A stretch of 64,000 nucleotides of DNA, taken from the NCBI RefSeq assembly GCF_003443615.1, contig NZ_CP031967.1, positions 1,612,001 to 1,676,000 on the forward strand. Reading direction: 5' to 3'. A program made the position numbers and the translations under genes. Positions 1 through 64,000 of this stretch are shown piece by piece; position 1 is the stretch's first letter; each line of letters starts with the position of its first letter. Source of the DNA: Alteromonas sp. BL110 (GTDB lineage Bacteria > Pseudomonadota > Gammaproteobacteria > Enterobacterales > Alteromonadaceae). A model generated the notes under the pieces. It did not search any database. It was not told where the DNA came from and saw only the letters and a list, made by a program, of their open reading frames with translations.

Positions 1-885
1 CTCGTACGCTGAGTTAATAAATACTTTATAGTCGTCTTCTACGTCTGGCTGGCCCCAATACTGAGGTACTTCATTGGTATAGGTATTAATGGTAGAAAAA
101 TCTGACTGACTTAAGTAACCGGCATCGACCATACCTTGTACGTCGTCACGCACGACTGAGCGTACGGTACCTTCAACATCGCGAATTTCACCTGTGATGT
201 TCACAAAGCCGTCTGCACCTAGCGAGAAACCGGCGTTGGCTGAAATAGTGTAGTTGTCGCCATCGCCTTCATAGGTAGAGCCATAGTTTGCGCGGAACTC
301 GAAACCTTCATCATCGTCGCGAAGCAAGAAGTTAAGTACACCTGCGATAGCGTCTGAACCGTACTGCGACGATGCACCGTCACGCAGTACTTCTACTTGC
401 TTCAGGGCCAGCGAAGGAATTGCTGATATATCTACACCCTGCGCACCGTCTGAAATACCGCCGCCAAGGAAAGAAATGATAGAGCCACGGTGACGGCGCT
501 TACCATTTACCAACACCAACACGTTATCTGGTGATAGGCCTCGCATGTTTGCCGGGCGCACAATGGTAGCTGCATCGCTGATTGGCTGTGTGTTTACATC
601 GAACGACGGTACGTTAGTACGCAGCATGTCTTGCACGTCGCTAGATGAGTTCTGGCGGAATTCATCGCCGGTAATTACGTCTACCGGCACAGGTGAATCT
701 GCCGCTGAGCGGTTGCTCATACGCGTACCGGTTACAATGATATTTTCAACGTCTTCTGCTTTTTCTTCTGCTTCTTGTGCAAAAGTTGGCGCTGACATTG
801 CCGCAAAAAACGGTAAAGAACTAGCAATAATGGCTGAAGTTATTCGATTAAGTTTTTTTCCCTTAGGGAAGTTACCTTGATCCAC
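1..885 (-). CDS. TonB-dependent receptor, N-terminal part (runs off the window)
   Basis: The first 295 codons of an outer-membrane TonB-dependent receptor are present; the rest lies beyond base 1. The reading frame opens with GTG at 885-883, preceded by a good AGGAG ribosome site about 7 bases upstream. A basic, hydrophobic signal peptide ends near a Thr-Phe-Ala-Gln site, followed by an acidic stretch and a TonB-box-like segment (Asn-Ile-Ile-Val-Thr-Gly-Thr-Arg). The plug domain follows, with the typical Val-Glu-Val-Leu-Arg-Asp-Gly-Ala and Gly-Ser-Asp-Ala-Ile-Ala-Gly-Val signatures. These plug motifs are common among marine receptors for larger substrates and do not define the ligand. It is separated by 381 bases from the siderophore receptor on the same strand, so they need not be one operon. 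The substrate cannot be told from this part. Confidence 0.9.
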   Translation of the reverse strand, partial: MDQGNFPKGKKLNRITSAIIASSLPFFAAMSAPTFAQEAEEKAEDVENIIVTGTRMSNRSAADSPVPVDVITGDEFRQNSSSDVQDMLRTNVPSFDVNTQPISDAATIVRPANMRGLSPDNVLVLVNGKRRHRGSIISFLGGGISDGAQGVDISAIPSLALKQVEVLRDGASSQYGSDAIAGVLNFLLRDDDEGFEFRANYGSTYEGDGDNYTISANAGFSLGADGFVNITGEIRDVEGTVRSVVRDDVQGMVDAGYLSQSDFSTINTYTNEVPQYWGQPDVEDDYKVFINSAYE

Positions 886-1266
886 TGTGTTTCTCCTTCA
901 AGACTTGTTGTTTTTTATATGGTTTTAATATTTTTATTATTGGCGTGGGTAATACTTAGCAGTGACTGCCAATAAATACGCATGACAGTTACACTAATAA
1001 ACATCGAACAATTAGAATGGAATAACTAAAAAAGAACCCTGAAAGAGATAATTATCACTCATAAGGCGTAATTTATATTAGTCTTTAGGATAGTGTCGCT
1101 TTTGGGCTTTCTGAAGGATGGGATTTAGGGCCGCTTTTACTTAAGGTAAAGCGAGCTGAAAGTAGAAGGGTTAATTATTCTTAAGGTTTTGTAATCAGGG
1201 TAGTTATTAGACAAGCGGCAGCTAACCCTGAAAGATTAGCTACCTTTGCCATTTAATAGCGCTTTA
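886..1266. other. Gene-free stretch between two TonB receptors
   Basis: There is no credible gene in these 381 bases. The part next to 885 should hold the promoter of the downstream receptor. A palindrome GATAATTATC lies at 1047-1056, but it matches a Fur box poorly. A hairpin at 1217-1244 is listed separately. Confidence 0.5.
1217..1244 (-). terminator. Hairpin downstream of the siderophore receptor gene
   Basis: Arms at 1217-1225 and 1236-1244 pair over 9 bases with one G-T pair and a 10-base loop, just past the stop codon of the receptor gene on the minus strand. No strong T run follows, so it is only a candidate terminator or RNA-stabilising hairpin. Confidence 0.4.
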
Positions 1267-3360
1267 TTAAAAGCTATACGAAGCACTTAATTGCGCGTTA
1301 ATGCCTGCGCCGTAGTAACCCACAGTATGTAGGCTGTTAATGTACTTCTTATCAAAGATGTTGTTGATGTTCATGCGAACCGTTAGGTTTTCAGTGAACG
1401 CTTGCGATGCATACACATTACCCAAGAAATACGCACCTTGTTCAACGTTATAATCGACATTACTTATCTCAGACTGCCAGCGACCGCCAAAGCCTACTTC
1501 TACCTCTGGTGCTTGCGGTACGGTGTACGCTAGTTGGAAGGTTACTACGTCGCGCGGCGCCCATAGGTTAGCATCGTTACCTTGTTCATCTTCTACGTCG
1601 ATAGCGGTATAAGACGCATTAACACGCAGTGCATCGGTTACCTGCCCCGCCACTTCAATTTCAAAACCATCAGACTCTACCGACACACCCTCATAGTAAT
1701 ACTGCAGGGTTTCTGGGTTAGTGCCAGCGTAAGCGGCTAGGTTGTCTTGCTCTGCAGTAAAGTAAGCGAACGTTGTTAATAAACGGTTGTCGAACCACTG
1801 GGCTTTCACACCCGCTTCAAAGTTTTGACCTTTGGTAGGGTCTAGGTACTGGCCGTTAATGTCGTACTGCTCTTGTGGCTGGTACACATCTGAATAACTT
1901 ACATACGCGTTCACATCTTCAGTTACCGCGTAAGTAGCACCAACATAGGGGCTGGCTTCGCTTTCTGAGTTATCGATAACCGCGCCTGCGTTTTGCCCTG
2001 TACGCTCGAAATCAATAGCGTTGAAACCAGCAATTACATGCATTTCATCGGTAACGCTGAAACGCGCAGAACCAAAGTAACGCGTTAGGTTTTGCTCAAT
2101 GTTCGAGTACTCGGCAGCGGGTAGCCACTCAGGTTCGGCAATAGCATCTAACGCGTATGGGAACGCTGGCGTTGGGCCGAATGCAGGCGTAGTAGCGTAA
2201 TCAAATGAGTGAGCAGAAGACACATCGTCGCTGGTAGCGTGGCTTACACCAAAGTTCACTTCGTGATTGCGGCCAAACAGCTCGAAATCACCAAATACAC
2301 GGCCTTCTACAAGATGAGAATCGCGCTCAGAATCGTAACGACCCGGCCAGCCAACAAGGCCTAAACCCGTGTCTTTATCAATTGCGCCGTAGGCATAAAA
2401 CAGTTTGCTTTGATCTTCAAAGTCGCGGTAGTTATAGCTAAGTAGAAGCTGCCAATCGTTATCGAACACATAGTCTAGCTCTACAAACGCGTTAGTAGTT
2501 TCGGTATCCCATTTGCTCCACTCTTGGGCAGTGGTATCGCTAATGTCCCACTCGGCTTGGGTGCCATCGGTGTAGTTAAATACTAACCCGCCCCAGGTGT
2601 TGCCGTCGGTATTCGCATCTTGATAAGACAACCCAAACGTTACGGTAGCGTTATCGGTTAACTGGCCGTCGATAACACCATAAACAAAGCTGCGATCGTT
2701 CTCTAAACCATCTAGGTGTGACTCTTTATCTTCAAAGCTACCTACTACACGGGCTGCCCAGCTGCCATCTTCAGTAAGCAGCATTGAATAGTCGCCCTGA
2801 ACACGCTTAAAGTTGTACGAACCAATGCTTGCGCCAATTTCACCGCCTTCTTCGTTGGTTGGACGCTTACGTACATAGTTAATGGTACCTGACGCATTAC
2901 CCACACCGGTTAGCAGGCCGTTAGCACCACGAATAACTTCAATTTCTTCATAACCGTAAGCTTCAACAGAGCCGGTAACAATGCCCCAGTCGTTCGGCAG
3001 GCCCACACCGTCTATTTGAGTGTTTTTAATTTCAAAACCACGGGCGGTGTAGTTAGTACGGTTGGTTTCCCACTCTTCTACGTTAATACCCGGCGCAAGC
3101 TTTAGCGCATCATTAATATTAAACGCGCCAAACGACTGCATTAAGTCTTCAGAAAGAATGCTAATAGACTGCGGCGTTTCGCTAATTTCCATGGTTAAGC
3201 CCGTTGCACCGCGGCTAACACGGTTTTGACGAACGCCCACAATACGAATTTTTTCAACGTCTGCTTCTTTAACTTCTACCGTATCGTTTTGCGTAGTTTG
3301 CGCATTTACCGACAATGCAAACGCGATAGGCGTTAGTGCAAATAAACTGCTTAATTTCAT
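1267..3360 (-). CDS. TonB-dependent siderophore receptor
   Basis: The 697-residue protein is an outer-membrane receptor for ferric siderophores, energised by TonB. A signal peptide of about 20 residues ends in Val-Asn-Ala-Gln. The plug domain (roughly residues 50-170) has Ser-Glu-Thr-Pro-Gln-Ser-Ile-Ser and Val-Ile-Arg-Gly-Ala-Asn-Gly-Leu, wording typical of the FhuE/FpvA/FoxA siderophore group. The rest is a beta barrel ending in Ser-Ala-Ser-Tyr-Ser-Phe with the expected terminal Phe. Length is normal for the family. A Fur-box-like site lies about 75 bases upstream at 3435-3449, fitting iron repression. The exact siderophore cannot be read from the sequence. Confidence 0.93.
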   Translation of the reverse strand: MKLSSLFALTPIAFALSVNAQTTQNDTVEVKEADVEKIRIVGVRQNRVSRGATGLTMEISETPQSISILSEDLMQSFGAFNINDALKLAPGINVEEWETNRTNYTARGFEIKNTQIDGVGLPNDWGIVTGSVEAYGYEEIEVIRGANGLLTGVGNASGTINYVRKRPTNEEGGEIGASIGSYNFKRVQGDYSMLLTEDGSWAARVVGSFEDKESHLDGLENDRSFVYGVIDGQLTDNATVTFGLSYQDANTDGNTWGGLVFNYTDGTQAEWDISDTTAQEWSKWDTETTNAFVELDYVFDNDWQLLLSYNYRDFEDQSKLFYAYGAIDKDTGLGLVGWPGRYDSERDSHLVEGRVFGDFELFGRNHEVNFGVSHATSDDVSSAHSFDYATTPAFGPTPAFPYALDAIAEPEWLPAAEYSNIEQNLTRYFGSARFSVTDEMHVIAGFNAIDFERTGQNAGAVIDNSESEASPYVGATYAVTEDVNAYVSYSDVYQPQEQYDINGQYLDPTKGQNFEAGVKAQWFDNRLLTTFAYFTAEQDNLAAYAGTNPETLQYYYEGVSVESDGFEIEVAGQVTDALRVNASYTAIDVEDEQGNDANLWAPRDVVTFQLAYTVPQAPEVEVGFGGRWQSEISNVDYNVEQGAYFLGNVYASQAFTENLTVRMNINNIFDKKYINSLHTVGYYGAGINAQLSASYSF

Positions 3361-3434
3361 GGTTTTCTCTGTTGTTGGTTTTGGAGGGTTGTTTTTTCGA
3401 GCGGGAGTATAAAGCAGCTTAAACCAAATTTAAA

Positions 3435-3449
3435 TGATAATTATTACTA
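3435..3449. promoter_or_regulatory. Fur-box-like site
   Basis: The 15 bases TGATAATTATTACTA match the 7-1-7 Fur motif (TGATAAT, one base, ATTATCA) at all left-arm positions and most of the right arm. It lies upstream of the siderophore receptor (start 3360), where iron-dependent repression is expected. It also lies upstream of the divergent methyltransferase. Confidence 0.6.
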
Positions 3450-3542
3450 TTTACAATTCAGCAAGAGGTGAAATCGCTAAACGCTGGCTGCGCTGAGGGT
3501 AATGCGATAATCTGTACTTTAGATCAGGGAGACATCGACGTT

Positions 3543-4157
3543 TTGACCAGCAATACAAAAAAAACCATTACGCATTACAGCGAAAAAGCACAACACTATT
3601 ACGATTTGTATAACTCGGTAGACGCCGAAAGTGTACATGGCGATTGGAAAGCATTTCTACAAGACGCCAAAGCAGGCACAGCGTTAGACGTTGGTGCTGG
3701 TAGTGGCCGCGACGCTAACTGGCTAGCTGAACAGGGCTGGAAAGTAATAGCCGCAGAACCTGCCGATGAACTAAGAAACCTTGCACAAGCCAATTCACAT
3801 AACAGTGTTACATGGTGTGACGCTAGTTTACCCGCGCTTACCGCCCTACCCCAACGGCCAAAAACATACGACCTAATACTGCTTTCAGCGGTATGGATGC
3901 ACTTGCCGGAAGCTGAGAGGCCACCTGCTTTAAATCGGTTAGCTGAATTACTTTCGGAAAACGGAACCATGTACATAAGCTTTCGATTCGGCCCAAATGA
4001 TGAGGCAAGGCCCATGCACCCTGTAAGCTATGGGGAATTGGCAACCTTAGCGAAAAATAATGGACTAACTGCACGTAATTTAAACCCAGTTCCGAGTCAG
4101 GATGGTTTAAAGCGAGATGATGTGAAGTGGGTTACGGTTGAAGTGGTGAAGGGATAA
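3543..4157 (+). CDS. Class I SAM-dependent methyltransferase
   Basis: The protein has a Rossmann-type methyltransferase domain. Motif I is clear (Ala-Leu-Asp-Val-Gly-Ala-Gly-Ser-Gly-Arg-Asp), followed by the strand and acidic residue that bind the SAM ribose (Val-Ile-Ala-Ala-Glu-Pro-Ala-Asp) and a post-I acidic motif near Trp-Cys-Asp-Ala. Later, Asp-Leu-Ile-Leu-Leu-Ser-Ala-Val-Trp-Met-His-Leu matches motif IV of the Methyltransf_11/25 group. The frame is open upstream to a GTG at 3468, but TTG at 3543 is chosen because AGGGAGA at 3526-3532 is well spaced. The upstream 25 codons look non-coding and begin next to the Fur-like site. The substrate (small molecule or protein) is unknown. Confidence 0.82.
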   Translation: MTSNTKKTITHYSEKAQHYYDLYNSVDAESVHGDWKAFLQDAKAGTALDVGAGSGRDANWLAEQGWKVIAAEPADELRNLAQANSHNSVTWCDASLPALTALPQRPKTYDLILLSAVWMHLPEAERPPALNRLAELLSENGTMYISFRFGPNDEARPMHPVSYGELATLAKNNGLTARNLNPVPSQDGLKRDDVKWVTVEVVKG

Positions 4158-4190
4158 TGTCTGCTACGAAGTAATATAGACGTACTAGCT

Positions 4191-4979
4191 CTAAACCCTA
4201 TCTATCTCAAAATCATAAATTGGAATGTTGTTCTTAGTAACGCCAATCTCTCTGTCTATCATTATCTCAGCGAGCGTTTCACCGTCGATAAGAACTATTG
4301 GTACACACCCTCGTTTGAAAGCAATATCCTTTGCTTCCTGAGTAAACTCACTTGTAGTTATAAATATTCCCTGTTGAAACTCCCCTTGAATATCACCTCT
4401 GAACTGTGAAATATCAGGGCGAGATACCTTATTGTTTCGTTTGTACCGTTTACATTGCGCTGCAACGTGAAGCTGAGAAATACCAACCTCTAAATAACCT
4501 CTTACGTCTATTCCACCGTCTCTGCCTTTTTTAGTGACAGTCATGTTCTCAAAACCGTAACGCTCTAAAAATCTTTGGCAGAAAGACTCAAAATCCTCGG
4601 GCTCTAGGCCATATAAGTGGTCGATAATGTGCCGAATAGTATTACTCTTTAGCTTTTGAGCGAGCTGATTTATTAAGGTCAGATCATCGATTTTTACTTC
4701 TCGAACCGTTCTATTTTTTTCTCGGAGATTACCGCTTTCAATGTTCGAAAAAAGTCCGGCTTCGTTCTTTCTGAAGCGTTTAACTTTCGCATCACTTGCC
4801 CATGACGTTTCAACACAGTGCCGTTCCATTTGAATTCTCAAAACGCTAACAGGGTCTTGTGCGCCAAACTTATAAAGCGACCTTTCTAATATTTTGGCAT
4901 ACACTTGCTTAACCGAACTTGGAGCATCTAAAATTTCTAATGCCGTTTCTGCTGCTTCAACAATGGTTAATTTGCTCAT
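4191..4979 (-). CDS. Mrr-type restriction endonuclease with N-terminal HARE-HTH domain
   Basis: This 262-residue protein joins two domains. Residues 1 to about 80 resemble a HARE-HTH winged helix, a domain found at the ends of restriction and chromatin proteins and linked to recognition of modified bases. Residues 115-262 are an Mrr_cat PD-(D/E)XK nuclease with Asp158 in Gly-Gly-Ile-Asp-Val and Gln175-x-Lys177 in Ala-Ala-Gln-Cys-Lys-Arg-Tyr, the catalytic set of the Mrr family. Mrr enzymes usually cut DNA carrying foreign modifications. It is divergent from dptF with 283 bases between the starts, at the edge of the phosphorothioation island. It could be a separate type IV enzyme or act with the island; the sequence does not decide. 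Confidence 0.88.
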   Translation of the reverse strand: MSKLTIVEAAETALEILDAPSSVKQVYAKILERSLYKFGAQDPVSVLRIQMERHCVETSWASDAKVKRFRKNEAGLFSNIESGNLREKNRTVREVKIDDLTLINQLAQKLKSNTIRHIIDHLYGLEPEDFESFCQRFLERYGFENMTVTKKGRDGGIDVRGYLEVGISQLHVAAQCKRYKRNNKVSRPDISQFRGDIQGEFQQGIFITTSEFTQEAKDIAFKRGCVPIVLIDGETLAEIMIDREIGVTKNNIPIYDFEIDRV

Positions 4980-5262
4980 ATGTAGACCTAAATAAATTCG
5001 TAGTAACGTGGTTAAGGAAAGTCACTTGCAAGCGCTATTAAATACATACACTTACGATAGCGAGCCAGCTTAGCTACAAACTAAATTGTTGCTTATACTC
5101 TAACTATCGATTAACAATAGAAAAAACTCTGCCAGTAATGTAGATTATACGAAAGTCTAAATACAACCAATTAGTTATACTCTTTAGGTGTGGTTTAGCA
5201 ATATTTTAGAGCAGCAGGTGAAATGCTGTGTGTTGTCTAAAAGAAATAGGGAGGTTCATCGC

Positions 5263-6882
5263 ATGGTAGACAATGTAAGCTTCATTGAGGCTTTATCCAT
5301 TTTATCAAAATCTTCCCCTTTTGCTGTCTCGACAGAAAACAGTGGGCAAAAGTCATCTCTTCTTAACGAAATCAAAGAATACTTATATATCCAGTCGCCT
5401 GTAGAAGAAAAAGTTCTTTCTACGATATCGGCACTTAGTACCCAAAATAAAAAAATTTTGTTTTTATGTGGAAGTAGCGGCGACGGAAAATCTGAAATTC
5501 TTACTCGATGTAAAAAGACTTTTGACTCGAGAGTGCGCTTCCACCTTGATGCTACGCACAGCTTTGCTCCAAACGAAAATGCTATTCAAACTTTAGATCG
5601 CGAAATAGAAAATTACCTATCGGGAAATGCTCCTCTCGTTATTGGCATCAATACGGGCATGCTGGCTAACTACGCCGAAGAAGGCGCTAACGAAAATGTT
5701 GCTCAAAGTATAAAAGCATACTTAGATCGTCAGAGCTACAGTGATGAATTTATCTTCATCAACTTTGAGGACTTTCCCAAGTTTCAAATTGGCGATAATG
5801 AGTACCATGCTGAATTTCCGGAAAAGTTCCTAAAGCGAATTACACAGCAAAACGATAATATCCTCCGTCAGCTTTACGATAGAGATAAAGCAAATAAAAA
5901 CGATGTAGACAGTAAAAGGTTATTCGCAAATTATGAGCTTTTAAGTCTGCCTTCTGTTCAGACTGTAATAATTGATTTGCTTTTCAAAGCCCGTTTGAAA
6001 AAGGATCAATTCCTAACTGCTAGGGCATTACTCGACTTCGTTTTTGGGCTTCTAGCTGGACCAGGCTATTTGTTCGACAACCTATTTAGTGGCGGTGATA
6101 ACGAGTTAGCTGAAAAAATTGCAGAATTCGATCCTGCGAACTTAAGAACCAAACAAATTGATAGGTTTATCTTAGCGTTTGAACTGAAGTTGACTGACAA
6201 AGATTTTGAAGACTTCAGTGAAGCGCTTACGAACATTGGAATCAATAACGTAAAAAAAGCGCATTCATATCTAAGGCTCTTCTACGCTCTGAGGTATGAC
6301 AATTACGGCAATAACTATCACGCGAATTTCAGAAGCGACTTTTCAGAGTCACTAATCGAGAAGTATATTCATTGTTATAAGCTTCATCGTGACTTCAATG
6401 GCGACAAAGCAGAAAGAGAGCTTTTAAAGAACTTTTACAACAAGACTTTGATCCAAGCTGTTCGCAAACATATCAACCGAAACGCTCCATATTTGAGTAA
6501 AAATCAATACTTAACTGCCGAGGTTAACGGTTACCTGCTGACTGCAAAGTTAGATATAAAGCCAGATTACAAGTCCATCCAAAACGATAAGCCTCAATCA
6601 GCTTCATATTTTAACGTTCATTTGAAGGTTAAAGTTAATGATAGTGAAGTTAAAATTAGGCCTATACCACTGAACATAAATTTACTTAGTTTATTGATCG
6701 AAATAGTGAATGGTTTCAGACCCAACAAACATGACAAAAGCTCTATTGTCATTCTTGACGAATTAGTCGACGACATCACAAAGGTAGCCAACCAATCTCA
6801 CGATATCCAAGTAGTAAGAGGACGTAAGCGATTTGAGCTACGAAAAGTCGAAGACGATGATATTGAAGTAAGTGAGGTTTAA
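5263..6882 (+). CDS. dptF: DNA phosphorothioation-dependent restriction protein DptF
   Basis: DptF is the first gene of the three-part restriction system (DptF, DptG, DptH) that attacks DNA lacking backbone sulfur. The 539-residue protein has a P-loop at about residues 70-77 (Gly-Ser-Ser-Gly-Asp-Gly-Lys-Ser), consistent with an ATPase role. ATG 5263 is preferred over upstream GTG codons (5188, 5218) because AGGGAGG at 5248-5254 is a strong ribosome site with 8-base spacing. The gene overlaps or abuts dptG. Assignment rests on the P-loop, the length, and its position before recognisable dptG and dptH in a locus that also holds dndABCDE. Confidence 0.9.
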   Translation: MVDNVSFIEALSILSKSSPFAVSTENSGQKSSLLNEIKEYLYIQSPVEEKVLSTISALSTQNKKILFLCGSSGDGKSEILTRCKKTFDSRVRFHLDATHSFAPNENAIQTLDREIENYLSGNAPLVIGINTGMLANYAEEGANENVAQSIKAYLDRQSYSDEFIFINFEDFPKFQIGDNEYHAEFPEKFLKRITQQNDNILRQLYDRDKANKNDVDSKRLFANYELLSLPSVQTVIIDLLFKARLKKDQFLTARALLDFVFGLLAGPGYLFDNLFSGGDNELAEKIAEFDPANLRTKQIDRFILAFELKLTDKDFEDFSEALTNIGINNVKKAHSYLRLFYALRYDNYGNNYHANFRSDFSESLIEKYIHCYKLHRDFNGDKAERELLKNFYNKTLIQAVRKHINRNAPYLSKNQYLTAEVNGYLLTAKLDIKPDYKSIQNDKPQSASYFNVHLKVKVNDSEVKIRPIPLNINLLSLLIEIVNGFRPNKHDKSSIVILDELVDDITKVANQSHDIQVVRGRKRFELRKVEDDDIEVSEV

Positions 6883-6883
6883 T

Positions 6884-8200
6884 GTGCTTAAGTCAGATTT
6901 AAAAGTTCCATCAAGTAATAGCCTAAGTACATTTATCCCATTTTTGAGAACAAAAGATAAACATTACAAATTTTGCTGGGATACTGTTCTTGGATATTTT
7001 GTTCATTCTGCCTATAACAGAGCATTGTTAAACATTGAACTTGACGGCTTTAAAGCACTTTGTGAAAAACGATTTGCTGAAATACTTGATGAGCCAAACT
7101 TTTGGAAAGAAATAGAAGCGATGTACTTCGAGAACGAAGAGCTTTTTAAGATTTCACCAGAATTATTGATGTTTAAAGCGACAAAAGATGAAATTGACCC
7201 TAACAGCAAAAAGCTTGGCGATACGCTTGCTAGTCTGCTAAACGATTTCTCTGTGGATTCTTCGCCTGAGACAAACTTAAATATTCTTGCAAAAGAAATT
7301 AAAGCTCAATTTGATGCATTCTACGTTTCAACCAAAGTTAAACAACCGGTTAAGAAGAACCAAACTCCATACCTACCGTTTTTAACAAAGTGCTTCCAAC
7401 AGGATTTGGAGTTTCTTAATTCGCGCCCCAGTTATTTAGTTGCGCAGTTCTCTGACTTCATAAAGCTTTACAGCTTTCTATACATTTCCCAGTTGGCGCT
7501 AAACATTAAAGATTGGAAAAATGGGGCTCCATCCCATAAACCGTGTTTCTTCATTGTTGACAACGAAAAAGCGAGTAGAGAACGGACTCACGTTCAGAAC
7601 TATGGCTATGGGCAATTAGTAGAGTATTTGAACTACCTTTTCCCTTATTTAGTTATAAATGAAACCTTACAAGAAAAAGGAGAGACTAAACCCTTGTGGC
7701 AGCTCTTTGAGGCAATAAAAGGTGACACAGCAGCCCTGTCTAATTTGAATCAATTTACGGAAGATTTTAGCGAAGCTCGTTCAAAGTTTTACAGAAATCC
7801 CATATCTGTAGAAGAACAAACACTTACTGAAGATGCTTTTCAGCAGCTACTCAACTTGTCCTACTGGCAATTTGATAAGAAGCGAGGCACTTTGGAGGAA
7901 TATAATCAAACAGCAGTTAAAGGTGTTTTAAAAACCATTTGCGCCCCTTTCATTCAAAAACGTGGACAAGCCGGTCAAGTACTTACGTTCAATCAAGACT
8001 ATATTGTTTTACTCACTAACTTAGCAATCGGAGAGAATGAAAAGTTGCGTTTGCATGAGTTAATAAAAGCCTTTGAAAGTCGTGGAATATATTTTGACAA
8101 ACAGAGCCAACAAAATTTAGTCAATTTTTATGAACGCATGGGAATAGTTGAAAGAATGAGCGATAGCGGAGATGCAGTATATGTCAAAAAAACAGTTTGA
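6884..8200 (+). CDS. dptG: DNA phosphorothioation-dependent restriction protein DptG
   Basis: The second restriction gene encodes about 438 residues with no motif I can assign. The first part is rich in aromatic and charged residues, and the last 80 residues look like a winged-helix fold (Asn-Leu-Ala-Ile-Gly-Glu followed by His-Glu-Leu-Ile-Lys-Ala-Phe-Glu-Ser-Arg-Gly). GTG at 6884 is chosen because GAGG at 6874-6877 is well placed; GTG at 6872, inside the end of dptF, is an alternative. The gene overlaps dptH by about 20 bases, so the three are translated together. The call relies mainly on order and length between dptF and dptH. Confidence 0.87.
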   Translation: MLKSDLKVPSSNSLSTFIPFLRTKDKHYKFCWDTVLGYFVHSAYNRALLNIELDGFKALCEKRFAEILDEPNFWKEIEAMYFENEELFKISPELLMFKATKDEIDPNSKKLGDTLASLLNDFSVDSSPETNLNILAKEIKAQFDAFYVSTKVKQPVKKNQTPYLPFLTKCFQQDLEFLNSRPSYLVAQFSDFIKLYSFLYISQLALNIKDWKNGAPSHKPCFFIVDNEKASRERTHVQNYGYGQLVEYLNYLFPYLVINETLQEKGETKPLWQLFEAIKGDTAALSNLNQFTEDFSEARSKFYRNPISVEEQTLTEDAFQQLLNLSYWQFDKKRGTLEEYNQTAVKGVLKTICAPFIQKRGQAGQVLTFNQDYIVLLTNLAIGENEKLRLHELIKAFESRGIYFDKQSQQNLVNFYERMGIVERMSDSGDAVYVKKTV

Positions 8201-11200
8201 AGATTTCCTTGTCTCTCATTTTAACAATTGGGCCAAGCAGTCTCTGATTCCCGGGCATCGCTATCAATTTGCAACCCCTGACAATGTTAGGGGTCAGAAA
8301 CTTCACTCTGCATTTTTAAAACAGCAATCGAGATATGTTGAAGTAAAAGGTACCAAACTTCCTTGTATTGAGTATGAGAAAGCTTCACTAATTCCCGTTT
8401 TTCATAGTGATGAGAGCGGATTTTCAGAAAATTTCATATCACATTTACGTGACGAAATAGCAGCCCAGCCAGAAGTACTAGATGGCTGCGCCCTACTCAT
8501 TATTCACAACTCCTCTTTAGATACAATAATCAATTCAGCTGAAGACGTTGCACAACAGGGGCATGTCTGGAACCCTGAAAATATAAAGCATATGCTTTAC
8601 CAAGAGCTTGACCAGAATGATGAGAAGCTGAAAGTATCTGAATGCTTACTGGATTATCAGTTTGATCAAATTCTCGATGATAAAGCGACTATGTTTGGCT
8701 TTGAAGAGCTTTATTACGCGGTGTCTGATGGCGACCTAAGATTTCCGGAGCTGGGGCTATTAAACGACGAAGCTATTTTGTCGTGGAACAACGAAGAACA
8801 AATACATTTTCGCATACAAGAGAATAAAAAACTAAGTGATGAATTAAACTTCATTACAGAGCATTTTCCTAATGAACTTCCGGAAAAGCTTGCTTCTCTA
8901 GACTTCAGTGAAACGTTTGTAAAAGAGCATTTTGAAACAGAAAACCCCGACCAGTGGCGTGAAAGTCTTGAGCTTGAGCAGTGCTATCAGGAGCAGCAAA
9001 AAAATCGTACAAACCTTCTGGAATTGGAAAAAGAGTCAACTTTATTTGGCGAACTACTAAAAAAAGGTAAGTCCGATAAAGGTGCTGGGAAAAGAGAACG
9101 ACACCTAATATTGCTTCTTGAAGAAGAACAAAACGAGTTCAACCTTGAATTTACCTTTATTAATGGGCGCATTTCAACGTCTAGCTGCACAATACAGCAC
9201 AATAAAGAACAACCCCCAATATCTATAGATATTAACAATAGTGGTGGGATTAGAAGCAGAATTGTATTAACTAGCAATTTCGACGGAGAGGCTCGGTTCT
9301 TTTCTCTTCAAGTCAAAACGGATAAGCCTCAAGAATCACATAAATTTCGAGTATTAGTCCTTCGAAAAGGTGACTTTGATGTAGCTCACTTTGAACATAT
9401 ATACTTGGTAGACTCGGCTAAGAAATGGATAACACTACAAACTGACGATCAAGTTTTGCAAGTCAGTGATAAACAACCGACCTTCGTTATTACCGAAAAT
9501 TACCAAACAATTCCTGCTGCCGATTACGGCATTGTTGACTTTAAACAGCTTGCCTCAGAAAAAGATGAAATCTTCTTCTGCGTACAAGGTCAGTACAGTG
9601 AACTGTTATTCAATGTAGAAGGTGAAGTATCGACTGAATCGTTAACCCTTCCATTACTGTTAGATCAGGGGCGGTTTAACTACTTATTTGAAAAAGGCTA
9701 CAACGGCCAATTTAACAGGAATAAATCAAAAGTACTTTTAGATGGTAAAGAAATTGCGCCCAAGCAGCGAAGATTAGAACTACTTCAAAATGAAGCGCAA
9801 CTTCTAGATGAGCGAGTACTTTCAAAACATTACGCTTCAGATGACGTTTGCTTAGACAGCATTAGTAGCGATTACCCTGATCTTTTCGCTGAATATAACA
9901 AGCTTTTCGATTACCTAGTAACTAACAGAACATTAATCAGTATTGCCGGTTGGGAGCCGGAGTTCAGAGAAATCGTATCAAGAATCGTTGATATATATAT
10001 CGATAAAATTTCTAAGATTCCATTCGATGCCCCGCTTAGCCAAGCGCATAAGAAGTTAGTACTAATAGGCTTTGCTGAGTTTGAAGAACGAGGAATAGTT
10101 CAGGAATATATTACGCCATTCCACCCAGCTGTATTAGCCTATAACTTGAACGTAGCAAACGCTTTGCTTGGCGATAAACTCGACTCAGGCAGCTTCAAAG
10201 AACTGCCTTCGATCACAATAAACCGATTGAGTGCGCAAGGTTTACTACCATTTATCTATGACCCTACTCATGATTTTTCCTATAACCATGCGGAAAAAGA
10301 AAATGTATTTTGGTCTAGGTTAATACCACAGCAAGATAGCAGCTATGACTATGTTCGGTCTTTAGTTTCAGACAAAGTCGAGAAGTTCACGGCAGCGTTC
10401 AAGCACCTATTTACTGCCGGTAGTAAAACAACACTAATCATAAACTCTGTAAACAACTTACATAATGAAGAGTTATTTTTAGGCGTTGTAGATTATGTAA
10501 AGCGTAAAAAAGGTAAAATTACGCGCATTCATGTAAATCTATATAACGAAGAAGACCATTACACGTGGTTCGATAGGTTTGCAGACACTGCAAGTTACGA
10601 TGAAATAAAAAGCCTATGTGAATTAAACAGAGGACCAATCAAAGAACAGGCAGATACGATTGTTGACCTGCTACGCACACGACTAACCTACAGTAAGTTC
10701 CAGATCACGGACAATCACGACTCCCAAGCGTATGCACATATCTGTTTCTTCAAAAATAATGAGCGTGTTAGAGCAGAAGATATAAACGTCCTCAAGCAAA
10801 AAAGCGGAGTTGTATGTCATGGTTTAATGCCTGGCGAAGCTGCATCTAATAAGCACGGTAGCTTTTATACAGCTTTTGGTTTAGAGGGAGTAAATACGGA
10901 AAGCTCTGCACCTCTGAAGCTTATAGAAAAGTACTCTGCACTTATTAAACCAGCTCGCTCAAATCATGTGCAATATACATCGACAAGATCTCAGGCATTA
11001 GTGGTAACCGACAACTTTAAAAACCTGCTTGATGTTTCTTACAAAAATTCAATTTGGACCACCATCATCGATCCCAAAGTAACGTTAGATTTCTTTGAGG
11101 GTGAAAAGGATATGGTGCTTATTCATTATTCAGATAACTACACTAACTCGGTTAACTATGATGCCATCACGGTAACTGAGCAGACTGACCTGTATCACAA

Positions 11201-13232
11201 GGTACTGGATAACGATAACGGCGGCCTTATTGGAGAGTTTAATGCATTCAATGGTGAATGGTTACTTAACTTGGTTACCGCTAATAGTAATGAGCGAAAG
11301 GAAAAAAGAGGCATTTTAGGCGCATACAAATTTGTTAACTGCCTACTACACAAGTCAGACATTACGTGGGTACCACTCTCTATCGCTGAAATCATAAGGG
11401 TAGCGGGAAATCTTGGCTTAAAAGCAAAAGAAAGTGACTTTTCGAGATTCTCTCAAGGCTTCAAGTCTGGCGCTATATCAGACGACGTTTTATTTGTAGG
11501 CTTCAAAGACCATAAGCTTATCCTTCTACCTGTTGAAGTTAAAACGGGCAAAAGACAGACCCACAGCAAAGGCGTAACGCAAGCTAAAGAGCTTAAACGC
11601 TACTTTGAAGAGCTATTAGGTAAAACGAGTTTAGCCAGTCATTTGTATCGCGGTTTGTTTATTCGTCAGATTATGATGCAAATCGATAAGTACAAGCTTT
11701 ATGACGTATACCCAAATGACTATTTCAAACCAGTTACAGACAACTTTGCTTGGTGGTTACAGGGTGATTATAGCCTAGCGCAATTAACCAACTATCCAGA
11801 GGCAATGTTGTTCGTAAATGTTGAAGATAAGGACTTTACTAAGGCCAGCTTTACCCAGGTTCAAGATGTCTTAAAAATTGAGATTCCAGCCGGCGATTTG
11901 ACCGATTCACAGGGCAACATAAGTCACATACTTCGAACACCACTGCAAAAACTTTACGCCGAATTAAAACCAGTAAACCTATATCACATAGAAGATAAAT
12001 ATATTCTGGATGGCGAAACGCAAATAGAACCAATAGCGTCTTATGCTGGAAGTGAAGAGACAGTACCCGCAGTTAGTACTAAAACTGACATTGAAATAGA
12101 AAACAATACGATAGGTGAACCATCTGCGCCACCTGCTGAAACAGCCAATGCAAAGCATTCAGAAGTAAAACGCAAAAAAATGCCTGAAAGCGAGTTACTG
12201 GAACTTTATCAACGCATTATCGATTGTTACTACAGCTACAATATCCCAGTTTCAAAACCTACAAGCGAAGCGCCTTACGTTGAAGGACCCGCTTCAATAC
12301 TTTTCAGAGTTGAACTTAACCCTGGCACGGACCCAAGAAAGCTATTTGAAAAGTCGCAGGCATTAAAGCTCGACCTAAGGCTTGAACAAGAGCAAGAAGT
12401 TGGGTTCGCGATAGATAAGGGTTGCGTGACAATCGATGTGCCCAAAAGCGACAGCCAGCGATACTATGTTGACCAAGAGGACATCTGGCCGTCATGGCAA
12501 CGCCCAATCAACGCATTAGAAGTGCCATTGGGGGAGGACCGGTTTGGAAACGTTGTGAAAATAAACTTTTCATCTTCTAACTGCCCTCACCTTCTTATCG
12601 GTGGCACAACCGGTAGCGGTAAATCAGAAGCTCTCAACACCATTTTGTATGGCATGTGTGAACATTACAGCTCATCAGAATTGCGACTAATGCTGATTGA
12701 CCCTAAAGGTACTGAGCTTAATGATTTTGAGCGATACCCTCACTTACTAGGACAAATTGGCTGGGACGACGCTGACGCACTCCAACTATTGAGTGAAGCG
12801 GTAGAAGAGATGCAAAGTAGATATGCCACGTTCAAAAAAACTGGCGTTAGATCTCTCCCGGATTACAACGCGAAAGTGAGCGATGAAGAGCGAATTCCCT
12901 GGTGGATTTTAGTGCTAGATGAATACGCGGATCTTACTTCAGATAGAGAAATGAAGAAGGACATCGAAGCCGAGCTTAAGCGTCTAGCCCAGAAAGCTCG
13001 TGCAGCTGGTATCCATCTAATTATTGCCACTCAAAAACCCAGTGGGGATGTCATTAGCACAAACTTACGTTCTAACCTTCCAGCACAATTAGCACTTCGA
13101 GTGAAAAATGGTACAGAGAGCCGTGTAATTCTTGATGACCAAGGTGCGGAGGTGCTTAATGGCAAAGGAGATGCTTATCTCAAGTCCGAAGGTAAGTTAG
13201 TAAGAATACAATGTGCTCAAGTTACAACATGA
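8181..13232 (+). CDS. dptH: DNA phosphorothioation-dependent restriction protein DptH (HerA/FtsK-like ATPase)
   Basis: DptH is the large motor subunit of the restriction system, here 1683 residues. The C-terminal part is an FtsK/HerA-type ATPase: Walker A at residues 1474-1482 (Gly-Gly-Thr-Thr-Gly-Ser-Gly-Lys-Ser), Asp-Pro-Lys-Gly-Thr-Glu-Leu, a Walker B Leu-Val-Leu-Asp-Glu-Tyr near 1580, and Ala-Thr-Gln-Lys-Pro-Ser-Gly. In the middle, Ser-Asp-Asp (1100-1102), Glu1119-Val-Lys1121 and Gln1134 are spaced like a PD-(D/E)XK nuclease core. The stretch from about 1300 to 1350 is acidic and Pro/Thr-rich, probably a linker. ATG 8181 has CGGAG 9 bases upstream; ATG 8172 is also possible. It overlaps dptG and is followed at once by the DGQHR gene. 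Confidence 0.92.
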   Translation: MSKKQFEDFLVSHFNNWAKQSLIPGHRYQFATPDNVRGQKLHSAFLKQQSRYVEVKGTKLPCIEYEKASLIPVFHSDESGFSENFISHLRDEIAAQPEVLDGCALLIIHNSSLDTIINSAEDVAQQGHVWNPENIKHMLYQELDQNDEKLKVSECLLDYQFDQILDDKATMFGFEELYYAVSDGDLRFPELGLLNDEAILSWNNEEQIHFRIQENKKLSDELNFITEHFPNELPEKLASLDFSETFVKEHFETENPDQWRESLELEQCYQEQQKNRTNLLELEKESTLFGELLKKGKSDKGAGKRERHLILLLEEEQNEFNLEFTFINGRISTSSCTIQHNKEQPPISIDINNSGGIRSRIVLTSNFDGEARFFSLQVKTDKPQESHKFRVLVLRKGDFDVAHFEHIYLVDSAKKWITLQTDDQVLQVSDKQPTFVITENYQTIPAADYGIVDFKQLASEKDEIFFCVQGQYSELLFNVEGEVSTESLTLPLLLDQGRFNYLFEKGYNGQFNRNKSKVLLDGKEIAPKQRRLELLQNEAQLLDERVLSKHYASDDVCLDSISSDYPDLFAEYNKLFDYLVTNRTLISIAGWEPEFREIVSRIVDIYIDKISKIPFDAPLSQAHKKLVLIGFAEFEERGIVQEYITPFHPAVLAYNLNVANALLGDKLDSGSFKELPSITINRLSAQGLLPFIYDPTHDFSYNHAEKENVFWSRLIPQQDSSYDYVRSLVSDKVEKFTAAFKHLFTAGSKTTLIINSVNNLHNEELFLGVVDYVKRKKGKITRIHVNLYNEEDHYTWFDRFADTASYDEIKSLCELNRGPIKEQADTIVDLLRTRLTYSKFQITDNHDSQAYAHICFFKNNERVRAEDINVLKQKSGVVCHGLMPGEAASNKHGSFYTAFGLEGVNTESSAPLKLIEKYSALIKPARSNHVQYTSTRSQALVVTDNFKNLLDVSYKNSIWTTIIDPKVTLDFFEGEKDMVLIHYSDNYTNSVNYDAITVTEQTDLYHKVLDNDNGGLIGEFNAFNGEWLLNLVTANSNERKEKRGILGAYKFVNCLLHKSDITWVPLSIAEIIRVAGNLGLKAKESDFSRFSQGFKSGAISDDVLFVGFKDHKLILLPVEVKTGKRQTHSKGVTQAKELKRYFEELLGKTSLASHLYRGLFIRQIMMQIDKYKLYDVYPNDYFKPVTDNFAWWLQGDYSLAQLTNYPEAMLFVNVEDKDFTKASFTQVQDVLKIEIPAGDLTDSQGNISHILRTPLQKLYAELKPVNLYHIEDKYILDGETQIEPIASYAGSEETVPAVSTKTDIEIENNTIGEPSAPPAETANAKHSEVKRKKMPESELLELYQRIIDCYYSYNIPVSKPTSEAPYVEGPASILFRVELNPGTDPRKLFEKSQALKLDLRLEQEQEVGFAIDKGCVTIDVPKSDSQRYYVDQEDIWPSWQRPINALEVPLGEDRFGNVVKINFSSSNCPHLLIGGTTGSGKSEALNTILYGMCEHYSSSELRLMLIDPKGTELNDFERYPHLLGQIGWDDADALQLLSEAVEEMQSRYATFKKTGVRSLPDYNAKVSDEERIPWWILVLDEYADLTSDREMKKDIEAELKRLAQKARAAGIHLIIATQKPSGDVISTNLRSNLPAQLALRVKNGTESRVILDDQGAEVLNGKGDAYLKSEGKLVRIQCAQVTT

Positions 13233-13242
13233 TAAAAGGGAT

Positions 13243-14943
13243 ATGATCAAAGTGGAAACAAAAAAATATGAATACGACGCTGTACGCGTTATCCAAACAG
13301 AAAATAGTAAGCCGTTAATTTTGTTTGGGGCTAAAGCAACTGATATTGAGCAATGGGCTGGAATTCCACAGAAAAAAACATTAAACCCTGGCTCTGCTGA
13401 GACGACCGGTTTTCAGAGGACAGAAAATCAAAATCGATTACGCCAACTCAGCAGCTTTTACCAAAATAAAGAAAATGTAGTTCAAAACAATTTAATATGC
13501 AGTCTCAGAAAGCTTAAGGGGTGCAAGGTTGAATTTTTAGAAAGCCAGCATTCAAAGATGGTGGGGAAATTAATAATAGAGTTCCCAGACTTTTACACTG
13601 CATCCTGGCTTGCATTGTTTGGCCTGCTGAGAGAGTCGCTGGAGTCGCGAATCGGTGCAGTAGCTGTAGATACTTCATCACCCAAATATCTTGAACTAAA
13701 ATCAAGAGTTGGTCTATTTTCAGAAGATAATGAAGCAAACTCCGAAGACATAGAAGATGATACTGAGGGAGATAGTGAAGGTGGTATAGAAGCAGCTATT
13801 TACGAAGAAAGCCACCTAAATGACTTTTTAGAAGATATAGCCATCAGGCATGAATTACTTAAAGAGTTAAATAATGAAGAAATTGACAAAGATAAATTTC
13901 TTGGCTTCGACCGTGTTTCGTTAATTTCATTTCTTTTACCTATAACGTTAGTTGATGGACAACATCGTTTGAAAGGTGCAGTGCTCGCGGCTGAAGAAAT
14001 TGCAAATAATCAAAGACAAGAAGGTTTGGACCTTATAAAGAAAGGAGTTTCCCCAGAAGAAGTTTTTTCTGGTTTGAAAAATAAGTATTCTAGAGAGTTG
14101 CCTATTTCACTATTGATGGAAGACGAACCAAAAGAGCAAGTTTTTCAATTTGTTGTTATCAATCAAAAAGCAACCCCAATAGGTAGGTCACTATTAGGCA
14201 CTATCATCTCTACGACACTAACCTCCGAGGAAATGGAATCGGTAAACGAGCGATTACTTGCTTCCGGGATTGCGCTTGATGATGCTAGAGCTATAACGTG
14301 GGCTGTTAGGAACGCCGCAAGCCCCTTCTATGGACTTGTTGAAAGGGGCACGCAAAGCGAGCAGAAAGATTTACTTCAATGGAATGTAATGGGTTCACTA
14401 ATCAGTATATTTAGGGAGCTAAAAGGAGGGAAATTGTTTCATGCTAAAAATGATTACGCAAAGCGTTGGAAGGAAAAGTTTCTTACCAAGAGTGAAATAG
14501 TCAGGTCCGACGAATTCATGGATGCTTATCAAGAATGGAGCGCTCTCGATGGACCATGGCAACAGGTATTTATTGCGTTCTGGAATAAAGTAAAGCAAGA
14601 GCTCTCACAAGACGAAAATCCAAGTCGCCATAACTACTGGGGTAATACGAGGAAATCTAATATTTTTAACAAGATATCCTTAACAATTTTAGCTTCAGAC
14701 TTTTTCAAATTTTTAGTTACAACAAAACAAGTTATTAACTCGGTTGATGACATTAATACATTGGTAAATGACTGGCTTGAAGATGTAAATAGAGCTTACT
14801 TTGACCAAGACTGGGAATTGGCCGGGATCAAAAAAGACAGTCCTGGTATTCGAGCTAGATGGGCCGAAAACTGGGCGGAGTACAGAGAGAGTCCAGATCA
14901 GCTTCCTCAAGCAAAAAGCTACAGAAATGCTAAAAAATCATGA
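13243..14943 (+). CDS. DGQHR-domain (DndB-like) protein in the restriction operon
   Basis: This 566-residue protein carries Val-Asp-Gly-Gln-His-Arg-Leu-Lys-Gly-Ala at residues 237-246. That is the DGQHR motif of the ParB-like DndB family. It is preceded by a motif typical of the family start (Phe-Gln-Arg-Thr-Glu-Asn-Gln-Asn-Arg-Leu). An acidic insert (about residues 160-185) separates the N-terminal part from the DGQHR core. It is not the dndB of the modification operon: that gene lies on the other strand at 19957-21048 and differs in length and sequence. It follows dptH within a few bases and its stop overlaps the start of the HNH gene (ATGA). ATG 13243 is preferred (AAGG upstream) over a start inside dptH. 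The role is unknown; binding DNA or sulfur sites and guiding the HNH enzyme is an inference. Confidence 0.83.
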   Translation: MIKVETKKYEYDAVRVIQTENSKPLILFGAKATDIEQWAGIPQKKTLNPGSAETTGFQRTENQNRLRQLSSFYQNKENVVQNNLICSLRKLKGCKVEFLESQHSKMVGKLIIEFPDFYTASWLALFGLLRESLESRIGAVAVDTSSPKYLELKSRVGLFSEDNEANSEDIEDDTEGDSEGGIEAAIYEESHLNDFLEDIAIRHELLKELNNEEIDKDKFLGFDRVSLISFLLPITLVDGQHRLKGAVLAAEEIANNQRQEGLDLIKKGVSPEEVFSGLKNKYSRELPISLLMEDEPKEQVFQFVVINQKATPIGRSLLGTIISTTLTSEEMESVNERLLASGIALDDARAITWAVRNAASPFYGLVERGTQSEQKDLLQWNVMGSLISIFRELKGGKLFHAKNDYAKRWKEKFLTKSEIVRSDEFMDAYQEWSALDGPWQQVFIAFWNKVKQELSQDENPSRHNYWGNTRKSNIFNKISLTILASDFFKFLVTTKQVINSVDDINTLVNDWLEDVNRAYFDQDWELAGIKKDSPGIRARWAENWAEYRESPDQLPQAKSYRNAKKS

Positions 14944-15884
14944 CATTACATATAGAAAGCCAGCTAGCAGGAAGTATTTTACAACCAAATAATAACTGGG
15001 ATATTTCTGTCCAGAAACAACTATCGGCTTTTAAAAATCCTGATTACTTAATTGGACCTCGAGTCGACCTACTTCAAGGGGACATTTCAAGAGAGTGGTT
15101 TAAATGGATCGTTGACCAGTTTGTAGATAAGAGATTTTTTAACGAAAAAACAAACTTTTTTGAAATTTACACTGACGTTAGAGACAGTATAGAACTTTTG
15201 ATAGGCAATCAGAAGGACGAAGATGACAAACAAAAAATTTCTGAACTAATAAGTATCAGTGTTGAGCAACGTATCAACTTTTTAAAGCAAGATGATAGAA
15301 ACCGAAAAAACATAACAACAACAATAAAAGAAGATTTATTGACAATCTATGGTCAAGAACCGAGGTGCTGGCTTACAGGATTAAAATTTTCCCAAGAGGC
15401 TGTTTTTAATTTTACAGCTAAGAAAGTAGATAAACAGCCAATACAACTTCCCACATTTGTAGATAGATACAGACCAATAGGAACAAATGAAAGAGATCTA
15501 TGTATCGAAGTCGACCATCTATTTCCTTTTTCTTACGGAGGCCCAGATGATTTGAATAACTACCGTTTAATTTGTGGTTGGGCTAACAGAGTAAAAAGCA
15601 ACCACATTACTGGATACAGCACGGGCACAAAAGTAAGCGGGGCTAGTAAACTTTTCCCTACTAGTTTTTATTATTGGGTGATAAGAACCTTAGGGTTAAA
15701 AAGAAAATGTGAAGTAGCTGGGTGTAATAACAACATTACGAACTCGGAGTTAACTGTATGTTCACAACTGGGAAGTTCCAAAGCAATCACACCTGTGAGC
15801 ATGAAGGTTATTTGTAAAGACCATGATAATAGAGAAAACAGATATATTCGACGAGATTCAGTGAAAGAACGTTTTTTATTATAG
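14940..15884 (+). CDS. HNH endonuclease, last gene of the dpt operon
   Basis: The 314-residue protein has an HNH nuclease core. Cys-Trp-Leu-Thr-Gly lies at 143-147, Glu-Val-Asp-His at 190-193 with the metal-activating Asp-His, then a Gly-Gly-Pro-Asp-Asp-Leu-Asn-Asn-Tyr motif (200-208) and Trp-Ala-Asn-Arg-Val-Lys-Ser-Asn (214-221). A further set of Cys residues near 258-262 and 271-295 may bind zinc. The first 140 residues show no known domain. The start ATG overlaps the stop of the DGQHR gene by 4 bases, so translation is coupled. It ends 68 bases from the convergent dndE. It is probably a DNA nicking or cutting effector; whether it needs DptFGH is not known. Confidence 0.85.
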   Translation: MTLHIESQLAGSILQPNNNWDISVQKQLSAFKNPDYLIGPRVDLLQGDISREWFKWIVDQFVDKRFFNEKTNFFEIYTDVRDSIELLIGNQKDEDDKQKISELISISVEQRINFLKQDDRNRKNITTTIKEDLLTIYGQEPRCWLTGLKFSQEAVFNFTAKKVDKQPIQLPTFVDRYRPIGTNERDLCIEVDHLFPFSYGGPDDLNNYRLICGWANRVKSNHITGYSTGTKVSGASKLFPTSFYYWVIRTLGLKRKCEVAGCNNNITNSELTVCSQLGSSKAITPVSMKVICKDHDNRENRYIRRDSVKERFLL

Positions 15885-15952
15885 CTTTCCGATTTCTCTA
15901 TACTTGGTAGAAAGGTAGAAAACAAAGTGATTTTGCTGTTAAAAAAGCGACA

Positions 15953-16300
15953 TCACGAAAAGTTACTGTTAGAAAGGAAGTAACTTATACCTCTACTTAA
16001 ATGTAGCTTGACAAAGTCAACTAAAGTTATCGTTGAGAGTTCTTTTTGCTTCTCGTAAGCTTGCCGAAGAACAGCAAGATAAACATCCGCATACTCCCCA
16101 GCGAATACCTTCCAACTCATCTCAACATTACTGTCAGATGGGATATCTTCAACAGGTGGAACAGTCTCTTCTGCAAGCGACATACACAATGCCCATCGGC
16201 AAAGCACATTCCAGTTTTCGATACCTGTTTTTGATTTGAGGCGGATAAGCTGTTGTTTTTGCTTCTCAGATAGCCTGATTGTATCGATAGTATTAGCCAT
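15953..16300 (-). CDS. dndE: DNA sulfur modification protein DndE
   Basis: DndE is a small protein (115 residues here, the usual size) of the phosphorothioation complex with DndC and DndD; the known family binds nicked DNA. The sequence begins Met-Ala-Asn-Thr-Ile-Asp-Thr-Ile-Arg-Leu-Ser and has the conserved Gly-Ile-Glu-Asn-Trp-Asn-Val-Leu-Cys-Arg-Trp-Ala-Leu, matching DndE. ATG 16300 is chosen; a longer frame up to 16363 would sit inside dndD. The start overlaps the end of dndD by 8 bases, so the two are coupled. It is the last gene of dndBCDE and converges with the HNH gene. Confidence 0.9.
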   Translation of the reverse strand: MANTIDTIRLSEKQKQQLIRLKSKTGIENWNVLCRWALCMSLAEETVPPVEDIPSDSNVEMSWKVFAGEYADVYLAVLRQAYEKQKELSTITLVDFVKLHLSRGISYFLSNSNFS

Positions 16301-18263
16301 TAAAATAGCCCTCTGAAATAGTGGACGATTTAAACTCTTCGTCGAAAGCAATTTGATATTCACGATTTACGAACGGCTTCAAGTCGTCGTAATACTTACC
16401 GGTGATTTCTTCGTCGGTAGATAGAAGTAGTACTTGGCTAGCCGCTTTTGGGAAGTAATTTTTAATAAGTTTAGTTCGATGTTTGCCATCTAAGCGACCT
16501 AATGGTGTATCGATAACCGTTGGAAGTTCTTTGCCTGAAGCTTCAGCCAACGCTGACAGAATAGCAATTGCAAGCAGCTGTCTTTCACCTGCAGAAAGGC
16601 GATTTGGTGCTAGCTCTTCTCCCTCATGGCTAAGCAACGTTAGGCTAAAGGTTTCTGTATCCACAGAAACAGCGTTAATCAAACTATCTTTACGAGTTAG
16701 CCCGATAAACTTCTCAGCTATTTTTTGTTCAATTAGCGCTATGTTTTCTTTGATCATAGATTTCGCGAAATTATGCATAGTCGCTTTTAGCTTATTCACA
16801 TGCTCACATACTTGAAGCGTACGTTTTTGTTCAAACGTATCTTTATTCTGCTGAGTTAAAAGACTTGTATATCTTGTATTTAACACGTCACGTTTTGCGA
16901 TTGCTTGTGCTAACAGCGCTTTGTTATGTTCTAGTAGCGTAGTCTTACTCTCAAATTCTGCTTCGAGTGCTGCAAGTTCACTTAGAATAGCCTTTACATC
17001 GTTATAGTCTGGTATTGCTTCTTCTTGCTTGATATATAAAGCTTCTTTCTCTTTTAGCTCTTCACGAACCTTTATAAGCTTTTTGCGCTCAGCTTGCTCG
17101 CTCGCAATACGCTCATCAAGCCCGGTAAAAATACTTAGTGGTAAATCGATGTAACAGTCGCTAGCAGCAAAACCTCTGCGCTCGTTTCGATTATCTTCAA
17201 CAAGTTGATTAATAGCGTTTAGAGTACTCGTGTCGACCTTACCTTGCGTTAAAGTATTCAATATCTGTCCTTCATAGTCAGAAATTGAAGCGTCGAGTTC
17301 TTTAGCTTGTTTTGCTTTCGCTTCTATCGCTATCTGTTGTTTAGTTTCCTCTAACAGCTTTGGTATAAGTCCAAGCGGACATGCGCCAGCATCAATCTTT
17401 ACCCTTTGCTGTAAATTATCTTTTAATTGGCGATCTATCGCGCCAAGTTCAAATTTGATTGAATCGCGTTCTTCAATCAAGTGAGCCCCTGACATACGAG
17501 CGGTCTGTCGTGCTTTTTTGATTGCTACATTAAGACCACTTATTTCTTCTTCTAAACTTGCAGCTTCATTTCTTAAAGCGCGTAACAAAATATCGTGCTC
17601 GCCTATTTCATCTTCACAGTCTGAAACTCTTTTTATTAGGTTTTCATCAATATTGCTTTTTTTACGTTCGTTCTCGATAACGGTTAAATCTGAACGTAGT
17701 TGAGTGAGTAAATCTAAGCCTAATAAATTCTCTAGTCCGGTTTGGATAAGCTCAGAGCTTCTTTCAGGGTTCGCTAAGTTTTCAATTTTCTCACCGTCGA
17801 AGAAGAATAAGTCGGATAGTGACTGCGGTATAAACTCATTTACGAAATCATCCCAGTTTGAACTTACGAATTCATCTACCTCGCCGTTACAAAAAACTTT
17901 TAGTTTATCTTTTGTGTTCTCGGGGCTGCTGGCAACCGACCAAGCGCGTTTAACGATATAGGTGTATTCATCAGTTTCAGCTTTATGCGTAAACTCAAGC
18001 GTTAATGAAACATTTTCAGATTGGTCAGAAAATCTATTTTTGGTACTTGCTAGAAAAGAGCCAAATGCTTGGGTTCCACGATTAGAGCATTTAGCGTGTT
18101 TTCCATATAAAACCAACTGTAGAGCATCTAAGAAGGTTGTTTTTCCACCGCCATTTAAGCCGCCGAATAAAACAATAGGCTTTTCTTCTGTTACCGTTAA
18201 ATCGACAGTGTGGGTACCTTTGTAGATTCCAAAGTTTTCTATGGTTAATGATTTAAGTTGCAT
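16293..18263 (-). CDS. dndD: DNA sulfur modification protein DndD (SMC-like ATPase)
   Basis: DndD is the ATPase of the sulfur-modification complex. The 656-residue protein has an N-terminal Walker A at 34-43 (Gly-Gly-Leu-Asn-Gly-Gly-Gly-Lys-Thr-Thr), a long coiled-coil middle, and C-terminal ABC signature (Leu-Ser-Ala-Gly-Glu-Arg-Gln) and Walker B (Val-Ile-Asp-Thr-Pro-Leu-Gly-Arg-Leu-Asp). This is the RecF/SMC-like layout and length of DndD. The start overlaps the dndC stop by one base (TAATG) and its end overlaps dndE. Confidence 0.95.
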   Translation of the reverse strand: MQLKSLTIENFGIYKGTHTVDLTVTEEKPIVLFGGLNGGGKTTFLDALQLVLYGKHAKCSNRGTQAFGSFLASTKNRFSDQSENVSLTLEFTHKAETDEYTYIVKRAWSVASSPENTKDKLKVFCNGEVDEFVSSNWDDFVNEFIPQSLSDLFFFDGEKIENLANPERSSELIQTGLENLLGLDLLTQLRSDLTVIENERKKSNIDENLIKRVSDCEDEIGEHDILLRALRNEAASLEEEISGLNVAIKKARQTARMSGAHLIEERDSIKFELGAIDRQLKDNLQQRVKIDAGACPLGLIPKLLEETKQQIAIEAKAKQAKELDASISDYEGQILNTLTQGKVDTSTLNAINQLVEDNRNERRGFAASDCYIDLPLSIFTGLDERIASEQAERKKLIKVREELKEKEALYIKQEEAIPDYNDVKAILSELAALEAEFESKTTLLEHNKALLAQAIAKRDVLNTRYTSLLTQQNKDTFEQKRTLQVCEHVNKLKATMHNFAKSMIKENIALIEQKIAEKFIGLTRKDSLINAVSVDTETFSLTLLSHEGEELAPNRLSAGERQLLAIAILSALAEASGKELPTVIDTPLGRLDGKHRTKLIKNYFPKAASQVLLLSTDEEITGKYYDDLKPFVNREYQIAFDEEFKSSTISEGYFNG

Positions 18264-19960
18264 TAGACGTTTTCCACACTCTCAATTAATAAAGAGCTAT
18301 AACCATCTTCTTTCAATGACTTCGTTATAATCGCGATACTCTCTTCAAGTGACTCTTGTTGTTGTTGCAGCTCTTTTACAGCATCACTATGCGCGCTTTC
18401 TGCTTGGGAATTAGTTATCTTAATTTGGATATGTTCTAGCTCTATCTGTCTTCGGTGCCTTTCTCGTTCTAACGCAAATTTTTTCGCCTCGAATAAGTTA
18501 TCAAACGCACCTTTATCTAGTACATCGTTAAGTTCATCTTTCAACTTGGCACGACGCAGCTGATTTCTGTATTTGTTAGAAACGTTTAGCACAGCTCGCA
18601 TTTGCTGATAGAGCAAGCCATCTTCATCGCCCTGCTCTGCACAATGTGCTTTTAGCTTGTCTAACACGCTCTTGTTTATTATCGGGTGATGCGCCCTGCG
18701 TTTACCCGGATATGCTTTTCCAATAACTTGTTCGTAAATCAGGGGTAATGAGTCTTCCGCTTCATGCTTATCGTTAAGCCATACTTCTCTTATACCCTCT
18801 AATTCTTCAATCGAAATTAGCTCTAGATCATTTACTTCTGCAGGAGCCATTTGCTGAACAGCTACTTGTGCCTCTAGTACTTTTCTAAGCATATGCTCTC
18901 TGAACGACTGAACATATGGTCCTGGCACTAGGTCTGCGCCGTGTTTAGTTACATGTACGGTTAGAGTTCCGTTCATGCGCCTAAAATCGCGGTTGCCTTT
19001 ATCTCGTCTTAGCTTTTCTAATTTCTTGTCATGACTAGCATCATTAACTTCAATTTCGTTTCTTAGCATTACGAGCGGCATCATCCACTCTTTCTCGTCG
19101 TCATTGGCGATCATGGCATTCATCGATTTGTCTTCAGACACCATGGTACAAACGTAGCAGCCAAATCGACTGTCGCCACAACTTTGCGTTGATTTATCAA
19201 CTACTAAAGGACACTCTCCGCCTTCTGTTGCGCCTTGATACATACCCATTAAGTCATGATTTGGGAAATCCCACGGATTTTTTATGCTGTTTAAATAAAT
19301 CCATACATCATCATTGGTCCAGTGACCTATCGGGGTATAAACCCACACTCTATCCAACGAACCGTTCTCTGTTAAACCTAATGCTTTCCGAGTATTCGTT
19401 TCTGAGCTTTCAAACCTATCCATGCTGGCCGCCCTGGCAGAACTTTCTGCCTTGCGAGTTCCTAACACCAAAATAGCCTCGCCATTCTTGTCGGCAAGGT
19501 TCTGAATAAAGCTATTAGAAGGCGATATTTTAAGACGGTCAGTACACCAGCGAAATTTAGCTCGCGGTGCGGGGTAGCCCTTACCTATTAGGTTGTACCA
19601 GAAACGGTTTTTAACTTCGGGAACTAGCTTATGAGGAACGATCGGCAAATTCTGTTCTTCAGCTGCCGCTTTCATTTTTTCTAGTGATTTATTTACCCAT
19701 GAAGACACAACTGGATTTTCAACTAAAGTGTCGGTACTGATTACATGTACTTTCTTATCGGCCTTTCCTTCCTTCACTAATTCTTGAAGGGCATACCATA
19801 CCAATTGTAGTGTAGCTGTAGAGTCTTTACCGCCGCTATAACCGATAACCCAAGGGATACTGTCACTAAGGTAGAGTTTTTTTACGTGTTCGATTGACTG
19901 AGAAACAGAATTTTTTAAACCAACTTCATTAAAAGCTGATTGAATACTTACTTGGCTCAT
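18263..19960 (-). CDS. dndC: DNA sulfurtransferase DndC (PAPS-reductase-like)
   Basis: DndC passes sulfur from DndA to the DNA backbone. The 565-residue protein has the PP-loop ATP-binding motif Ser-Gly-Gly-Lys-Asp-Ser-Thr at 42-48, as in PAPS reductases. It also has cysteines suited to an iron-sulfur cluster: Trp-Cys-Thr-Asp-Arg-Leu-Lys and the Ser-Cys-Gly-Asp-Ser-Arg-Phe-Gly-Cys-Tyr-Val-Cys cluster. The last 100 residues are charged and probably coiled coil. Start and stop overlap dndB and dndD by a few bases, so the operon is fully coupled. Confidence 0.96.
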   Translation of the reverse strand: MSQVSIQSAFNEVGLKNSVSQSIEHVKKLYLSDSIPWVIGYSGGKDSTATLQLVWYALQELVKEGKADKKVHVISTDTLVENPVVSSWVNKSLEKMKAAAEEQNLPIVPHKLVPEVKNRFWYNLIGKGYPAPRAKFRWCTDRLKISPSNSFIQNLADKNGEAILVLGTRKAESSARAASMDRFESSETNTRKALGLTENGSLDRVWVYTPIGHWTNDDVWIYLNSIKNPWDFPNHDLMGMYQGATEGGECPLVVDKSTQSCGDSRFGCYVCTMVSEDKSMNAMIANDDEKEWMMPLVMLRNEIEVNDASHDKKLEKLRRDKGNRDFRRMNGTLTVHVTKHGADLVPGPYVQSFREHMLRKVLEAQVAVQQMAPAEVNDLELISIEELEGIREVWLNDKHEAEDSLPLIYEQVIGKAYPGKRRAHHPIINKSVLDKLKAHCAEQGDEDGLLYQQMRAVLNVSNKYRNQLRRAKLKDELNDVLDKGAFDNLFEAKKFALERERHRRQIELEHIQIKITNSQAESAHSDAVKELQQQQESLEESIAIITKSLKEDGYSSLLIESVENV

Positions 19961-21048
19961 TGTTGAGTAACCTCTTTTTGCAACGCCTGTTCCGCTAATA
20001 GTTCGCTTTCAGACAGCTCTATACTCATCAATTGTTTGATTTTGATACACGTTAACTTGGCTGCTTTTGTGTTGTTGTACATGCTTCCGTTTACAACACA
20101 CCTCCCCGCCCAGTCAGAGTTACTTCTAGACCAATCGACTTTTTTCAGTCGTTTTAGTGTTCGTTTCCACTTTTTGTCATGCTTGAGTAACCAACAGCCA
20201 AGTAGCCCTAACGCATGGAAAGTCACGGAGTACGCATTGATTGATTCTTCCCTGATTTCACCGCCAGAGGCCTCATCATTACAGACGAGAATCCAACTCG
20301 GCATGTTTACTAAAACCTCATGCCAGTATTCTGAAGCAATGGGCGTTAACTCTTGATAGTTAGCCTCGGTAATATTGCCCAAAAGCGCCTTTGTAGCGGT
20401 GTTTACTGCACTGTGACTTACCAGCTTTTTAGAGCGAGGCCCAAGGTTGCTTTTCTCCATATGAACAAGCTTTCGTAACTGCTCGCTTTCGAAAATTATC
20501 GTTTTTGATAGCTTTGCGTCAGGACTATCACCGTAAGTGATGCTTAATGATGAATCCGTCTTAACTGGATAGAGATTTAAATCTTTAAAGATTTTCTGAC
20601 GTTCCTCTAAAGACTTGCTTGCGAAGAAAACAATAGAAATCGTTTCATCACCTAGTGTTGGGTCTTGTGTTAGAGCTTCTTGAATAGCTGCGTTCCGATG
20701 CTGACCGTCTGTGATATACAATTCGGCATCTTCATCAATAACAAGTGTGCCAATTTTTTGCTCGTGCTTGGCTTCGCCAATAGCTAAAAACTCCGACTCA
20801 CCGTCAATACATGCCGTAAGCGCTGAGAATACGTAATCATCTCTGTTGGCCAATATATAATTAGCAATATCAGGAATGCGCTCTTCATTGATGATCCGCT
20901 GCGCTCGTTTATCTACAGGCAGTTGCCCTTCATCAAAACTGAATATCTTTTTCAGTCTTTTTAAGGGGCACATTACGATAAAATATTCGTCATTTGCCTG
21001 CTGTCCTTTGATTGCCGGAAAGGACATCCCTGATGCTATCTGTGACAT
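19957..21048 (-). CDS. dndB: DNA sulfur modification protein DndB (DGQHR domain)
   Basis: The 363-residue protein carries Ile-Thr-Asp-Gly-Gln-His-Arg at 112-118, the signature of the DndB/ParB-like family. In other bacteria DndB is dispensable for modification and has been reported to act as a transcriptional repressor of its own operon (for example in Salmonella). Here it is first in dndBCDE and its start lies 126 bases from dndA on the opposite strand. The intergenic inverted repeat at 21072-21103 would suit an operator. Its stop overlaps the dndC start (ATGA). Confidence 0.93.
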   Translation of the reverse strand: MSQIASGMSFPAIKGQQANDEYFIVMCPLKRLKKIFSFDEGQLPVDKRAQRIINEERIPDIANYILANRDDYVFSALTACIDGESEFLAIGEAKHEQKIGTLVIDEDAELYITDGQHRNAAIQEALTQDPTLGDETISIVFFASKSLEERQKIFKDLNLYPVKTDSSLSITYGDSPDAKLSKTIIFESEQLRKLVHMEKSNLGPRSKKLVSHSAVNTATKALLGNITEANYQELTPIASEYWHEVLVNMPSWILVCNDEASGGEIREESINAYSVTFHALGLLGCWLLKHDKKWKRTLKRLKKVDWSRSNSDWAGRCVVNGSMYNNTKAAKLTCIKIKQLMSIELSESELLAEQALQKEVTQQ

Positions 21049-21071
21049 ATTTTGACTTAAAGTTAATTACC

Positions 21072-21103
21072 GTTCGTACAATTCGAAAAATGTTCTTACG
21101 AAC
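21072..21103. promoter_or_regulatory. Inverted repeat between dndB and dndA (candidate operator)
   Basis: GTTCGTA at 21072-21078 and TACGAAC at 21097-21103 form a perfect 7-base inverted repeat with 18 bases between. The right arm is also part of a smaller palindrome GTTC-N4-GAAC (21092-21103), and a TTCGAA palindrome lies between the arms at 21082-21087. The site sits in the divergent promoter region of dndB and dndA. A -10-like TATAGT follows at about 21114 on the plus strand. Binding by DndB itself is an inference. Confidence 0.5.
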
Positions 21104-21173
21104 AAAATGGTGGTATAGTACAACACAAATTTCAAGATGTCGCCTGTACCTTGGTAAGTATTAATAGAAAGTG

Positions 21174-22298
21174 ATGACTACATATTTAGATTTCAACGCA
21201 ACTACCCCCGTACTGCCAGAAGTAGCAGATTTAGTTTACAAACTAATGGTAGAGGAATACGGAAATGCCGGAAGCAGAACTCATTCATTCGGTGCCACCG
21301 CAAAACAGGCTGTTGAAAAAGCAAGGAAGCAGGTAGCCGATGTAGTTAACGCTGATAAGTCAGAGGTCATTTTTACAAGCGGCGCCACAGAAAGTAACAA
21401 TATTGCGATTCTGGGCTTAAAAGGGTACGCCGAAAAGAATAACAAGAAGCACATCATCACTACCGCCATTGAACACAAAGCGGTACTTGAACCTATTGAA
21501 AACCTTGTGAGCCATGAGTTCGAAGTAACTTACATCAAACCCGATCAGTCTGGAGTAATTGATGTAGAAAGTATCGGTAAAGCACTGAGAGAAGATACCC
21601 TTCTAGTTTCTGTTATGCATGTTAATAACGAAACCGGAAGTATTCAGCCAATTGGAGCCATTTGTAATTTACTCAATGAGCACAGTGCCTATTTACACGT
21701 AGATGCCGCTCAAAGCTTTGGTAAGTTCAGTGACGAACTGGATAACAAAAGAATTGATTTTATCAGTGCTAGTGGGCACAAACTTTACGCGCCCAAGGGA
21801 GTGGGAGCATTAGTAACTCGAAAGCGTGGTTTCTTGAAAGCGCCGCTTAAGCCGCTCTATTTTGGTGGTGGTCAAGAGAAAGGGCTTAGACCAGGTACAC
21901 TTCCTGTCCAGCTAATAGCAGGCTTTGGTTTTGCCTGTGAGTTGGCTCAAAAGAATAAGGTTGATTGGCAGAACCACAGCACAAAAATAAAAGAAAAATT
22001 CTTGGCTTTGATTAGTAGGCTTGGAGGAAAGGTTATCGGCGAAAATACTTCCCCTTTCGTTACTAATTTTTATATACCCGGCGTGAATTCAGAAGCAGCG
22101 ATGGTTATGCTGAAAGATGTGATAGCAGTTTCGAATGGTTCTGCTTGCACATCTTCAAGCTACCAACCATCACATGTTTTAACTGCTATGGGGCTTACTG
22201 AGGACGAAATCGCAGGGTCTATTAGAGTGTCTTGGTCGCATATGACTGATGCCATTCCAATAGACTTAATTGAAGAGCGTTTTAAAAACCTAATTTAG
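21174..22298 (+). CDS. dndA: Cysteine desulfurase DndA
   Basis: DndA takes sulfur from cysteine and loads it for DndC. The 374-residue protein is an IscS/NifS-type PLP enzyme with Ala-Thr-Glu-Ser-Asn-Asn, His-Val-Asp-Ala-Ala-Gln-Ser, the PLP lysine 203 in Ser-Gly-His-Lys-Leu-Tyr-Ala, and the catalytic Cys325 in Ser-Asn-Gly-Ser-Ala-Cys-Thr-Ser-Ser-Ser. It is divergent from dndBCDE. ATG 21174 is chosen over the GTG just before it. It could be a general desulfurase, but the position beside dndB makes the Dnd role very likely. Confidence 0.93.
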   Translation: MTTYLDFNATTPVLPEVADLVYKLMVEEYGNAGSRTHSFGATAKQAVEKARKQVADVVNADKSEVIFTSGATESNNIAILGLKGYAEKNNKKHIITTAIEHKAVLEPIENLVSHEFEVTYIKPDQSGVIDVESIGKALREDTLLVSVMHVNNETGSIQPIGAICNLLNEHSAYLHVDAAQSFGKFSDELDNKRIDFISASGHKLYAPKGVGALVTRKRGFLKAPLKPLYFGGGQEKGLRPGTLPVQLIAGFGFACELAQKNKVDWQNHSTKIKEKFLALISRLGGKVIGENTSPFVTNFYIPGVNSEAAMVMLKDVIAVSNGSACTSSSYQPSHVLTAMGLTEDEIAGSIRVSWSHMTDAIPIDLIEERFKNLI

Positions 22299-22641
22299 AT
22301 TACTGCTTGATTGCCAAAGTGGAAATTAAGCAGCATATCACTCACGCTTCAACGGTTAAGACTTTGCCGTTATTTGCAAACAAGAATTGAATATTTAAGG
22401 GACTTAAGCATTATGACTCCCTGTACCGCTATGTATTTACTTTCGAAATTTATTCGCATTCTACGTTAACCGAAACTAAAGAGTCAGCAACACGGATATG
22501 TAAGAAATCACATTTAGGCTTGGGCAGCAAGAATATAGACAAGAAAATAATCGAGTCCATAATTTAATCAACAATATTGGATTGTTTAGAATGCCCGTGT
22601 TATAAAAACAAAAGTTTTACATAAAGATAAGGGAATATGTT
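22299..22641. other. Gene-free stretch between dndA and the XRE-TIR gene
   Basis: No gene is supported in these 343 bases. A hairpin lies just after the dndA stop (listed separately). A weak promoter candidate for the next gene is TTGGAT at 22577-22582 and TATAAA at 22601-22606 with an 18-base spacer. Confidence 0.4.
22303..22333 (+). terminator. Hairpin after dndA
   Basis: Arms at 22303-22312 and 22324-22333 (CTGCTTGATT and AATTAAGCAG) pair over 10 bases with one G-T pair and an 11-base loop, 5 bases past the dndA stop. There is no T run, so termination is only possible, not shown. Confidence 0.4.
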
Positions 22642-22808
22642 ATGAGCGAAATAGATTGGGAATCTTTTGGCAAAATTATTCATAATAAACGAAAAGAAAA
22701 AATATAAATCAAGCAAGCCTTGCTAAAGAAGTTGGCGTATCTCAACCCGTAATCTCACTACTCGAAAGAGGAAGCCCAATTGGTATTAACGAGGATCGTA
22801 TAGATCTG
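22642..22808 (+). pseudogene. HTH (XRE) half of a frameshifted XRE-TIR gene
   Basis: ATG 22642 (AAGGGA upstream) opens a frame that stops at TAA 22705-22707 after 21 codons. In the next frame the reading continues with Asn-Gln-Ala-Ser-Leu-Ala-Lys-Glu-Val-Gly-Val-Ser-Gln-Pro-Val-Ile-Ser and Leu-Leu-Glu-Arg-Gly, a classic XRE helix-turn-helix, and runs without a stop into the TIR domain at 22809. One extra A in the six-A run at 22697-22702 would join the two frames exactly. The break may be a real mutation, a phase-variable run, or a sequencing error. Confidence 0.7.
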
Positions 22809-23315
22809 TTGAAAAGTACGTTAGGTATCGTTGATGCCGAAATACCAACGAAAGAAAAAGTCAAAACCACTTCAAAAAGAAAGCAAGTATTTATTAGTTA
22901 CTCGCATCGAGATAAGACTTATTTTGATCGACTTTCCACCCATTTAAAACCTTTGGAAAAGAAGGGGCTAATAGAACCGTGGAGTGACACACGTATATCT
23001 GCTGGCGAATTATGGAAAAAGCAGATTGAAAGCGCCCTTAATAAAACTCAAGTTGCAGTTTTGCTAGTGAGTGCAGATTTTCTGGCGTCTGATTTTATTG
23101 TAGATAATGAACTTCCTCCTCTTTTAGAAAAAGCCAGTTCCGATGGCGCTACGATAATTCCAGTAATTCTGAAACCATGCCGTTTTATCAGAGAAGAAAC
23201 GATAGCTAAGTTTCAGGCCATCAACACTCCAGAAGAACCACTGATAGCTGCATCTGAGCATGAGAGTGAGCTTATTTATGATGCTATAGCAGAGCGTATA
23301 GAATCGCTCCTTTAG
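22809..23315 (+). CDS. TIR-domain protein (C-terminal part of an XRE-TIR fusion)
   Basis: The frame encodes a TIR domain of the TIR_2 type: Gln-Val-Phe-Ile-Ser-Tyr-Ser-His-Arg-Asp-Lys, then Trp-Ser-Asp-Thr-Arg-Ile-Ser-Ala-Gly-Glu-Leu-Trp, and Ile-Glu-Ser-Ala-Leu followed by Ala-Val-Leu-Leu-Val-Ser. Bacterial TIR domains often cleave NAD in defence systems; the Glu in the Trp-x-x-x-Ile-Glu region fits the catalytic position, but activity is inferred. The codons upstream, in this frame, encode the HTH of an XRE domain, so the whole gene (22642-23315) would be a 224-residue XRE-TIR protein. The TTG used here as the start is only the first start codon in the intact part. No partner gene is seen, and it sits at the edge of the Dnd island. 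Confidence 0.75.
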   Translation: MKSTLGIVDAEIPTKEKVKTTSKRKQVFISYSHRDKTYFDRLSTHLKPLEKKGLIEPWSDTRISAGELWKKQIESALNKTQVAVLLVSADFLASDFIVDNELPPLLEKASSDGATIIPVILKPCRFIREETIAKFQAINTPEEPLIAASEHESELIYDAIAERIESLL

Positions 23316-23354
23316 CGTAGCCGAAGGAAAGGATAGGCATTGAGAGCTTCAAAT

Positions 23355-23540
23355 TTACAATACTAACCCGTGAACGCCATCAATTACCCTATCAAAGCCT
23401 TCATCATTGTCGAAATAAAGCTGGCTTCGTCGGCTTTTGTTTATTTTGTACGTAGCGCAGGCAAAGGCCAGCCCTTCTTCAAAGCTACTAACTTCTTCAT
23501 CGAATACTTTAAACACCTCACGCTGCGGTTTTGCCACCCG
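23355..23540 (-). pseudogene. Truncated paralogue of the HNH-like gene at 32757-33386
   Basis: This minus-strand frame encodes about 60 residues (Lys-Pro-Gln-Arg-Glu-Val-Phe-Lys-Val-Phe-Asp-Glu-Glu, and Tyr-Phe-Asp-Asn-Asp-Glu) that match the C-terminal third of the 209-residue protein at 32757-33386. The DNA also matches, by eye about four bases in five over roughly 170 bases (23371-23540 against 32785-32955). The match stops at about 23541; the N-terminal zinc region is missing. It is therefore a relic. Both copies have the same orientation and flank the beta-glucan cassette. Confidence 0.75.
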
Positions 23541-23630
23541 CTTTTTTTAATTCGGTAATTATTGGCGCCAATTCAGTTTATAATAGCGGTTAAACAGCTT
23601 TTGAATTACATCGACCAATGTGAGTGGAAC

Positions 23631-23879
23631 ATGGCCCATAAAGTACGTTATAAGTTTAAAGGTGTGGCAAAAGAGATTAATTTTTCTTACAGCCGCCATC
23701 AAAATATGCATGAAGCCGTGGCCGATGCTGAGGGAATAGACCTTTCCCAATTCCTGCAAACTGAACAGCAACTTGCCGCTATCAGTAAAGACAAAAAAAC
23801 CGTAAGAAACTTCAGAGATACCGAATTTGTAAAAATGGGGTTTTCTGATTTGTACTTCTTAAAAAACGGTCAAGAATGA
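23631..23879 (+). CDS. Hypothetical small protein
   Basis: A frame of 82 residues begins at ATG 23631; it is open upstream to a TTG at 23562. It is basic at the start (Ala-His-Lys-Val-Arg-Tyr-Lys-Phe-Lys-Gly) and has a central His- and Glu-containing region. I recognise no family. The ribosome site is weak. It lies between the TIR gene remnant area and a long gene-free stretch, where decayed genes would not be surprising. Confidence 0.35.
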   Translation: MAHKVRYKFKGVAKEINFSYSRHQNMHEAVADAEGIDLSQFLQTEQQLAAISKDKKTVRNFRDTEFVKMGFSDLYFLKNGQE

Positions 23880-24536
23880 TGGTTGCGCCCTTGCAACAAA
23901 GACTATCAAAACAACGCGATGCTTCTACCTTAAAGTCGGTGGAAAAACCGCGCTTAGCCGTAAGATGATGTAGCCACCGATAACCACTTTACACAATTAA
24001 CTCTTATGAAGATTTCAGGCGTTGTACATTCCTAATAACGCCACAAACGCCTAAATTCCATCTATCTTTGGCACCAACAATAAACAACTGATTAACTTTT
24101 AATCGTAATAAATTAACTTTTTTGAGATTTATTTTTAACTCGCTCAATGGGCTACAAGGCCCGTCAATTATGGGTTGTTCGAGTTTACGAACCCTTATCA
24201 GAACTCAAAAACATCTTGTTTGAATGTGCGCTTGTTAAAAAGGACGCTTAGCAAACATGAATTTCATAGATTCCAGCCTGTCGATGTTATGAGGCGAGTT
24301 AGCAGTTGCCATAAAACTTACAAAGTGCTGCTTATTCGAGTAAAGCACCCACTCTAAAACATCAACATATACAAGAACTGGAAATAACAAATTGTCATTG
24401 TACTGCCTGCATAGCATACGCTAAGTGCTGCTATAAAACGTGTATGACGAAGATTGTTTCCTAAAAATAATAATTTAATAAGTTACTTTCAAATGGCTGA
24501 CATATTGCTCATAAATGAAAGTAAAAGGCTAAACAT
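23880..24536. other. Gene-free stretch before the TonB receptor
   Basis: No convincing gene is present in these 657 bases. They contain an imperfect inverted repeat (arms 24017-24025 and 24043-24052) and, close to the receptor start, a perfect inverted repeat listed separately. The receptor promoter must lie here. Confidence 0.45.
24483..24524. promoter_or_regulatory. Perfect inverted repeat just upstream of the TonB receptor
   Basis: TTACTTTCA at 24483-24491 and TGAAAGTAA at 24516-24524 are perfect 9-base arms separated by 24 bases, ending 12 bases before the receptor start. The right arm abuts the ribosome site. It may be an operator or an RNA hairpin controlling translation. No second copy was noticed. 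Confidence 0.45.
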
Positions 24537-27263
24537 ATGAAACTAAACCAGCTCAATTTCCGTGTAAAACTTAGTCCCATTTTTGTCGCTATGGCCGCTG
24601 CCAATTTAACTTATTCTTTGCCAAGTTTTTCTCAAGAAATCGATAACGACGTCCCCGTTGTTGAAAAGGAAGAAAACACCGACGATGCCCCAGATATTGA
24701 AGTTTTAGAGAGAATTACTGTATCTGCTACCAAACGTGATACAGACCTAATGAACACGCCAGTTGCAATTTCTGCCTTCACCGAAGAGCAATTGAACAAG
24801 ATAGGCATTACTAATGTAAAAGATTTGAATAACGTGGTGCCTAATATGAGCATCATGACGGATAGAGAGTCTTCAGCTCCAATCATTACCATGCGAGGCG
24901 TACGCTCAACCAATACTACTGAGTGGGGAGATCCTGCCGTTGGTGTGCATTATGATGGGATTTATTCACCGCGCCCCCAAGGTGCCCTTTCGTTAATTTT
25001 CGATGTAGAGCGAGTTGAAGCACTACGTGGTCCTCAAGGTACGTTATTTGGACGTAACTCTACGGTAGGGAGTTTGAATATCATCTCCGCAAAACCGAAT
25101 TTAAATGAGGTAGAAGGCAAAATTGAATTAGAAGCGGGACGATGGAATCAACAAGTCATCAAAGGAGTATTAAATGTTCCTATTTCAGATTCATTTGCGT
25201 TAAGAGGCTCATTCTTTAAAGAAACAAGAGACTCTAATTTAAACGGTTATTACGACCCTAACCAATGGGATCAGCGTTACCTAGGTCTTGATACATCACA
25301 ACTTACGCCCATCAGTGAAGGCATCACTCCAGCGGATCGCGATACTGACAACCGCACCTATTTTAATGACACCTTATATGAACCCATAAAAGCCGATCCC
25401 GCTGATTTTTATAATAACTCAGACCAATATGCTTTCAGGATTTCTGGGCTATATTCCCCAAGTATAGATTTTTCTTGGCAGTTGACTTTCGAGCGTTATG
25501 TTGATCAAGGTGCTGGCACAGCTGCTTCCCGTGATTGTGAGAAGATAAAAGATAGACCTTCTGATGTGAATGGTGGCTCGTGTACCGATTTGTGGGGAAC
25601 GGAGGATAATCATACCGTATATGTAAATGTTCCGGGTAAAGTAGATTTGACCCTAGATAGCTATCGTTCGAGCATTCACTATGACATAACCGACGATATT
25701 CAGTTTTCCTATTTAGCAGGTTTTCAAAGCCAGGAGCGTTCAGGACAGGTTGATTTAGATCAGGGTATGTATTTCTATGATCAAATACTCAAATGGATTG
25801 ATACGGATTATGACTCTTGGTCCCATGAGTTACAGTTTAAGTCTACGGGTGAAAGCGATTTACAATGGATTGTGGGCTATTTCAATCTTAAAGAAGATAA
25901 CTCAATGAACGGCCAATATCATGGGGCAATGGGAGGGGTCTCATGGTGGCTTCAACCATCGCGCACGGTAGAGTCTGAGGCATTTTTTGCGCAGGGTACT
26001 TACGCGTTTACGGATAAGTTGTTTCTAACCCTAGGTGCTAGATATACGGAAGACCAGAAAGAAGATAAAGGTGGCCGAAACCTAGGGTGTTTCTCAAACG
26101 AATGTTATACCGATGTGGCTTGGGGAGAGGTCTGGGATTATATTGATTGGTCAATTCCTTTAGATGAGCAAATTGAGAATACCAGCGCGGTGCGTGCGAA
26201 TTTAAATGCACTACCTGTTGATTACTACGACTCGCCTGTTGAAGGGGCTGAAGTAGACAGCGAAAATGACGTAAAACAAAGCTGGTCAAAAACCACTTGG
26301 CGTGTGGGCTTAGATTATCAAGCCACTGCAGATACCCTGTTTTATAGCTATATTGCCAATGGCTTTAAAGGCGGCGGTATTGGCGACATTTTAATCAAGC
26401 AATCAGATGGTACACGCTTTGATACCAGTTACGATGGTGAAGAAGTGGTGACTTATGAGATTGGTGCCAAAACAACACTGTTAGACGGCAAGATGAATCT
26501 GCGCGCAAATTACTTTTTCAGTGATTATAAAAACCAACAGTTCTCTACTTGGACAATTTACGACACTATTACTGAAATGCAGGAAGACCCGCGTACCGGT
26601 GAGATGATTGAAATGACCCAAGATTTTGGGACATTTTTAACCCGCAATGCATCTAACTCAAAAATCTCTGGCTTAGAGTTAGAGATGGATTTAGTACCTT
26701 GGAAAGGTGGTTTCATTGGCGGTTATTTAACTTTTCTTGATACCGAAATTACATCTGACTATTGGAAAGCTTGGGGCTCAGAACCATCACAAGTTTTTGC
26801 TAATCCAGACGACGTAGAGATACCAGGAACCCTAGATACGTCTCAGCCTTGGTTTAGGAACCTAAAAGGCAATCAGTTAGCCTACTCCCCCGAAGTCTCG
26901 TTTACATTGAATATCAGTCATACCTTTGAGTTGAGTAACGGTGGGCGAATCATCCCATTCGTTAATATTCATTGGGAAGACGACTCTTATACCTCAATCG
27001 ACAATACCGATAAATGGGATATTCCTGCGGAAGCATTAAACGAAGGAATTGATTTAGATATCTACTCTGATAAACGAGAAGCATGGGCGATGATTAATGC
27101 GAACTTGAAGTACGAGACAGCTGATAGTACTTGGTATATAGAAGGGGGAATTTATAACCTTACCGATGAAGATGTGAACTGGTGGCAAGGCTATTCTGGT
27201 AGTACACCTGTTGCTGGTAAAGCAAGACGTAACTGGAACATTCGAGTTGGATACAACTTTTAA
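24537..27263 (+). CDS. TonB-dependent receptor of the beta-glucoside cassette
   Basis: The 908-residue outer-membrane receptor has a signal peptide ending at Pro-Ser-Phe-Ser-Gln, a TonB box (Glu-Arg-Ile-Thr-Val-Ser-Ala-Thr-Lys-Arg), and a plug with Val-Glu-Ala-Leu-Arg-Gly-Pro-Gln-Gly-Thr-Leu-Phe-Gly-Arg-Asn-Ser. It ends in a beta barrel closing with Ile-Arg-Val-Gly-Tyr-Asn-Phe. The neighbours (sugar permease, GH3 glucosidase, AraC regulator) point to oligosaccharide uptake, probably beta-glucan fragments. The substrate is inferred from context only. Confidence 0.92.
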   Translation: MKLNQLNFRVKLSPIFVAMAAANLTYSLPSFSQEIDNDVPVVEKEENTDDAPDIEVLERITVSATKRDTDLMNTPVAISAFTEEQLNKIGITNVKDLNNVVPNMSIMTDRESSAPIITMRGVRSTNTTEWGDPAVGVHYDGIYSPRPQGALSLIFDVERVEALRGPQGTLFGRNSTVGSLNIISAKPNLNEVEGKIELEAGRWNQQVIKGVLNVPISDSFALRGSFFKETRDSNLNGYYDPNQWDQRYLGLDTSQLTPISEGITPADRDTDNRTYFNDTLYEPIKADPADFYNNSDQYAFRISGLYSPSIDFSWQLTFERYVDQGAGTAASRDCEKIKDRPSDVNGGSCTDLWGTEDNHTVYVNVPGKVDLTLDSYRSSIHYDITDDIQFSYLAGFQSQERSGQVDLDQGMYFYDQILKWIDTDYDSWSHELQFKSTGESDLQWIVGYFNLKEDNSMNGQYHGAMGGVSWWLQPSRTVESEAFFAQGTYAFTDKLFLTLGARYTEDQKEDKGGRNLGCFSNECYTDVAWGEVWDYIDWSIPLDEQIENTSAVRANLNALPVDYYDSPVEGAEVDSENDVKQSWSKTTWRVGLDYQATADTLFYSYIANGFKGGGIGDILIKQSDGTRFDTSYDGEEVVTYEIGAKTTLLDGKMNLRANYFFSDYKNQQFSTWTIYDTITEMQEDPRTGEMIEMTQDFGTFLTRNASNSKISGLELEMDLVPWKGGFIGGYLTFLDTEITSDYWKAWGSEPSQVFANPDDVEIPGTLDTSQPWFRNLKGNQLAYSPEVSFTLNISHTFELSNGGRIIPFVNIHWEDDSYTSIDNTDKWDIPAEALNEGIDLDIYSDKREAWAMINANLKYETADSTWYIEGGIYNLTDEDVNWWQGYSGSTPVAGKARRNWNIRVGYNF

Positions 27264-27298
27264 CTGACAATACCAATTGGTCTTGTTGACCGCACAAG

Positions 27299-27337
27299 CA
27301 AGGCCTCGTGATATCTCTTCAGATTCGCGAGGCCTTG
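27299..27337 (+). terminator. Hairpin between the TonB receptor and the permease
   Basis: CAAGGCCTCG (27299-27308) and CGAGGCCTTG (27328-27337) form a perfect 10-base stem with a 19-base loop, 36 bases after the receptor stop. It has no clean T run, so it may weaken read-through or protect the upstream mRNA rather than fully stop it. Confidence 0.55.
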
Positions 27338-27379
27338 ATCAACGTATTTATCTTGATTTTATATTACCAAGGAAGCGCG

Positions 27380-28624
27380 ATGACAACTCCTAGTTTTGTT
27401 ATCAATAGCCAGCACCATACGCAAAACCCTAGTGGGTACGTGTTCCCACTAACGGTGCTCACCTCATTGTTTTTTATGTGGGGTTTTATCACCTGTTTAA
27501 ACGATATACTGATCCCCCATTTAAAAGCAGCATTTAGCTTAAGTTACACCCAAGCAATGTTGGTTCAATTCTGTTTTTTTGGGGCCTATTTCATTGTTTC
27601 ATTACCCGCAGGTAAATTACTGAAACGCATCGGCTATCAAAAAGGGATTGTGGTGGGTTTGGTGATAGCTGCATTAGGCTGTTTACTATTTTACCCAGCC
27701 GCCTCTAGCCATAGTTACCCTTTATTCCTTTCTGCGTTGTTCGTACTTGCCTCGGGAATCACTATTTTACAAGTCTCAGCAAACCCTTATGTGACCTTCC
27801 TAGGGCCAACTAAGACTGCGTCTTCGCGTTTAACATTAACTCAAGCATTTAATTCTTTGGGTACAACAATTGCGCCCTATTTGGGGGCGTTATTTATTCT
27901 TAACGAAGCAGTAAGCACAGTTTCAGTTAGCCCATCTGCTGAGTCGGTGCAAGGGCCCTATTTAGTGCTGGTGGCATTGTTATTATTGTTAGCGGCAATC
28001 TTTGCGCTTATCAAACTACCTCACATCCCCAGCGCTACAGTGACTGAAAGTGAAGCCATAGGCGCTAGTGCATGGCAACAGCGCCATTTAGTATTAGGTG
28101 CGCTGGGTATTTTTGTGTATGTCGGTGCTGAAGTTGCGATTGGTAGCTTTATAGTCAACTTTTTAGGCGAGAAGAATATTGCGGCGCTAGAAGAAGCAGA
28201 GGCGGCAAAATACTTAACCTATTATTGGGGTGGAGCCATGATCGGACGCTTCATTGGCGCCGCGGCGTTACAAAAAGTTTCTGGCGGAAAGGTACTGGCA
28301 TTCAACGCCGCTACAGCCTGTGTGCTATTACTGTTTACCGTGCTAGCTTCTGGCAGCGTTGCCATGTGGTCCGTATTGCTGATTGGCTTGTGCAACTCAG
28401 TGATGTTTCCCACTATCTTCAGTTTGGCCTTAAACAACTTAGGAAAACTGACTCCTCAAGGCTCTGGCATATTGTGTTTAGCCATTGTGGGCGGTGCCAT
28501 TGTCCCTCTTATCCAGGGTGTACTAGCAGACATCCTAGGCGTGCAATTAGCCTTTATTTTACCTCTTTTTTGCTATCTATATATTGCTTACTACGGCTTG
28601 GTAGGAAGCCGAGTAACAGCTTAA
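27380..28624 (+). CDS. Sugar MFS transporter (FucP/GluP type)
   Basis: The 414-residue inner-membrane protein has about 12 transmembrane segments and the FucP/GluP pattern ([12 protein letters not shown], and Val-Ser-Ala-Asn-Pro-Tyr-Val). This family takes up glucose, galactose or fucose with protons. ATG 27380 has AAGGA at a good distance; the frame extends upstream to GTG 27308 inside the hairpin, which is unlikely. It sits between the receptor and the GH3 gene and should import the monosaccharide the glucosidase releases. Confidence 0.9.
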
Positions 28625-28641
28625 CGTGATTGGAAACGAAC

Positions 28642-31194
28642 ATGAGTAAACTAATAACTATAAGTGTAATCCTAAGCTTGGTGTGTGGTCTCGCTGCATG
28701 TAAAAGTGAAAATAATTCACAAACACCTTCTGCCAAAAATGCCGCTGACATATGGCCAAAATTGGATATTGCGGTGAAGCAAGACCCACAGGTAGAAGAA
28801 CAAGTTAAACAAATATTGGCGACGATGACGCTAAAGCAAAAAGTCGCGCAAATGATTCAGCCAGAAATACGCGATATATCAGTGGCCGATATGCGTAAAT
28901 ATGGCTTCGGTTCTTATCTAAACGGTGGCGGAGCTTTCCCAAACAACAAGAAACATTCCAGCGCCGATGATTGGGTTAAGTTGGCCGACGAAATGTATTT
29001 AGCCTCCGTGGATGACAGCTTAGATGGCACAACTATCCCTACTATGTGGGGAACTGACGCTGTGCATGGTCACAATAACGTCATTGGCGCGACTTTATTT
29101 CCTCATAACATCGGGTTGGGCGCAGCCAACAATCCGGATTTAATTGAAAGAATTGCAAACATTACGGCCACTGAAGTAATGGCCACTGGTATTGATTGGG
29201 TTTTTGCACCTACCGTAGCAGTGGTACGCGATGATCGATGGGGACGCACCTATGAAGGCTACTCAGAAGACCCTGAAATTGTCAGAAACTATGCCGCATC
29301 CATTGTAAAGGGGTTACAAGGAGAGGCGAATAAAGACTTTTTGTCAGACAACCGAGTGATTAGTACGGTGAAACACTTTATTGGTGATGGTGGCACTTTA
29401 GATGGTGATGACCAAGGTGACAATATCAGTAGCGAACAAGAATTGTTTGATATCCATGCTCAGGGTTACGTGGGAGGCCTAACCGCAGGCGCTCAGTCTG
29501 TAATGGCTTCGTTCAATAGTTGGCAAGGCGATAAAATTCACGGTAATCAGTATTTATTGACCGAGGTACTTAAAAAACAGATGGGCTTCGATGGGTTTGT
29601 TGTCGGTGATTGGAATGGCCACGGCCAAGTCGAAAATTGCAGCAATGAAAGTTGCCCCCAAGCCGTTAATGCAGGATTGGATATTTTCATGGTGCCAACA
29701 GGTGCGTGGCTTCCTTTATACGAAAATACCATAGCTCAGGTTAAAAACGGCACTATTCCAATGTCGCGTATCAATGACGCTGTTACGCGCATTTTACGAG
29801 TTAAAGTGCGTGCGGGATTATTCGATAAGCCCAACCCAGCAAAGCGCAAATTTTCTGGGCAAAGCGAATTAATTGGTCATAAAAGCCATAGAGAAGTTGC
29901 ACGACAAGCGGTTCGCGAGTCCTTAGTTTTATTAAAAAATAAAAATCACTTGCTACCATTAGATCCGAAGCAGACAATTCTGATTGCCGGTGATGCAGCA
30001 GATAACATTGGCAAACAATCTGGCGGCTGGTCGATTACTTGGCAAGGCACTAACAATAGCAATGCAGATTTCCCAGGGGGAAGCTCAATATTTGCGGGGT
30101 TAAGTAAGCAGATCAATGCAGCTGGTGGGCAGGTAGAGCTAAATGAGCACGGCGATTTTACCAATAAGCCCGACGTTGCCATTGTGGTATTTGGCGAAGA
30201 ACCCTATGCAGAAGGGCATGGCGACAGAGCTAGTTTGGCTTATCAACAAGGAAACAAACGAGACCTCGCCCTATTGAAGAAACTGAAAGCACAAGGAATC
30301 CCCGTGGTTGCGGTTTTCATATCGGGACGACCAATGTGGGTTAACGCCGAACTTAATACTTCAGACGCATTCGTTGCTGCTTGGCTTCCAGGCTCTGAAG
30401 GAGATGGTATCGCCGAAGTAATACTCGCAAATCCGGATGGATCCATTCAACACGATTTCAAAGGTAAACTATCTTTTTCTTGGCCTAAATCTGCTCAGCA
30501 AACCACTGTAAACCATGGTGATTTAGACTATGCGCCGCTATTACCCTATGGGTTTGGGTTAACCTACCAAGATGAAAACCTGTTAGCTGATAATCTGTCT
30601 GAGCAAGTCGAGCTGAATTTAAATCAAACCCAGCGCACAATGTTATATACAGGCGCTATGCACAAACCATGGGAAATGCATTTATTTTCTGGTGAGAAAG
30701 AAATTGCGGTTAATTCTAACTCTCATCAATTAAACGGATTAACTTTTCGCACTGTGGATAGAGAGGTCCAAGAGGATTCGTTTTTAGTTAATTTAGATGG
30801 CAATCAATTGTCTGGTGTGAAAATAGTCAGTGAAAGTCATTTTAAGGAAGACCTCAACCAAGAATTTTTGGCTGGCAGTACAATATCAATGTTAATCAAA
30901 GTGACTAAGAAACCTAGCGACAATGTCTACATCGCCATGAATTGTGAAAGTTTTGGCGACGACGCAGGCAGTTGCAGTGGGAGACTAGATATCAGCTCAA
31001 TAGTCGATGCATTGCCGGTTGACGAGTGGCATCCTCTGAATATTGACTTGCAGTGCTTTGCGAAAATGGGTATTAAGTTTGATAGCTTAGTGTCGCCTTT
31101 TTCATTAGAATCTGCAGGTGCAATGCAAATATCACTATCGGAAATAGGGTTCATTCCGCAGCCTTCCGATGAAGCGACATTTAGCTGTAATTGA
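28642..31194 (+). CDS. Glycoside hydrolase family 3 lipoprotein (beta-glucosidase type)
   Basis: The 850-residue protein begins with a lipoprotein signal (Val-Cys-Gly-Leu-Ala-Ala-Cys, Cys20 being the likely lipidation site), so it is anchored to a membrane. The GH3 N-terminal domain has the expected motifs, with Asp323 in Val-Val-Gly-Asp-Trp-Asn-Gly as the nucleophile. The C-terminal GH3 domain contains Phe-Gly-Glu-Glu-Pro-Tyr-Ala-Glu-Gly. The last 200 residues look like an extra beta-sandwich or carbohydrate-binding module. The closest types are exo-1,3/1,4-beta-glucosidases of marine bacteria. ATG 28642 gives a proper lipoprotein signal; TTG 28630 would add four residues. Confidence 0.92.
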   Translation: MSKLITISVILSLVCGLAACKSENNSQTPSAKNAADIWPKLDIAVKQDPQVEEQVKQILATMTLKQKVAQMIQPEIRDISVADMRKYGFGSYLNGGGAFPNNKKHSSADDWVKLADEMYLASVDDSLDGTTIPTMWGTDAVHGHNNVIGATLFPHNIGLGAANNPDLIERIANITATEVMATGIDWVFAPTVAVVRDDRWGRTYEGYSEDPEIVRNYAASIVKGLQGEANKDFLSDNRVISTVKHFIGDGGTLDGDDQGDNISSEQELFDIHAQGYVGGLTAGAQSVMASFNSWQGDKIHGNQYLLTEVLKKQMGFDGFVVGDWNGHGQVENCSNESCPQAVNAGLDIFMVPTGAWLPLYENTIAQVKNGTIPMSRINDAVTRILRVKVRAGLFDKPNPAKRKFSGQSELIGHKSHREVARQAVRESLVLLKNKNHLLPLDPKQTILIAGDAADNIGKQSGGWSITWQGTNNSNADFPGGSSIFAGLSKQINAAGGQVELNEHGDFTNKPDVAIVVFGEEPYAEGHGDRASLAYQQGNKRDLALLKKLKAQGIPVVAVFISGRPMWVNAELNTSDAFVAAWLPGSEGDGIAEVILANPDGSIQHDFKGKLSFSWPKSAQQTTVNHGDLDYAPLLPYGFGLTYQDENLLADNLSEQVELNLNQTQRTMLYTGAMHKPWEMHLFSGEKEIAVNSNSHQLNGLTFRTVDREVQEDSFLVNLDGNQLSGVKIVSESHFKEDLNQEFLAGSTISMLIKVTKKPSDNVYIAMNCESFGDDAGSCSGRLDISSIVDALPVDEWHPLNIDLQCFAKMGIKFDSLVSPFSLESAGAMQISLSEIGFIPQPSDEATFSCN

Positions 31195-31224
31195 GCTAAC
31201 GGATAGCTGGCTACAACTGATAAA

Positions 31225-31269
31225 GAAAACTTGTTCTTAGAATAACGCAATATCTTGGGACAAGTTTTC
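31225..31269 (+). terminator. Inverted repeat after the GH3 gene
   Basis: GAAAACTTGT (31225-31234) and ACAAGTTTTC (31260-31269) are perfect 10-base arms with a 25-base loop, 30 bases past the GH3 stop. There is no T run. It is a candidate terminator or mRNA 3' stabiliser. Confidence 0.4.
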
Positions 31270-31476
31270 AGCAGGTTGCTAGAGCATATATCGTAATTGG
31301 TATTGGTAACTTCCCTATCAACAAATTCGTTGGTTGAGATTGAAAATTACGATAGCATCGGTAGCGGATTCATTACTCACATATTCTGACAAATTATTGC
31401 GGTGTACAGTGGACACCTTTCGAAGGATTTTATTTAATTACGCCTATGTCGACGTTTAAATGTGTAGTTACGCTCT

Positions 31477-32637
31477 ATGAGTAGCGTTGTATTTAACTTA
31501 AATGACATCACATTAGTAATGACTATTGTTCTGTCAATTTTGTTTTCCTTAATGCTGTTATCCAGTCACCGTATGAATGATAATAGCGCTTACTTACTCG
31601 CAGCATTCTTAATTTCCCACGCATTTATAGCTTTTCATGAGTTGACCTTCTTCGGAGAAAAGTTTCGTTTTGAAGCCTTGGAATTTGCGCCAAATATACT
31701 TTTTGTAGGTAGTCTCGCGTATTGTCTAGATGCAGTATTGCTCTACTTTTATATTAAGTCATCGGTGTTTAGTGATTTCAAATTTTCTAAAAAATATTTA
31801 GTGCACCTTATTCCTTTCTTCCTATACGCCATCTATTTGATCTTTAATTACTACAGCCTTAGTGACATCGCAAAACAAATCGTTATTGAGAATTGGGGGC
31901 TGTATAGCACATGGCACTATGTTGCCACTGATACTTCTATTAAGCTCCTCAGGTTAGCTTACTTAATCGGTTGCTTTGTTTTAATCGCTAGATACCATAA
32001 ACGTCATAAAGAAGAGCGGGCGGATATTTCAACTATTGATTTAAATTGGCTTCGTTTACTTCTTATAGGTTTTTTGGCCATTATGCTCACAGAAGCTTTT
32101 TTAAGCATATTGAAAGTCATCAATCTTAGCTATGCAATTGAAGTAGAAACGTTTATTAGTATAGGTCTACTTTCTTACTACATTACCTTTTTGCTAGTAG
32201 TCTCTTTATTATTTTATAGTGTAACTAAATCCCATTCTATTATTCCCATTCCAACAACAGATGAAAATCAGAATTTTGACGAAAAGAGTGTGTACAAACC
32301 CGTCTATATTGAACGGATAGAAACTATAATGCGGAAGGAAAAGCCTTATCTTTTATCAGATATTACCATTGATGAATTGGCCAAAAAACTGCACGTTTCA
32401 ACTAAAGATTTATCAGTTACTTTAAATCGTCATTTTCAAATGAATTTTTACGAATTTATTAACAATTACCGAATTGAAGAAGCTAAAACTTTGTTGGTAG
32501 AGGACGTAAACAAATCTATTACCGACATTTACTTTGACGTGGGATTCAATAGTAAGTCAGTTTTTTATACTTTTTTTAATAAAAAAGAAGGGATTACCCC
32601 CTCAGAATTTAGAAAACGTCATAGTAACAACTCTTAA
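31477..32637 (+). CDS. Membrane-anchored AraC-family regulator
   Basis: The 386-residue protein has about seven hydrophobic segments in the first 250 residues and an AraC/XylS DNA-binding domain at the end. Two helix-turn-helix motifs are seen: Ile-Thr-Ile-Asp-Glu-Leu-Ala-Lys-Lys-Leu-His-Val-Ser, and Ser-Ile-Thr-Asp-Ile-Tyr-Phe-Asp-Val-Gly-Phe. This design is common beside sugar loci in Alteromonadales. It probably senses a signal at the membrane and switches the receptor-permease-GH3 genes; the inducer is unknown. Confidence 0.87.
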   Translation: MSSVVFNLNDITLVMTIVLSILFSLMLLSSHRMNDNSAYLLAAFLISHAFIAFHELTFFGEKFRFEALEFAPNILFVGSLAYCLDAVLLYFYIKSSVFSDFKFSKKYLVHLIPFFLYAIYLIFNYYSLSDIAKQIVIENWGLYSTWHYVATDTSIKLLRLAYLIGCFVLIARYHKRHKEERADISTIDLNWLRLLLIGFLAIMLTEAFLSILKVINLSYAIEVETFISIGLLSYYITFLLVVSLLFYSVTKSHSIIPIPTTDENQNFDEKSVYKPVYIERIETIMRKEKPYLLSDITIDELAKKLHVSTKDLSVTLNRHFQMNFYEFINNYRIEEAKTLLVEDVNKSITDIYFDVGFNSKSVFYTFFNKKEGITPSEFRKRHSNNS

Positions 32638-32756
32638 TTGCAGATACTTATTTGTTCTAATTATTCAGACCAGTTGACTACAATAGTAAAAAACAAAATT
32701 CTATGAGTAAATTGACCACTGAAACACTTTGCTTTTGAGGAGTAACAGTTAAATTT

Positions 32757-33386
32757 TCATGGCTTACCCTCAACCTGCCCATGAAAAGCCTCAATCGCCT
32801 TATCAAAGCTTTCATCGTTGTCGAAATAAAGCTGGCTTAGTCGGCTTTTTTTTATTTTGTAGGTAGCGCTGGCAAAGGCTAGCGCTTCTCTAAAGCTACT
32901 AAATTCTTCATCGAATACTTTGAGCACTTCGCCCTGTGGTTTTGCTACCCGCGTTATGTTGCCGTTTACTTCATAGTCGAACCCAGGAAATTGAAGGCGT
33001 GAAAGGGTTTCTTTGCCCAATCGCATACCGCCTTTTAGGCTTATTTGAAATGCGGCGTCCATTTCTTCTATTTCTTCCATGCTCCAATGGTTAAACACCC
33101 TAATGGCCTTTTTGTACTTTACTGCCAATCGCTTTTTTAAGGTGTTTATTCTGGGTTCTAGGGTGCCGTTGTTTTCGTTTTTTAGTAGGTCGAAGCATTC
33201 GTTACATGAAGGTACGGAAATGAAGTCGGCCTGCAGATGGCCGCTTTGCCAGTCGTGTATGAATTTTATGGGCGGAATATAGTCTTGGCGGGCGGTTTCG
33301 CAGCCGCAGTAAAAACAGCAGCCGAAGTCTTCTGAGTTTACGGCCCTTAGTGGCTGATAGAATTTTTGGTAATTCTTTACTGACAT
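32757..33386 (-). CDS. HNH-like zinc-ribbon protein of unknown function
   Basis: The 209-residue protein has a zinc-ribbon-like pair Cys-Phe-Tyr-Cys-Gly and Val-Pro-Ser-Cys-Asn-Glu-Cys, around a motif Gln-Asp-Tyr-Ile-Pro-Pro. In the related HNH nucleases this motif usually reads Asp/Glu-His-x-Pro-Pro, so the catalytic His is Tyr here and nuclease activity is doubtful. The C-terminal 60 residues match a truncated copy at 23355-23540. It lies next to the AraC gene, convergent with it. Function is unknown. Confidence 0.6.
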   Translation of the reverse strand: MSVKNYQKFYQPLRAVNSEDFGCCFYCGCETARQDYIPPIKFIHDWQSGHLQADFISVPSCNECFDLLKNENNGTLEPRINTLKKRLAVKYKKAIRVFNHWSMEEIEEMDAAFQISLKGGMRLGKETLSRLQFPGFDYEVNGNITRVAKPQGEVLKVFDEEFSSFREALAFASATYKIKKSRLSQLYFDNDESFDKAIEAFHGQVEGKP

Positions 33387-33490
33387 GCTGCTATTTATCT
33401 GAAAGTTGTTGCTAAAAAACAGGGCTATTTGTGGTCGCTACGTTAACACAGCAAGCCGTTCGTGAAAGTTAATTGTGGTGTTTCAAAATG

Positions 33491-33519
33491 AAAAAAGCGC
33501 CACCCTTCGGCAACGCTTT
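33491..33519 (-). terminator. Rho-independent terminator after the BCCT gene
   Basis: On the minus strand AAAGCG pairs with CGCTTT (33494-33499 and 33514-33519). The stem continues inward with mixed G-T and Watson-Crick pairs to a 4-base loop and is followed by a run of T (33491-33496 on the plus strand as A). It lies 43 bases after the transporter stop. Confidence 0.75.
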
Positions 33520-33561
33520 GCTTAATAGCTTAATCACTATTTATGACTTAACCAGTAAAAC

Positions 33562-35331
33562 CTATAGCCGCGATGGCCTGCTGTGCGGGTCGCCTTCAAT
33601 GTGATCTTTTGGTTCCCGAGGTTTAGGTTTTGCCGCTATAGGTACCTCTTCTTCGGCTTCCTCACCTTCATCGTCAATATCCCACGTGCCTTCTGCGCTC
33701 CATGGGTCGTCGTCTGGGAACTCACCAATATTGATTTCTTTTACCGAGTAGTCGGGCTGGTAACGCATGTCGTAGTTTGCGGCCCGCACAATGGCAATAC
33801 ACAACATAAAGGCAACAGCTAATAGCGGTACGCCCCCTATTATTGATGCGGTTTGTAGTGTTTCTAGCCCGCCCACAAACATAAGCACTATGGGCATGAA
33901 TGATAGCGCAAAGGCCCAGAATAAGCGGTTCCAGCGCAGCGGCTCTTCGTCTACTTCTTTTTGCACTACAGCAGCTAGAATGTAAGAAATAGAATCGAAG
34001 GTAGTGGCGGTAAATATTAACGCCAATAAGGTGAATACAAAGATAACTAGGTAGTCCATAGGCAGCGTATGCAGCATGGCAAAAATGGCCGCCGTTGGGC
34101 TTTGTTGGTTAAGTATGGTGACTACGTCTAGTTCACCTGAAAGCTGTAGGTACAGGCCATAATTGCCCATTACCATGAAGAATAAGAAGCAGCCCATGGT
34201 ACCGAAGAACATAGAGCCCGCCACCATAGTACGGATGGTACGGCCCCTTGAAATACGCGCGATAAATAAGCCTACGCTTGGTGCAAATACCAGCCACCAT
34301 GCCCAGTAGAATATGGTCCAGTCTTGCGGGAAGTGCGTGTTTTCAAAGCCGTTAAACTCGGCGAAGGGTTCTAGCCATGTGGCCATTTTTATGATGTTGC
34401 TAAGTACACGGCCTAAGGCATCTAAACCTGTGTTGGCCATAAACAAAGTTGGGCCCACAATAAAGATGAACAACAGCAAACCAACCGCCAGCCAAAAGTT
34501 AATGTCTGACAGCAGCTTAATGCCTTTTTTAAGGCCAACATAGGCGCTGTAACCAAATATAGCGGTACAGGTAATTAGCACCACTACTTGCGTAGTTAAC
34601 GATTTTGGAACCCCGAATAGTTCGTGTACCCCTTCGTTTATCATAGGTGCAGCTAAACCAAGCGTTGTCGCCCCGCCGCCTAGCATGCCGAAAATAAAGC
34701 TGATATCGATAATTTTACCTAACCAGCCGTGGGCCATTTTCTCGCCGATTACCGGCATAAGGGCTTCGGATATTTTAAGTACGCTGTGATTACGTACGTA
34801 GTAGAAGTAGGCAATAGGTACCGCAGGAATAAGGTAAATAGCCCAGGCTAACGGCCCCCAGTGGAATATACCGTAGGCCGCGGCCCATTTTGCGGCTTCA
34901 GGGGTTTCGCCCTCTATGTGAAACGGCGGTGCTTGGTAGTAGTACACCCACTCAATCATAGACCAGTACAAGATAGACGCCCCAATACCGGCACAGAACA
35001 GCATGGCGGCCCAAGATACGGCCGAGAACTCAGGCTTTTCTTCAGGCTCGCCCAGTTTTATTTGGCCAATGTCGCTAAACATGATGTACACCATGAAGCC
35101 ACCTGCGCCTACACCTAGCAATAGGTATAAAACGCCCAGCTTGCTGGTAACAAATTCTTTGGCTGAGGCTACCCACTGTGCGCCTTGGTCGGGCCAAATG
35201 ATAAGAGGAAGGGTGACAGAAAGAAGAAGAATAAGAGAGCCAAAGAAAGTTGGCTTATCAATTACGCTAAACGCGCTTTCCTTTTCAGTGGAGACCTTCG
35301 GCGAGGCCGTATCACGGGTATTACTACTCAT
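33562..35331 (-). CDS. BCCT-family transporter (betaine/choline/carnitine type)
   Basis: The 589-residue inner-membrane protein has twelve hydrophobic segments and BCCT signatures: Trp-Ser-Met-Ile-Glu-Trp-Val-Tyr-Tyr, Gly-Leu-Lys-Lys-Gly-Ile-Lys, and Phe-Tyr-Trp-Ala-Trp-Trp-Leu followed by Ala-Pro-Ser-Val-Gly-Leu-Phe-Ile-Ala-Arg-Ile-Ser-Arg-Gly-Arg. These transport quaternary amines such as glycine betaine, choline or carnitine, often for osmoprotection in marine bacteria. The tail from about 530 is acidic and Pro-rich. Substrate is not determined. Confidence 0.93.
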   Translation of the reverse strand: MSSNTRDTASPKVSTEKESAFSVIDKPTFFGSLILLLSVTLPLIIWPDQGAQWVASAKEFVTSKLGVLYLLLGVGAGGFMVYIMFSDIGQIKLGEPEEKPEFSAVSWAAMLFCAGIGASILYWSMIEWVYYYQAPPFHIEGETPEAAKWAAAYGIFHWGPLAWAIYLIPAVPIAYFYYVRNHSVLKISEALMPVIGEKMAHGWLGKIIDISFIFGMLGGGATTLGLAAPMINEGVHELFGVPKSLTTQVVVLITCTAIFGYSAYVGLKKGIKLLSDINFWLAVGLLLFIFIVGPTLFMANTGLDALGRVLSNIIKMATWLEPFAEFNGFENTHFPQDWTIFYWAWWLVFAPSVGLFIARISRGRTIRTMVAGSMFFGTMGCFLFFMVMGNYGLYLQLSGELDVVTILNQQSPTAAIFAMLHTLPMDYLVIFVFTLLALIFTATTFDSISYILAAVVQKEVDEEPLRWNRLFWAFALSFMPIVLMFVGGLETLQTASIIGGVPLLAVAFMLCIAIVRAANYDMRYQPDYSVKEINIGEFPDDDPWSAEGTWDIDDEGEEAEEEVPIAAKPKPREPKDHIEGDPHSRPSRL

Positions 35332-35610
35332 ACACGATCCTTTGTTTTACTTTTTATCGATGCCATTGTGCAATGAAGCTTTAAACGGACAATCTTTTAA
35401 AACAGTTTATCAGAATTATGTTATGCATGTTTATTACAGCGTTTGGCCGGTTAATAAATTAAACACTGAAACGGGTCAGATGGATGTATTTACGCGATTG
35501 AATGAACAGACTTCTTGGTTGAATAAACGTAGAATATAAAACATTAGATTATTATTATATAAAGGCGTGTGTTATACGTTTTTTATTGGTGAATTTTAAA
35601 GGAGAGCGCA

Positions 35611-36039
35611 TTGGAAAGCTGGACAACAACACCGTTTGAACCGTTAGCTGGGTTAGCAGGCGGGCTGCTTATTGGTTCGTCAGTGGTACTTCTACTTTAT
35701 ACACTGGGTCGTATTGCCGGAATATCGGGCATTGCAGCAGGCGCGATGACACAGCGCGGCATTGAACGCTACTGGCGGCTGGCGTTTTTATTAGGAGTTG
35801 TATTAGCTGCTGTGCTTTACATGGTGTTTGTTGGTAATTTACAGGTTCAAACACAAATGAGCTCGGCATGGTTGGTTGTGGCTGGTTTGTTGGTGGGCTT
35901 TGGTACACGCCTTGGTTCTGGATGTACGTCGGGCCATGGCGTTGCAGGTCTTTCAAGGCTATCCCCGCGTTCTATTGTTGCCACACTCACGTTTATGAGC
36001 GCGGCTGTACTCACCACCACAATTATCAGACATCTGTAA
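35611..36039 (+). CDS. YeeE/YedE-family protein, first half
   Basis: The 142-residue membrane protein belongs to the YeeE/YedE (DUF395) group linked to thiosulfate or sulfur-compound uptake. The family cysteine is in Gly-Ser-Gly-Cys-Thr-Ser-Gly-His-Gly-Val. Three to four hydrophobic segments are seen. The start TTG 35611 has GGAG 7 bases upstream; no ATG is better placed. It is followed after 20 bases by the second half. Together they resemble two-part transporters of the PmpA/PmpB type. Confidence 0.88.
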   Translation: MESWTTTPFEPLAGLAGGLLIGSSVVLLLYTLGRIAGISGIAAGAMTQRGIERYWRLAFLLGVVLAAVLYMVFVGNLQVQTQMSSAWLVVAGLLVGFGTRLGSGCTSGHGVAGLSRLSPRSIVATLTFMSAAVLTTTIIRHL

Positions 36040-36059
36040 GTAACCGAGGAGAGAATGTT

Positions 36060-36479
36060 ATGAGAGCAATTATCGCCTCGCTTATTTGCGGGCTTCTGTT
36101 TGGCTTCGGCCTTATTGTATCGGGTATGAGCAACCCTGCCCGCGTGCTGAACTTTTTAGATCTAAGCGCTAATTGGGATGCCACATTAGCGTTCGTAATG
36201 GGCGGCGCTATTTTAGTAGCTGCACCAGGTATGTATTGGGTACGCAAGCGCAGTAAACCGCTTTTTGCGAATAAATTCGATATCCCTACCAGCAAAACCA
36301 TTGATGCAAAGTTGATATTAGGCTCTGCCGCGTTTGGTATTGGCTGGGGAATCAGTGGTTTCTGCCCAGGCCCTGCTGTAGTGGCGATTGCCTCGCTTCA
36401 AACTGACGTGCTGTTGTTTGTAGGTGCCATGATTGTTGGTATGCTGGCTCAGCATTGGTTGAAACCAAAGGCCAATTAA
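36060..36479 (+). CDS. YeeE/YedE-family protein, second half
   Basis: The 139-residue membrane protein is the partner of the gene before it, with the second family cysteine in Gly-Phe-Cys-Pro-Gly-Pro-Ala. ATG 36060 has a GAGGAGAG ribosome site; the frame extends upstream to 35868 but that part lies inside the first gene. The pair probably imports a reduced sulfur compound; the substrate is inferred from the family. Confidence 0.88.
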   Translation: MRAIIASLICGLLFGFGLIVSGMSNPARVLNFLDLSANWDATLAFVMGGAILVAAPGMYWVRKRSKPLFANKFDIPTSKTIDAKLILGSAAFGIGWGISGFCPGPAVVAIASLQTDVLLFVGAMIVGMLAQHWLKPKAN

Positions 36480-36782
36480 TCTATCTCTGTAGCCTCAGAC
36501 ACCAATCTTGCCCCGCCCTCTTCCTCAAGCTGAAAATATCCATAGCTTTTGCGAAGTTATGAGAGGCTTTCGTACAGAAAAAAGCGTCATTCGTTAGCCT
36601 CTGTTTTATTAATCAAAAGTATAAATTTAAATATAAAGAAAAAAATGCTTCATTTTGTTGTTGCAAACGAGTAAAAGATTTGTAAAATGTCCATCGTTGG
36701 TCATAAATATGCACATTATTACGGTATGCAGTTTTCGGTGTAAAAAGCACACTCAAAATTACAAGGTCTGTCAGGAGGCTTC
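36480..36782. other. Gene-free stretch holding the sucrose receptor promoter
   Basis: No gene is seen in these 303 bases. They carry a promoter-like pair, TTGCAA at 36661-36666 and TAAAAT at 36683-36688 (16-base spacer), with the LacI-type operator at 36688-36703 directly after the -10. A strong AGGAGG ribosome site at 36774-36779 precedes the receptor. Confidence 0.6.
36688..36703. promoter_or_regulatory. LacI-type operator, copy 1
   Basis: TGTCCATCGTTGGTCA is an imperfect palindrome with a central CG, as in LacI-family operators. The same 16 bases, with one change, recur at 42619-42634. It overlaps the end of the -10 of the receptor promoter, so binding would block transcription. The LacI regulator at 42723 is the obvious ligand (inferred). 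Confidence 0.75.
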
Positions 36783-39377
36783 ATGGGTCATCGTCAAACA
36801 AGTCAACACAACACAAAGCATTTTCAGAAAAAGCGCTTATCTATTTTAGTATCTTCACTTTTCGCATGCACGGGGGTAAGCATGTTAGCAATGGGCAACC
36901 TAGCCTATGCACAAGAAGAAGTGCCGGAAAAACCAGAAAAAGAAATAGAACGAATTTTTGTTACTGCAGTGCCAGGGGGAAGCGTAGACCCACTAGAGTC
37001 GTCAGTATCAATTTCTAGCATAGACTCAGACAGCCCAGTTTTTGAAGTATCTCGTACAACCGCTGAAATACTTAGACAGATTCCAGGAGTCCGTTCAGAA
37101 GCGTCCGGTGGTGACGGTAATGCGAACATTGCAATTCGCGGTTTACCAATAGCTTCTGGCGGTGCAAAATTCTTGCAGCTTTGGGAAGACGGCCTTCCAG
37201 TATTAGAGTTTGGCGATATCTCTTTTGCTAACGCGGATATCTTTTTAAGAGCAGACGCAAACGTAGCACGAGTTGAAGCTATTCGAGGTGGTTCGGCATC
37301 GATACTTGCCAGTAACTCACCCGGTGGTGTTATCAACTTTATCAGTAAAACGGGTGAGCAAGGCGGCGGCACAGTAAGACTTACCAAAGGGCTAACTTAC
37401 GATACTACTCGATTAGATTTTGAAGCCGGTCATAACTGGGAAAATGGTTGGTATGGCCATATCGGCGGCTTTTACAGAGTAGGTGAAGGCCCTCGTGAAG
37501 CTGGATATGATGTTAACAAAGGTGGTCAAATCAAGGCTAACCTTACGAAAGAATTTGATGGCGGTTATATCCGCGGTAATATGAAAATACTTAACGACCG
37601 TGCAGTGGGTTATATGCCAACGCCTATGTTCGTAAGTGGTACAAATGCGAATCCGTCATATAGCTCTATTCCGGGTTACTCGGCTAATGGCGATACCCTA
37701 CAAAGCGTTCATACAGATATTATTCAGGTATTGGATGAGCAAAATAATGTGGTGCAAAAGCGTCTTTCAGACGGCATGCAATCTGACGTAAAGCAATTTG
37801 GCTTTGAAGCCAGTTTAGATGACATTGGCGGCGGTTGGGCATTATTAAACCGCTTTAAAACGGCCGATATAAGCGGTGAGTTTGTGGTGCCCTTCCCTGC
37901 TTCGGTAGGCACCCAGGACAACCGTGGCGCGTTCGTTGGAAACTATCTAGCAGGCTCAGAAGGTCGAACAGACTTTAGCTATATTTATGCAACGGGCCCC
38001 AATACAGGTCAAGCACTTGCGCCCGATACATCTGTGGCTGTTATCCACACGTTTAATACAGAGATGCAAGATTTAAGCAACCTGATGAATAACTTAGACT
38101 TGAGCAAGGTATTCTCTTTATCTGATGATTCTGAGTTAGAAGTGCACGCAGGTTGGTATCACTCAGAACAAGCAATTGAGAACTTTCAGAGTTGGCCTTC
38201 GTATCTGACATCAGTTGAAGGTGGTGGCGACACTGCATATGTTGATGTTGTAGACGACGTGAGCGGAGAAACCCTGACTAGCGGTGGATTAATTTCATAT
38301 GGCCCCGCTGAATGGGGAAATTGCTGTAACGGGGGCTTCAATTTAGATACGAAGATTGATGCCTTTTATGTGAATACTACCTATTACAGTGGTGACTTCA
38401 CGTTTGATGCGGGTCTCCGTTACGACTCAGGGCGCACTACGGGTTCTCGTTCGCTCGATGCTAACTCAATTCGTGTTACAGACTTTGATGTTAATAACAA
38501 CGGTAGTATAGAGGGCGTAGAAGGTCAGGTGTCTTTACATAACCCTGAGCCTGAATTTGCTGTCGATTTCGATTATGATTATTTCTCATATTCCCTTGGT
38601 GCAAATTACCTAGTAGATACTGATTTAAGTGTATTTGGCCGATACTCTGTAGGCTATCGCGCTAACTCAGAACGTCTTATTGGCTTGGTTTATACACCTG
38701 CGAATGTTGTCGACCCAGATAGCTCAGCCTTTGGTAAAAAAGTGGGTGACATTGACGATGAGCGCATTGAAGATCAAGTAAAAATGTTAGAAATCGGTGT
38801 TAAGTATCGTTTCGATAGTTTAGATATCAACGCCGTTTATTTCTCAGCCGAAACTCAAGAAGTCGTAGGCGAAAGCCGTGTTACTGGCGGCCCATTATCT
38901 TTACGCGATTATGAGTCTTCAGGTATCGAAGTAGAAGCGTTCTACTCTATCAATAACTTTAACTTCTCTGGCAATGTAACCTGGACAGATGCTGAGATTG
39001 CAGCCGACGATTTATTCCCTGACTTTGTTGGAAACGTACCGCAACGCCAAGCAGATTGGGTATATTCTGCTATAGCATCTTACGATACAGAGTCATATAC
39101 GGTAGGACTAAACATAGTTGGCACGACTGACTCATATGTACGAAATGAAAATGTGTTAGTAATGCCTGGTTATTTAACAACAAATCTGTTTGCCACTTAT
39201 CGGTTCAATGATGACTTGTCGGTATCACTTAACGTTAACAACTTAACAGATGAAATTGGTTTAACTGAAGGTGAGAATGCTGCTGTAGGTGCATCAGAGC
39301 CGTTTACTAATGAATATGTGAGAATGCGTTCAATTAGCGGTAGAAGTGCAGTTGCAAGCATCAACTATACTTTCTAA
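36783..39377 (+). CDS. TonB-dependent receptor of the sucrose cassette
   Basis: The 864-residue outer-membrane receptor begins at ATG 36783 with AGGAGG close upstream. It has a signal peptide with a basic start of about 25 residues and an Ala-Tyr-Ala-Gln end, a TonB-box-like Glu-Arg-Ile-Phe-Val-Thr-Ala, a plug with Val-Glu-Ala-Ile-Arg-Gly-Gly-Ser-Ala-Ser-Ile, and a barrel ending in Ser-Ile-Asn-Tyr-Thr-Phe. The shared operator and neighbours (GH32, LacI, LacY-type permease) suggest uptake of sucrose or fructo-oligosaccharides; this is inference. Confidence 0.9.
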   Translation: MGHRQTSQHNTKHFQKKRLSILVSSLFACTGVSMLAMGNLAYAQEEVPEKPEKEIERIFVTAVPGGSVDPLESSVSISSIDSDSPVFEVSRTTAEILRQIPGVRSEASGGDGNANIAIRGLPIASGGAKFLQLWEDGLPVLEFGDISFANADIFLRADANVARVEAIRGGSASILASNSPGGVINFISKTGEQGGGTVRLTKGLTYDTTRLDFEAGHNWENGWYGHIGGFYRVGEGPREAGYDVNKGGQIKANLTKEFDGGYIRGNMKILNDRAVGYMPTPMFVSGTNANPSYSSIPGYSANGDTLQSVHTDIIQVLDEQNNVVQKRLSDGMQSDVKQFGFEASLDDIGGGWALLNRFKTADISGEFVVPFPASVGTQDNRGAFVGNYLAGSEGRTDFSYIYATGPNTGQALAPDTSVAVIHTFNTEMQDLSNLMNNLDLSKVFSLSDDSELEVHAGWYHSEQAIENFQSWPSYLTSVEGGGDTAYVDVVDDVSGETLTSGGLISYGPAEWGNCCNGGFNLDTKIDAFYVNTTYYSGDFTFDAGLRYDSGRTTGSRSLDANSIRVTDFDVNNNGSIEGVEGQVSLHNPEPEFAVDFDYDYFSYSLGANYLVDTDLSVFGRYSVGYRANSERLIGLVYTPANVVDPDSSAFGKKVGDIDDERIEDQVKMLEIGVKYRFDSLDINAVYFSAETQEVVGESRVTGGPLSLRDYESSGIEVEAFYSINNFNFSGNVTWTDAEIAADDLFPDFVGNVPQRQADWVYSAIASYDTESYTVGLNIVGTTDSYVRNENVLVMPGYLTTNLFATYRFNDDLSVSLNVNNLTDEIGLTEGENAAVGASEPFTNEYVRMRSISGRSAVASINYTF

Positions 39378-39456
39378 ATGAATTTACATGGCAATGTGTA
39401 AGTGTGTCTCTCCATTATGGGTCTGTGTGGGACCCGACATGTGAGAGCAGTGTGTA

Positions 39457-39473
39457 GCTCTTGTTTTAAGAGC
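39457..39473 (+). other. Small hairpin before the receptor terminator
   Basis: GCTCTT (39457-39462) and AAGAGC (39468-39473) make a perfect 6-base stem just before the terminator at 39479. Confidence 0.4.
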
Positions 39474-39478
39474 GTGAA

Positions 39479-39503
39479 AGAGGGCCTTTGGTCCTCTTTT
39501 TTT
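39479..39503 (+). terminator. Rho-independent terminator after the TonB receptor
   Basis: AGAGGGCC (39479-39486) and GGTCCTCT (39490-39497) pair over 8 bases with one G-T pair, followed by seven T. It ends the receptor transcript before the halogenase-like gene, which must have its own promoter or rely on read-through. Confidence 0.8.
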
Positions 39504-39570
39504 CGTTATGCACATTTTACGAATTTAATAAGAACACTGAATATTTCAGGTTGATATTGAGAGTTTAAAT

Positions 39571-41079
39571 ATGCGCAAACCCGATAATGCAATAAAGAAA
39601 GTAATCATAGTTGGTGGCGGTACTGCTGGATGGATGAGTGCTTCTGCTTTAGCAAACTCCCTTAAAAAAAACAGTGTAGATATCACCTTGGTGGAATCTG
39701 ATCAAATTGGAACCATTGGTGTTGGCGAAGCAAGTATTCCGCACATAAAGACATTTAATCGCCACGTAGGGATTACAGAGAAAGATTTCATGAGCCGAAC
39801 TCAGGCCACGTTTAAATTAGGCATTGAGTTTGTTGATTGGAAGCAAAAGGGCCATCAATACTTTCACCCTTTCGGGCCATATGGTGTTGATATGGATGGC
39901 GTGAGTTTCCATGCGTTTTGGCAACGTTTGCAGACCTGTGGTCACAGCGACACCTTAGATCAATACAACATAATGGCGATGGCAGCTAAACAACATCGCT
40001 TTAGACACCCCGTTCAGCAGAAGAATACGCCGCTATCTGAAATTGGCTACGCGTATCACTTTGATAGCGCGTTATATGCTTCTTACTTGCGCGGTATCGC
40101 AGAAAATAAGGGCGTAAGGCGCATTGAAGGTAAAGTCGTTAATACTACATTGCGAAATGACAATGGCTTTTTAAAAAGTATTACATTGGAAAACGGACAA
40201 ACCTTAGAAGCCGACTTATTTATCGACTGTTCAGGGTTTTACGGTTTACTTATAGATAAAGTATTTAAGGTACCTTTCGTCGACTGGAGCCACTACTTAC
40301 CTAACAATAGCGCTTGGGCCGTGGGTAGTGAAAAGCTGACTTCTCAACCTCCTTTTACCCGCTCTACCGCTGTAGAAGCCGGATGGCAATGGCGGATACC
40401 ACTACAATCACGTACAGGCAATGGCATTGTATATTCTAATGTGCACACGGATGATCAAAGTGCACAAGATACACTGCTACAAAATATAGAAGGAAAATTA
40501 GTAGGTGAACCACGAAAAATTAGCTTCAAAACGGGACATCGAGCCCAGTTTTGGGTGAAAAACTGCGTTGCAATCGGGCTATCATCTGGTTTCTTAGAGC
40601 CTTTGGAATCAACGTCTATTCACTTAATCCAGTCTGGTATATCTAGGCTCATTAGACTGTTTCCAGATTTGGATTTTGAACAAATTGATATCGATCACTT
40701 TAATGAGCAATCTGTCACCGAGTTTCAACAGATTCGTGACTTTTTAATTTGTCACTACAAGGTGACAGAGCGCACCGATTCAAGCTATTGGCAGTTCTGC
40801 AAAAACATGGAGATACCAGATAGCTTATCACGCAAGCTTTCGCTGTTTGAAAGCCGAGGACGGATCTTCAGAGAAAACGAGGAGCTATTTAACCGTTATT
40901 CTTGGCTTGCAGTTATGGTTGGCCAGGGCCTTACTTCTCGCGGGTATGATGCAAATGCAGACATCTACTCGGAACAAGAACTGAAGAAGAGAATGTCTGA
41001 TATAAAACACATAATTGATGTAAACGCGAAGTCGATGCCGGAACACGGCGCTTACGTAGAGAATTACTGTAAAATGTAG
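39571..41079 (+). CDS. Tryptophan-halogenase-family flavoprotein
   Basis: The 502-residue protein is of the flavin-dependent halogenase family (tryptophan 7-halogenase type). It has the FAD motif Val-Gly-Gly-Gly-Thr-Ala-Gly-Trp-Met-Ser and the halogenase signature Gly-Trp-Gln-Trp-Arg-Ile-Pro-Leu, plus the Gly-Ser-x-Ser-Gly-Phe-Leu-Glu-Pro-Leu-Glu-Ser-Thr region in a slightly changed form (Gly-Leu-Ser-Ser-Gly-Phe-Leu-Glu-Pro-Leu-Glu-Ser-Thr-Ser). In marine Alteromonadales such genes sit next to TonB receptors of sugar loci; their real substrate there is unclear. It lies between the receptor and the convergent GH32 gene. Confidence 0.88.
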   Translation: MRKPDNAIKKVIIVGGGTAGWMSASALANSLKKNSVDITLVESDQIGTIGVGEASIPHIKTFNRHVGITEKDFMSRTQATFKLGIEFVDWKQKGHQYFHPFGPYGVDMDGVSFHAFWQRLQTCGHSDTLDQYNIMAMAAKQHRFRHPVQQKNTPLSEIGYAYHFDSALYASYLRGIAENKGVRRIEGKVVNTTLRNDNGFLKSITLENGQTLEADLFIDCSGFYGLLIDKVFKVPFVDWSHYLPNNSAWAVGSEKLTSQPPFTRSTAVEAGWQWRIPLQSRTGNGIVYSNVHTDDQSAQDTLLQNIEGKLVGEPRKISFKTGHRAQFWVKNCVAIGLSSGFLEPLESTSIHLIQSGISRLIRLFPDLDFEQIDIDHFNEQSVTEFQQIRDFLICHYKVTERTDSSYWQFCKNMEIPDSLSRKLSLFESRGRIFRENEELFNRYSWLAVMVGQGLTSRGYDANADIYSEQELKKRMSDIKHIIDVNAKSMPEHGAYVENYCKM

Positions 41080-41085
41080 TTTGAA

Positions 41086-41150
41086 TAAGCGCTGAAACGT
41101 AATATTTTGTATAGTGACTCCACTAAATATTACATTGCAGCGCTTAATTT
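41086..41150. terminator. Long two-part hairpin between convergent genes
   Basis: TAAGCGCTG (41086-41094) pairs with CAGCGCTTA (41138-41146), and GTAATATTT (41099-41107) pairs with AAATATTAC (41125-41133). A small TAGTG/CACTA stem closes the top. It sits between the stops of the halogenase and GH32 genes and could terminate both; it is followed by ATTTTC on the plus strand. Confidence 0.7.
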
Positions 41151-41151
41151 T

Positions 41152-42574
41152 CTAAGTAAAGTCCGTTAGAGAAATCTTGGTAACATGCTCGGAAATATTT
41201 ACGTTATTCAGAGATGATGAAGGGAATACTAACGAAGTAATGCATTGCTCACCGTCGTTAAAAAAGCATTCGAATGAACAAGCGTCAACATAAATCTCTA
41301 AACAAATAGTATCGCTCGTATCAAACACGATGGGTATGGTCGACGCTGAATCAAACCCTTTTTCAAAAAAACCAGTCTGGCTTCGATCAACTGTTATTTC
41401 AGACCTTTTTAGATCAATAGAAATAGAAAAGACCTCACCTTCCTTGTTAGTCCATACGATATCGGTCTGCTCTTCGCTTGGCGATATATTTAAGGAAAGC
41501 TTGTAGGCTCGAGGTAGAGCCTGTTTACGCGAAAAATCTGCTTCTTGCGTTCCATATTCGCTAAAATTTGGAAAAGCTGGCGTCAACAGCCGATACGAAT
41601 TACTGCGTTTACCCAGCTTAATTCGTCTAGGTAGCGTCATCGAACCACGCCACGTATCATCTGGGGTATTATTTGCGTAGTCCCAGTTACTCATCCATGC
41701 TGTATACACTCTTTCTTCAAGTATGTTTGGTGTATTATCCCAAGTAATACCTGCGTAACAATCTGTACCATGGTCTAACCAACGAATTTCATCATCTTGC
41801 GGTACGAATTCGATACCGTCGAAGCTACCTATGAAATATTGAGTTGCAGATCCGCCATTAGGGCCCACCAGGGTTAATACTGATTAATAGCACCCAAAAC
41901 TGCTGCCCTGTTTCTTCACATAGTAAAGGAAACAAGTCAGGACATTCCCAAACGCCGCCATGAGCGCCAACGCCCTCACCAAACTCTGACAATTTTGTCC
42001 ATGTTTTGAGATTCTCAGACTTGTAGAAATGTACGCAATGCCCCGCGACTACAGCTTTAACCCAGTATTGTCCGTCTTGACCATCAAACCAAACCACCTT
42101 CGGATCTCTAAAGTCTTTAATACCAGGGTTAGCAATCACAGGGTTTTCATTGAACATGCTAAACGTATTACCGCCATCTACAGAATAGGCGATGCTCTGT
42201 ACTTGCTCCTCTTTAACAGACTGTTGCGTGAAAGTAGCAATTATTGGAGGAACATTATCTATACCAAAACCTGAAGTATTTTTTTCATCCACTATTGCCC
42301 CACCCGAGAAAATGTATCCCAAACCTTCTGGCTCAGCATACAACGCTATTGGTTTGTGCACCCAATTAATTAAATCAGTCGACTCTGCAGCTCCCCAGTG
42401 CATATTACCCCACACAGTTGCATCAGGGTTTAGCTGAAAGAAAAGATGATATTTACCATCTAGATAAAACAGTCCGTTAGGGTCATTTATCCAATGACCA
42501 AACTTGTAAAAATGAAAGTGTGGCTCCCATTTGCCATTTTGCGATGGGGATGTCTCGCGAAGGGTACTATGCAT
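41152..42574 (-). pseudogene. Glycoside hydrolase family 32 (sucrose/fructan hydrolase), frameshifted
   Basis: The gene is split into an N-terminal frame (41858-42574, 238 codons) and a C-terminal frame (41152-41868). The N-terminal part has the GH32 motifs Trp-Ile-Asn-Asp-Pro-Asn-Gly (nucleophile Asp31), Phe-Arg-Asp-Pro-Lys-Val, and Trp-Glu-Cys-Pro-Asp-Leu (acid/base Glu). The C-terminal part continues the fold. They would join as one protein of about 475 residues if one C were removed from GGGCCC at 41861-41866 (Asn-Pro-Gly-Gly-Pro-Asn-Gly-Gly). Either a real mutation or a sequencing error is possible. No signal peptide is seen, so the enzyme would be cytoplasmic and act with the permease. 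The cassette operator lies upstream at 42619-42634. Confidence 0.85.
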
Positions 42575-42618
42575 AACTTACTCATCATTACGAATGTGGG
42601 AAAAAAGACTTGATTAAA

Positions 42619-42634
42619 TGTCTATCGTTGGTCA
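42619..42634. promoter_or_regulatory. LacI-type operator, copy 2
   Basis: TGTCTATCGTTGGTCA differs in one base from the copy at 36688-36703. It lies between the GH32 gene and the divergent lacI-type gene. On the minus strand it follows a TTGACA -35-like hexamer (42659-42664) and overlaps the -10/start region of the GH32 promoter. Confidence 0.72.
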
Positions 42635-42722
42635 TTATGATGACTGATTTTAACAGTTTGTCAACAAATTCGAACAAATGTGAGACAATTATGTCTCCAT
42701 AAACTTATCGAAGTATATATTC

Positions 42723-43733
42723 ATGTCATCTATAAAAGACGTAGCCGCAAAAGCTGGTGTATCAGTTAAAACAGTTTCAAGAGTGCTGAGCAATTATGAC
42801 GGTGTAAGCGCTAAAACAAGGCTGAAGGTAAATAAGGCGATGGAGGAGTTAGAATTTTATCCTTCAGCTGCTGCACAAGCGTTGAGAGGACAGGAAAAAG
42901 GCATCGTTTGTCTCATAACCGAGAACCTTACTACAACCCCTGACTCGTTCGACATTATTGCGGGAATCCAGCACGAGTGCGAAAAGCACGGCAAATTACT
43001 CATGATTGGTGAGTCAGGTGGCAATGTTAAAAGCTTTTCTCGTCTTGTCGATGATTTTAGGCGACAACGCGCCGAAGCAATTATTTTTGCTACCGTATCT
43101 CATAAAGAGGTAAGCATTAAAGAGTCGTTCAACAAATGTCCGCTTATATTGGTCAACTGTTACGAAAGCATTTTGAGACATCCAACAATACTACCTGACG
43201 ATTATTTAGGTGCGTTCAATCTCACCAATGAACTGATCAAGTCCGGACATAAGAAAATTGCCTACCTAACATTATTTGAAGAGATGACCGCAACGCCTCT
43301 TCGAGTAAAAGGCTTTAGAAAAGCGCACCAAGAAGCGGGGCTTAGCGTTGAAGACGAATTGATTGTAGTGGGTGTTTGTGAGAACCCAGATGATGAGTTC
43401 GCTAATCTCCAAGGTATTTTAAAGGACATTATGTCTATGCCGGAAAGGCCTACTGCGATCTGCTGTGGTAACGACAAAATGGCAATGCGTGTTTTTATGC
43501 TTATTCGAAAAATGGGGTACAAAATACCTGAAACCATTTCAGTCGTTGGTTACGACAATTATAAATTGATTGCAGAAAACCTTGTGCCGAAACTCACTAC
43601 AGTGAGCCTTCCTTACTTTGACATGGGGCAGATTGCCGCACAAATAGCTATTGATAAAGCATTACAAATAAACACCAAAATTCAAGAGATTAGCGGGCAA
43701 TTACTTTTGCGTGATTCGCACCGCGCTATCTAA
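42723..43733 (+). CDS. LacI-family regulator of the sucrose cassette
   Basis: The 336-residue protein has a LacI helix-turn-helix at the start (Ser-Ile-Lys-Asp-Val-Ala-Ala-Lys-Ala-Gly-Val-Ser-Val-Lys-Thr-Val-Ser-Arg-Val-Leu) and a periplasmic-binding-type effector domain. It is divergent from GH32 and 21 bases upstream of the permease gene. It probably represses the receptor and GH32 through the operators at 36688 and 42619, with a sugar as inducer (inferred). Confidence 0.93.
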   Translation: MSSIKDVAAKAGVSVKTVSRVLSNYDGVSAKTRLKVNKAMEELEFYPSAAAQALRGQEKGIVCLITENLTTTPDSFDIIAGIQHECEKHGKLLMIGESGGNVKSFSRLVDDFRRQRAEAIIFATVSHKEVSIKESFNKCPLILVNCYESILRHPTILPDDYLGAFNLTNELIKSGHKKIAYLTLFEEMTATPLRVKGFRKAHQEAGLSVEDELIVVGVCENPDDEFANLQGILKDIMSMPERPTAICCGNDKMAMRVFMLIRKMGYKIPETISVVGYDNYKLIAENLVPKLTTVSLPYFDMGQIAAQIAIDKALQINTKIQEISGQLLLRDSHRAI

Positions 43734-43754
43734 TACCAAAACCAAGGAAAACTA

Positions 43755-45002
43755 ATGACCGATGCCATATCAAAACGCAATTACTGGTTACTGAGCGGTT
43801 GTATACTTAGCTTTTTTTTAACATGGTCATTTTGTTTTTCGATTTACCCAATTTGGCTGAATCAGTCGATTGGTTTGGGCGGTACAGAGACAGGGTTAGT
43901 TTTTAGCATTAATGCTTTAACCGCTCTTTTCGTAATGCCCTGTTACGGTTTTCTGCAAGATAAATTAGGTATGCGTAAAAATTTACTCTTGTTTATTGGC
44001 GTAATGCTGCTACTCAGCGGCCCATTTTTTATCTATATATACACACCATTACTTAAGCATTCTCTTTACCTAGGCGCAGTCATTGGTGGATTTTATTGCT
44101 CTACCGCATTTTTTGCGGGTGTAGGTGCTGTCGAAACCTACATTGAAAGGGTTGGACGCACGACAGGATTTGAATTTGGCAAGGCCCGTATGTGGGGCTC
44201 GGTAGGTTGGGCGATAGCGACGTTTTTTACAGGTCAAATTTTTAATGTATCCCCAAGCTTGAATTTTGTGCTTGCCAGCCTTTGTGCACTCATATTTCTA
44301 TCCTGCCTTTACTTCGTTAAGGTAAGTGAGAATACTACGAAGGAATCGGCTATTAACCAACAGGCTAACGCGCTTAAATTAAGTGACGCTATTGCTCTAT
44401 TTCGTCAGCGTAAATTTTGGGCTTTCGCGACTTGGGTTATAGGTGTTTCTTGTATTTATGGTGTCTACGATCAGCAATTTGCCGTTTACTTTGCAGCGCA
44501 ATTTCCAACCCAGGCTGAAGGTAATTCTATGTATGGATACTTAAATTCCTTTCAAGTTCTTCTTGAAGCTGGCGGTATGTTCATTGCGCCTTTCATTGTT
44601 AACAAGATCGGTGCTAAAAACGGTCTATTATTAAGCGGAGCTATAATGGCGTTGCGCATTATAGGTTCTGGCTATGCCGGCGATCCTATTTCAATTTCAG
44701 CCATGAAACTTCTACACGCCGCCGAACTCCCCATTATGCTGGTAGCCATTTTTAAATATATTGCCGCAATTTTTGACGCAAGACTGTCGGCAACAATTTA
44801 CATCGTGGGCTTTCAATTCATGGGACAAGTTGCCGCAAGCGGTTTATCAGTATTACTAGGTATGCTGTATGACAAAATTGGCTTCGCTGATGCGTACAAA
44901 ATCATAGGCCTCGTTGTACTATTTTTCGTTTTAGTATCTGCAGTTGTGCTCTCTTCAGATAGAAGAGCGGACCCGCTAGGGCTCTCACCACAATATAAGT
45001 AG
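43755..45002 (+). CDS. MFS oligosaccharide:H+ symporter (LacY/CscB type)
   Basis: The 415-residue inner-membrane protein has twelve hydrophobic segments and resembles the LacY/CscB family. Phe-Gly-Lys-Ala-Arg-Met-Trp-Gly-Ser-Val-Gly-Trp-Ala corresponds to the conserved loop/helix region, and Gly-Ala-Val-Glu-Thr-Tyr-Ile-Glu to the helix-4 acidic site. Next to GH32 and LacI it is probably a sucrose permease. It starts 21 bases after the regulator and is likely co-transcribed. Confidence 0.88.
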   Translation: MTDAISKRNYWLLSGCILSFFLTWSFCFSIYPIWLNQSIGLGGTETGLVFSINALTALFVMPCYGFLQDKLGMRKNLLLFIGVMLLLSGPFFIYIYTPLLKHSLYLGAVIGGFYCSTAFFAGVGAVETYIERVGRTTGFEFGKARMWGSVGWAIATFFTGQIFNVSPSLNFVLASLCALIFLSCLYFVKVSENTTKESAINQQANALKLSDAIALFRQRKFWAFATWVIGVSCIYGVYDQQFAVYFAAQFPTQAEGNSMYGYLNSFQVLLEAGGMFIAPFIVNKIGAKNGLLLSGAIMALRIIGSGYAGDPISISAMKLLHAAELPIMLVAIFKYIAAIFDARLSATIYIVGFQFMGQVAASGLSVLLGMLYDKIGFADAYKIIGLVVLFFVLVSAVVLSSDRRADPLGLSPQYK

Positions 45003-45088
45003 ACCATTGTAGCTAAAACGTTTTTTAAGGGTGTGGGAATAAACTCTGCATTGAAAGTACTGTTATAGATCGAAGAATATTCAATAAA

Positions 45089-45165
45089 TGGCCCGCCCTA
45101 GAGGATTCGAACCTCTGACCTCGGCCTCCGGAGGGCCGCGCTCTATCCAGCTGAGCTAAGGGCGG
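45089..45165 (-). tRNA. tRNA-Arg (anticodon CCG)
   Basis: A 77-base cloverleaf is read on the minus strand. The acceptor stem CCGCCCT/AGGGCGG is perfect, the discriminator G is followed by an encoded CCA, the T arm is AGAGG-TTCGAAT-CCTCT, and the anticodon loop CTCCGGA holds CCG. No integrase or att-like repeat was found next to it. Confidence 0.97.
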
Positions 45166-45429
45166 TTTGTAGAACCAGTGAGATAATCACCGAGCGTTTA
45201 CAACAATGAATACGCGACTGCACGTATGCTGCAAACGGGGCGTAATAATACTGACGCTACGGGCTGGCTTCAACTCATTTATTAAAATCTCTTTAGATGG
45301 CTTGGCATAAGTGTTAAAAATCCTTACTTTTTATGGGTAATTGGCCTCAAATAGTTGTTCAGCCCCAATTAACCGTTATAATCTGGCCAGTTATATTTTA
45401 AACAAATTCATCATTGCCTGGAGACAGAT

Positions 45430-45837
45430 GTGAAATTAAAGACTTGGTTAACTGTTGCTGCTACTGCGCTAACTGTTTTTGCAGCACAAGCACAAGAAAT
45501 GAGTAACGATGAAATTGCCGATCGCATTAAGCCGGTAGGTCAGGTACATGTTGCTGGTGCAGCAGCTGAAGGTAGTGCTGGCGCAGCTGGCGGTGCAAAG
45601 TCTGGCGAAGACGTTTATAACTCTGCGTGTGTAGCATGTCACTCTGCAGGTGTTCTGGGCGCGCCTAAGGTTCACGTTGCAGCCGATTGGCAGCCTCGTT
45701 TGGACGAGCGCGGTCTTGACGGCGTATGGCAAAATGCTCTGAACGGTATTAACGCTATGCCTCCTCGCGGTACCTGTGGCAACTGTTCTGATGACGAAAT
45801 CAAAGCCGCTATTGAGTATATGATCGAAGGTATCTAA
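45430..45837 (+). CDS. Cytochrome c5 family protein
   Basis: The 135-residue protein has a signal peptide (Phe-Ala-Ala-Gln-Ala-Gln-Glu) and one haem-binding motif Cys-Val-Ala-Cys-His, with a later Ala-Met-Pro-Pro-Arg-Gly for the axial Met, and the extra Cys-Gly-Asn-Cys typical of cytochrome c5. It acts as a periplasmic electron carrier. GTG 45430 is the start (GGAG upstream; the overlapping ATG is followed at once by a stop). Confidence 0.92.
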   Translation: MKLKTWLTVAATALTVFAAQAQEMSNDEIADRIKPVGQVHVAGAAAEGSAGAAGGAKSGEDVYNSACVACHSAGVLGAPKVHVAADWQPRLDERGLDGVWQNALNGINAMPPRGTCGNCSDDEIKAAIEYMIEGI

Positions 45838-45865
45838 TACCTACACGATCACAACAACTTGATGG

Positions 45866-45928
45866 AAAAAGTAGCGTTTTACCGACTAATCGGGTAATTT
45901 AACCCGTTGGGAAACGTTACTTTTTTTT
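45866..45928 (+). terminator. Rho-independent terminator after cytochrome c5
   Basis: A long stem (outer AAAAAGTAGCGTTT with AAACGTTACTTTTT; inner CGGG with CCCG) is followed by eight T. It lies between the cytochrome gene and the GGDEF-EAL gene. Confidence 0.8.
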
Positions 45929-45941
45929 ACTGGCGAGCGGA

Positions 45942-48542
45942 ATGTCACAAGATTCGACGCAACATGAGTTGACAGAAGAAGAACTGCGCGAACTCATACC
46001 GCAGCTTCAACAACTCACCGATAAATATAAGCGCGCTGAACGTGTTCAGAAGGCGCTTTTTGATATTTCCGAATTAGCCAGCTCTGTAAGCCACCTTAAC
46101 CGCCTTTACTCCGCTATTCACGAAATCATTGCCGATTTCATGAACGCCGACAATTTCTTTGTTGCCTTTTACGAACCCGAAAGCAACGTTGTCGATTTTG
46201 CCTATTTTATTGATGAATTCGACGAACAAACCGTTCCTCAGCTTCCTGCTGAGGCTTTAATGGACGGTATGACCGGCTATATTCTTAGAACGGGCAATTA
46301 CCTTTTTTACAAACGCAACGAAGAAGAAATTTTTGCCTCTGAGCACGATATCAAGCTAGTAGGCTCACAGCCCTATGAACTTTTGGGCGTTCCCCTAAAA
46401 CGCGGTAGCCAAGTGATTGGCGCAATGGTAGTGCAGACTTATGATGAAGGCGTGCATTACAGCCAAGAAGATTTAGAAGTTCTGCTTTTTGTTTCCCAGC
46501 ATATCGTCACCACGGTAGATAGGGTAAAAAACAGAGAGCTTACCGAGCGCACCATACGAGAACGTACTCGCCAGCTTCGAAGAATTAACGACGACCTTCA
46601 AGAAGAAATTTTAGAGCGACAAAAAGTCGAGTCGTTACAGCAAGCGCTGTTTGAAATCTCTGAACTGGCGGCTAACCTAGAAGGCGACATGAACGCCTTT
46701 TACTCCAGCCTTCACGATATTCTTGCACGGCTTATTAGCGCCCCGAACTGCTACATAGCGATTCTCGATAAAGACAAAGAAATGCTGGAGTTTCCGTACT
46801 TCAGCGACACCAAGGAAAAAGAGATTAGTTCCAGACCGCTCGGTTTAGGGCTTACCGAATATGTATTACGTACGGGCCAAGCAGAGCTGGTAAACCCGCC
46901 AAAGGTGTTAGAACTGGCAGAGTCGGGAGACCTTGATGTGTCTGTCGCTCAGACCATGCTAAATAGCGCTAACTCTTGGCTTGGTTCGCCACTTGTTGTT
47001 GAAGGCGAGATAGCCGGGGTTATTGCGGTTCAAACTTATGGCAAGCTGGCAAAATACAATGCCCGCGACCAAGAGCTTCTGCGATTTGTTTCGCACCATA
47101 TTGCGGTAGCCATTGAGCGTAAGCGCAACACCGAGTCGATGCAGCGCTATAACATTGAGCTTGAAGAGCGTGTAAAAGAGCGTACTGCAGAGCTTAACCG
47201 CGCGAACAAGTTTCTAAAGCAGCAAATTGAAGAGCGTAAAGAAATTGAGCTTAAGCTAATTCACGACGCCCACCACGACTCGTTAACCGATTTACCCAAC
47301 CGCGCCATGTTCACAAGCCGCTTAGAGCTAGCGGTAGCCAGTAAGCAGCGTTACAGCGATAACTTATTTGCGGTGTTATTTATCGACTTAGACCGCTTTA
47401 AAGTTATTAACGACACGCTAGGGCACCATGCGGGTGACGAGTTCTTAATTGAGGTCGCAAGGCGCATTGCTCTGTGCATTCGCGGTCACGACTTACTAGC
47501 TCGCTTAGGGGGTGATGAGTTTGTTGTGCTGCTGGATAACTTTGAAGATGAAGCTGATGTTGAAGAAGTGGCTAGTCGCATCATTTCTTCAATTTCAGAG
47601 CCATTCTTACTGGATGGTCGCGAAATGTATTCCGGCGCCAGTGTAGGTATCGCCCACTTAGAAACTTATTATCGCAGCGCCGACGAAGTATTACGCGACG
47701 CTGACGCAGCAATGTATCAAGCAAAAACCCTTGGTCGTGGCCGCTACGTGATGTTTGATAAAAGCATGCGCGAAAGATTGATAGAAGAACTTGAGCTTGA
47801 AAATGAATTCAGACGTGCATTACGTGAAGAAGAGTTCGATTACTTTTTGCAGCCCGTTATTGATTTAAATGACAACAGCACGCTTTACAAAGAAATGTAT
47901 ATTCGTTGGTCTCACCCGGCCTATGGCAAAATAGCCCGGGAGCAGTTCAGACAAGTGGCTGAGCAGAGCGGCCTCACGCTGGACCTTGATTTATTTCAGC
48001 TCAACAAAGCATGTGCATTACTGAACCACTACAAAAATACCGATGAGCCTATCAACAAAATAGCGGTTAACGTGTCGATTAACCATTTACTACAAGCTTC
48101 TATGGTTAATCAAATGATAGATGTAATTGCAGCATCTAATATTACGCCAAGTCAGCTTGTGTTTGAATTTGATGAGAACGATTTGAACCGGCGTTCGCAG
48201 TTTATCTTACCGGCAATTAAAAAGCTTAAACGCGCTGGCGTAACGCTTGTTCTTGATAACTTTGGAAGCGGATTAGCCTCGTTAAGTTATCTATTTGCCT
48301 ACCCCTTCGACTTCATAAAGATTGATCACCGATTTGTAAAATCACTTCCGCGCTCCCAGCGTAACTTAAAGCTTATTCAATCGGTGATGCTTATTTCTGA
48401 ACATTTAAAGTTTCAGGTAATTGCAGAGGGAGTGGATTCCCAGGCCCAGCTTGATGCCCTGAGTGAAATTGAATGTTCATACGGTCAGGGCAAGATATTA
48501 AAGCACGCAAAAGTGCTTGATATGGCATTGTTAGCTGGCTAA
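45942..48542 (+). CDS. GAF-GAF-GGDEF-EAL protein with degenerate EAL
   Basis: The 866-residue cytoplasmic protein has two GAF sensor domains (about residues 40-195 and 235-395), a coiled coil, a GGDEF domain with an intact Gly-Gly-Asp-Glu-Phe near 523-527, and an EAL-like domain. In the EAL part Glu-Ala-Leu is replaced by Lys-Glu-Met, and the Asp-Asp-Phe-Gly motif is Asp-Asn-Phe-Gly, so phosphodiesterase activity is unlikely. It probably makes cyclic-di-GMP in response to a GAF ligand. Confidence 0.9.
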   Translation: MSQDSTQHELTEEELRELIPQLQQLTDKYKRAERVQKALFDISELASSVSHLNRLYSAIHEIIADFMNADNFFVAFYEPESNVVDFAYFIDEFDEQTVPQLPAEALMDGMTGYILRTGNYLFYKRNEEEIFASEHDIKLVGSQPYELLGVPLKRGSQVIGAMVVQTYDEGVHYSQEDLEVLLFVSQHIVTTVDRVKNRELTERTIRERTRQLRRINDDLQEEILERQKVESLQQALFEISELAANLEGDMNAFYSSLHDILARLISAPNCYIAILDKDKEMLEFPYFSDTKEKEISSRPLGLGLTEYVLRTGQAELVNPPKVLELAESGDLDVSVAQTMLNSANSWLGSPLVVEGEIAGVIAVQTYGKLAKYNARDQELLRFVSHHIAVAIERKRNTESMQRYNIELEERVKERTAELNRANKFLKQQIEERKEIELKLIHDAHHDSLTDLPNRAMFTSRLELAVASKQRYSDNLFAVLFIDLDRFKVINDTLGHHAGDEFLIEVARRIALCIRGHDLLARLGGDEFVVLLDNFEDEADVEEVASRIISSISEPFLLDGREMYSGASVGIAHLETYYRSADEVLRDADAAMYQAKTLGRGRYVMFDKSMRERLIEELELENEFRRALREEEFDYFLQPVIDLNDNSTLYKEMYIRWSHPAYGKIAREQFRQVAEQSGLTLDLDLFQLNKACALLNHYKNTDEPINKIAVNVSINHLLQASMVNQMIDVIAASNITPSQLVFEFDENDLNRRSQFILPAIKKLKRAGVTLVLDNFGSGLASLSYLFAYPFDFIKIDHRFVKSLPRSQRNLKLIQSVMLISEHLKFQVIAEGVDSQAQLDALSEIECSYGQGKILKHAKVLDMALLAG

Positions 48543-48573
48543 CAGTAAGTACTTACTTTCGCTTCTAACTATA

Positions 48574-50589
48574 CTATTTCTTCCCTAAAATACCTCTTAG
48601 GTTAGCAATACCCACCTGCGCTTTTTGCTGGCGCTCTTCTTTAGTCGCTTTCGGCTTTTGGTTTTCCCACTGCACATCATCGGTAGGTAGCTCGAATAGA
48701 AAGCGGCTTGGCTCTGGGTTAATCACTTCACCAAACTGACGGCGCTCTTTGGCAAGGCTAAACACCAGCTCACGCTGAGCTCGTGTTATACCCACATAAG
48801 CAAGTCGACGCTCTTCTTCTACGTTATCTTCATCAATACTGCTTTGGTGGGGAAGTAACCCCTCTTCCATGCCCACTAAGAACACAATGGGAAACTCTAG
48901 ACCTTTTGAGGCATGCAGGGTCATTAACTGAACTTGGTCCCCTTCCCCGTCGTCTTCGCCGCGCTCCATCATGTCGCGCAGAATTAAGCGGTTCACTACT
49001 TCGGTTAAGGTCATGGGTTGGTCTAGGTCGTTGCCTTCCAGCATGTCGTTAACCCAGCCGAACAAGGTACTTACGTTGGCCATAGCCATTTCAGCTGCTT
49101 TGGGGCTGGCGCTGGTTTCATAAAGCCATTCTTCATAACCCATGGTGCGGATCATGCTGCGCACTGCATCAGCAGTGTTCCCGCGCTCTGCGTTGTCCGA
49201 CAGCTCAACTACCCAACGGGCAAAGGTCGATACGGAATGAAAGGCTTTATCAGGCAACACGCTATTTAAATTAGGGTGGGTAGCCGCTTCAAACATAGAC
49301 ACGCCCAAACTATTAGCAAAGTTGCCTAGTTTTTCTAGCGTAGCGCGGCCTATACCGCGCCCTGGCGTGTTAATGATACGAAGCAAGGCATTATCATCAT
49401 CTTGATTCACTAATAGCCGTAGATAGGCCATGATGTCTTTCACTTCGGCACGACCAAAGAACGACATGCCACCGCTTATTTTGTAAGGGATGCGGTTACT
49501 CATTAACAGCTTTTCAAAAATACGGCTTTGGTGATTTCCACGATACAAAATAGCGTAGTCTTTAAACTGAGTACGGTTCATGAACTTATGCGCCAGCAGC
49601 TCTGCCACCACTCGCTCACCTTCATGCTCTTCGTTCTTTGCCTCTATCACTTTAAGCGGCTCGCCGTACTGCAGCTCTGAGAAGAGGGTTTTATCAAACA
49701 AGTGCGGGTTGTTCTGAATAAGTATATTCGCGCAATGCAGAATACGCCCTGACGAGCGGTAGTTTTGCTGCAGCTTAATCACGTTTAATCGAGGGAAATC
49801 TTCTTGCAGCAAATGTAGGTTTTGCGGCTTCGCACCTCGCCATGAGTAAATAGACTGGTCGTCATCGCCAACCACGGTAAAGCGTGCGCGCTCGCCTACT
49901 AATAACTTTACTAACTCGTATTGACTGGTGTTGGTATCTTGGTATTCATCCACCAGCAAATAGCGAATTTTACTTTGCCATTTTGCTCTTATTGCTTCGC
50001 TACTTTTTAGAAGCAGTGTGGGAAGCAGAATAAGGTCGTCAAAATCTAGTGCATTATAGGCTTTTAGGTTGTCTTGGTAGCGCTTGTAGGCTTCTGCAAA
50101 TTCTCGTTCGCCCGTGCTGGTTGCCGACTTTAATAACGCATCGGGCAGAATAAGGTCGTTTTTCCAGTTCGAAATGCAGCTTTGCAGTAGCTGAAGCTGA
50201 TCTTTATCGCCATCTAGGGTGTCAGAGGTTAAGTCGTTAAGCAGGGCAAACGAGTCTTTGTCATCGAACAGTGAGAACCCCGGTTTTAAGCCTAAGTCTT
50301 TTACATGGGCTTTAATAATGGTTAAACCCATGGTGTGAAAGGTAGATACCTTTAACCCTCGCGCCTCTGGTTTACCCAGGGTCTGCGCCACACGTTCTTT
50401 CATTTCACGTGCTGCTTTGTTGGTAAAGGTTACCGCTGCAATATAGCGTGCTGGCATATCGCAGTTTCTAACTAAATGAGCAATTTTGTTGGTAATTACA
50501 CGAGTTTTACCACTGCCCGCCCCTGCTAGCACCAAACATGGGCCAGACACATAGGTTACGGCAGATTCTTGAGCTTCATTTAGTTTCAT
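48574..50589 (-). CDS. rep: ATP-dependent DNA helicase Rep
   Basis: Rep is a 3'-5' helicase that helps replication forks. The 671-residue protein has the UvrD/Rep motifs: [30 protein letters not shown], and [12 protein letters not shown]. Length and C-terminus fit Rep rather than UvrD. Confidence 0.95.
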
Positions 50590-50700
50590 TTAATTCCTAA
50601 AACAACGTACATTTGGGCGTAACACGGTTTTCATTGCATGTCGCGACGATACCGATAGAATAGCTTTCATATTTTGAGCTGCGCATTATAAGGGAATTCC

Positions 50701-50952
50701 ATGTTGGATCCGAAGAAACTCGAAGATTTAGCGAAACAAATTGCTGATGCCGTACCACCAGGCGTTAAAAATATGGCTGAAGAAGCAGAAGGCCGAGTGA
50801 AAACAGTATTGCAGTCGCAGCTGTCGAAACTTGATTTAGTGACTCGCGAAGAGTTCGATATTCAAAGCCAAGTGCTTATTCGCACTCGCGAAAAGCTAGA
50901 CGCTATGGAAAGTCGCATTGCCGAGCTTGAAGCGAAACTAGCAGAAAAGTAG
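50701..50952 (+). CDS. ubiK: Ubiquinone biosynthesis accessory factor UbiK
   Basis: The 83-residue protein matches UbiK (YqiC, BMFP family), with a C-terminal coiled coil (Met-Glu-Ser-Arg-Ile-Ala-Glu-Leu-Glu-Ala-Lys-Leu). It assists the Ubi enzymes at the membrane. It is divergent from rep and followed by a strong terminator. Confidence 0.93.
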   Translation: MLDPKKLEDLAKQIADAVPPGVKNMAEEAEGRVKTVLQSQLSKLDLVTREEFDIQSQVLIRTREKLDAMESRIAELEAKLAEK

Positions 50953-50976
50953 TTGTTCACAGCTTATAGAAAACTC

Positions 50977-51001
50977 AAAGCGCCTTCATGGCGCTTTTTT
51001 T
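50977..51001 (+). terminator. Rho-independent terminator after ubiK
   Basis: AAAGCGCC (50977-50984) and GGCGCTTT (50990-50997) form a perfect 8-base stem with a 5-base loop and run into a T stretch. Confidence 0.9.
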
Positions 51002-51064
51002 ATTGAAACCGATAAAATAAAGAATGCTCTTCTGTCTTTGCAAAAGCGCAGAACAAAAGAAACG

Positions 51065-51370
51065 TTACATCAAGATCTCTAAACCTTTCTGCTCAACAAG
51101 GCTCAGAAGCTTTAAAGAAGTACCTCGTGGCTTTTTGTTACCCTGCTCCCACTGCTTGATTGTAGATGGCGTAATATTTAAATAGGCAGCAAAAACAGCT
51201 TGGCTTACTCTTGCTTTTTCACGTATCGCTTTTATCCGCTGTCCATCATATTGCTTGAGTTTGGGTAAACATAATGCATCAAACTTATGCATAGTCTGCT
51301 TATCCATTACTCCGGCTTCGCTTAAATCTTTTGCAGTACTATGTACTACATCTAAAATGCTTTCTTTCAT
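51065..51370 (-). CDS. Antitoxin, XRE-type (NadS-like)
   Basis: The 101-residue protein has a C-terminal helix-turn-helix (Ala-Arg-Val-Ser-Gln-Ala-Val-Phe-Ala-Ala-Tyr-Leu-Asn-Ile-Thr-Pro-Ser-Thr-Ile) and the layout of NadS-type antitoxins paired with RelE-like toxins. It starts one base after the toxin frame ends, as usual for such pairs. It appears intact, while its toxin is broken. Confidence 0.85.
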   Translation of the reverse strand: MKESILDVVHSTAKDLSEAGVMDKQTMHKFDALCLPKLKQYDGQRIKAIREKARVSQAVFAAYLNITPSTIKQWEQGNKKPRGTSLKLLSLVEQKGLEILM

Positions 51371-51371
51371 G

Positions 51372-51746
51372 TTATCTCACCTCTTCAATACTACCCGAAT
51401 CAATAGCTTTCTTAAGCTTTTCCTCGCTGTAGTTCAGTAGCTCTTTAGCTAAGAGTTTTAAAGACTTCATCTCTTTAACACTAATGTTAGAGCGGGTGCT
51501 TTTGGAAAAGCCGTAAATAAAAAAGGCTTTATTATCCACTTGAAAAGCTATGAGGGTTCTTAAACTTCTGCTTTTGCCTTGCCCCAAAAGAGGTACTCGC
51601 TTTTTATATACGTTTGCACCTAAATCGGCGTCAACTAATCCCTGTTACATTTCTGCGATTGCTAATTTTAGCAAGCTGTCTGATAAACCTTCCTTACTCG
51701 CCCACCTCTTGAACCACTTCAATTTATATATGCGTATAGATTCCAT
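51372..51746 (-). pseudogene. RelE-like toxin with an in-frame stop
   Basis: From ATG 51746 the frame reads Met-Glu-Ser-Ile-Arg-Ile-Tyr-Lys, as in the RelE-type toxins paired with NadS. It meets TAA at 51647-51645 (codon 34), then continues in the same frame (Gln-Gly-Leu-Val-Asp-Ala-Asp-Leu-Gly) to the normal end at 51372. Relatives have Glu or a similar residue at that place, so a GAA-to-TAA change is the simplest cause. The toxin is therefore probably dead; a shorter product from an internal start near 51587 would lack the N-terminal part. Confidence 0.8.
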
Positions 51747-51909
51747 TCGACACCTAAAGTATAACACTTAGTAGCATATTTTGTGCACGACTTTAAAAAC
51801 ATTTAGTGAGTCAAGCGCGTGCCTATAAAAGCGAGTAAATACTTTAGACTGGCTATAAATAAGTTATAAGGGGACATTGGTACAGGTTGAAGTTTGCTGT
51901 TGGTAAGTT

Positions 51910-52770
51910 TTACCTTACCAAATAAAAATGCAGCGCCGTTCCAAGCGTAATGGCTAAGCCAATGTAGTGGTTTTCAATAAACGCGGTGAAACAGCCTTCA
52001 CGCTGGCGGCGTTTAATAAGTTGATATTGACGCACGCATAGCAAAGCAGAAAACAGCACGGCTGTGTAGTAAGGCCATGTCGCATTGATTGTTAAGCCTA
52101 TACACCACAGAATAGTTAGCGCGCAGGCTTGCAACAACATTACAATTACCACGTCGTTTTTACCGAACAATATAGCGGTAGATTTAACACCTATTTGCAA
52201 ATCGTCGTCGCGGTCTACCATGGCGTACATAGTGTCGTACGCTACTGTCCATAGTAAGTTAGCAATAAACAACCACCAAGCGTACGTTGGTACAGTTTCT
52301 AGCACGGCCATAAAAGCCATGGGAATGGCCCAGCCAAATGCCGCGCCTAATACCACCTGCGGCAAGTGGGTATAGCGCTTCATAAAGGGGTAACTTGCTG
52401 CAAGTAGAAGTGCTACGACAGATAATGCGATAGTTTGCCAGTTAAGAAACAGCACTAATATAAACGCGATGGCGATTAGTGTGCCAAATAACTGCAGCGC
52501 TTGTTTAGGTTTAACTTCACCGGTTGCCAACGGACGCTGTGTTGTGCGCTTTACGCGCCCGTCCACCTTTCTGTCGGCATAGTCGTTGATAACGCAGCCT
52601 GCTGAACGCATAACGACTACGCCTGCCACAAAGATAAGCATAATACCTAAAGGCGGGAAACCTTGCGCCGCCATTAGCAGTGCCCACAATGTAGGCCACA
52701 GCAGTAAATAAATACCCACGGGCTTGTCTAGGCGCATAAGTCGCGCGTATGCATTCCAATTGTGTTTCAT
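51910..52770 (-). CDS. ubiA: 4-hydroxybenzoate octaprenyltransferase UbiA
   Basis: UbiA attaches the polyprenyl tail to 4-hydroxybenzoate in ubiquinone synthesis. The 286-residue membrane protein has the prenyltransferase motifs Asn-Asp-Tyr-Ala-Asp-Arg-Lys-Val-Asp (about 62-70) and Tyr-Ala-Met-Val-Asp-Arg-Asp-Asp-Asp. It overlaps ubiC by 4 bases. Confidence 0.96.
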   Translation of the reverse strand: MKHNWNAYARLMRLDKPVGIYLLLWPTLWALLMAAQGFPPLGIMLIFVAGVVVMRSAGCVINDYADRKVDGRVKRTTQRPLATGEVKPKQALQLFGTLIAIAFILVLFLNWQTIALSVVALLLAASYPFMKRYTHLPQVVLGAAFGWAIPMAFMAVLETVPTYAWWLFIANLLWTVAYDTMYAMVDRDDDLQIGVKSTAILFGKNDVVIVMLLQACALTILWCIGLTINATWPYYTAVLFSALLCVRQYQLIKRRQREGCFTAFIENHYIGLAITLGTALHFYLVR

Positions 52771-53381
52771 AATTGTTGTTCGCTTTCCTTTTCGCTTGTC
52801 GCTAACTGACCGTAAACCGGAGAATGTGGAAGAAAAACTTCTGCCACTATCATGCTGTAGTTATCCAACGTAAACAACGAGCGTCTTCCCCATAAGGTTT
52901 GGTTACTGTTAATGCCAAACTGGAAAGCTTGGGCAGTACACAATTGAAATTCTGAGCGGGTGAACCGTGAGTCGTTAAACAAGCGTTTTCCCAGCGGCTC
53001 GCATCCTAAGTCAGAAAGCTCTCTGTCTACAAATGCTTGAGGGATAATAGAGCGTGCAAACACCCAGGGCTGATGGTTACCGCACAGCAGAATTTCGCGG
53101 GCTTGATAGCTGGTTTTGCCGTTACTGTGTAAAAGCGATAGCTCGTTGTCGTGAGGAATTTGCGCGCGCTGCCCAATAAGCTCCAGTGAAAAATGGTCGC
53201 TTAAGGATTGCACTCGCTCGGTTAATGACCCTGTGTCTAACAACCAGTTTTTAAGCTGCGCATTAGGAATTGTGATGCCAGAAGGTGCTTGCCAGTCAAC
53301 CGCCAAACCCACTGGAAAAGTGGCATTAAAACTCACACGAAAAGCCCGAATAATGAATCTGTTAGTATGATAACACGTCAT
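52767..53381 (-). CDS. ubiC: Chorismate lyase UbiC
   Basis: UbiC turns chorismate into 4-hydroxybenzoate and pyruvate, the substrate for UbiA. The 204-residue protein has the family motifs Trp-Leu-Leu-Asp-Thr-Gly-Ser-Leu-Thr-Glu-Arg, Ala-Arg-Ser-Ile-Ile-Pro and Leu-Gly-x-x-Leu-Phe. A GTG about 45 bases downstream is an alternative start and would give a more usual length. Confidence 0.93.
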   Translation of the reverse strand: MTCYHTNRFIIRAFRVSFNATFPVGLAVDWQAPSGITIPNAQLKNWLLDTGSLTERVQSLSDHFSLELIGQRAQIPHDNELSLLHSNGKTSYQAREILLCGNHQPWVFARSIIPQAFVDRELSDLGCEPLGKRLFNDSRFTRSEFQLCTAQAFQFGINSNQTLWGRRSLFTLDNYSMIVAEVFLPHSPVYGQLATSEKESEQQL

Positions 53382-53484
53382 GTGAGAATATTTTCACTTG
53401 GTTAAACTTTTGCAGTAGTGTGTTTGATCAGAGATTTGCTACACTACCAAGTGAATTTATTACTTTGGTGTTTCGGACTCCACT

Positions 53485-53898
53485 ATGTTTAAGTCACTAG
53501 TTTTACGTGTTTTTGCGGTTAGTTTTTTTGTTTTAGGGTGCAATTCAGCGCTGGCGCAAGATAAAGCCAATTATGCTTATTTGGGCTTAGAGCCAGAGAT
53601 TGTTACCAACTATATTAGCGACAGCGCGCAGAAGCTAGGTTATGTTCGCGTGTCGGTAGAGTTGATGATTAATGATGTGAACCAACTGGAAATTGCCGAG
53701 CACCATATGCCGCTGCTACGCTCTACCGCCATTGAAATTTTCGGGCAGCAGCCCGCAGAAAAAGTAAAATCGCTAACTGGTCGTGAAGATATTCGCCGCG
53801 CGATTTTAAAAGCGCTTCAAGAGCACATGAAACAAGAAACCGGTGGTGAAGTAATTAAGAACGTTATTTTTACTAAGTATTTATACCAGGGTGCTTAA
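53485..53898 (+). CDS. FliL-like flagellar basal-body-associated protein
   Basis: The 137-residue protein has an N-terminal signal/anchor and a FliL-like domain (Tyr-Leu-Gly-Leu-Glu-Pro-Glu-Ile-Val-Thr-Asn-Tyr, Leu-Arg-Ser-Thr-Ala-Ile-Glu-Ile-Phe). A second FliL copy near ubiC is common in related bacteria. It is divergent from ubiC. Role at the flagellar motor is inferred; it is outside a flagellar operon. Confidence 0.85.
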   Translation: MFKSLVLRVFAVSFFVLGCNSALAQDKANYAYLGLEPEIVTNYISDSAQKLGYVRVSVELMINDVNQLEIAEHHMPLLRSTAIEIFGQQPAEKVKSLTGREDIRRAILKALQEHMKQETGGEVIKNVIFTKYLYQGA

Positions 53899-53930
53899 GC
53901 AGTATAACCGCCGCCGAAGCTACTAAAAAA

Positions 53931-53960
53931 GCGAGCTTTTAACGAGCTCGCTTTTTTTTT
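53931..53960 (+). terminator. Rho-independent terminator after the FliL-like gene
   Basis: GCGAGCT (53931-53937) and AGCTCGC (53945-53951) form a perfect stem with a 7-base loop, flanked by A and followed by about nine T. Confidence 0.9.
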
Positions 53961-54103
53961 CTATAGCAGCTTTACCGTATTTCATTAGCGTGTAATACGC
54001 TAATCCTCTCGGTAAGCGCGACCTGCAATCCCATCCCATACACTGCAATACTAGACGCTTTAGTACCTTTTTAAGTTAAGCTAAGACCTGCGCTGGCTAG
54101 CTA

Positions 54104-54967
54104 CTAACGCTTAGCAGAACCCAAGCTTAGTATGGCGGCAAGTAAGCAGCCTGAAATAAGCCCGGCTGTATGCGCAGCATTCGCCATGCTTACCCAAAGT
54201 ATGTCGGCATAGCCAATTACCAACCAAACAAGCATAAAGCCAACAATAGAGTTTGGCAGCGATAAGCCCCAACTAGGGCGCAGCCAACCTAGCCACCACA
54301 CGAAGCCCATCACGGCATATACCACACCAGATAGGCCCCCGAATAAGAATAGGTTACCTTGTACAGGGTCGCTAAATAGCGCTTGTGCGGCATTTGAAAC
54401 CGTCGCTGAAACGAGAAAAACAATAAGCAACATGCTTATGCCCAATGTACGTTCAATTTTGGCCCCCAGCATGCCCCACCACAATAAATTGAATATGATG
54501 TGAAGTGCCGAGAAATGGATGAACGCTGGGCCAAGCAGCCGCCACCATTCGTGATTTTGTAACAACACAGAAAACGGCTGCATCAATAAGTGCTGTGCAA
54601 TGGGGGCAAATAACCCAAATAAAGACAATAGGTACACCGCTGCGCACAGCACAAACACCACAGAGGTAAACGGTGCCTTAACAGCATCAGACATTATTTT
54701 GCTTAACGAAAAGCCGCTACCTGATGGGGCCAGATGCACGTTCTTCCCACTGTCCCATGCAGCTTGCTGATATTTAGGGTTCGTTGGATTTGCTAAAAAA
54801 TCTTCTGCGATAACTTTTGCGCGGTCAATATGCTCATTGTTATCCAGCACAACCACAAACTCTTTTTCGTGCTGTACTACATTAGCGTTGATATGCTGAC
54901 TAGTTAAATAGTTGGCGAGAAGGTGCGCTGGACTTTGCTGATTAAACGCAATTAAAGGATGACCCAT
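54104..54967 (-). CDS. glpG: Rhomboid protease GlpG
   Basis: GlpG is an intramembrane serine protease. The 287-residue protein has an N-terminal cytoplasmic domain, about six membrane segments, the catalytic Ser in Gly-Gly-Leu-Ser-Gly-Val-Val-Tyr and the His in Ala-Asn-Ala-Ala-His-Thr-Ala-Gly. A terminator separates it from glpE upstream. Confidence 0.94.
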   Translation of the reverse strand: MGHPLIAFNQQSPAHLLANYLTSQHINANVVQHEKEFVVVLDNNEHIDRAKVIAEDFLANPTNPKYQQAAWDSGKNVHLAPSGSGFSLSKIMSDAVKAPFTSVVFVLCAAVYLLSLFGLFAPIAQHLLMQPFSVLLQNHEWWRLLGPAFIHFSALHIIFNLLWWGMLGAKIERTLGISMLLIVFLVSATVSNAAQALFSDPVQGNLFLFGGLSGVVYAVMGFVWWLGWLRPSWGLSLPNSIVGFMLVWLVIGYADILWVSMANAAHTAGLISGCLLAAILSLGSAKR

Positions 54968-55090
54968 AAGCTAGTTGTTACCCCAAAAGCAAAAAGAGTG
55001 TGAAGCGATAAAGATGTGCGAGAACGTGGAATCCTAGCTCTCGTCACTGACTCTTTATACTGAAATAGTGAAAGACCTGCAAAACATAAA

Positions 55091-55117
55091 ATAAAGGTGC
55101 ACATTGTGCACCTTTAT
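55091..55117 (-). terminator. Terminator after glpE
   Basis: ATAAAGGTGCAC and GTGCACCTTTAT (55091-55102, 55106-55117) form a perfect 12-base stem with a 3-base loop and T-rich sequence beyond on the minus strand. Confidence 0.8.
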
Positions 55118-55124
55118 AAAATCG

Positions 55125-55436
55125 CTATTCGGTTACTACTGGGTTCGCCTGTCGCCACGCTTCAAAGCCCCCGTCCATACTGTAAACGGTCTCAAAACCT
55201 TGCTGAGCAATCACTTGCGCAGCCTGCTGGCTGCTTACGCCGTGGTAACACACTACAACAACGGGGATATCTTTAGGTGTTTGATCTATAAACGCCCCAA
55301 AGTTATCGTTGTTAAGCGGTGCCGCATTGGGCATATGGCCATTAGCAAACGATTGAGGATCGCGAATATCCACAATAGTTACGTCGCCTTGAAAATTAGC
55401 CACGTCGTTTACGCTAATGTGTGAGAATGTTGTCAT
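55125..55436 (-). CDS. glpE: Thiosulfate sulfurtransferase GlpE
   Basis: The 103-residue rhodanese domain has the active-site Cys in Val-Val-Val-Cys-Tyr-His-Gly-Val-Ser-Ser. It moves sulfur from thiosulfate to cyanide or another acceptor. ATG 55436 overlaps the tdh stop by one base (TAATG), so it is coupled to tdh; an in-frame ATG three codons further upstream (55445) is an alternative start. Confidence 0.92.
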   Translation of the reverse strand: MTTFSHISVNDVANFQGDVTIVDIRDPQSFANGHMPNAAPLNNDNFGAFIDQTPKDIPVVVVCYHGVSSQQAAQVIAQQGFETVYSMDGGFEAWRQANPVVTE

Positions 55437-56461
55437 TATTGCCAATCCAAAATAACTTTACCTGAGTGTCCAGACCCCATGGTATCAAACCCTTTCTGAA
55501 AGTCATCAATGGAAAAGGTATGGGTGATGATGGGTGAAAGGTCCAGGCCGCTTTGTAGTAAGCTCGCCATTTTGTACCAGGTTTCGAACATTTCTCGGCC
55601 ATAGATACCTTTTATCACCAAGCCTTTGAAAATAACTTGGTTCCAGTCGACAGCAACGTCTTGCGGAGGAATACCTAGCATAGCCACTTTGCCGCCGTGA
55701 TTCATCTTGTCGAGCATGTCTCTGAAAGCTACCGGCACACCAGACATTTCAAGGCCAACGTCAAAGCCCTCTGACATACCCAGTTCGTCCATAACGTCTT
55801 GTAAGTTTTCTTTACTTACATCAACAGCGCGGGTTGCCCCCATCTTTTCAGCAAGCTCTAGACGATACGGGTTGATATCAGTAATCACAACATGACGGGC
55901 ACCTACGTGTTTGGCGACCGCTGCCGCCATAATCCCGATAGGTCCAGCACCTGTGATAAGTACGTCTTCACCGACTAAGTCGAAACTAAGCGCGGTATGA
56001 ACAGCGTTACCAAAGGGGTCGAATATAGACGCAAGGTCGTCGCTGATATTGTCTGGGATTTTAAACGCGTTGAATGCAGGAATAACCAAGTATTCTGCAA
56101 ATGCGCCAGGGCGGTTTACGCCCACACCTTCGGTGTTGCGGCATAAATGAACGCGGCCAGCACGACAGTTACGGCAGTGACCACAGGTAATATGACCTTC
56201 GCCGGATACACGATCGCCAACTTTGAAGCCTTTTACCTCTTGTCCCATTCCCACTACTTCGCCCACATATTCGTGCCCGACTACCATAGGTACTGGAATG
56301 GTGTTTTGCGACCACTCGTCCCAATTGTAAATATGCATATCAGTACCGCAAATCGCGGTTTTGCGAATTTTAATCAGTAGGTCGTTGTGCCCTACTTCAG
56401 GCTTTGGCGTGTCTTGTAGCCAAATACCTTTTTCCGCTTTCGCTTTTACTAGCGACTTCAT
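55436..56461 (-). CDS. tdh: L-threonine 3-dehydrogenase
   Basis: Tdh oxidises threonine to 2-amino-3-ketobutyrate with NAD. The 341-residue zinc enzyme has the catalytic-site Cys-Gly-Thr-Asp-Met-His, Gly-His-Glu-Tyr-Val-Gly, the structural-zinc cysteines Cys-Gly-His-Cys-Arg-Asn-Cys and Leu-Cys, and the NAD motif Gly-Ala-Gly-Pro-Ile-Gly. It overlaps kbl by 4 bases. Confidence 0.97.
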
Positions 56462-57654
56462 GAAATCACTCCCATTTCACGGCCTACTTCGATAAACGCA
56501 TCGATGGCTTTATCAACGTGTTCAAGGCTATGACCTGCTGACATTTGCGTACGAATGCGGGCTTGTTCTTTTGGTACAACGGGGTAAGAGAAGCCAATAA
56601 CGTAAATGCCTTTTTCTAACAGTTTGTCGGCCATTTCACTGGCTAAGCGGGCATCGCCCAGCATTACTGGAATAATGGCGTGATCTTTACCTGCAAGGGT
56701 AAAGCCCGCTTCTTCCATGCGCTTGCGAAAATGGTTGGCATTTCGCCATAGATTAGCGCGTAACTCATCGCCTTCTTTCATCATTTCAAACACCTTTAAC
56801 GATGCTGAAACGATAGGTGGCGCAACTGAGTTAGAGAATAGGTAAGGACGCGAGCGCTGACGTAGCCATTCTACAACTTCTTTTTTACCCGAGGTATAAC
56901 CGCCCGAGGCACCGCCAAGGGCTTTGCCTAACGTTCCTGTGATAATATCTACACGACCCATTACGCCGCAGTATTCATGGCTCCCTTTACCGTTTTCGCC
57001 TAAGAAACCCGTGGCGTGACAGTCATCAACCATTACCATGGCACCGTATTTGTCGGCTAAATCACATATTGAAGCAAGGTCGGCAATAACACCGTCCATA
57101 GAGAATACGCCGTCGGTAGCGATGATTTTAAAGCGCGCGCCGTCGGCATCGGCTTGCTTTAATTGCTCTTCTAATACTGCCATGTCGTTATTAGCGTAGC
57201 GATAACGTTTGGCTTTACACAAGCGAACTCCGTCGATGATACTCGCGTGGTTTAGCGCATCAGATATAATGGCGTCTTCCGGCCCAAGTAGGGTTTCAAA
57301 CAAACCTCCGTTGGCGTCAAAGCAAGAAGGATAAAGAATGGTATCTTCGGTGCCTAAGAAGTCGCTGATAGAGGCTTCTAGTTGCTTGTGAATGTCTTGT
57401 GTACCGCAAATGAATCGCACAGATGCTACACCGAAGCCATGGCTATCCAAACCTTCTTTCGCCGCTTCAATTAAGCTTTCGTTGTTTGCTAGGCCAAGGT
57501 AATTGTTAGCACAAAAGTTAATAACGTGCTCGCCACCAGCAACGCCAATATCCGCTTGTTGTTGCGACGTAATTACACGCTCTTTTTTGTACAAACCATC
57601 TTCTTTCGTGGCTTCAATTTGCGATTGCAAATGAGAAATAAATGCCGCAGACAT
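56458..57654 (-). CDS. kbl: Glycine C-acetyltransferase (2-amino-3-ketobutyrate CoA ligase)
   Basis: Kbl splits the Tdh product into glycine and acetyl-CoA. The 398-residue PLP enzyme has Asp-Asp-Cys-His-Ala-Thr-Gly and the PLP-lysine motif Gly-Thr-Leu-Gly-Lys-Ala-Leu-Gly-Gly. ATG 57654 (GGAG upstream) gives the usual family length; the frame continues to 57720 but with an unlikely extension. With tdh and glpE it forms one operon. Confidence 0.96.
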
Positions 57655-57816
57655 GCCATTCTCCAAGTGTGGGTATATAAAACCCGCTAGTGTAATGAAA
57701 GCGCGTGAAAGGGTACACACCCATGCGCTGTATTTAATGGGTTTGTCGACTAAGTTTGTAAATTATTCAGCACACCCAACGAAAAACGCCTGAATCACGC
57801 TAATTGGTTTTAAGTA

Positions 57817-60261
57817 CTAGGCAAAATCTTTCCAAAATCCGTTTTCTACTTTGTCTCTTAATGTGTCCCAGAGGTTTACTTCAGGTATAGGGCGGCTGAT
57901 AAGATACCCTTGTCCCTGGTGGCAGTCGAAATGACAAAGCAACTCGTATTGCTCATTGGTTTCAATGCCTTCAGCTACCACCTGCATGCCCATATTACGC
58001 ACCATTGATATGGTGGAATGCACAATATTTCTGTCATCTGCACTGCTGCCAATGTTGGCAACAAAAGAGCGATCTATTTTTATGTAGTCGGCTGGCAGTG
58101 ATTTTAAGTAGCTTAAGGATGAATAGCCTGTCCCAAAGTCATCAATCGCTAACATGCACCCCATGTCACGTATGGTCTGCATTACTCCTGTTGCCCGTTT
58201 GATATCAGAGACCAATACGGTTTCAGTTAGCTCTAGGCAAACTTGGTCGGGAGCGATATTGTTTTTGATAATTTGGTGCTGCAAAAATTCAGGCAAGCTA
58301 GGGTCGAGGAACTGCCCCGCAGACAAGTTTATTGCCACCTTAATATCTGGGTAGCCGCTGTTTTTGAGCTCGTTAACTAAATGGGTGGAGCGCGTGATCA
58401 CCCAATAATCAAGTTCAAGCATAAATGACGTGTTTTCAAGCAGAGGAATAAAATCGCCCGGCGATATATGCCCTTTTTTAGGATGATACCAGCGCAGTAG
58501 TGCTTCAAAGCCCATAAGCTTGCCGCTGTGCATGTCTATCTGTGGTTGCAAGGCAAGACTAAACTGATTGCCTCTTAGCGCCTCACGAGCCTCAGACTCC
58601 AATTCAACTTTTTGCATCACCTTGAGATTCATGGTGGCGTCATACACCCTGAACTCAGCACCTTTTTTTGCCTTGGCTTCGTACATTGCAATATCGGCAT
58701 GGCGCAGCAGCTCTACCGGTGTAGCGCGGGAGTGATTAGTAATGGCAATACCAATGCTGATTGAAACATAAAAAGTAACGCCATCAACAATAATGGGCTC
58801 TTGGAACTCGTCGATAATTTTTTGCGCGACCGTATCGACATGTTTTTTGCTCTCTATATTGGACAGCAAAATAACAAACTCATCGCCCCCAAACCGTGAC
58901 GCAATATCAGATTCCCGAATAGGTCTTGAGATTCTCATTGCAGCAGCTTTAAGCAACTTGTCGCCAACATCGTGCCCATGACTATCATTAACTTTTTTAA
59001 AGTCATCTAAATCCATAAACATAAGCGCAACTAGCCTGTCATCGCGAATTGAACTGGCCAGTTGTTTTTCGATTTGAAAGGTCAACATGTTGCGGTTAGG
59101 CAGCCCTGTCAGCACGTCGAACATCGCCATTTTCTCTAGCTTAGCGGTGTTTATCGCCATTTGACCGTCAAAACTTTCTAACTGCCGCGCTAAATCGTTC
59201 GCCGCCTCTTCAACTACATCAAGTTCGTCGGTAAGCTTAAATACGGGTAACCTTCGACGCTTTGCCGCAACCGTATAAAACTCGCTAAATTTATGTTCTG
59301 CCAACATAGGCAGGCGTTCGCTTATGTCTAACAGCCTTGTGCGATATTGATTTAAGAAAAGGTATAGCAATGAAGAGAAAAGAAGAAATAAAGCGATGGC
59401 GCTTGAGATAACCACGTACTGATATTGCTCGTTTTGACGTATCATTGCTGACACATCTTGAACGATAAGCAAATAAGGGTGATCGCCAGCGGCATGGTCG
59501 AAAGGTAGAAGGCTAACTAAAAGCTGCTTACTGTCTAACTCTACATTGACCCCTTTTATCACAAGGTCGTCAACACGCCAGTTTTCAGGCAATGCCTTAA
59601 TAAGCGAATTTAAAAATTGTTTATTAGCAGCGGAAACCTGACTCGATACCTTTAACGCAATTTTCTCAACCTGTGATTCATCTGCCTGAACAACCGCCAC
59701 TTTATATACATCAGTGGCGCGACTGAACAGGTACAGTAACTCGCGCATGGAAGTAGACAAGATAATAACCGGCACATTATCACTCGATGCCATTATAGGT
59801 ATGGAAATGTAGTGAGTACATACGCTTTCGCAGACCAGTAACGAACGGCTTTCAAATGTTGCCCGAGTAGAATCTACTAGCCGCTTGATAGTGCCGTTAA
59901 CAGGGTAAGTGGGCTTTCCCACGACCCCGTTTTCGTCGAATAAGTAAAGGGTTTCTACCTGAAAATTGAGGGTTAGGTATTCGCTTAGGTCATCTAGCGT
60001 ATTATGCAAATCACCAAGGTTATTAGAATACGTACCATTTTTACGGCTTAAGATATCAATAAGGGTGATCATACGGCTATGAAGTATATCTTCGAATAGC
60101 TGAACCCGACGCTGGTTGCTAATTTGGCTTTCCCGCTGCTGCATCACAACCTGTGCTTCAGACTCTTGAATTAGCACGGTGGATATAACGATAGTAACGG
60201 TTAAAACCATAGCCAGCAAAATAGCAATGGTTTTCGTGGTGAAAGATACCTGAACCTTCAT
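57817..60261 (-). CDS. Membrane GGDEF-EAL protein
   Basis: The 814-residue protein has a TM helix at the start, a periplasmic sensor of about 250 residues, a second TM near 280-300, a GGDEF domain with intact Gly-Gly-Asp-Glu-Phe, and an EAL domain with intact Glu-Ala-Leu-Leu-Arg-Trp and Asp-Asp-Phe-Gly-Thr-Gly. Both cyclase and phosphodiesterase motifs look complete. It follows the porin-like gene by 9 bases, forming an operon with it and the binding-protein-like gene. Confidence 0.92.
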   Translation of the reverse strand: MKVQVSFTTKTIAILLAMVLTVTIVISTVLIQESEAQVVMQQRESQISNQRRVQLFEDILHSRMITLIDILSRKNGTYSNNLGDLHNTLDDLSEYLTLNFQVETLYLFDENGVVGKPTYPVNGTIKRLVDSTRATFESRSLLVCESVCTHYISIPIMASSDNVPVIILSTSMRELLYLFSRATDVYKVAVVQADESQVEKIALKVSSQVSAANKQFLNSLIKALPENWRVDDLVIKGVNVELDSKQLLVSLLPFDHAAGDHPYLLIVQDVSAMIRQNEQYQYVVISSAIALFLLFSSLLYLFLNQYRTRLLDISERLPMLAEHKFSEFYTVAAKRRRLPVFKLTDELDVVEEAANDLARQLESFDGQMAINTAKLEKMAMFDVLTGLPNRNMLTFQIEKQLASSIRDDRLVALMFMDLDDFKKVNDSHGHDVGDKLLKAAAMRISRPIRESDIASRFGGDEFVILLSNIESKKHVDTVAQKIIDEFQEPIIVDGVTFYVSISIGIAITNHSRATPVELLRHADIAMYEAKAKKGAEFRVYDATMNLKVMQKVELESEAREALRGNQFSLALQPQIDMHSGKLMGFEALLRWYHPKKGHISPGDFIPLLENTSFMLELDYWVITRSTHLVNELKNSGYPDIKVAINLSAGQFLDPSLPEFLQHQIIKNNIAPDQVCLELTETVLVSDIKRATGVMQTIRDMGCMLAIDDFGTGYSSLSYLKSLPADYIKIDRSFVANIGSSADDRNIVHSTISMVRNMGMQVVAEGIETNEQYELLCHFDCHQGQGYLISRPIPEVNLWDTLRDKVENGFWKDFA

Positions 60262-60270
60262 CTTTTACCC

Positions 60271-61446
60271 TTAAAACCAATACATCAATTGTATTGACCA
60301 CATTTCCCAATGCTTATCAGAGTGGGATGCCACATCACGGTTTAATAAACTGACTACACGCGTTGCCCCTTCAACCCAGTGATATTCGCCCTGTAATCGC
60401 CATTTCGGTGCAATGTCCCAGCGTAAACCCACCGTGTAAGTGTCTTGATACCCAAAGTAGGCAGGTATAAGGCCCCCTGTACTTTCCTCTAGGTCTTTGC
60501 CGTCACTGTCAGAGGTATCGTTAATATAGGTATCGTAGCCAATAAGACCGCTGATTTCGTTGTTAAATAAATACCTAAATTGAACGAAACCACCTTCACC
60601 AGTGCGCTTTTCGGTAAAGTCAGGTGCAAACAGCCCTTGGCTGTTTTGTTTATCGCGAATTATTTCTGCAGACACTTCCCAACGTTCAGCAAAGTATTGT
60701 GCAGACACCATAAATCGTTCTATATTCGCGCTGCCCGGCAAACCATCTTCATCTGACGAAGGCGTGTACCTGAAATCGGAATTAAGCCAGCCAGCGCCTA
60801 TTTTCCATGTCATGGATGAGGGTTGTAAAAACACACTTGCTTGGTGCACAAAGTCTTGTTTGATTTTGCCTTTAACTTCGTTACCTAAGAGAAATTCGCG
60901 CTGAGAATCGTTAATATTCGAGCGTCCGTAGCTCCAATTAAGCTCCCAAGTATATTCCTTACCGTAATTAGAAAAACTGGTCAGTATGCCGTTACTGCCC
61001 AATGCAACATCGCGAAACCCGTCGTTATATACCGATTGAGGCAATATTGAGGTATATCGCGTTTGAGGGACATCTCTGGTCGATGAATAAAGCCAGTGGA
61101 TGTTTTTAAAGCGCCCTGCGTGAATTTGCCCTCGCCACTTGCCAGGTAAATTAGGCAGTTTCCAGTCGACAAATAAATAATCGAGGCGGGCACCTTGCTC
61201 GAAGCGGTTCCCTCCTTCTAGATAGTTAACTTGGCCAGCAATAGATATATTTTCAGCAAGCTGATAATAACCGTTTAAACCGATTTCGGTGAGTTCACCC
61301 GTCACATTATTATCGTCAGTAATAAAACTACTTTCTTTCGACTGGGTTAGGCCCTGTGAAACATAGCCATGCCATGTAAAGTCTGATTGCGCGCTAACAA
61401 AAGACGAGCTGAATAGCCCAAGCGCTAAAGCGATGTATACTTTCAT
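60271..61446 (-). CDS. Outer-membrane porin-like protein
   Basis: The 391-residue protein has a signal peptide ending at Val-Ser-Ala-Gln and a pattern of alternating beta strands ending in Gln-Leu-Met-Tyr-Trp-Phe with a terminal Phe, typical of outer-membrane barrels. The start overlaps the binding-protein-like gene (ATGA). The cargo is unknown; phosphate or a similar anion is possible from its neighbour. Confidence 0.78.
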   Translation of the reverse strand: MKVYIALALGLFSSSFVSAQSDFTWHGYVSQGLTQSKESSFITDDNNVTGELTEIGLNGYYQLAENISIAGQVNYLEGGNRFEQGARLDYLFVDWKLPNLPGKWRGQIHAGRFKNIHWLYSSTRDVPQTRYTSILPQSVYNDGFRDVALGSNGILTSFSNYGKEYTWELNWSYGRSNINDSQREFLLGNEVKGKIKQDFVHQASVFLQPSSMTWKIGAGWLNSDFRYTPSSDEDGLPGSANIERFMVSAQYFAERWEVSAEIIRDKQNSQGLFAPDFTEKRTGEGGFVQFRYLFNNEISGLIGYDTYINDTSDSDGKDLEESTGGLIPAYFGYQDTYTVGLRWDIAPKWRLQGEYHWVEGATRVVSLLNRDVASHSDKHWEMWSIQLMYWF

Positions 61447-61916
61447 TCTAAATCTACCTCAACGCGTCTAAGCTTAACGATATCAGTTCGTTCAGCATAA
61501 CCGATAGAACCTACCGTATTTTCCAATGCATCAACTAGCGCTTGATAAGAGGTTACTCTGATAGGGGTAATGCCCTGTCCAGAATAGGTAATTTGGTCCC
61601 AAAGACGAGACAGCTGATAAGGAAACATTTGGAGAATATCGCGGCAAAATTGACGGTGTAACTCATTGCTGTCTTGCAGTACAAAAACGGTAATTTTAGT
61701 GCCATTTTCCCAATACTGGCGCTGCCCCGTGAAAATCTGTCGAAGTTCTGAGCGACTAAGTTCTTCAACCATTACACTTTCGTTCACCATGACATTAAGT
61801 TCCGATGCATTTGCTTTAGGCACACACAAAAATAGCACCGCTAGCGTTAGCAGTACTTTTTTAGATTCAGCAAAAGTATGAATCGCGGACAGCCATCGCA
61901 AAGCGGGCTTTTTCAT
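61443..61916 (-). CDS. Small periplasmic phosphate-binding-like protein
   Basis: The 157-residue protein has a signal peptide followed by a PstS-type half-domain: Leu-Ser-Arg-Ser-Glu-Leu-Arg-Gln-Ile-Phe-Thr-Gly and Asn-Thr-Val-Gly-Ser-Ile-Gly-Tyr-Ala. It is half the usual length of a PstS, as in other short phosphate-binding-like proteins. It heads a three-gene operon with the porin-like gene and the GGDEF-EAL gene. It could feed a ligand signal to the GGDEF-EAL sensor. Confidence 0.82.
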   Translation of the reverse strand: MKKPALRWLSAIHTFAESKKVLLTLAVLFLCVPKANASELNVMVNESVMVEELSRSELRQIFTGQRQYWENGTKITVFVLQDSNELHRQFCRDILQMFPYQLSRLWDQITYSGQGITPIRVTSYQALVDALENTVGSIGYAERTDIVKLRRVEVDLE

Positions 61917-62003
61917 TCAGTAATGACTCCCTGTTAAAAAGAAGTACACAGCACAACGCTAAGTGTAGATAATAGTTGGTAGTTTTACCTTAAGATAAAA
62001 AAA

Positions 62004-63029
62004 TTAAGCGAGGAACGGCGCAACTTTCTGCTTAACCATGTCCACGGTAATTTTTTCCATTAACTGACTCCCTTTGGCTCGCGTTCCCCACGGTAAGGCG
62101 CTCCAGGGTTTCCCTTTTTGCTCTTCTATGCATTCATCATATACCGATACCAACCTATCAAGGTTGTTATAAGGTCCTGTTCTACGTGGATTAGAATGAG
62201 CGTATAGCCCAATAACAGGCGTGCTCACGGTAGTTGCCATATGGGCAGGCCCAGTATCTGGTGCAATAACTAGGTGGGCATGCTTTAGTAACATAAGCAG
62301 CTGATGCAATGTTGTTTGCCCAGTAAAGTCTTTAAGCGGATATTTCACACGCGCTTTAATTGCATCGGCAGTTTTGCGGTCTAACTCTCCTGGACCGCCG
62401 CATAATATCACGGTGACTCCAGCCTCTTGGATATAGTCAGCAATACTAGCGTATCGTTGCGGCAACCAATTTCTTTCTGCCTTACTTGCCGCTGGTGAGA
62501 TAACGACATATTTACCCAACGTTTTTGCTTGTTCTTCTCCCCACTTCGCATCTTCTGATGCAACAGGAATATCCCAAGAGACAGGTTTTGACTCGGGTAC
62601 GCCCAATGCATCGGCAAAATCCATAAAACCTTTAAGCACATGAGCGTGTTCTGTAGCAGCCACCCGTTTATTAGCAAACAACCAGTGCAATTCTTTACTT
62701 CGCGCCCAGTCAAAACCTATGCGCTGTTTTGCTTTAATCACTCGCGAAGCGAAGTTCGCCCGTAGCGCCACCTGCATCATTAATAAAGCATCAAAGGTTT
62801 CACCCGCCACTTGTGCTTTGAGCGACTCTACTGCAGCTTTTCCTTTTGATTTATCAAAAATAATGAACCTTACGTTTGGCATCAGCTTCACGAGCTGATA
62901 CTCCACTTTCCCTATTACCCACGTAATTTCAGCATCGCTCCACTGTGATTGAATTCGAGTAACCATAGCGACGGCATGACATACATCCCCAATGGCCGAT
63001 AAGCGCATTAAACAAATCTTTTTTCCCAC
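62004..63029 (-). CDS. Glycosyltransferase family 9 (LPS heptosyltransferase type)
   Basis: The 341-residue protein is a GT9 enzyme: an N-terminal Arg-Leu-Ser-Ala-Ile-Gly-Asp-Val-Cys-His-Ala and a C-terminal Ala-Pro-Asp-Thr-Gly-Pro-Ala-His-Met-Ala, as in heptosyltransferases. It probably adds heptose to the lipopolysaccharide core. It is divergent from kdkA with a short gap, inside a typical LPS core neighbourhood. Confidence 0.88.
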   Translation of the reverse strand: MGKKICLMRLSAIGDVCHAVAMVTRIQSQWSDAEITWVIGKVEYQLVKLMPNVRFIIFDKSKGKAAVESLKAQVAGETFDALLMMQVALRANFASRVIKAKQRIGFDWARSKELHWLFANKRVAATEHAHVLKGFMDFADALGVPESKPVSWDIPVASEDAKWGEEQAKTLGKYVVISPAASKAERNWLPQRYASIADYIQEAGVTVILCGGPGELDRKTADAIKARVKYPLKDFTGQTTLHQLLMLLKHAHLVIAPDTGPAHMATTVSTPVIGLYAHSNPRRTGPYNNLDRLVSVYDECIEEQKGKPWSALPWGTRAKGSQLMEKITVDMVKQKVAPFLA

Positions 63030-63101
63030 AGAAGCTCTCTCGTTGCTGAAAAACCAAAATAAATCATTAGAATGTGAAATTTACCATAAGTTGTGGGCAA
63101 C

Positions 63102-63827
63102 ATGACGACAATGCGACGAGACATAGGTGCTGGGCACCACTTTATATTCGACAATACCTTGGTCAGTCAGCCTAATACAGAAATGTTCAGCCCTGAATTT
63201 TGGCAGCTACAAAACAAGATAACAGGTCAAGCCAAAGGACGTGGTACAACCATCTTCATTGAGCATGAAGGTCAACAATGGGTTTTACGCCACTTTATGC
63301 GCGGCGGCCTAGTGGGGAAAGTACTTAGCGACCAGTACTTTTTTAATGGTATTGAACACTCTAGACCTTTCGAAGAATTTACACTGCTCGAATACATGCG
63401 AGCTGAGGGCCTTTTGGTACCAACGCCTGTTGCTGCACGTATTCATCGCAGAGGCTTGATTTATCGGGGCGATATCATCACCCTGAACATTCCTAACAGC
63501 CAAGATCTGCACCAGGTTTTGTGCCAGCAACCATTATCAAAAGGCGAATGGTATGAGGTAGGGCGAGCGCTAGCTCGAATGCACAATTGCCAGGTGTATC
63601 ATCACGATGCGAATATTCGAAACATTATGATTGATAGCGATAAGCAAATTTGGCTTATCGACTTTGATCGATGCTCGAAGCGTCAAGGGGATAGCTGGAA
63701 GCAAAGTAACTTAGATCGCCTATTGCGTTCTTTGCATAAAGAGCGAGCCAAAAACCCGGTATTTCACTGGAAAGAAGACGACTGGACTGCATGCTTAGAT
63801 GGCTATAAGGAATTGGTAAAGCGTTAA
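63102..63827 (+). CDS. kdkA: 3-deoxy-D-manno-octulosonic acid kinase
   Basis: KdkA phosphorylates the Kdo of lipid A-Kdo. The protein of about 241 residues has a kinase-like fold with His-His-Asp-Ala-Asn-Ile-Arg-Asn-Ile-Met (catalytic loop) and Trp-Leu-Ile-Asp-Phe-Asp-Arg-Cys. The start is uncertain between GTG 63093, ATG 63102 and ATG 63111. Confidence 0.92.
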   Translation: MTTMRRDIGAGHHFIFDNTLVSQPNTEMFSPEFWQLQNKITGQAKGRGTTIFIEHEGQQWVLRHFMRGGLVGKVLSDQYFFNGIEHSRPFEEFTLLEYMRAEGLLVPTPVAARIHRRGLIYRGDIITLNIPNSQDLHQVLCQQPLSKGEWYEVGRALARMHNCQVYHHDANIRNIMIDSDKQIWLIDFDRCSKRQGDSWKQSNLDRLLRSLHKERAKNPVFHWKEDDWTACLDGYKELVKR

Positions 63828-63936
63828 AAACCGCGAATAATAAACATAATTGCAGCAGTACTTAGCATTACTCATTAATGTGGTACAGTAGCCCCGTTGA
63901 ACCTATAAACCCTATACGACAATAAGATTCAATTTT

Positions 63937-64000
63937 ATGCACACTAGAGCACTTTATCCAGGTACTTTCGACCCAATTACTAACGGTCATGCAGACCTTA
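63937..64000 (+). CDS. coaD: Phosphopantetheine adenylyltransferase, N-terminal part (runs off the window)
   Basis: The last 64 bases begin a frame reading [18 protein letters not shown], with the nucleotidyltransferase motif of CoaD, a step in coenzyme A synthesis. The rest is outside the window. Confidence 0.93.

Follow-up and report, generated by a model that had tools for sequence, protein, structure and literature searches.

The nearest described counterparts of the gene pair considered here, which encodes a DGQHR protein (P0001) and an HNH nuclease (P0002), are two effectors of phosphorothioate (PT) marking systems, DndI and SspE, taken here as described in the accessible parts of the reports cited. 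DndI from Salmonella (PDB 9JFL; PMC11662687) resembles the pair in joining a ParB-like switch to an HNH nuclease and in placing an aromatic residue, which in DndI senses PT, beside a QR motif, but it is one DUF262-DUF1524 chain carrying DGQQR, whereas the pair comprises two proteins, DGQHR and a different HNH family. It is co-transcribed with dndFGH at a site adjoining dndBCDE, and works with IscS-DndBCDE without DndFGH (PMC11662687). SspE (PDB 7DRS; PMC9646914, PMC13251355) is a PT-stimulated NTPase and nickase with an HNN site and a YQR pocket; the pair has HNN and FQR, but SspE differs in being a single DUF262/DUF1524 chain tied to SspABCD marking. Mutation of Y25 in DndI and of Y30-Q31 in SspE demonstrated their part in PT sensing (PMC11662687, PMC9646914), and in both enzymes DGQQR is needed for NTP hydrolysis (PMC11662687, PMC13251355). 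Type IV GmrSD enzymes can, like the pair, be encoded by two genes, with ParB-like S and HNH D subunits, and their motifs QR, DGQ(Q/H)R and FxxxN are common to the DGQHR domain, whose QR has been equated with that of DUF262; they differ in targeting modified phage DNA (glc-HMC) and in belonging to other Pfam families (PMC4619093).

Several DGQHR proteins are known from marking systems. DndB (TIGR03233) has its DGQHR domain in common with P0001, but regulates the dnd operon and carries AQR or SQR where P0001 has aromatic-QR. DpdB (NF041060) belongs to the Dpd marking system, and P0001 falls far below its cut-off (32.5 bits against 300). DNA phosphorothioation-associated DGQHR protein 1 (TIGR04172), named in 2011 as a novel DPT satellite family, is described in the accessible part of that report as always adjoining DPT genes, and GI order in Serratia odorifera puts it between dptH and dptE; P0001 reaches 13.5 bits where 450 are required, and no HNH partner is mentioned in the same part of the text (PMC3226654). 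HNH domains are also tied to PT or dnd loci in wHTH(SBD)-SRA-HNH enzymes such as ScoMcrA (PMC10853773, PMC3009677), which are single chains with an SBD reader and for which the available text mentions no DGQHR protein (PMC10853773). Searches of the open-access literature gave us no description of a DGQHR-HNH pair, in agreement with the initial annotation of this DNA, which had recognised no described system with exactly this pair.

Within the window, the 64,000-nucleotide stretch of Alteromonas sp. BL110 DNA that was analysed, the pair lies between dptH and dndE (Table 1). The P0001 reading frame could open at 13213 (GTG) or 13243 (ATG); the latter is the likelier start, because AAAAGGG precedes it and the dptH stop is 10 nt away. 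The initial annotation had placed a DGQHR gene a few bases after dptH, with a stop overlapping the HNH start, and both points are borne out by this 10 nt gap and by the ATGA overlap at 14940. No same-strand terminator-like site was found in the dptH-to-pair interval, and dptH and the pair may form one transcript. Beyond the pair, the dndE reading frame overlaps dndD, and its called start may be too early.

Table 1. Coordinates of the pair, its motifs and the surrounding dpt and dnd genes in the window.
Feature	Position	Strand	Basis or remark
dptF	5188..6882	+	TIGR03238 above cut-off
dptG	6872..8200	+	TIGR03236 above cut-off
dptH, FtsK/HerA-like C-terminus	8172..13232	+	TIGR03237 above cut-off
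P0001, DGQHR (ParB/Srx-like) protein, 566 aa	13243..14943	+	putative PT reader and NTP switch
F-Q-R, P0001 codons 57-59	13411..13419	+	position of PT-sensing DndI Y25 and SspE Y30/Q31
D-G-Q-H-R, P0001 codons 238-242	13954..13968	+	invariant in 40/40
FxxxN motif of DGQHR domain, P0001 codons 303-307	14149..14163	+	F 38/40, N 40/40
P0002, HNH nuclease, 314 aa	14940..15884	+	start overlaps P0001 stop by ATGA
HNH core H193, N207, N216 (P0002)	15516..15587	+	H-N-N, as in SspE
C-terminal Cys/His cluster C257, C262, C292, H295 (P0002)	15708..15824	+	zinc-site-like
dndE	15953..16363	-	convergent with pair; position and matches to annotated/conserved dndE neighbours in relatives
dndD	16293..18263	-	position and conserved neighbours in relatives
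dndC	18263..19960	-	TIGR03183, 671 bits at G000:C1:1630512-1631894
dndB, canonical DGQHR protein	19957..21048	-	TIGR03233, 490 bits
dndA, cysteine desulfurase	21171..22298	+	position and conserved neighbours in relatives

Both proteins gave weak matches only against PADLOC, NCBIfam and Pfam. P0001 scored 42 bits, in two stretches, against the generic DGQHR domain TIGR03187 (cut-off 58.85), and carries the motifs of that domain, QR, DGQHR and FxxxN, with Q58 R59, D238-R242 and F303/N307 conserved. DpdB is its nearest named PADLOC model (37 bits), and the Pfam DndB model gave 17.2 bits, below the cut-off of 29.1. The proposal that P0001 is distinct from the dndB product encoded at 19957-21048 proved correct: the latter matches TIGR03233 with 490 bits and P0001 not at all. 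On that ground, and with a profile-profile probability of 46% between the P0001 and DndB families, we rejected a duplicate of DndB. The PDB held no sequence relative of the P0001 family. Y25 of DndI and Y30-Q31 of SspE align to the Y-Q of YQR, where P0001 has F-Q-R; among the 40 aligned proteins of its family the aromatic residue is conserved in 39, the glutamine in 39 and the arginine in 40, and QR and DGQHR stand 170-216 residues apart.

P0002 has the active-site pattern of the HNH superfamily, H-N-(H/N), as H193, N207 and N216 (conserved in 40/40, 39/40 and 40/40), and its cysteine/histidine cluster is as strongly kept (C257 40/40, C262 39/40, C292 40/40, H295 39/40). Its score against PF01844, 19.4 bits, is just below the gathering threshold of 21.4, and a second HNH profile gave 19.3 bits (gathering 22); a distant HNH relative at locus L042 passes PF01844 with 27.6 bits. 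In the PDB the P0002 family matched 19 sequences, mostly Cas9 HNH, at E values of 0.0035 or weaker. At E <= 1, P0002 did not match PF07510 (DUF1524/GmrSD_C) and P0001 did not match PF03235 (DUF262/GmrSD_N), and hhalign comparison with a DndI relative (L108) gave non-significant probabilities of 7.9 for the P0001 family and 0.7 for the P0002 family. Membership of the DndI/SspE group was rejected on these results and on the division into two genes. Because there is no significant profile relation, the likeness to DndI is one of domain type, position and motif. The pair does have one trait of DndI and SspE, genetic coupling to PT marking, as the distribution of DndC described below indicates.

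We fetched 51 loci, 40 of them close relatives and 11 distant ones (L042-L052) that were counted apart; the genome scan covered only genomes matching two short peptide patterns and is thus an undercount. The alignments have 40 rows, the window and 39 loci; L007, in which the frames of DGQHR (split into two ORFs), dptG, dptH and dndA are all broken, was excluded from them and from the Mantel tests and trees. Genome-wide searches covered 38 of the 40 pair loci, L008 and L031 lying outside the genome set. In 40/40 close relatives an HNH gene of the P0002 family follows the DGQHR gene, with order and strand kept, and the query that found these relatives did not include HNH. Chance adjacency was rejected on this count, which also answers in part the concern in the initial annotation that the two genes might prove unlinked elsewhere.

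The pair also varies as a unit. In the Vibrio loci L005 and L041, dndA-E are 92-100% identical, but the DGQHR and HNH proteins are only 40% and 26% identical, and the borders of this divergence lie tight around the pair. The pair is swapped in place between the two loci and moves as one cassette. Distances between DGQHR proteins track those between HNH proteins (Mantel r 0.91 over 40 rows; 0.86 with DndC removed), whereas the correlation of DGQHR with DndC is 0.02 once HNH is removed (30 rows). Trees of 19 rows for DGQHR and HNH and 18 for DndC put the clade of the window around the dndC of L019, L039 and L041 but not around their DGQHR proteins, and the HNH tree gives the same picture, less well supported (84/74). 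The least credible reading of the locus is that two unrelated genes, one for a regulator resembling DndB and one for a stray HNH nuclease, share a defence hotspot: diverse cargo does gather between dptH and dndE, but this reading has to contend with the 40/40 pairing, the joint swaps and the correlated divergence.

DndC was present in 38/38 searchable pair genomes against 7/368 other genomes of the window's class (Fisher 1e-46, for genomes that are not independent and pair genomes that span more than that class). One of dndB, C or E lay in the fetched flank of 35/40 loci; L032 had no dnd gene in its flank, its DndC being apparently on another contig. DptH, on the other hand, was found in only 3/38 pair genomes; DptFGH lies upstream of the pair also in L003, L007 and L019. 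Since DndC accompanies the pair in every searchable genome but DptH in so few, the pair belongs to PT marking rather than to DptFGH, and a part in DptFGH was rejected. DptH occurs in 19/394 genomes of the window's order, and in the 13-20 kb stretches after dptH of the 18 other DptH genomes the pair is absent and the place is filled by other cargo. At L108, a DndI relative occupies the place after dptH. Across genomes, the dptH-dndE interval collects diverse cargo.

The initial annotation had the pair added to the dptFGH operon, which is true of this locus but not in general. Its stronger form, in which the pair would be an extension of the dptFGH restriction operon itself, is not supported, given the scarcity of DptH in pair genomes and the absence of the pair from the stretches of the 18 other DptH genomes of the order. 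Whether the pair is a routine part of known loci was checked in part, and in dptFGH loci it is not. It is accordingly very improbable that the pair serves as an accessory lending a reader and a nickase to the DptFGH translocase, a role that would suit the adjacency seen in the window and the DptFGH genes upstream in three further loci, but not the scarcity of DptH in pair genomes or the lack of the pair in the 18 stretches.

The presence of dndC in all searchable pair genomes would also fit if the pair took part in the marking chemistry, the HNH protein nicking DNA to aid sulfur insertion and the DGQHR protein regulating it, as DndB regulates PT level according to the accessible part of one report (PMC4507180). 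We consider this quite improbable, however: the pair is rare, occurring in 1/8 DndC genomes of the class sample and lacking in 7/8; related pairs sit at Dpd loci, whose chemistry is unrelated; and near-identical dndA-E tolerate pairs as divergent as those of L005 and L041.

We think it somewhat probable, by analogy, that the pair is a two-subunit, PT-coupled restriction effector that acts like DndI and SspE through other domain families. The comparative evidence behind this is conserved pairing, co-inheritance as a cassette, dndC in all searchable pair genomes, independence of DptFGH and conservation of the motifs, and the earlier suggestion of an extra effector-like two-gene module gains from the 40/40 pairing and the tie to sulfur marking. 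Also in favour are the coincidence of F-Q-R with the PT-sensing residues of DndI and SspE, the position of dndI next to dnd genes, the DndI relative after dptH at L108, the distant pairs at Dpd loci, and the 15/38 pair genomes in which DptH and a strong PbeA match are both missing. Points against are the lack of a profile relation to the L108 protein, the occurrence of the aromatic residue beyond PT loci and its loss in family c8, the rarity of the pair among DndC genomes, the flank of L032 and the GmrSD_C domains of many pair genomes. The DGQHR protein would be an NTP switch of ParB/Srx-like type, touching DNA and using its aromatic-Q-R pocket to recognise the phosphorothioate that DndA-E install. 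Its HNH partner, translationally overlapping with it, would be the nuclease, probably with nicking activity, which stays away from host DNA or lets go of it once the DGQHR protein encounters PT, and which is free to attack phage DNA that lacks the mark. The logic of SspE and DndI, a DUF262 switch and a DUF1524 HNH in one chain, would thereby be split over two polypeptides. By the same analogy, the two proteins probably form a complex, hydrolyse NTP, read PT, nick DNA and defend against phage.

An unlikely alternative is a suicidal, toxin-like backup, in which the DGQHR protein silences a cell-damaging HNH while PT marking or the principal restriction system is functioning, and a phage that disables it sets the HNH free. 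Standalone nucleases near dnd have been proposed as such, in the accessible part of one report (PMC10853773), DndI and DndFGH harm cells that have no PT, according to the available text of another (PMC11662687), and the presence of dndC in 38/38 genomes also fits a dangerous enzyme. Against it, 15/38 pair genomes contain no DptH and no strong PbeA match that could be backed up, a strong match being defined by a threshold of our own, set after seeing the gap between genome best matches of >=158 and <=46 bits; the curated PbeA cut-off of 600 is passed by only 2/38, and all 14 control genomes also match weakly. The marks could, however, serve other effectors, because GmrSD_C domains occur in 26/38 pair genomes. 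Nor does the DGQHR protein resemble a typical small antitoxin, being larger than the HNH protein and better conserved.

A PT-coupled effector would have a place to fill. In the accessible parts of two surveys, DndFGH is present in 806/3416 taxa with an endonuclease linked to the dnd locus (PMC10853773), and dndFGH lies nearby in 340/568 dndBCD genomes (PMC11662687). Many Dnd marking loci are thus without DndFGH, and the pair is one possible answer to what the marks serve there. With DndC in 38/38 and DptH in only 3/38 of its searchable genomes, it offers a concrete candidate for the restriction partner of PT marks. Found almost only in sulfur-marking bacteria, between which its two genes move jointly, it is probably an antiviral weapon for which the sulfur mark distinguishes self from foreign DNA.

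Distant DGQHR-HNH pairs occur at 7-deazaguanine (Dpd) loci (L042, L043, L117), and at L042 the HNH-linked DGQHR protein adjoins separate, full-scoring DpdB proteins. The Dpd link rests on these three loci, because a search of 298 genomes of the L042 order for the Dpd-type DGQHR protein matched only the genome of L042 and G009, which bears a dnd-type pair. The DGQHR frames at L043 (413 aa) and L117 (371 aa) are short and without the QR part, so that the triplet at Dpd loci is known from L042 alone. It reads YQR there, and c8, another HNH-linked DGQHR family, flanked by a dnd homologue at 7/9 loci, has no aromatic residue; the aromatic residue is therefore not PT-specific. If the pair reads PT, the Dpd-linked pairs would suggest that coupling of a nuclease to a host mark is reusable. 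We offer only tentatively the wider idea that DGQHR-HNH pairs are general two-subunit, mark-licensed effectors that plug into Dnd (phosphorothioate) or Dpd (7-deazaguanine) systems, with interchangeable readers and swappable killers (HNH here; at other dnd loci, small membrane proteins) whose cassettes would be exchanged in place under phage pressure. A protein search with the HNH of family c11 gave 4 matches. DNA similarity was found neither in E. coli genomes nor in plasmids, and P0001 had no match in phage records; viral contigs yielded two loci, in both of which HNH adjoins DGQHR.

On the plus strand of the window the genes run dptF-dptG-dptH-DGQHR-HNH, with dndE-D-C-B convergent and dndA farther on. 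The DGQHR gene, placed by the initial annotation within a few bases of dptH, does most likely start at an ATG 10 nt downstream of the dptH stop, preceded by AAAAGGG, and the proposed overlap of its stop with the HNH start is seen as ATGA. The DGQHR protein (P0001) had also been called distinct from DndB, and this holds: DndB matched its own equivalog model at 490 bits, a model to which P0001 gave no match, and P0001 scored only below cut-off against the generic DGQHR domain, DpdB and TIGR04172. Against PADLOC, NCBIfam and Pfam, P0001 and the HNH protein (P0002) gave weak or sub-cut-off matches only. An Mrr-type nuclease is encoded before dptF, and an Mrr-type family (cluster c12) is also seen repeatedly among the dnd loci fetched, in 8 of them. 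Beyond the TIR-domain ORF come TonB receptor, MFS and GH3 genes, so the island of defence genes apparently stops at about 24 kb.

Coordinates of features of the window locus
Feature	Position	Strand	Remark
Mrr-type nuclease	4191-4979	-	before dptF
DGQHR protein (P0001)	13243-14943	+	566 aa
HNH protein (P0002)	14940-15884	+	314 aa
DndB	19957-21048		separate from P0001
TIR-domain ORF	22809-23315		possibly a fragment; after dndA

Using the DGQHR family as query, from which HNH was absent, a pattern-limited scan across 84,980 species genomes yielded 51 loci. Joint occurrence of the two genes across genomes was confirmed: in 40/40 close relatives (L002-L041, 37–74% identity), among them Pseudomonadota, Actinomycetota, Cyanobacteriota, Acidobacteriota and Myxococcota (as named in record titles or labelled by the tree tool), a P0002-family gene comes next on the same strand. 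Over 40 rows the distances of DGQHR and of HNH are correlated (r 0.91); in the 30 rows having DndC the value is 0.86 with DndC regressed out, and the DGQHR-DndC correlation falls to 0.02 when HNH is controlled for. DGQHR and HNH are one unit. At the Vibrio metoecus locus dptG, dptH, DGQHR and dndA are each split in two ORFs, by decay or sequencing error, and HNH and dndB-E are whole.

This unit moves as a cassette. Between Vibrio sp. MEBiC08052 (L005) and Vibrio ruber (L041), dndA-E share 92–100% protein identity, whereas DGQHR shares 40% and HNH 26%. DNA similarity of L005 to L041 ends at about 9885 and restarts at 12665, with a single 100-base stretch at 75% between, and the L005 pair (9992-12639) lies inside this interval. 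A second case is L002 vs L019, with dndC at 86% identity and the pair at 41% and 28%. The DGQHR tree groups L019, L039 and L041 (100/99) outside the window's clade, and the HNH tree is concordant with weaker support (84/74); the DndC tree places L041 with L005 and L019 with L002. Upstream of the pair in L005 and L041, several small genes in a row are bounded on either side by recurring stretches of about 110–190 bases; these are perhaps integron-like repeats, which is a guess.

The pair goes with sulfur marking and not with DptFGH. DndC exceeded the cut-off in 38/38 searchable genomes with a close pair, and in neither of two genomes with a distant, Dpd-linked pair (L042, L043). Among 369 genomes of the window's class DndC was over the cut-off in eight, the window's own included, which alone of the eight has the pair. 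Canonical dndB, C or E lies in the fetched flank of 35/40 loci; of the exceptions, L021 and L038 have DndC about 13–20 kb from the pair and L032 on another contig (contig numbers assumed to correspond in all three), and a contig edge cuts off L014 and L015. The pair had been described as an addition to the dptFGH operon; this fits its position right after dptH in the window, but DptH is found in only 3/38 pair genomes. By our own threshold a strong PbeA match occurs in 20/38, and 15/38 have neither DptH nor such a match. No ORF above 200 aa with the DndI motif DGQQR was found in any of the 40 loci. GmrSD_C domains are present in 26/38 pair genomes, so other effectors may lie elsewhere in them. 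The Ti plasmid pTiAF3.44 of Agrobacterium larrymoorei (L116), typed as conjugative, carries the pair with annotated dndA-E.

DptH is present in 19/394 genomes of the window's order, and we read 13–20 kb around dptH in the 18 besides the window's. Across these stretches window-type DGQHR or HNH was labelled in 0/18, so that the pair is absent from what was read at the other dptH loci. A convergent dndD homologue lies downstream of dptH in 16/18 (not in L102, cut by a contig end, nor L110), and the cargo between them is diverse: a DGQHR-motif protein besides dndB in 10/18 (on the opposite strand in L099), a DndI relative in one (L108; 9JFL match, E 3e-69), and otherwise other nucleases, ATPases or unknowns. 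In the dptH-dndE interval of 7/18 loci (L096, L097, L100, L104, L107, L109, L111) a 157–227 aa protein directly precedes a 349–415 aa DGQHR protein; six of these small proteins have 3–4 hydrophobic segments by a simple Kyte-Doolittle count and that of L096 has one, so that these loci seem to hold another DGQHR module, paired with a membrane protein. In L098 and L102 dptH is followed by a 687–688 aa DGQHR protein and then a 413–415 aa protein with an R-x6-H stretch, perhaps HEPN-like, although this is a guess; the L098 partner had no match in Pfam. A DGQHR satellite family adjoining DPT genes, TIGR04172, was noted in 2011, lying between dptH and dptE in Serratia by GI order (PMC3226654).

The known phosphorothioate (PT) readers DndI and SspE each combine a ParB-like NTPase domain (DGQQR) with an HNH domain in one chain, PT stimulating the NTPase and HNH nicking the DNA (PMC11662687, PMC9646914, PMC13251355). 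Transcribed together with dndFGH, DndI gives protection with dndBCDE alone (PMC11662687). Both solved sequences contain a YQR triplet, whose Y is Y25 in DndI and whose Y and Q are Y30-Q31 in SspE, and the QR, DGQQR and FxxxN motifs of GmrS have been equated with those of the DGQHR domain (PMC4619093). The P0001 family has aromatic-Q-R at the triplet (aromatic 39/40, 37 F and 2 W; Q 39/40; R 40/40), and the DndB proteins encoded at these loci carry AQR or SQR. Conserved in the HNH family are H193, N207 (39/40) and N216, an HNN form that SspE shares, together with a Cys/His cluster at the C-terminus. Because these motifs parallel those of DndI and SspE, the two proteins probably constitute a split reader-plus-nickase. 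As YQR also occurs in a protein from a Dpd locus (L042) and another HNH-linked DGQHR family (c8) is without the aromatic, the triplet is compatible with PT reading but no proof of it. The pair is presumed to work as DndI and SspE do, yet gave no match in their family tests, and profile comparison of the window families with the L108 DndI relative was negative. The pair is most likely a PT-coupled restriction effector working like DndI and SspE. A zinc-site-like CxxC...CxxC pattern is seen in 33/40 HNH proteins; in the other seven, those of the window, L002-L006 and L010, both halves have their second Cys substituted jointly.

DGQHR and HNH form a genuine two-gene partner to Dnd marking. The pair had been put forward as a possible extra effector module, with no described system recognised as having it; the effector reading is retained as the most likely one and no recognised description was found in open-access full texts, which cover a minority of subscription papers and only those bioRxiv preprints that are in PMC, but the tie is to Dnd marking rather than to DptFGH. 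The closest survey counts HNH among dnd-linked nucleases without naming a DGQHR partner there, although such genes may figure elsewhere in it, as in its figures or supplement (PMC10853773). Reports of bacterial proteins that join a ParB fold to an HNH domain, and of ATP and GTP binding by a DndB-like protein (PMC12704722), fit the proposed division between reader and nickase, and ParB-HNH (GmrSD) enzymes have been reported near BREX (PMC12839542).

Some distant pairs lie at Dpd loci. L042 has DpdA, two DpdB and a QueC match; L043 has DpdA- and DpdB-type proteins clustering with those of L042, and DpdC by profile; a Bradyrhizobium plasmid (L117) has annotated DpdA, two DpdB, QueE, QueD and QueC. 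Profile comparison relates these Dpd-linked pairs to the window family (DGQHR 99.9%, HNH 97.9%), with modest single-sequence scores for HNH (24–48 bits). The order is reversed, HNH-DGQHR, in L044-L052, both partners again being related by profile (99.6% and 98.3%), and the flank fetched contains a dnd homologue in 7/9 of these loci (not L049 or L050). Near the pair in dnd loci a DEAD/DEAH helicase recurs beside a protein with an EGNTR stretch (L016, L028, L116), which we take to be a ParB-like motif; in L009 a gene with this stretch stands alone, without the helicase.
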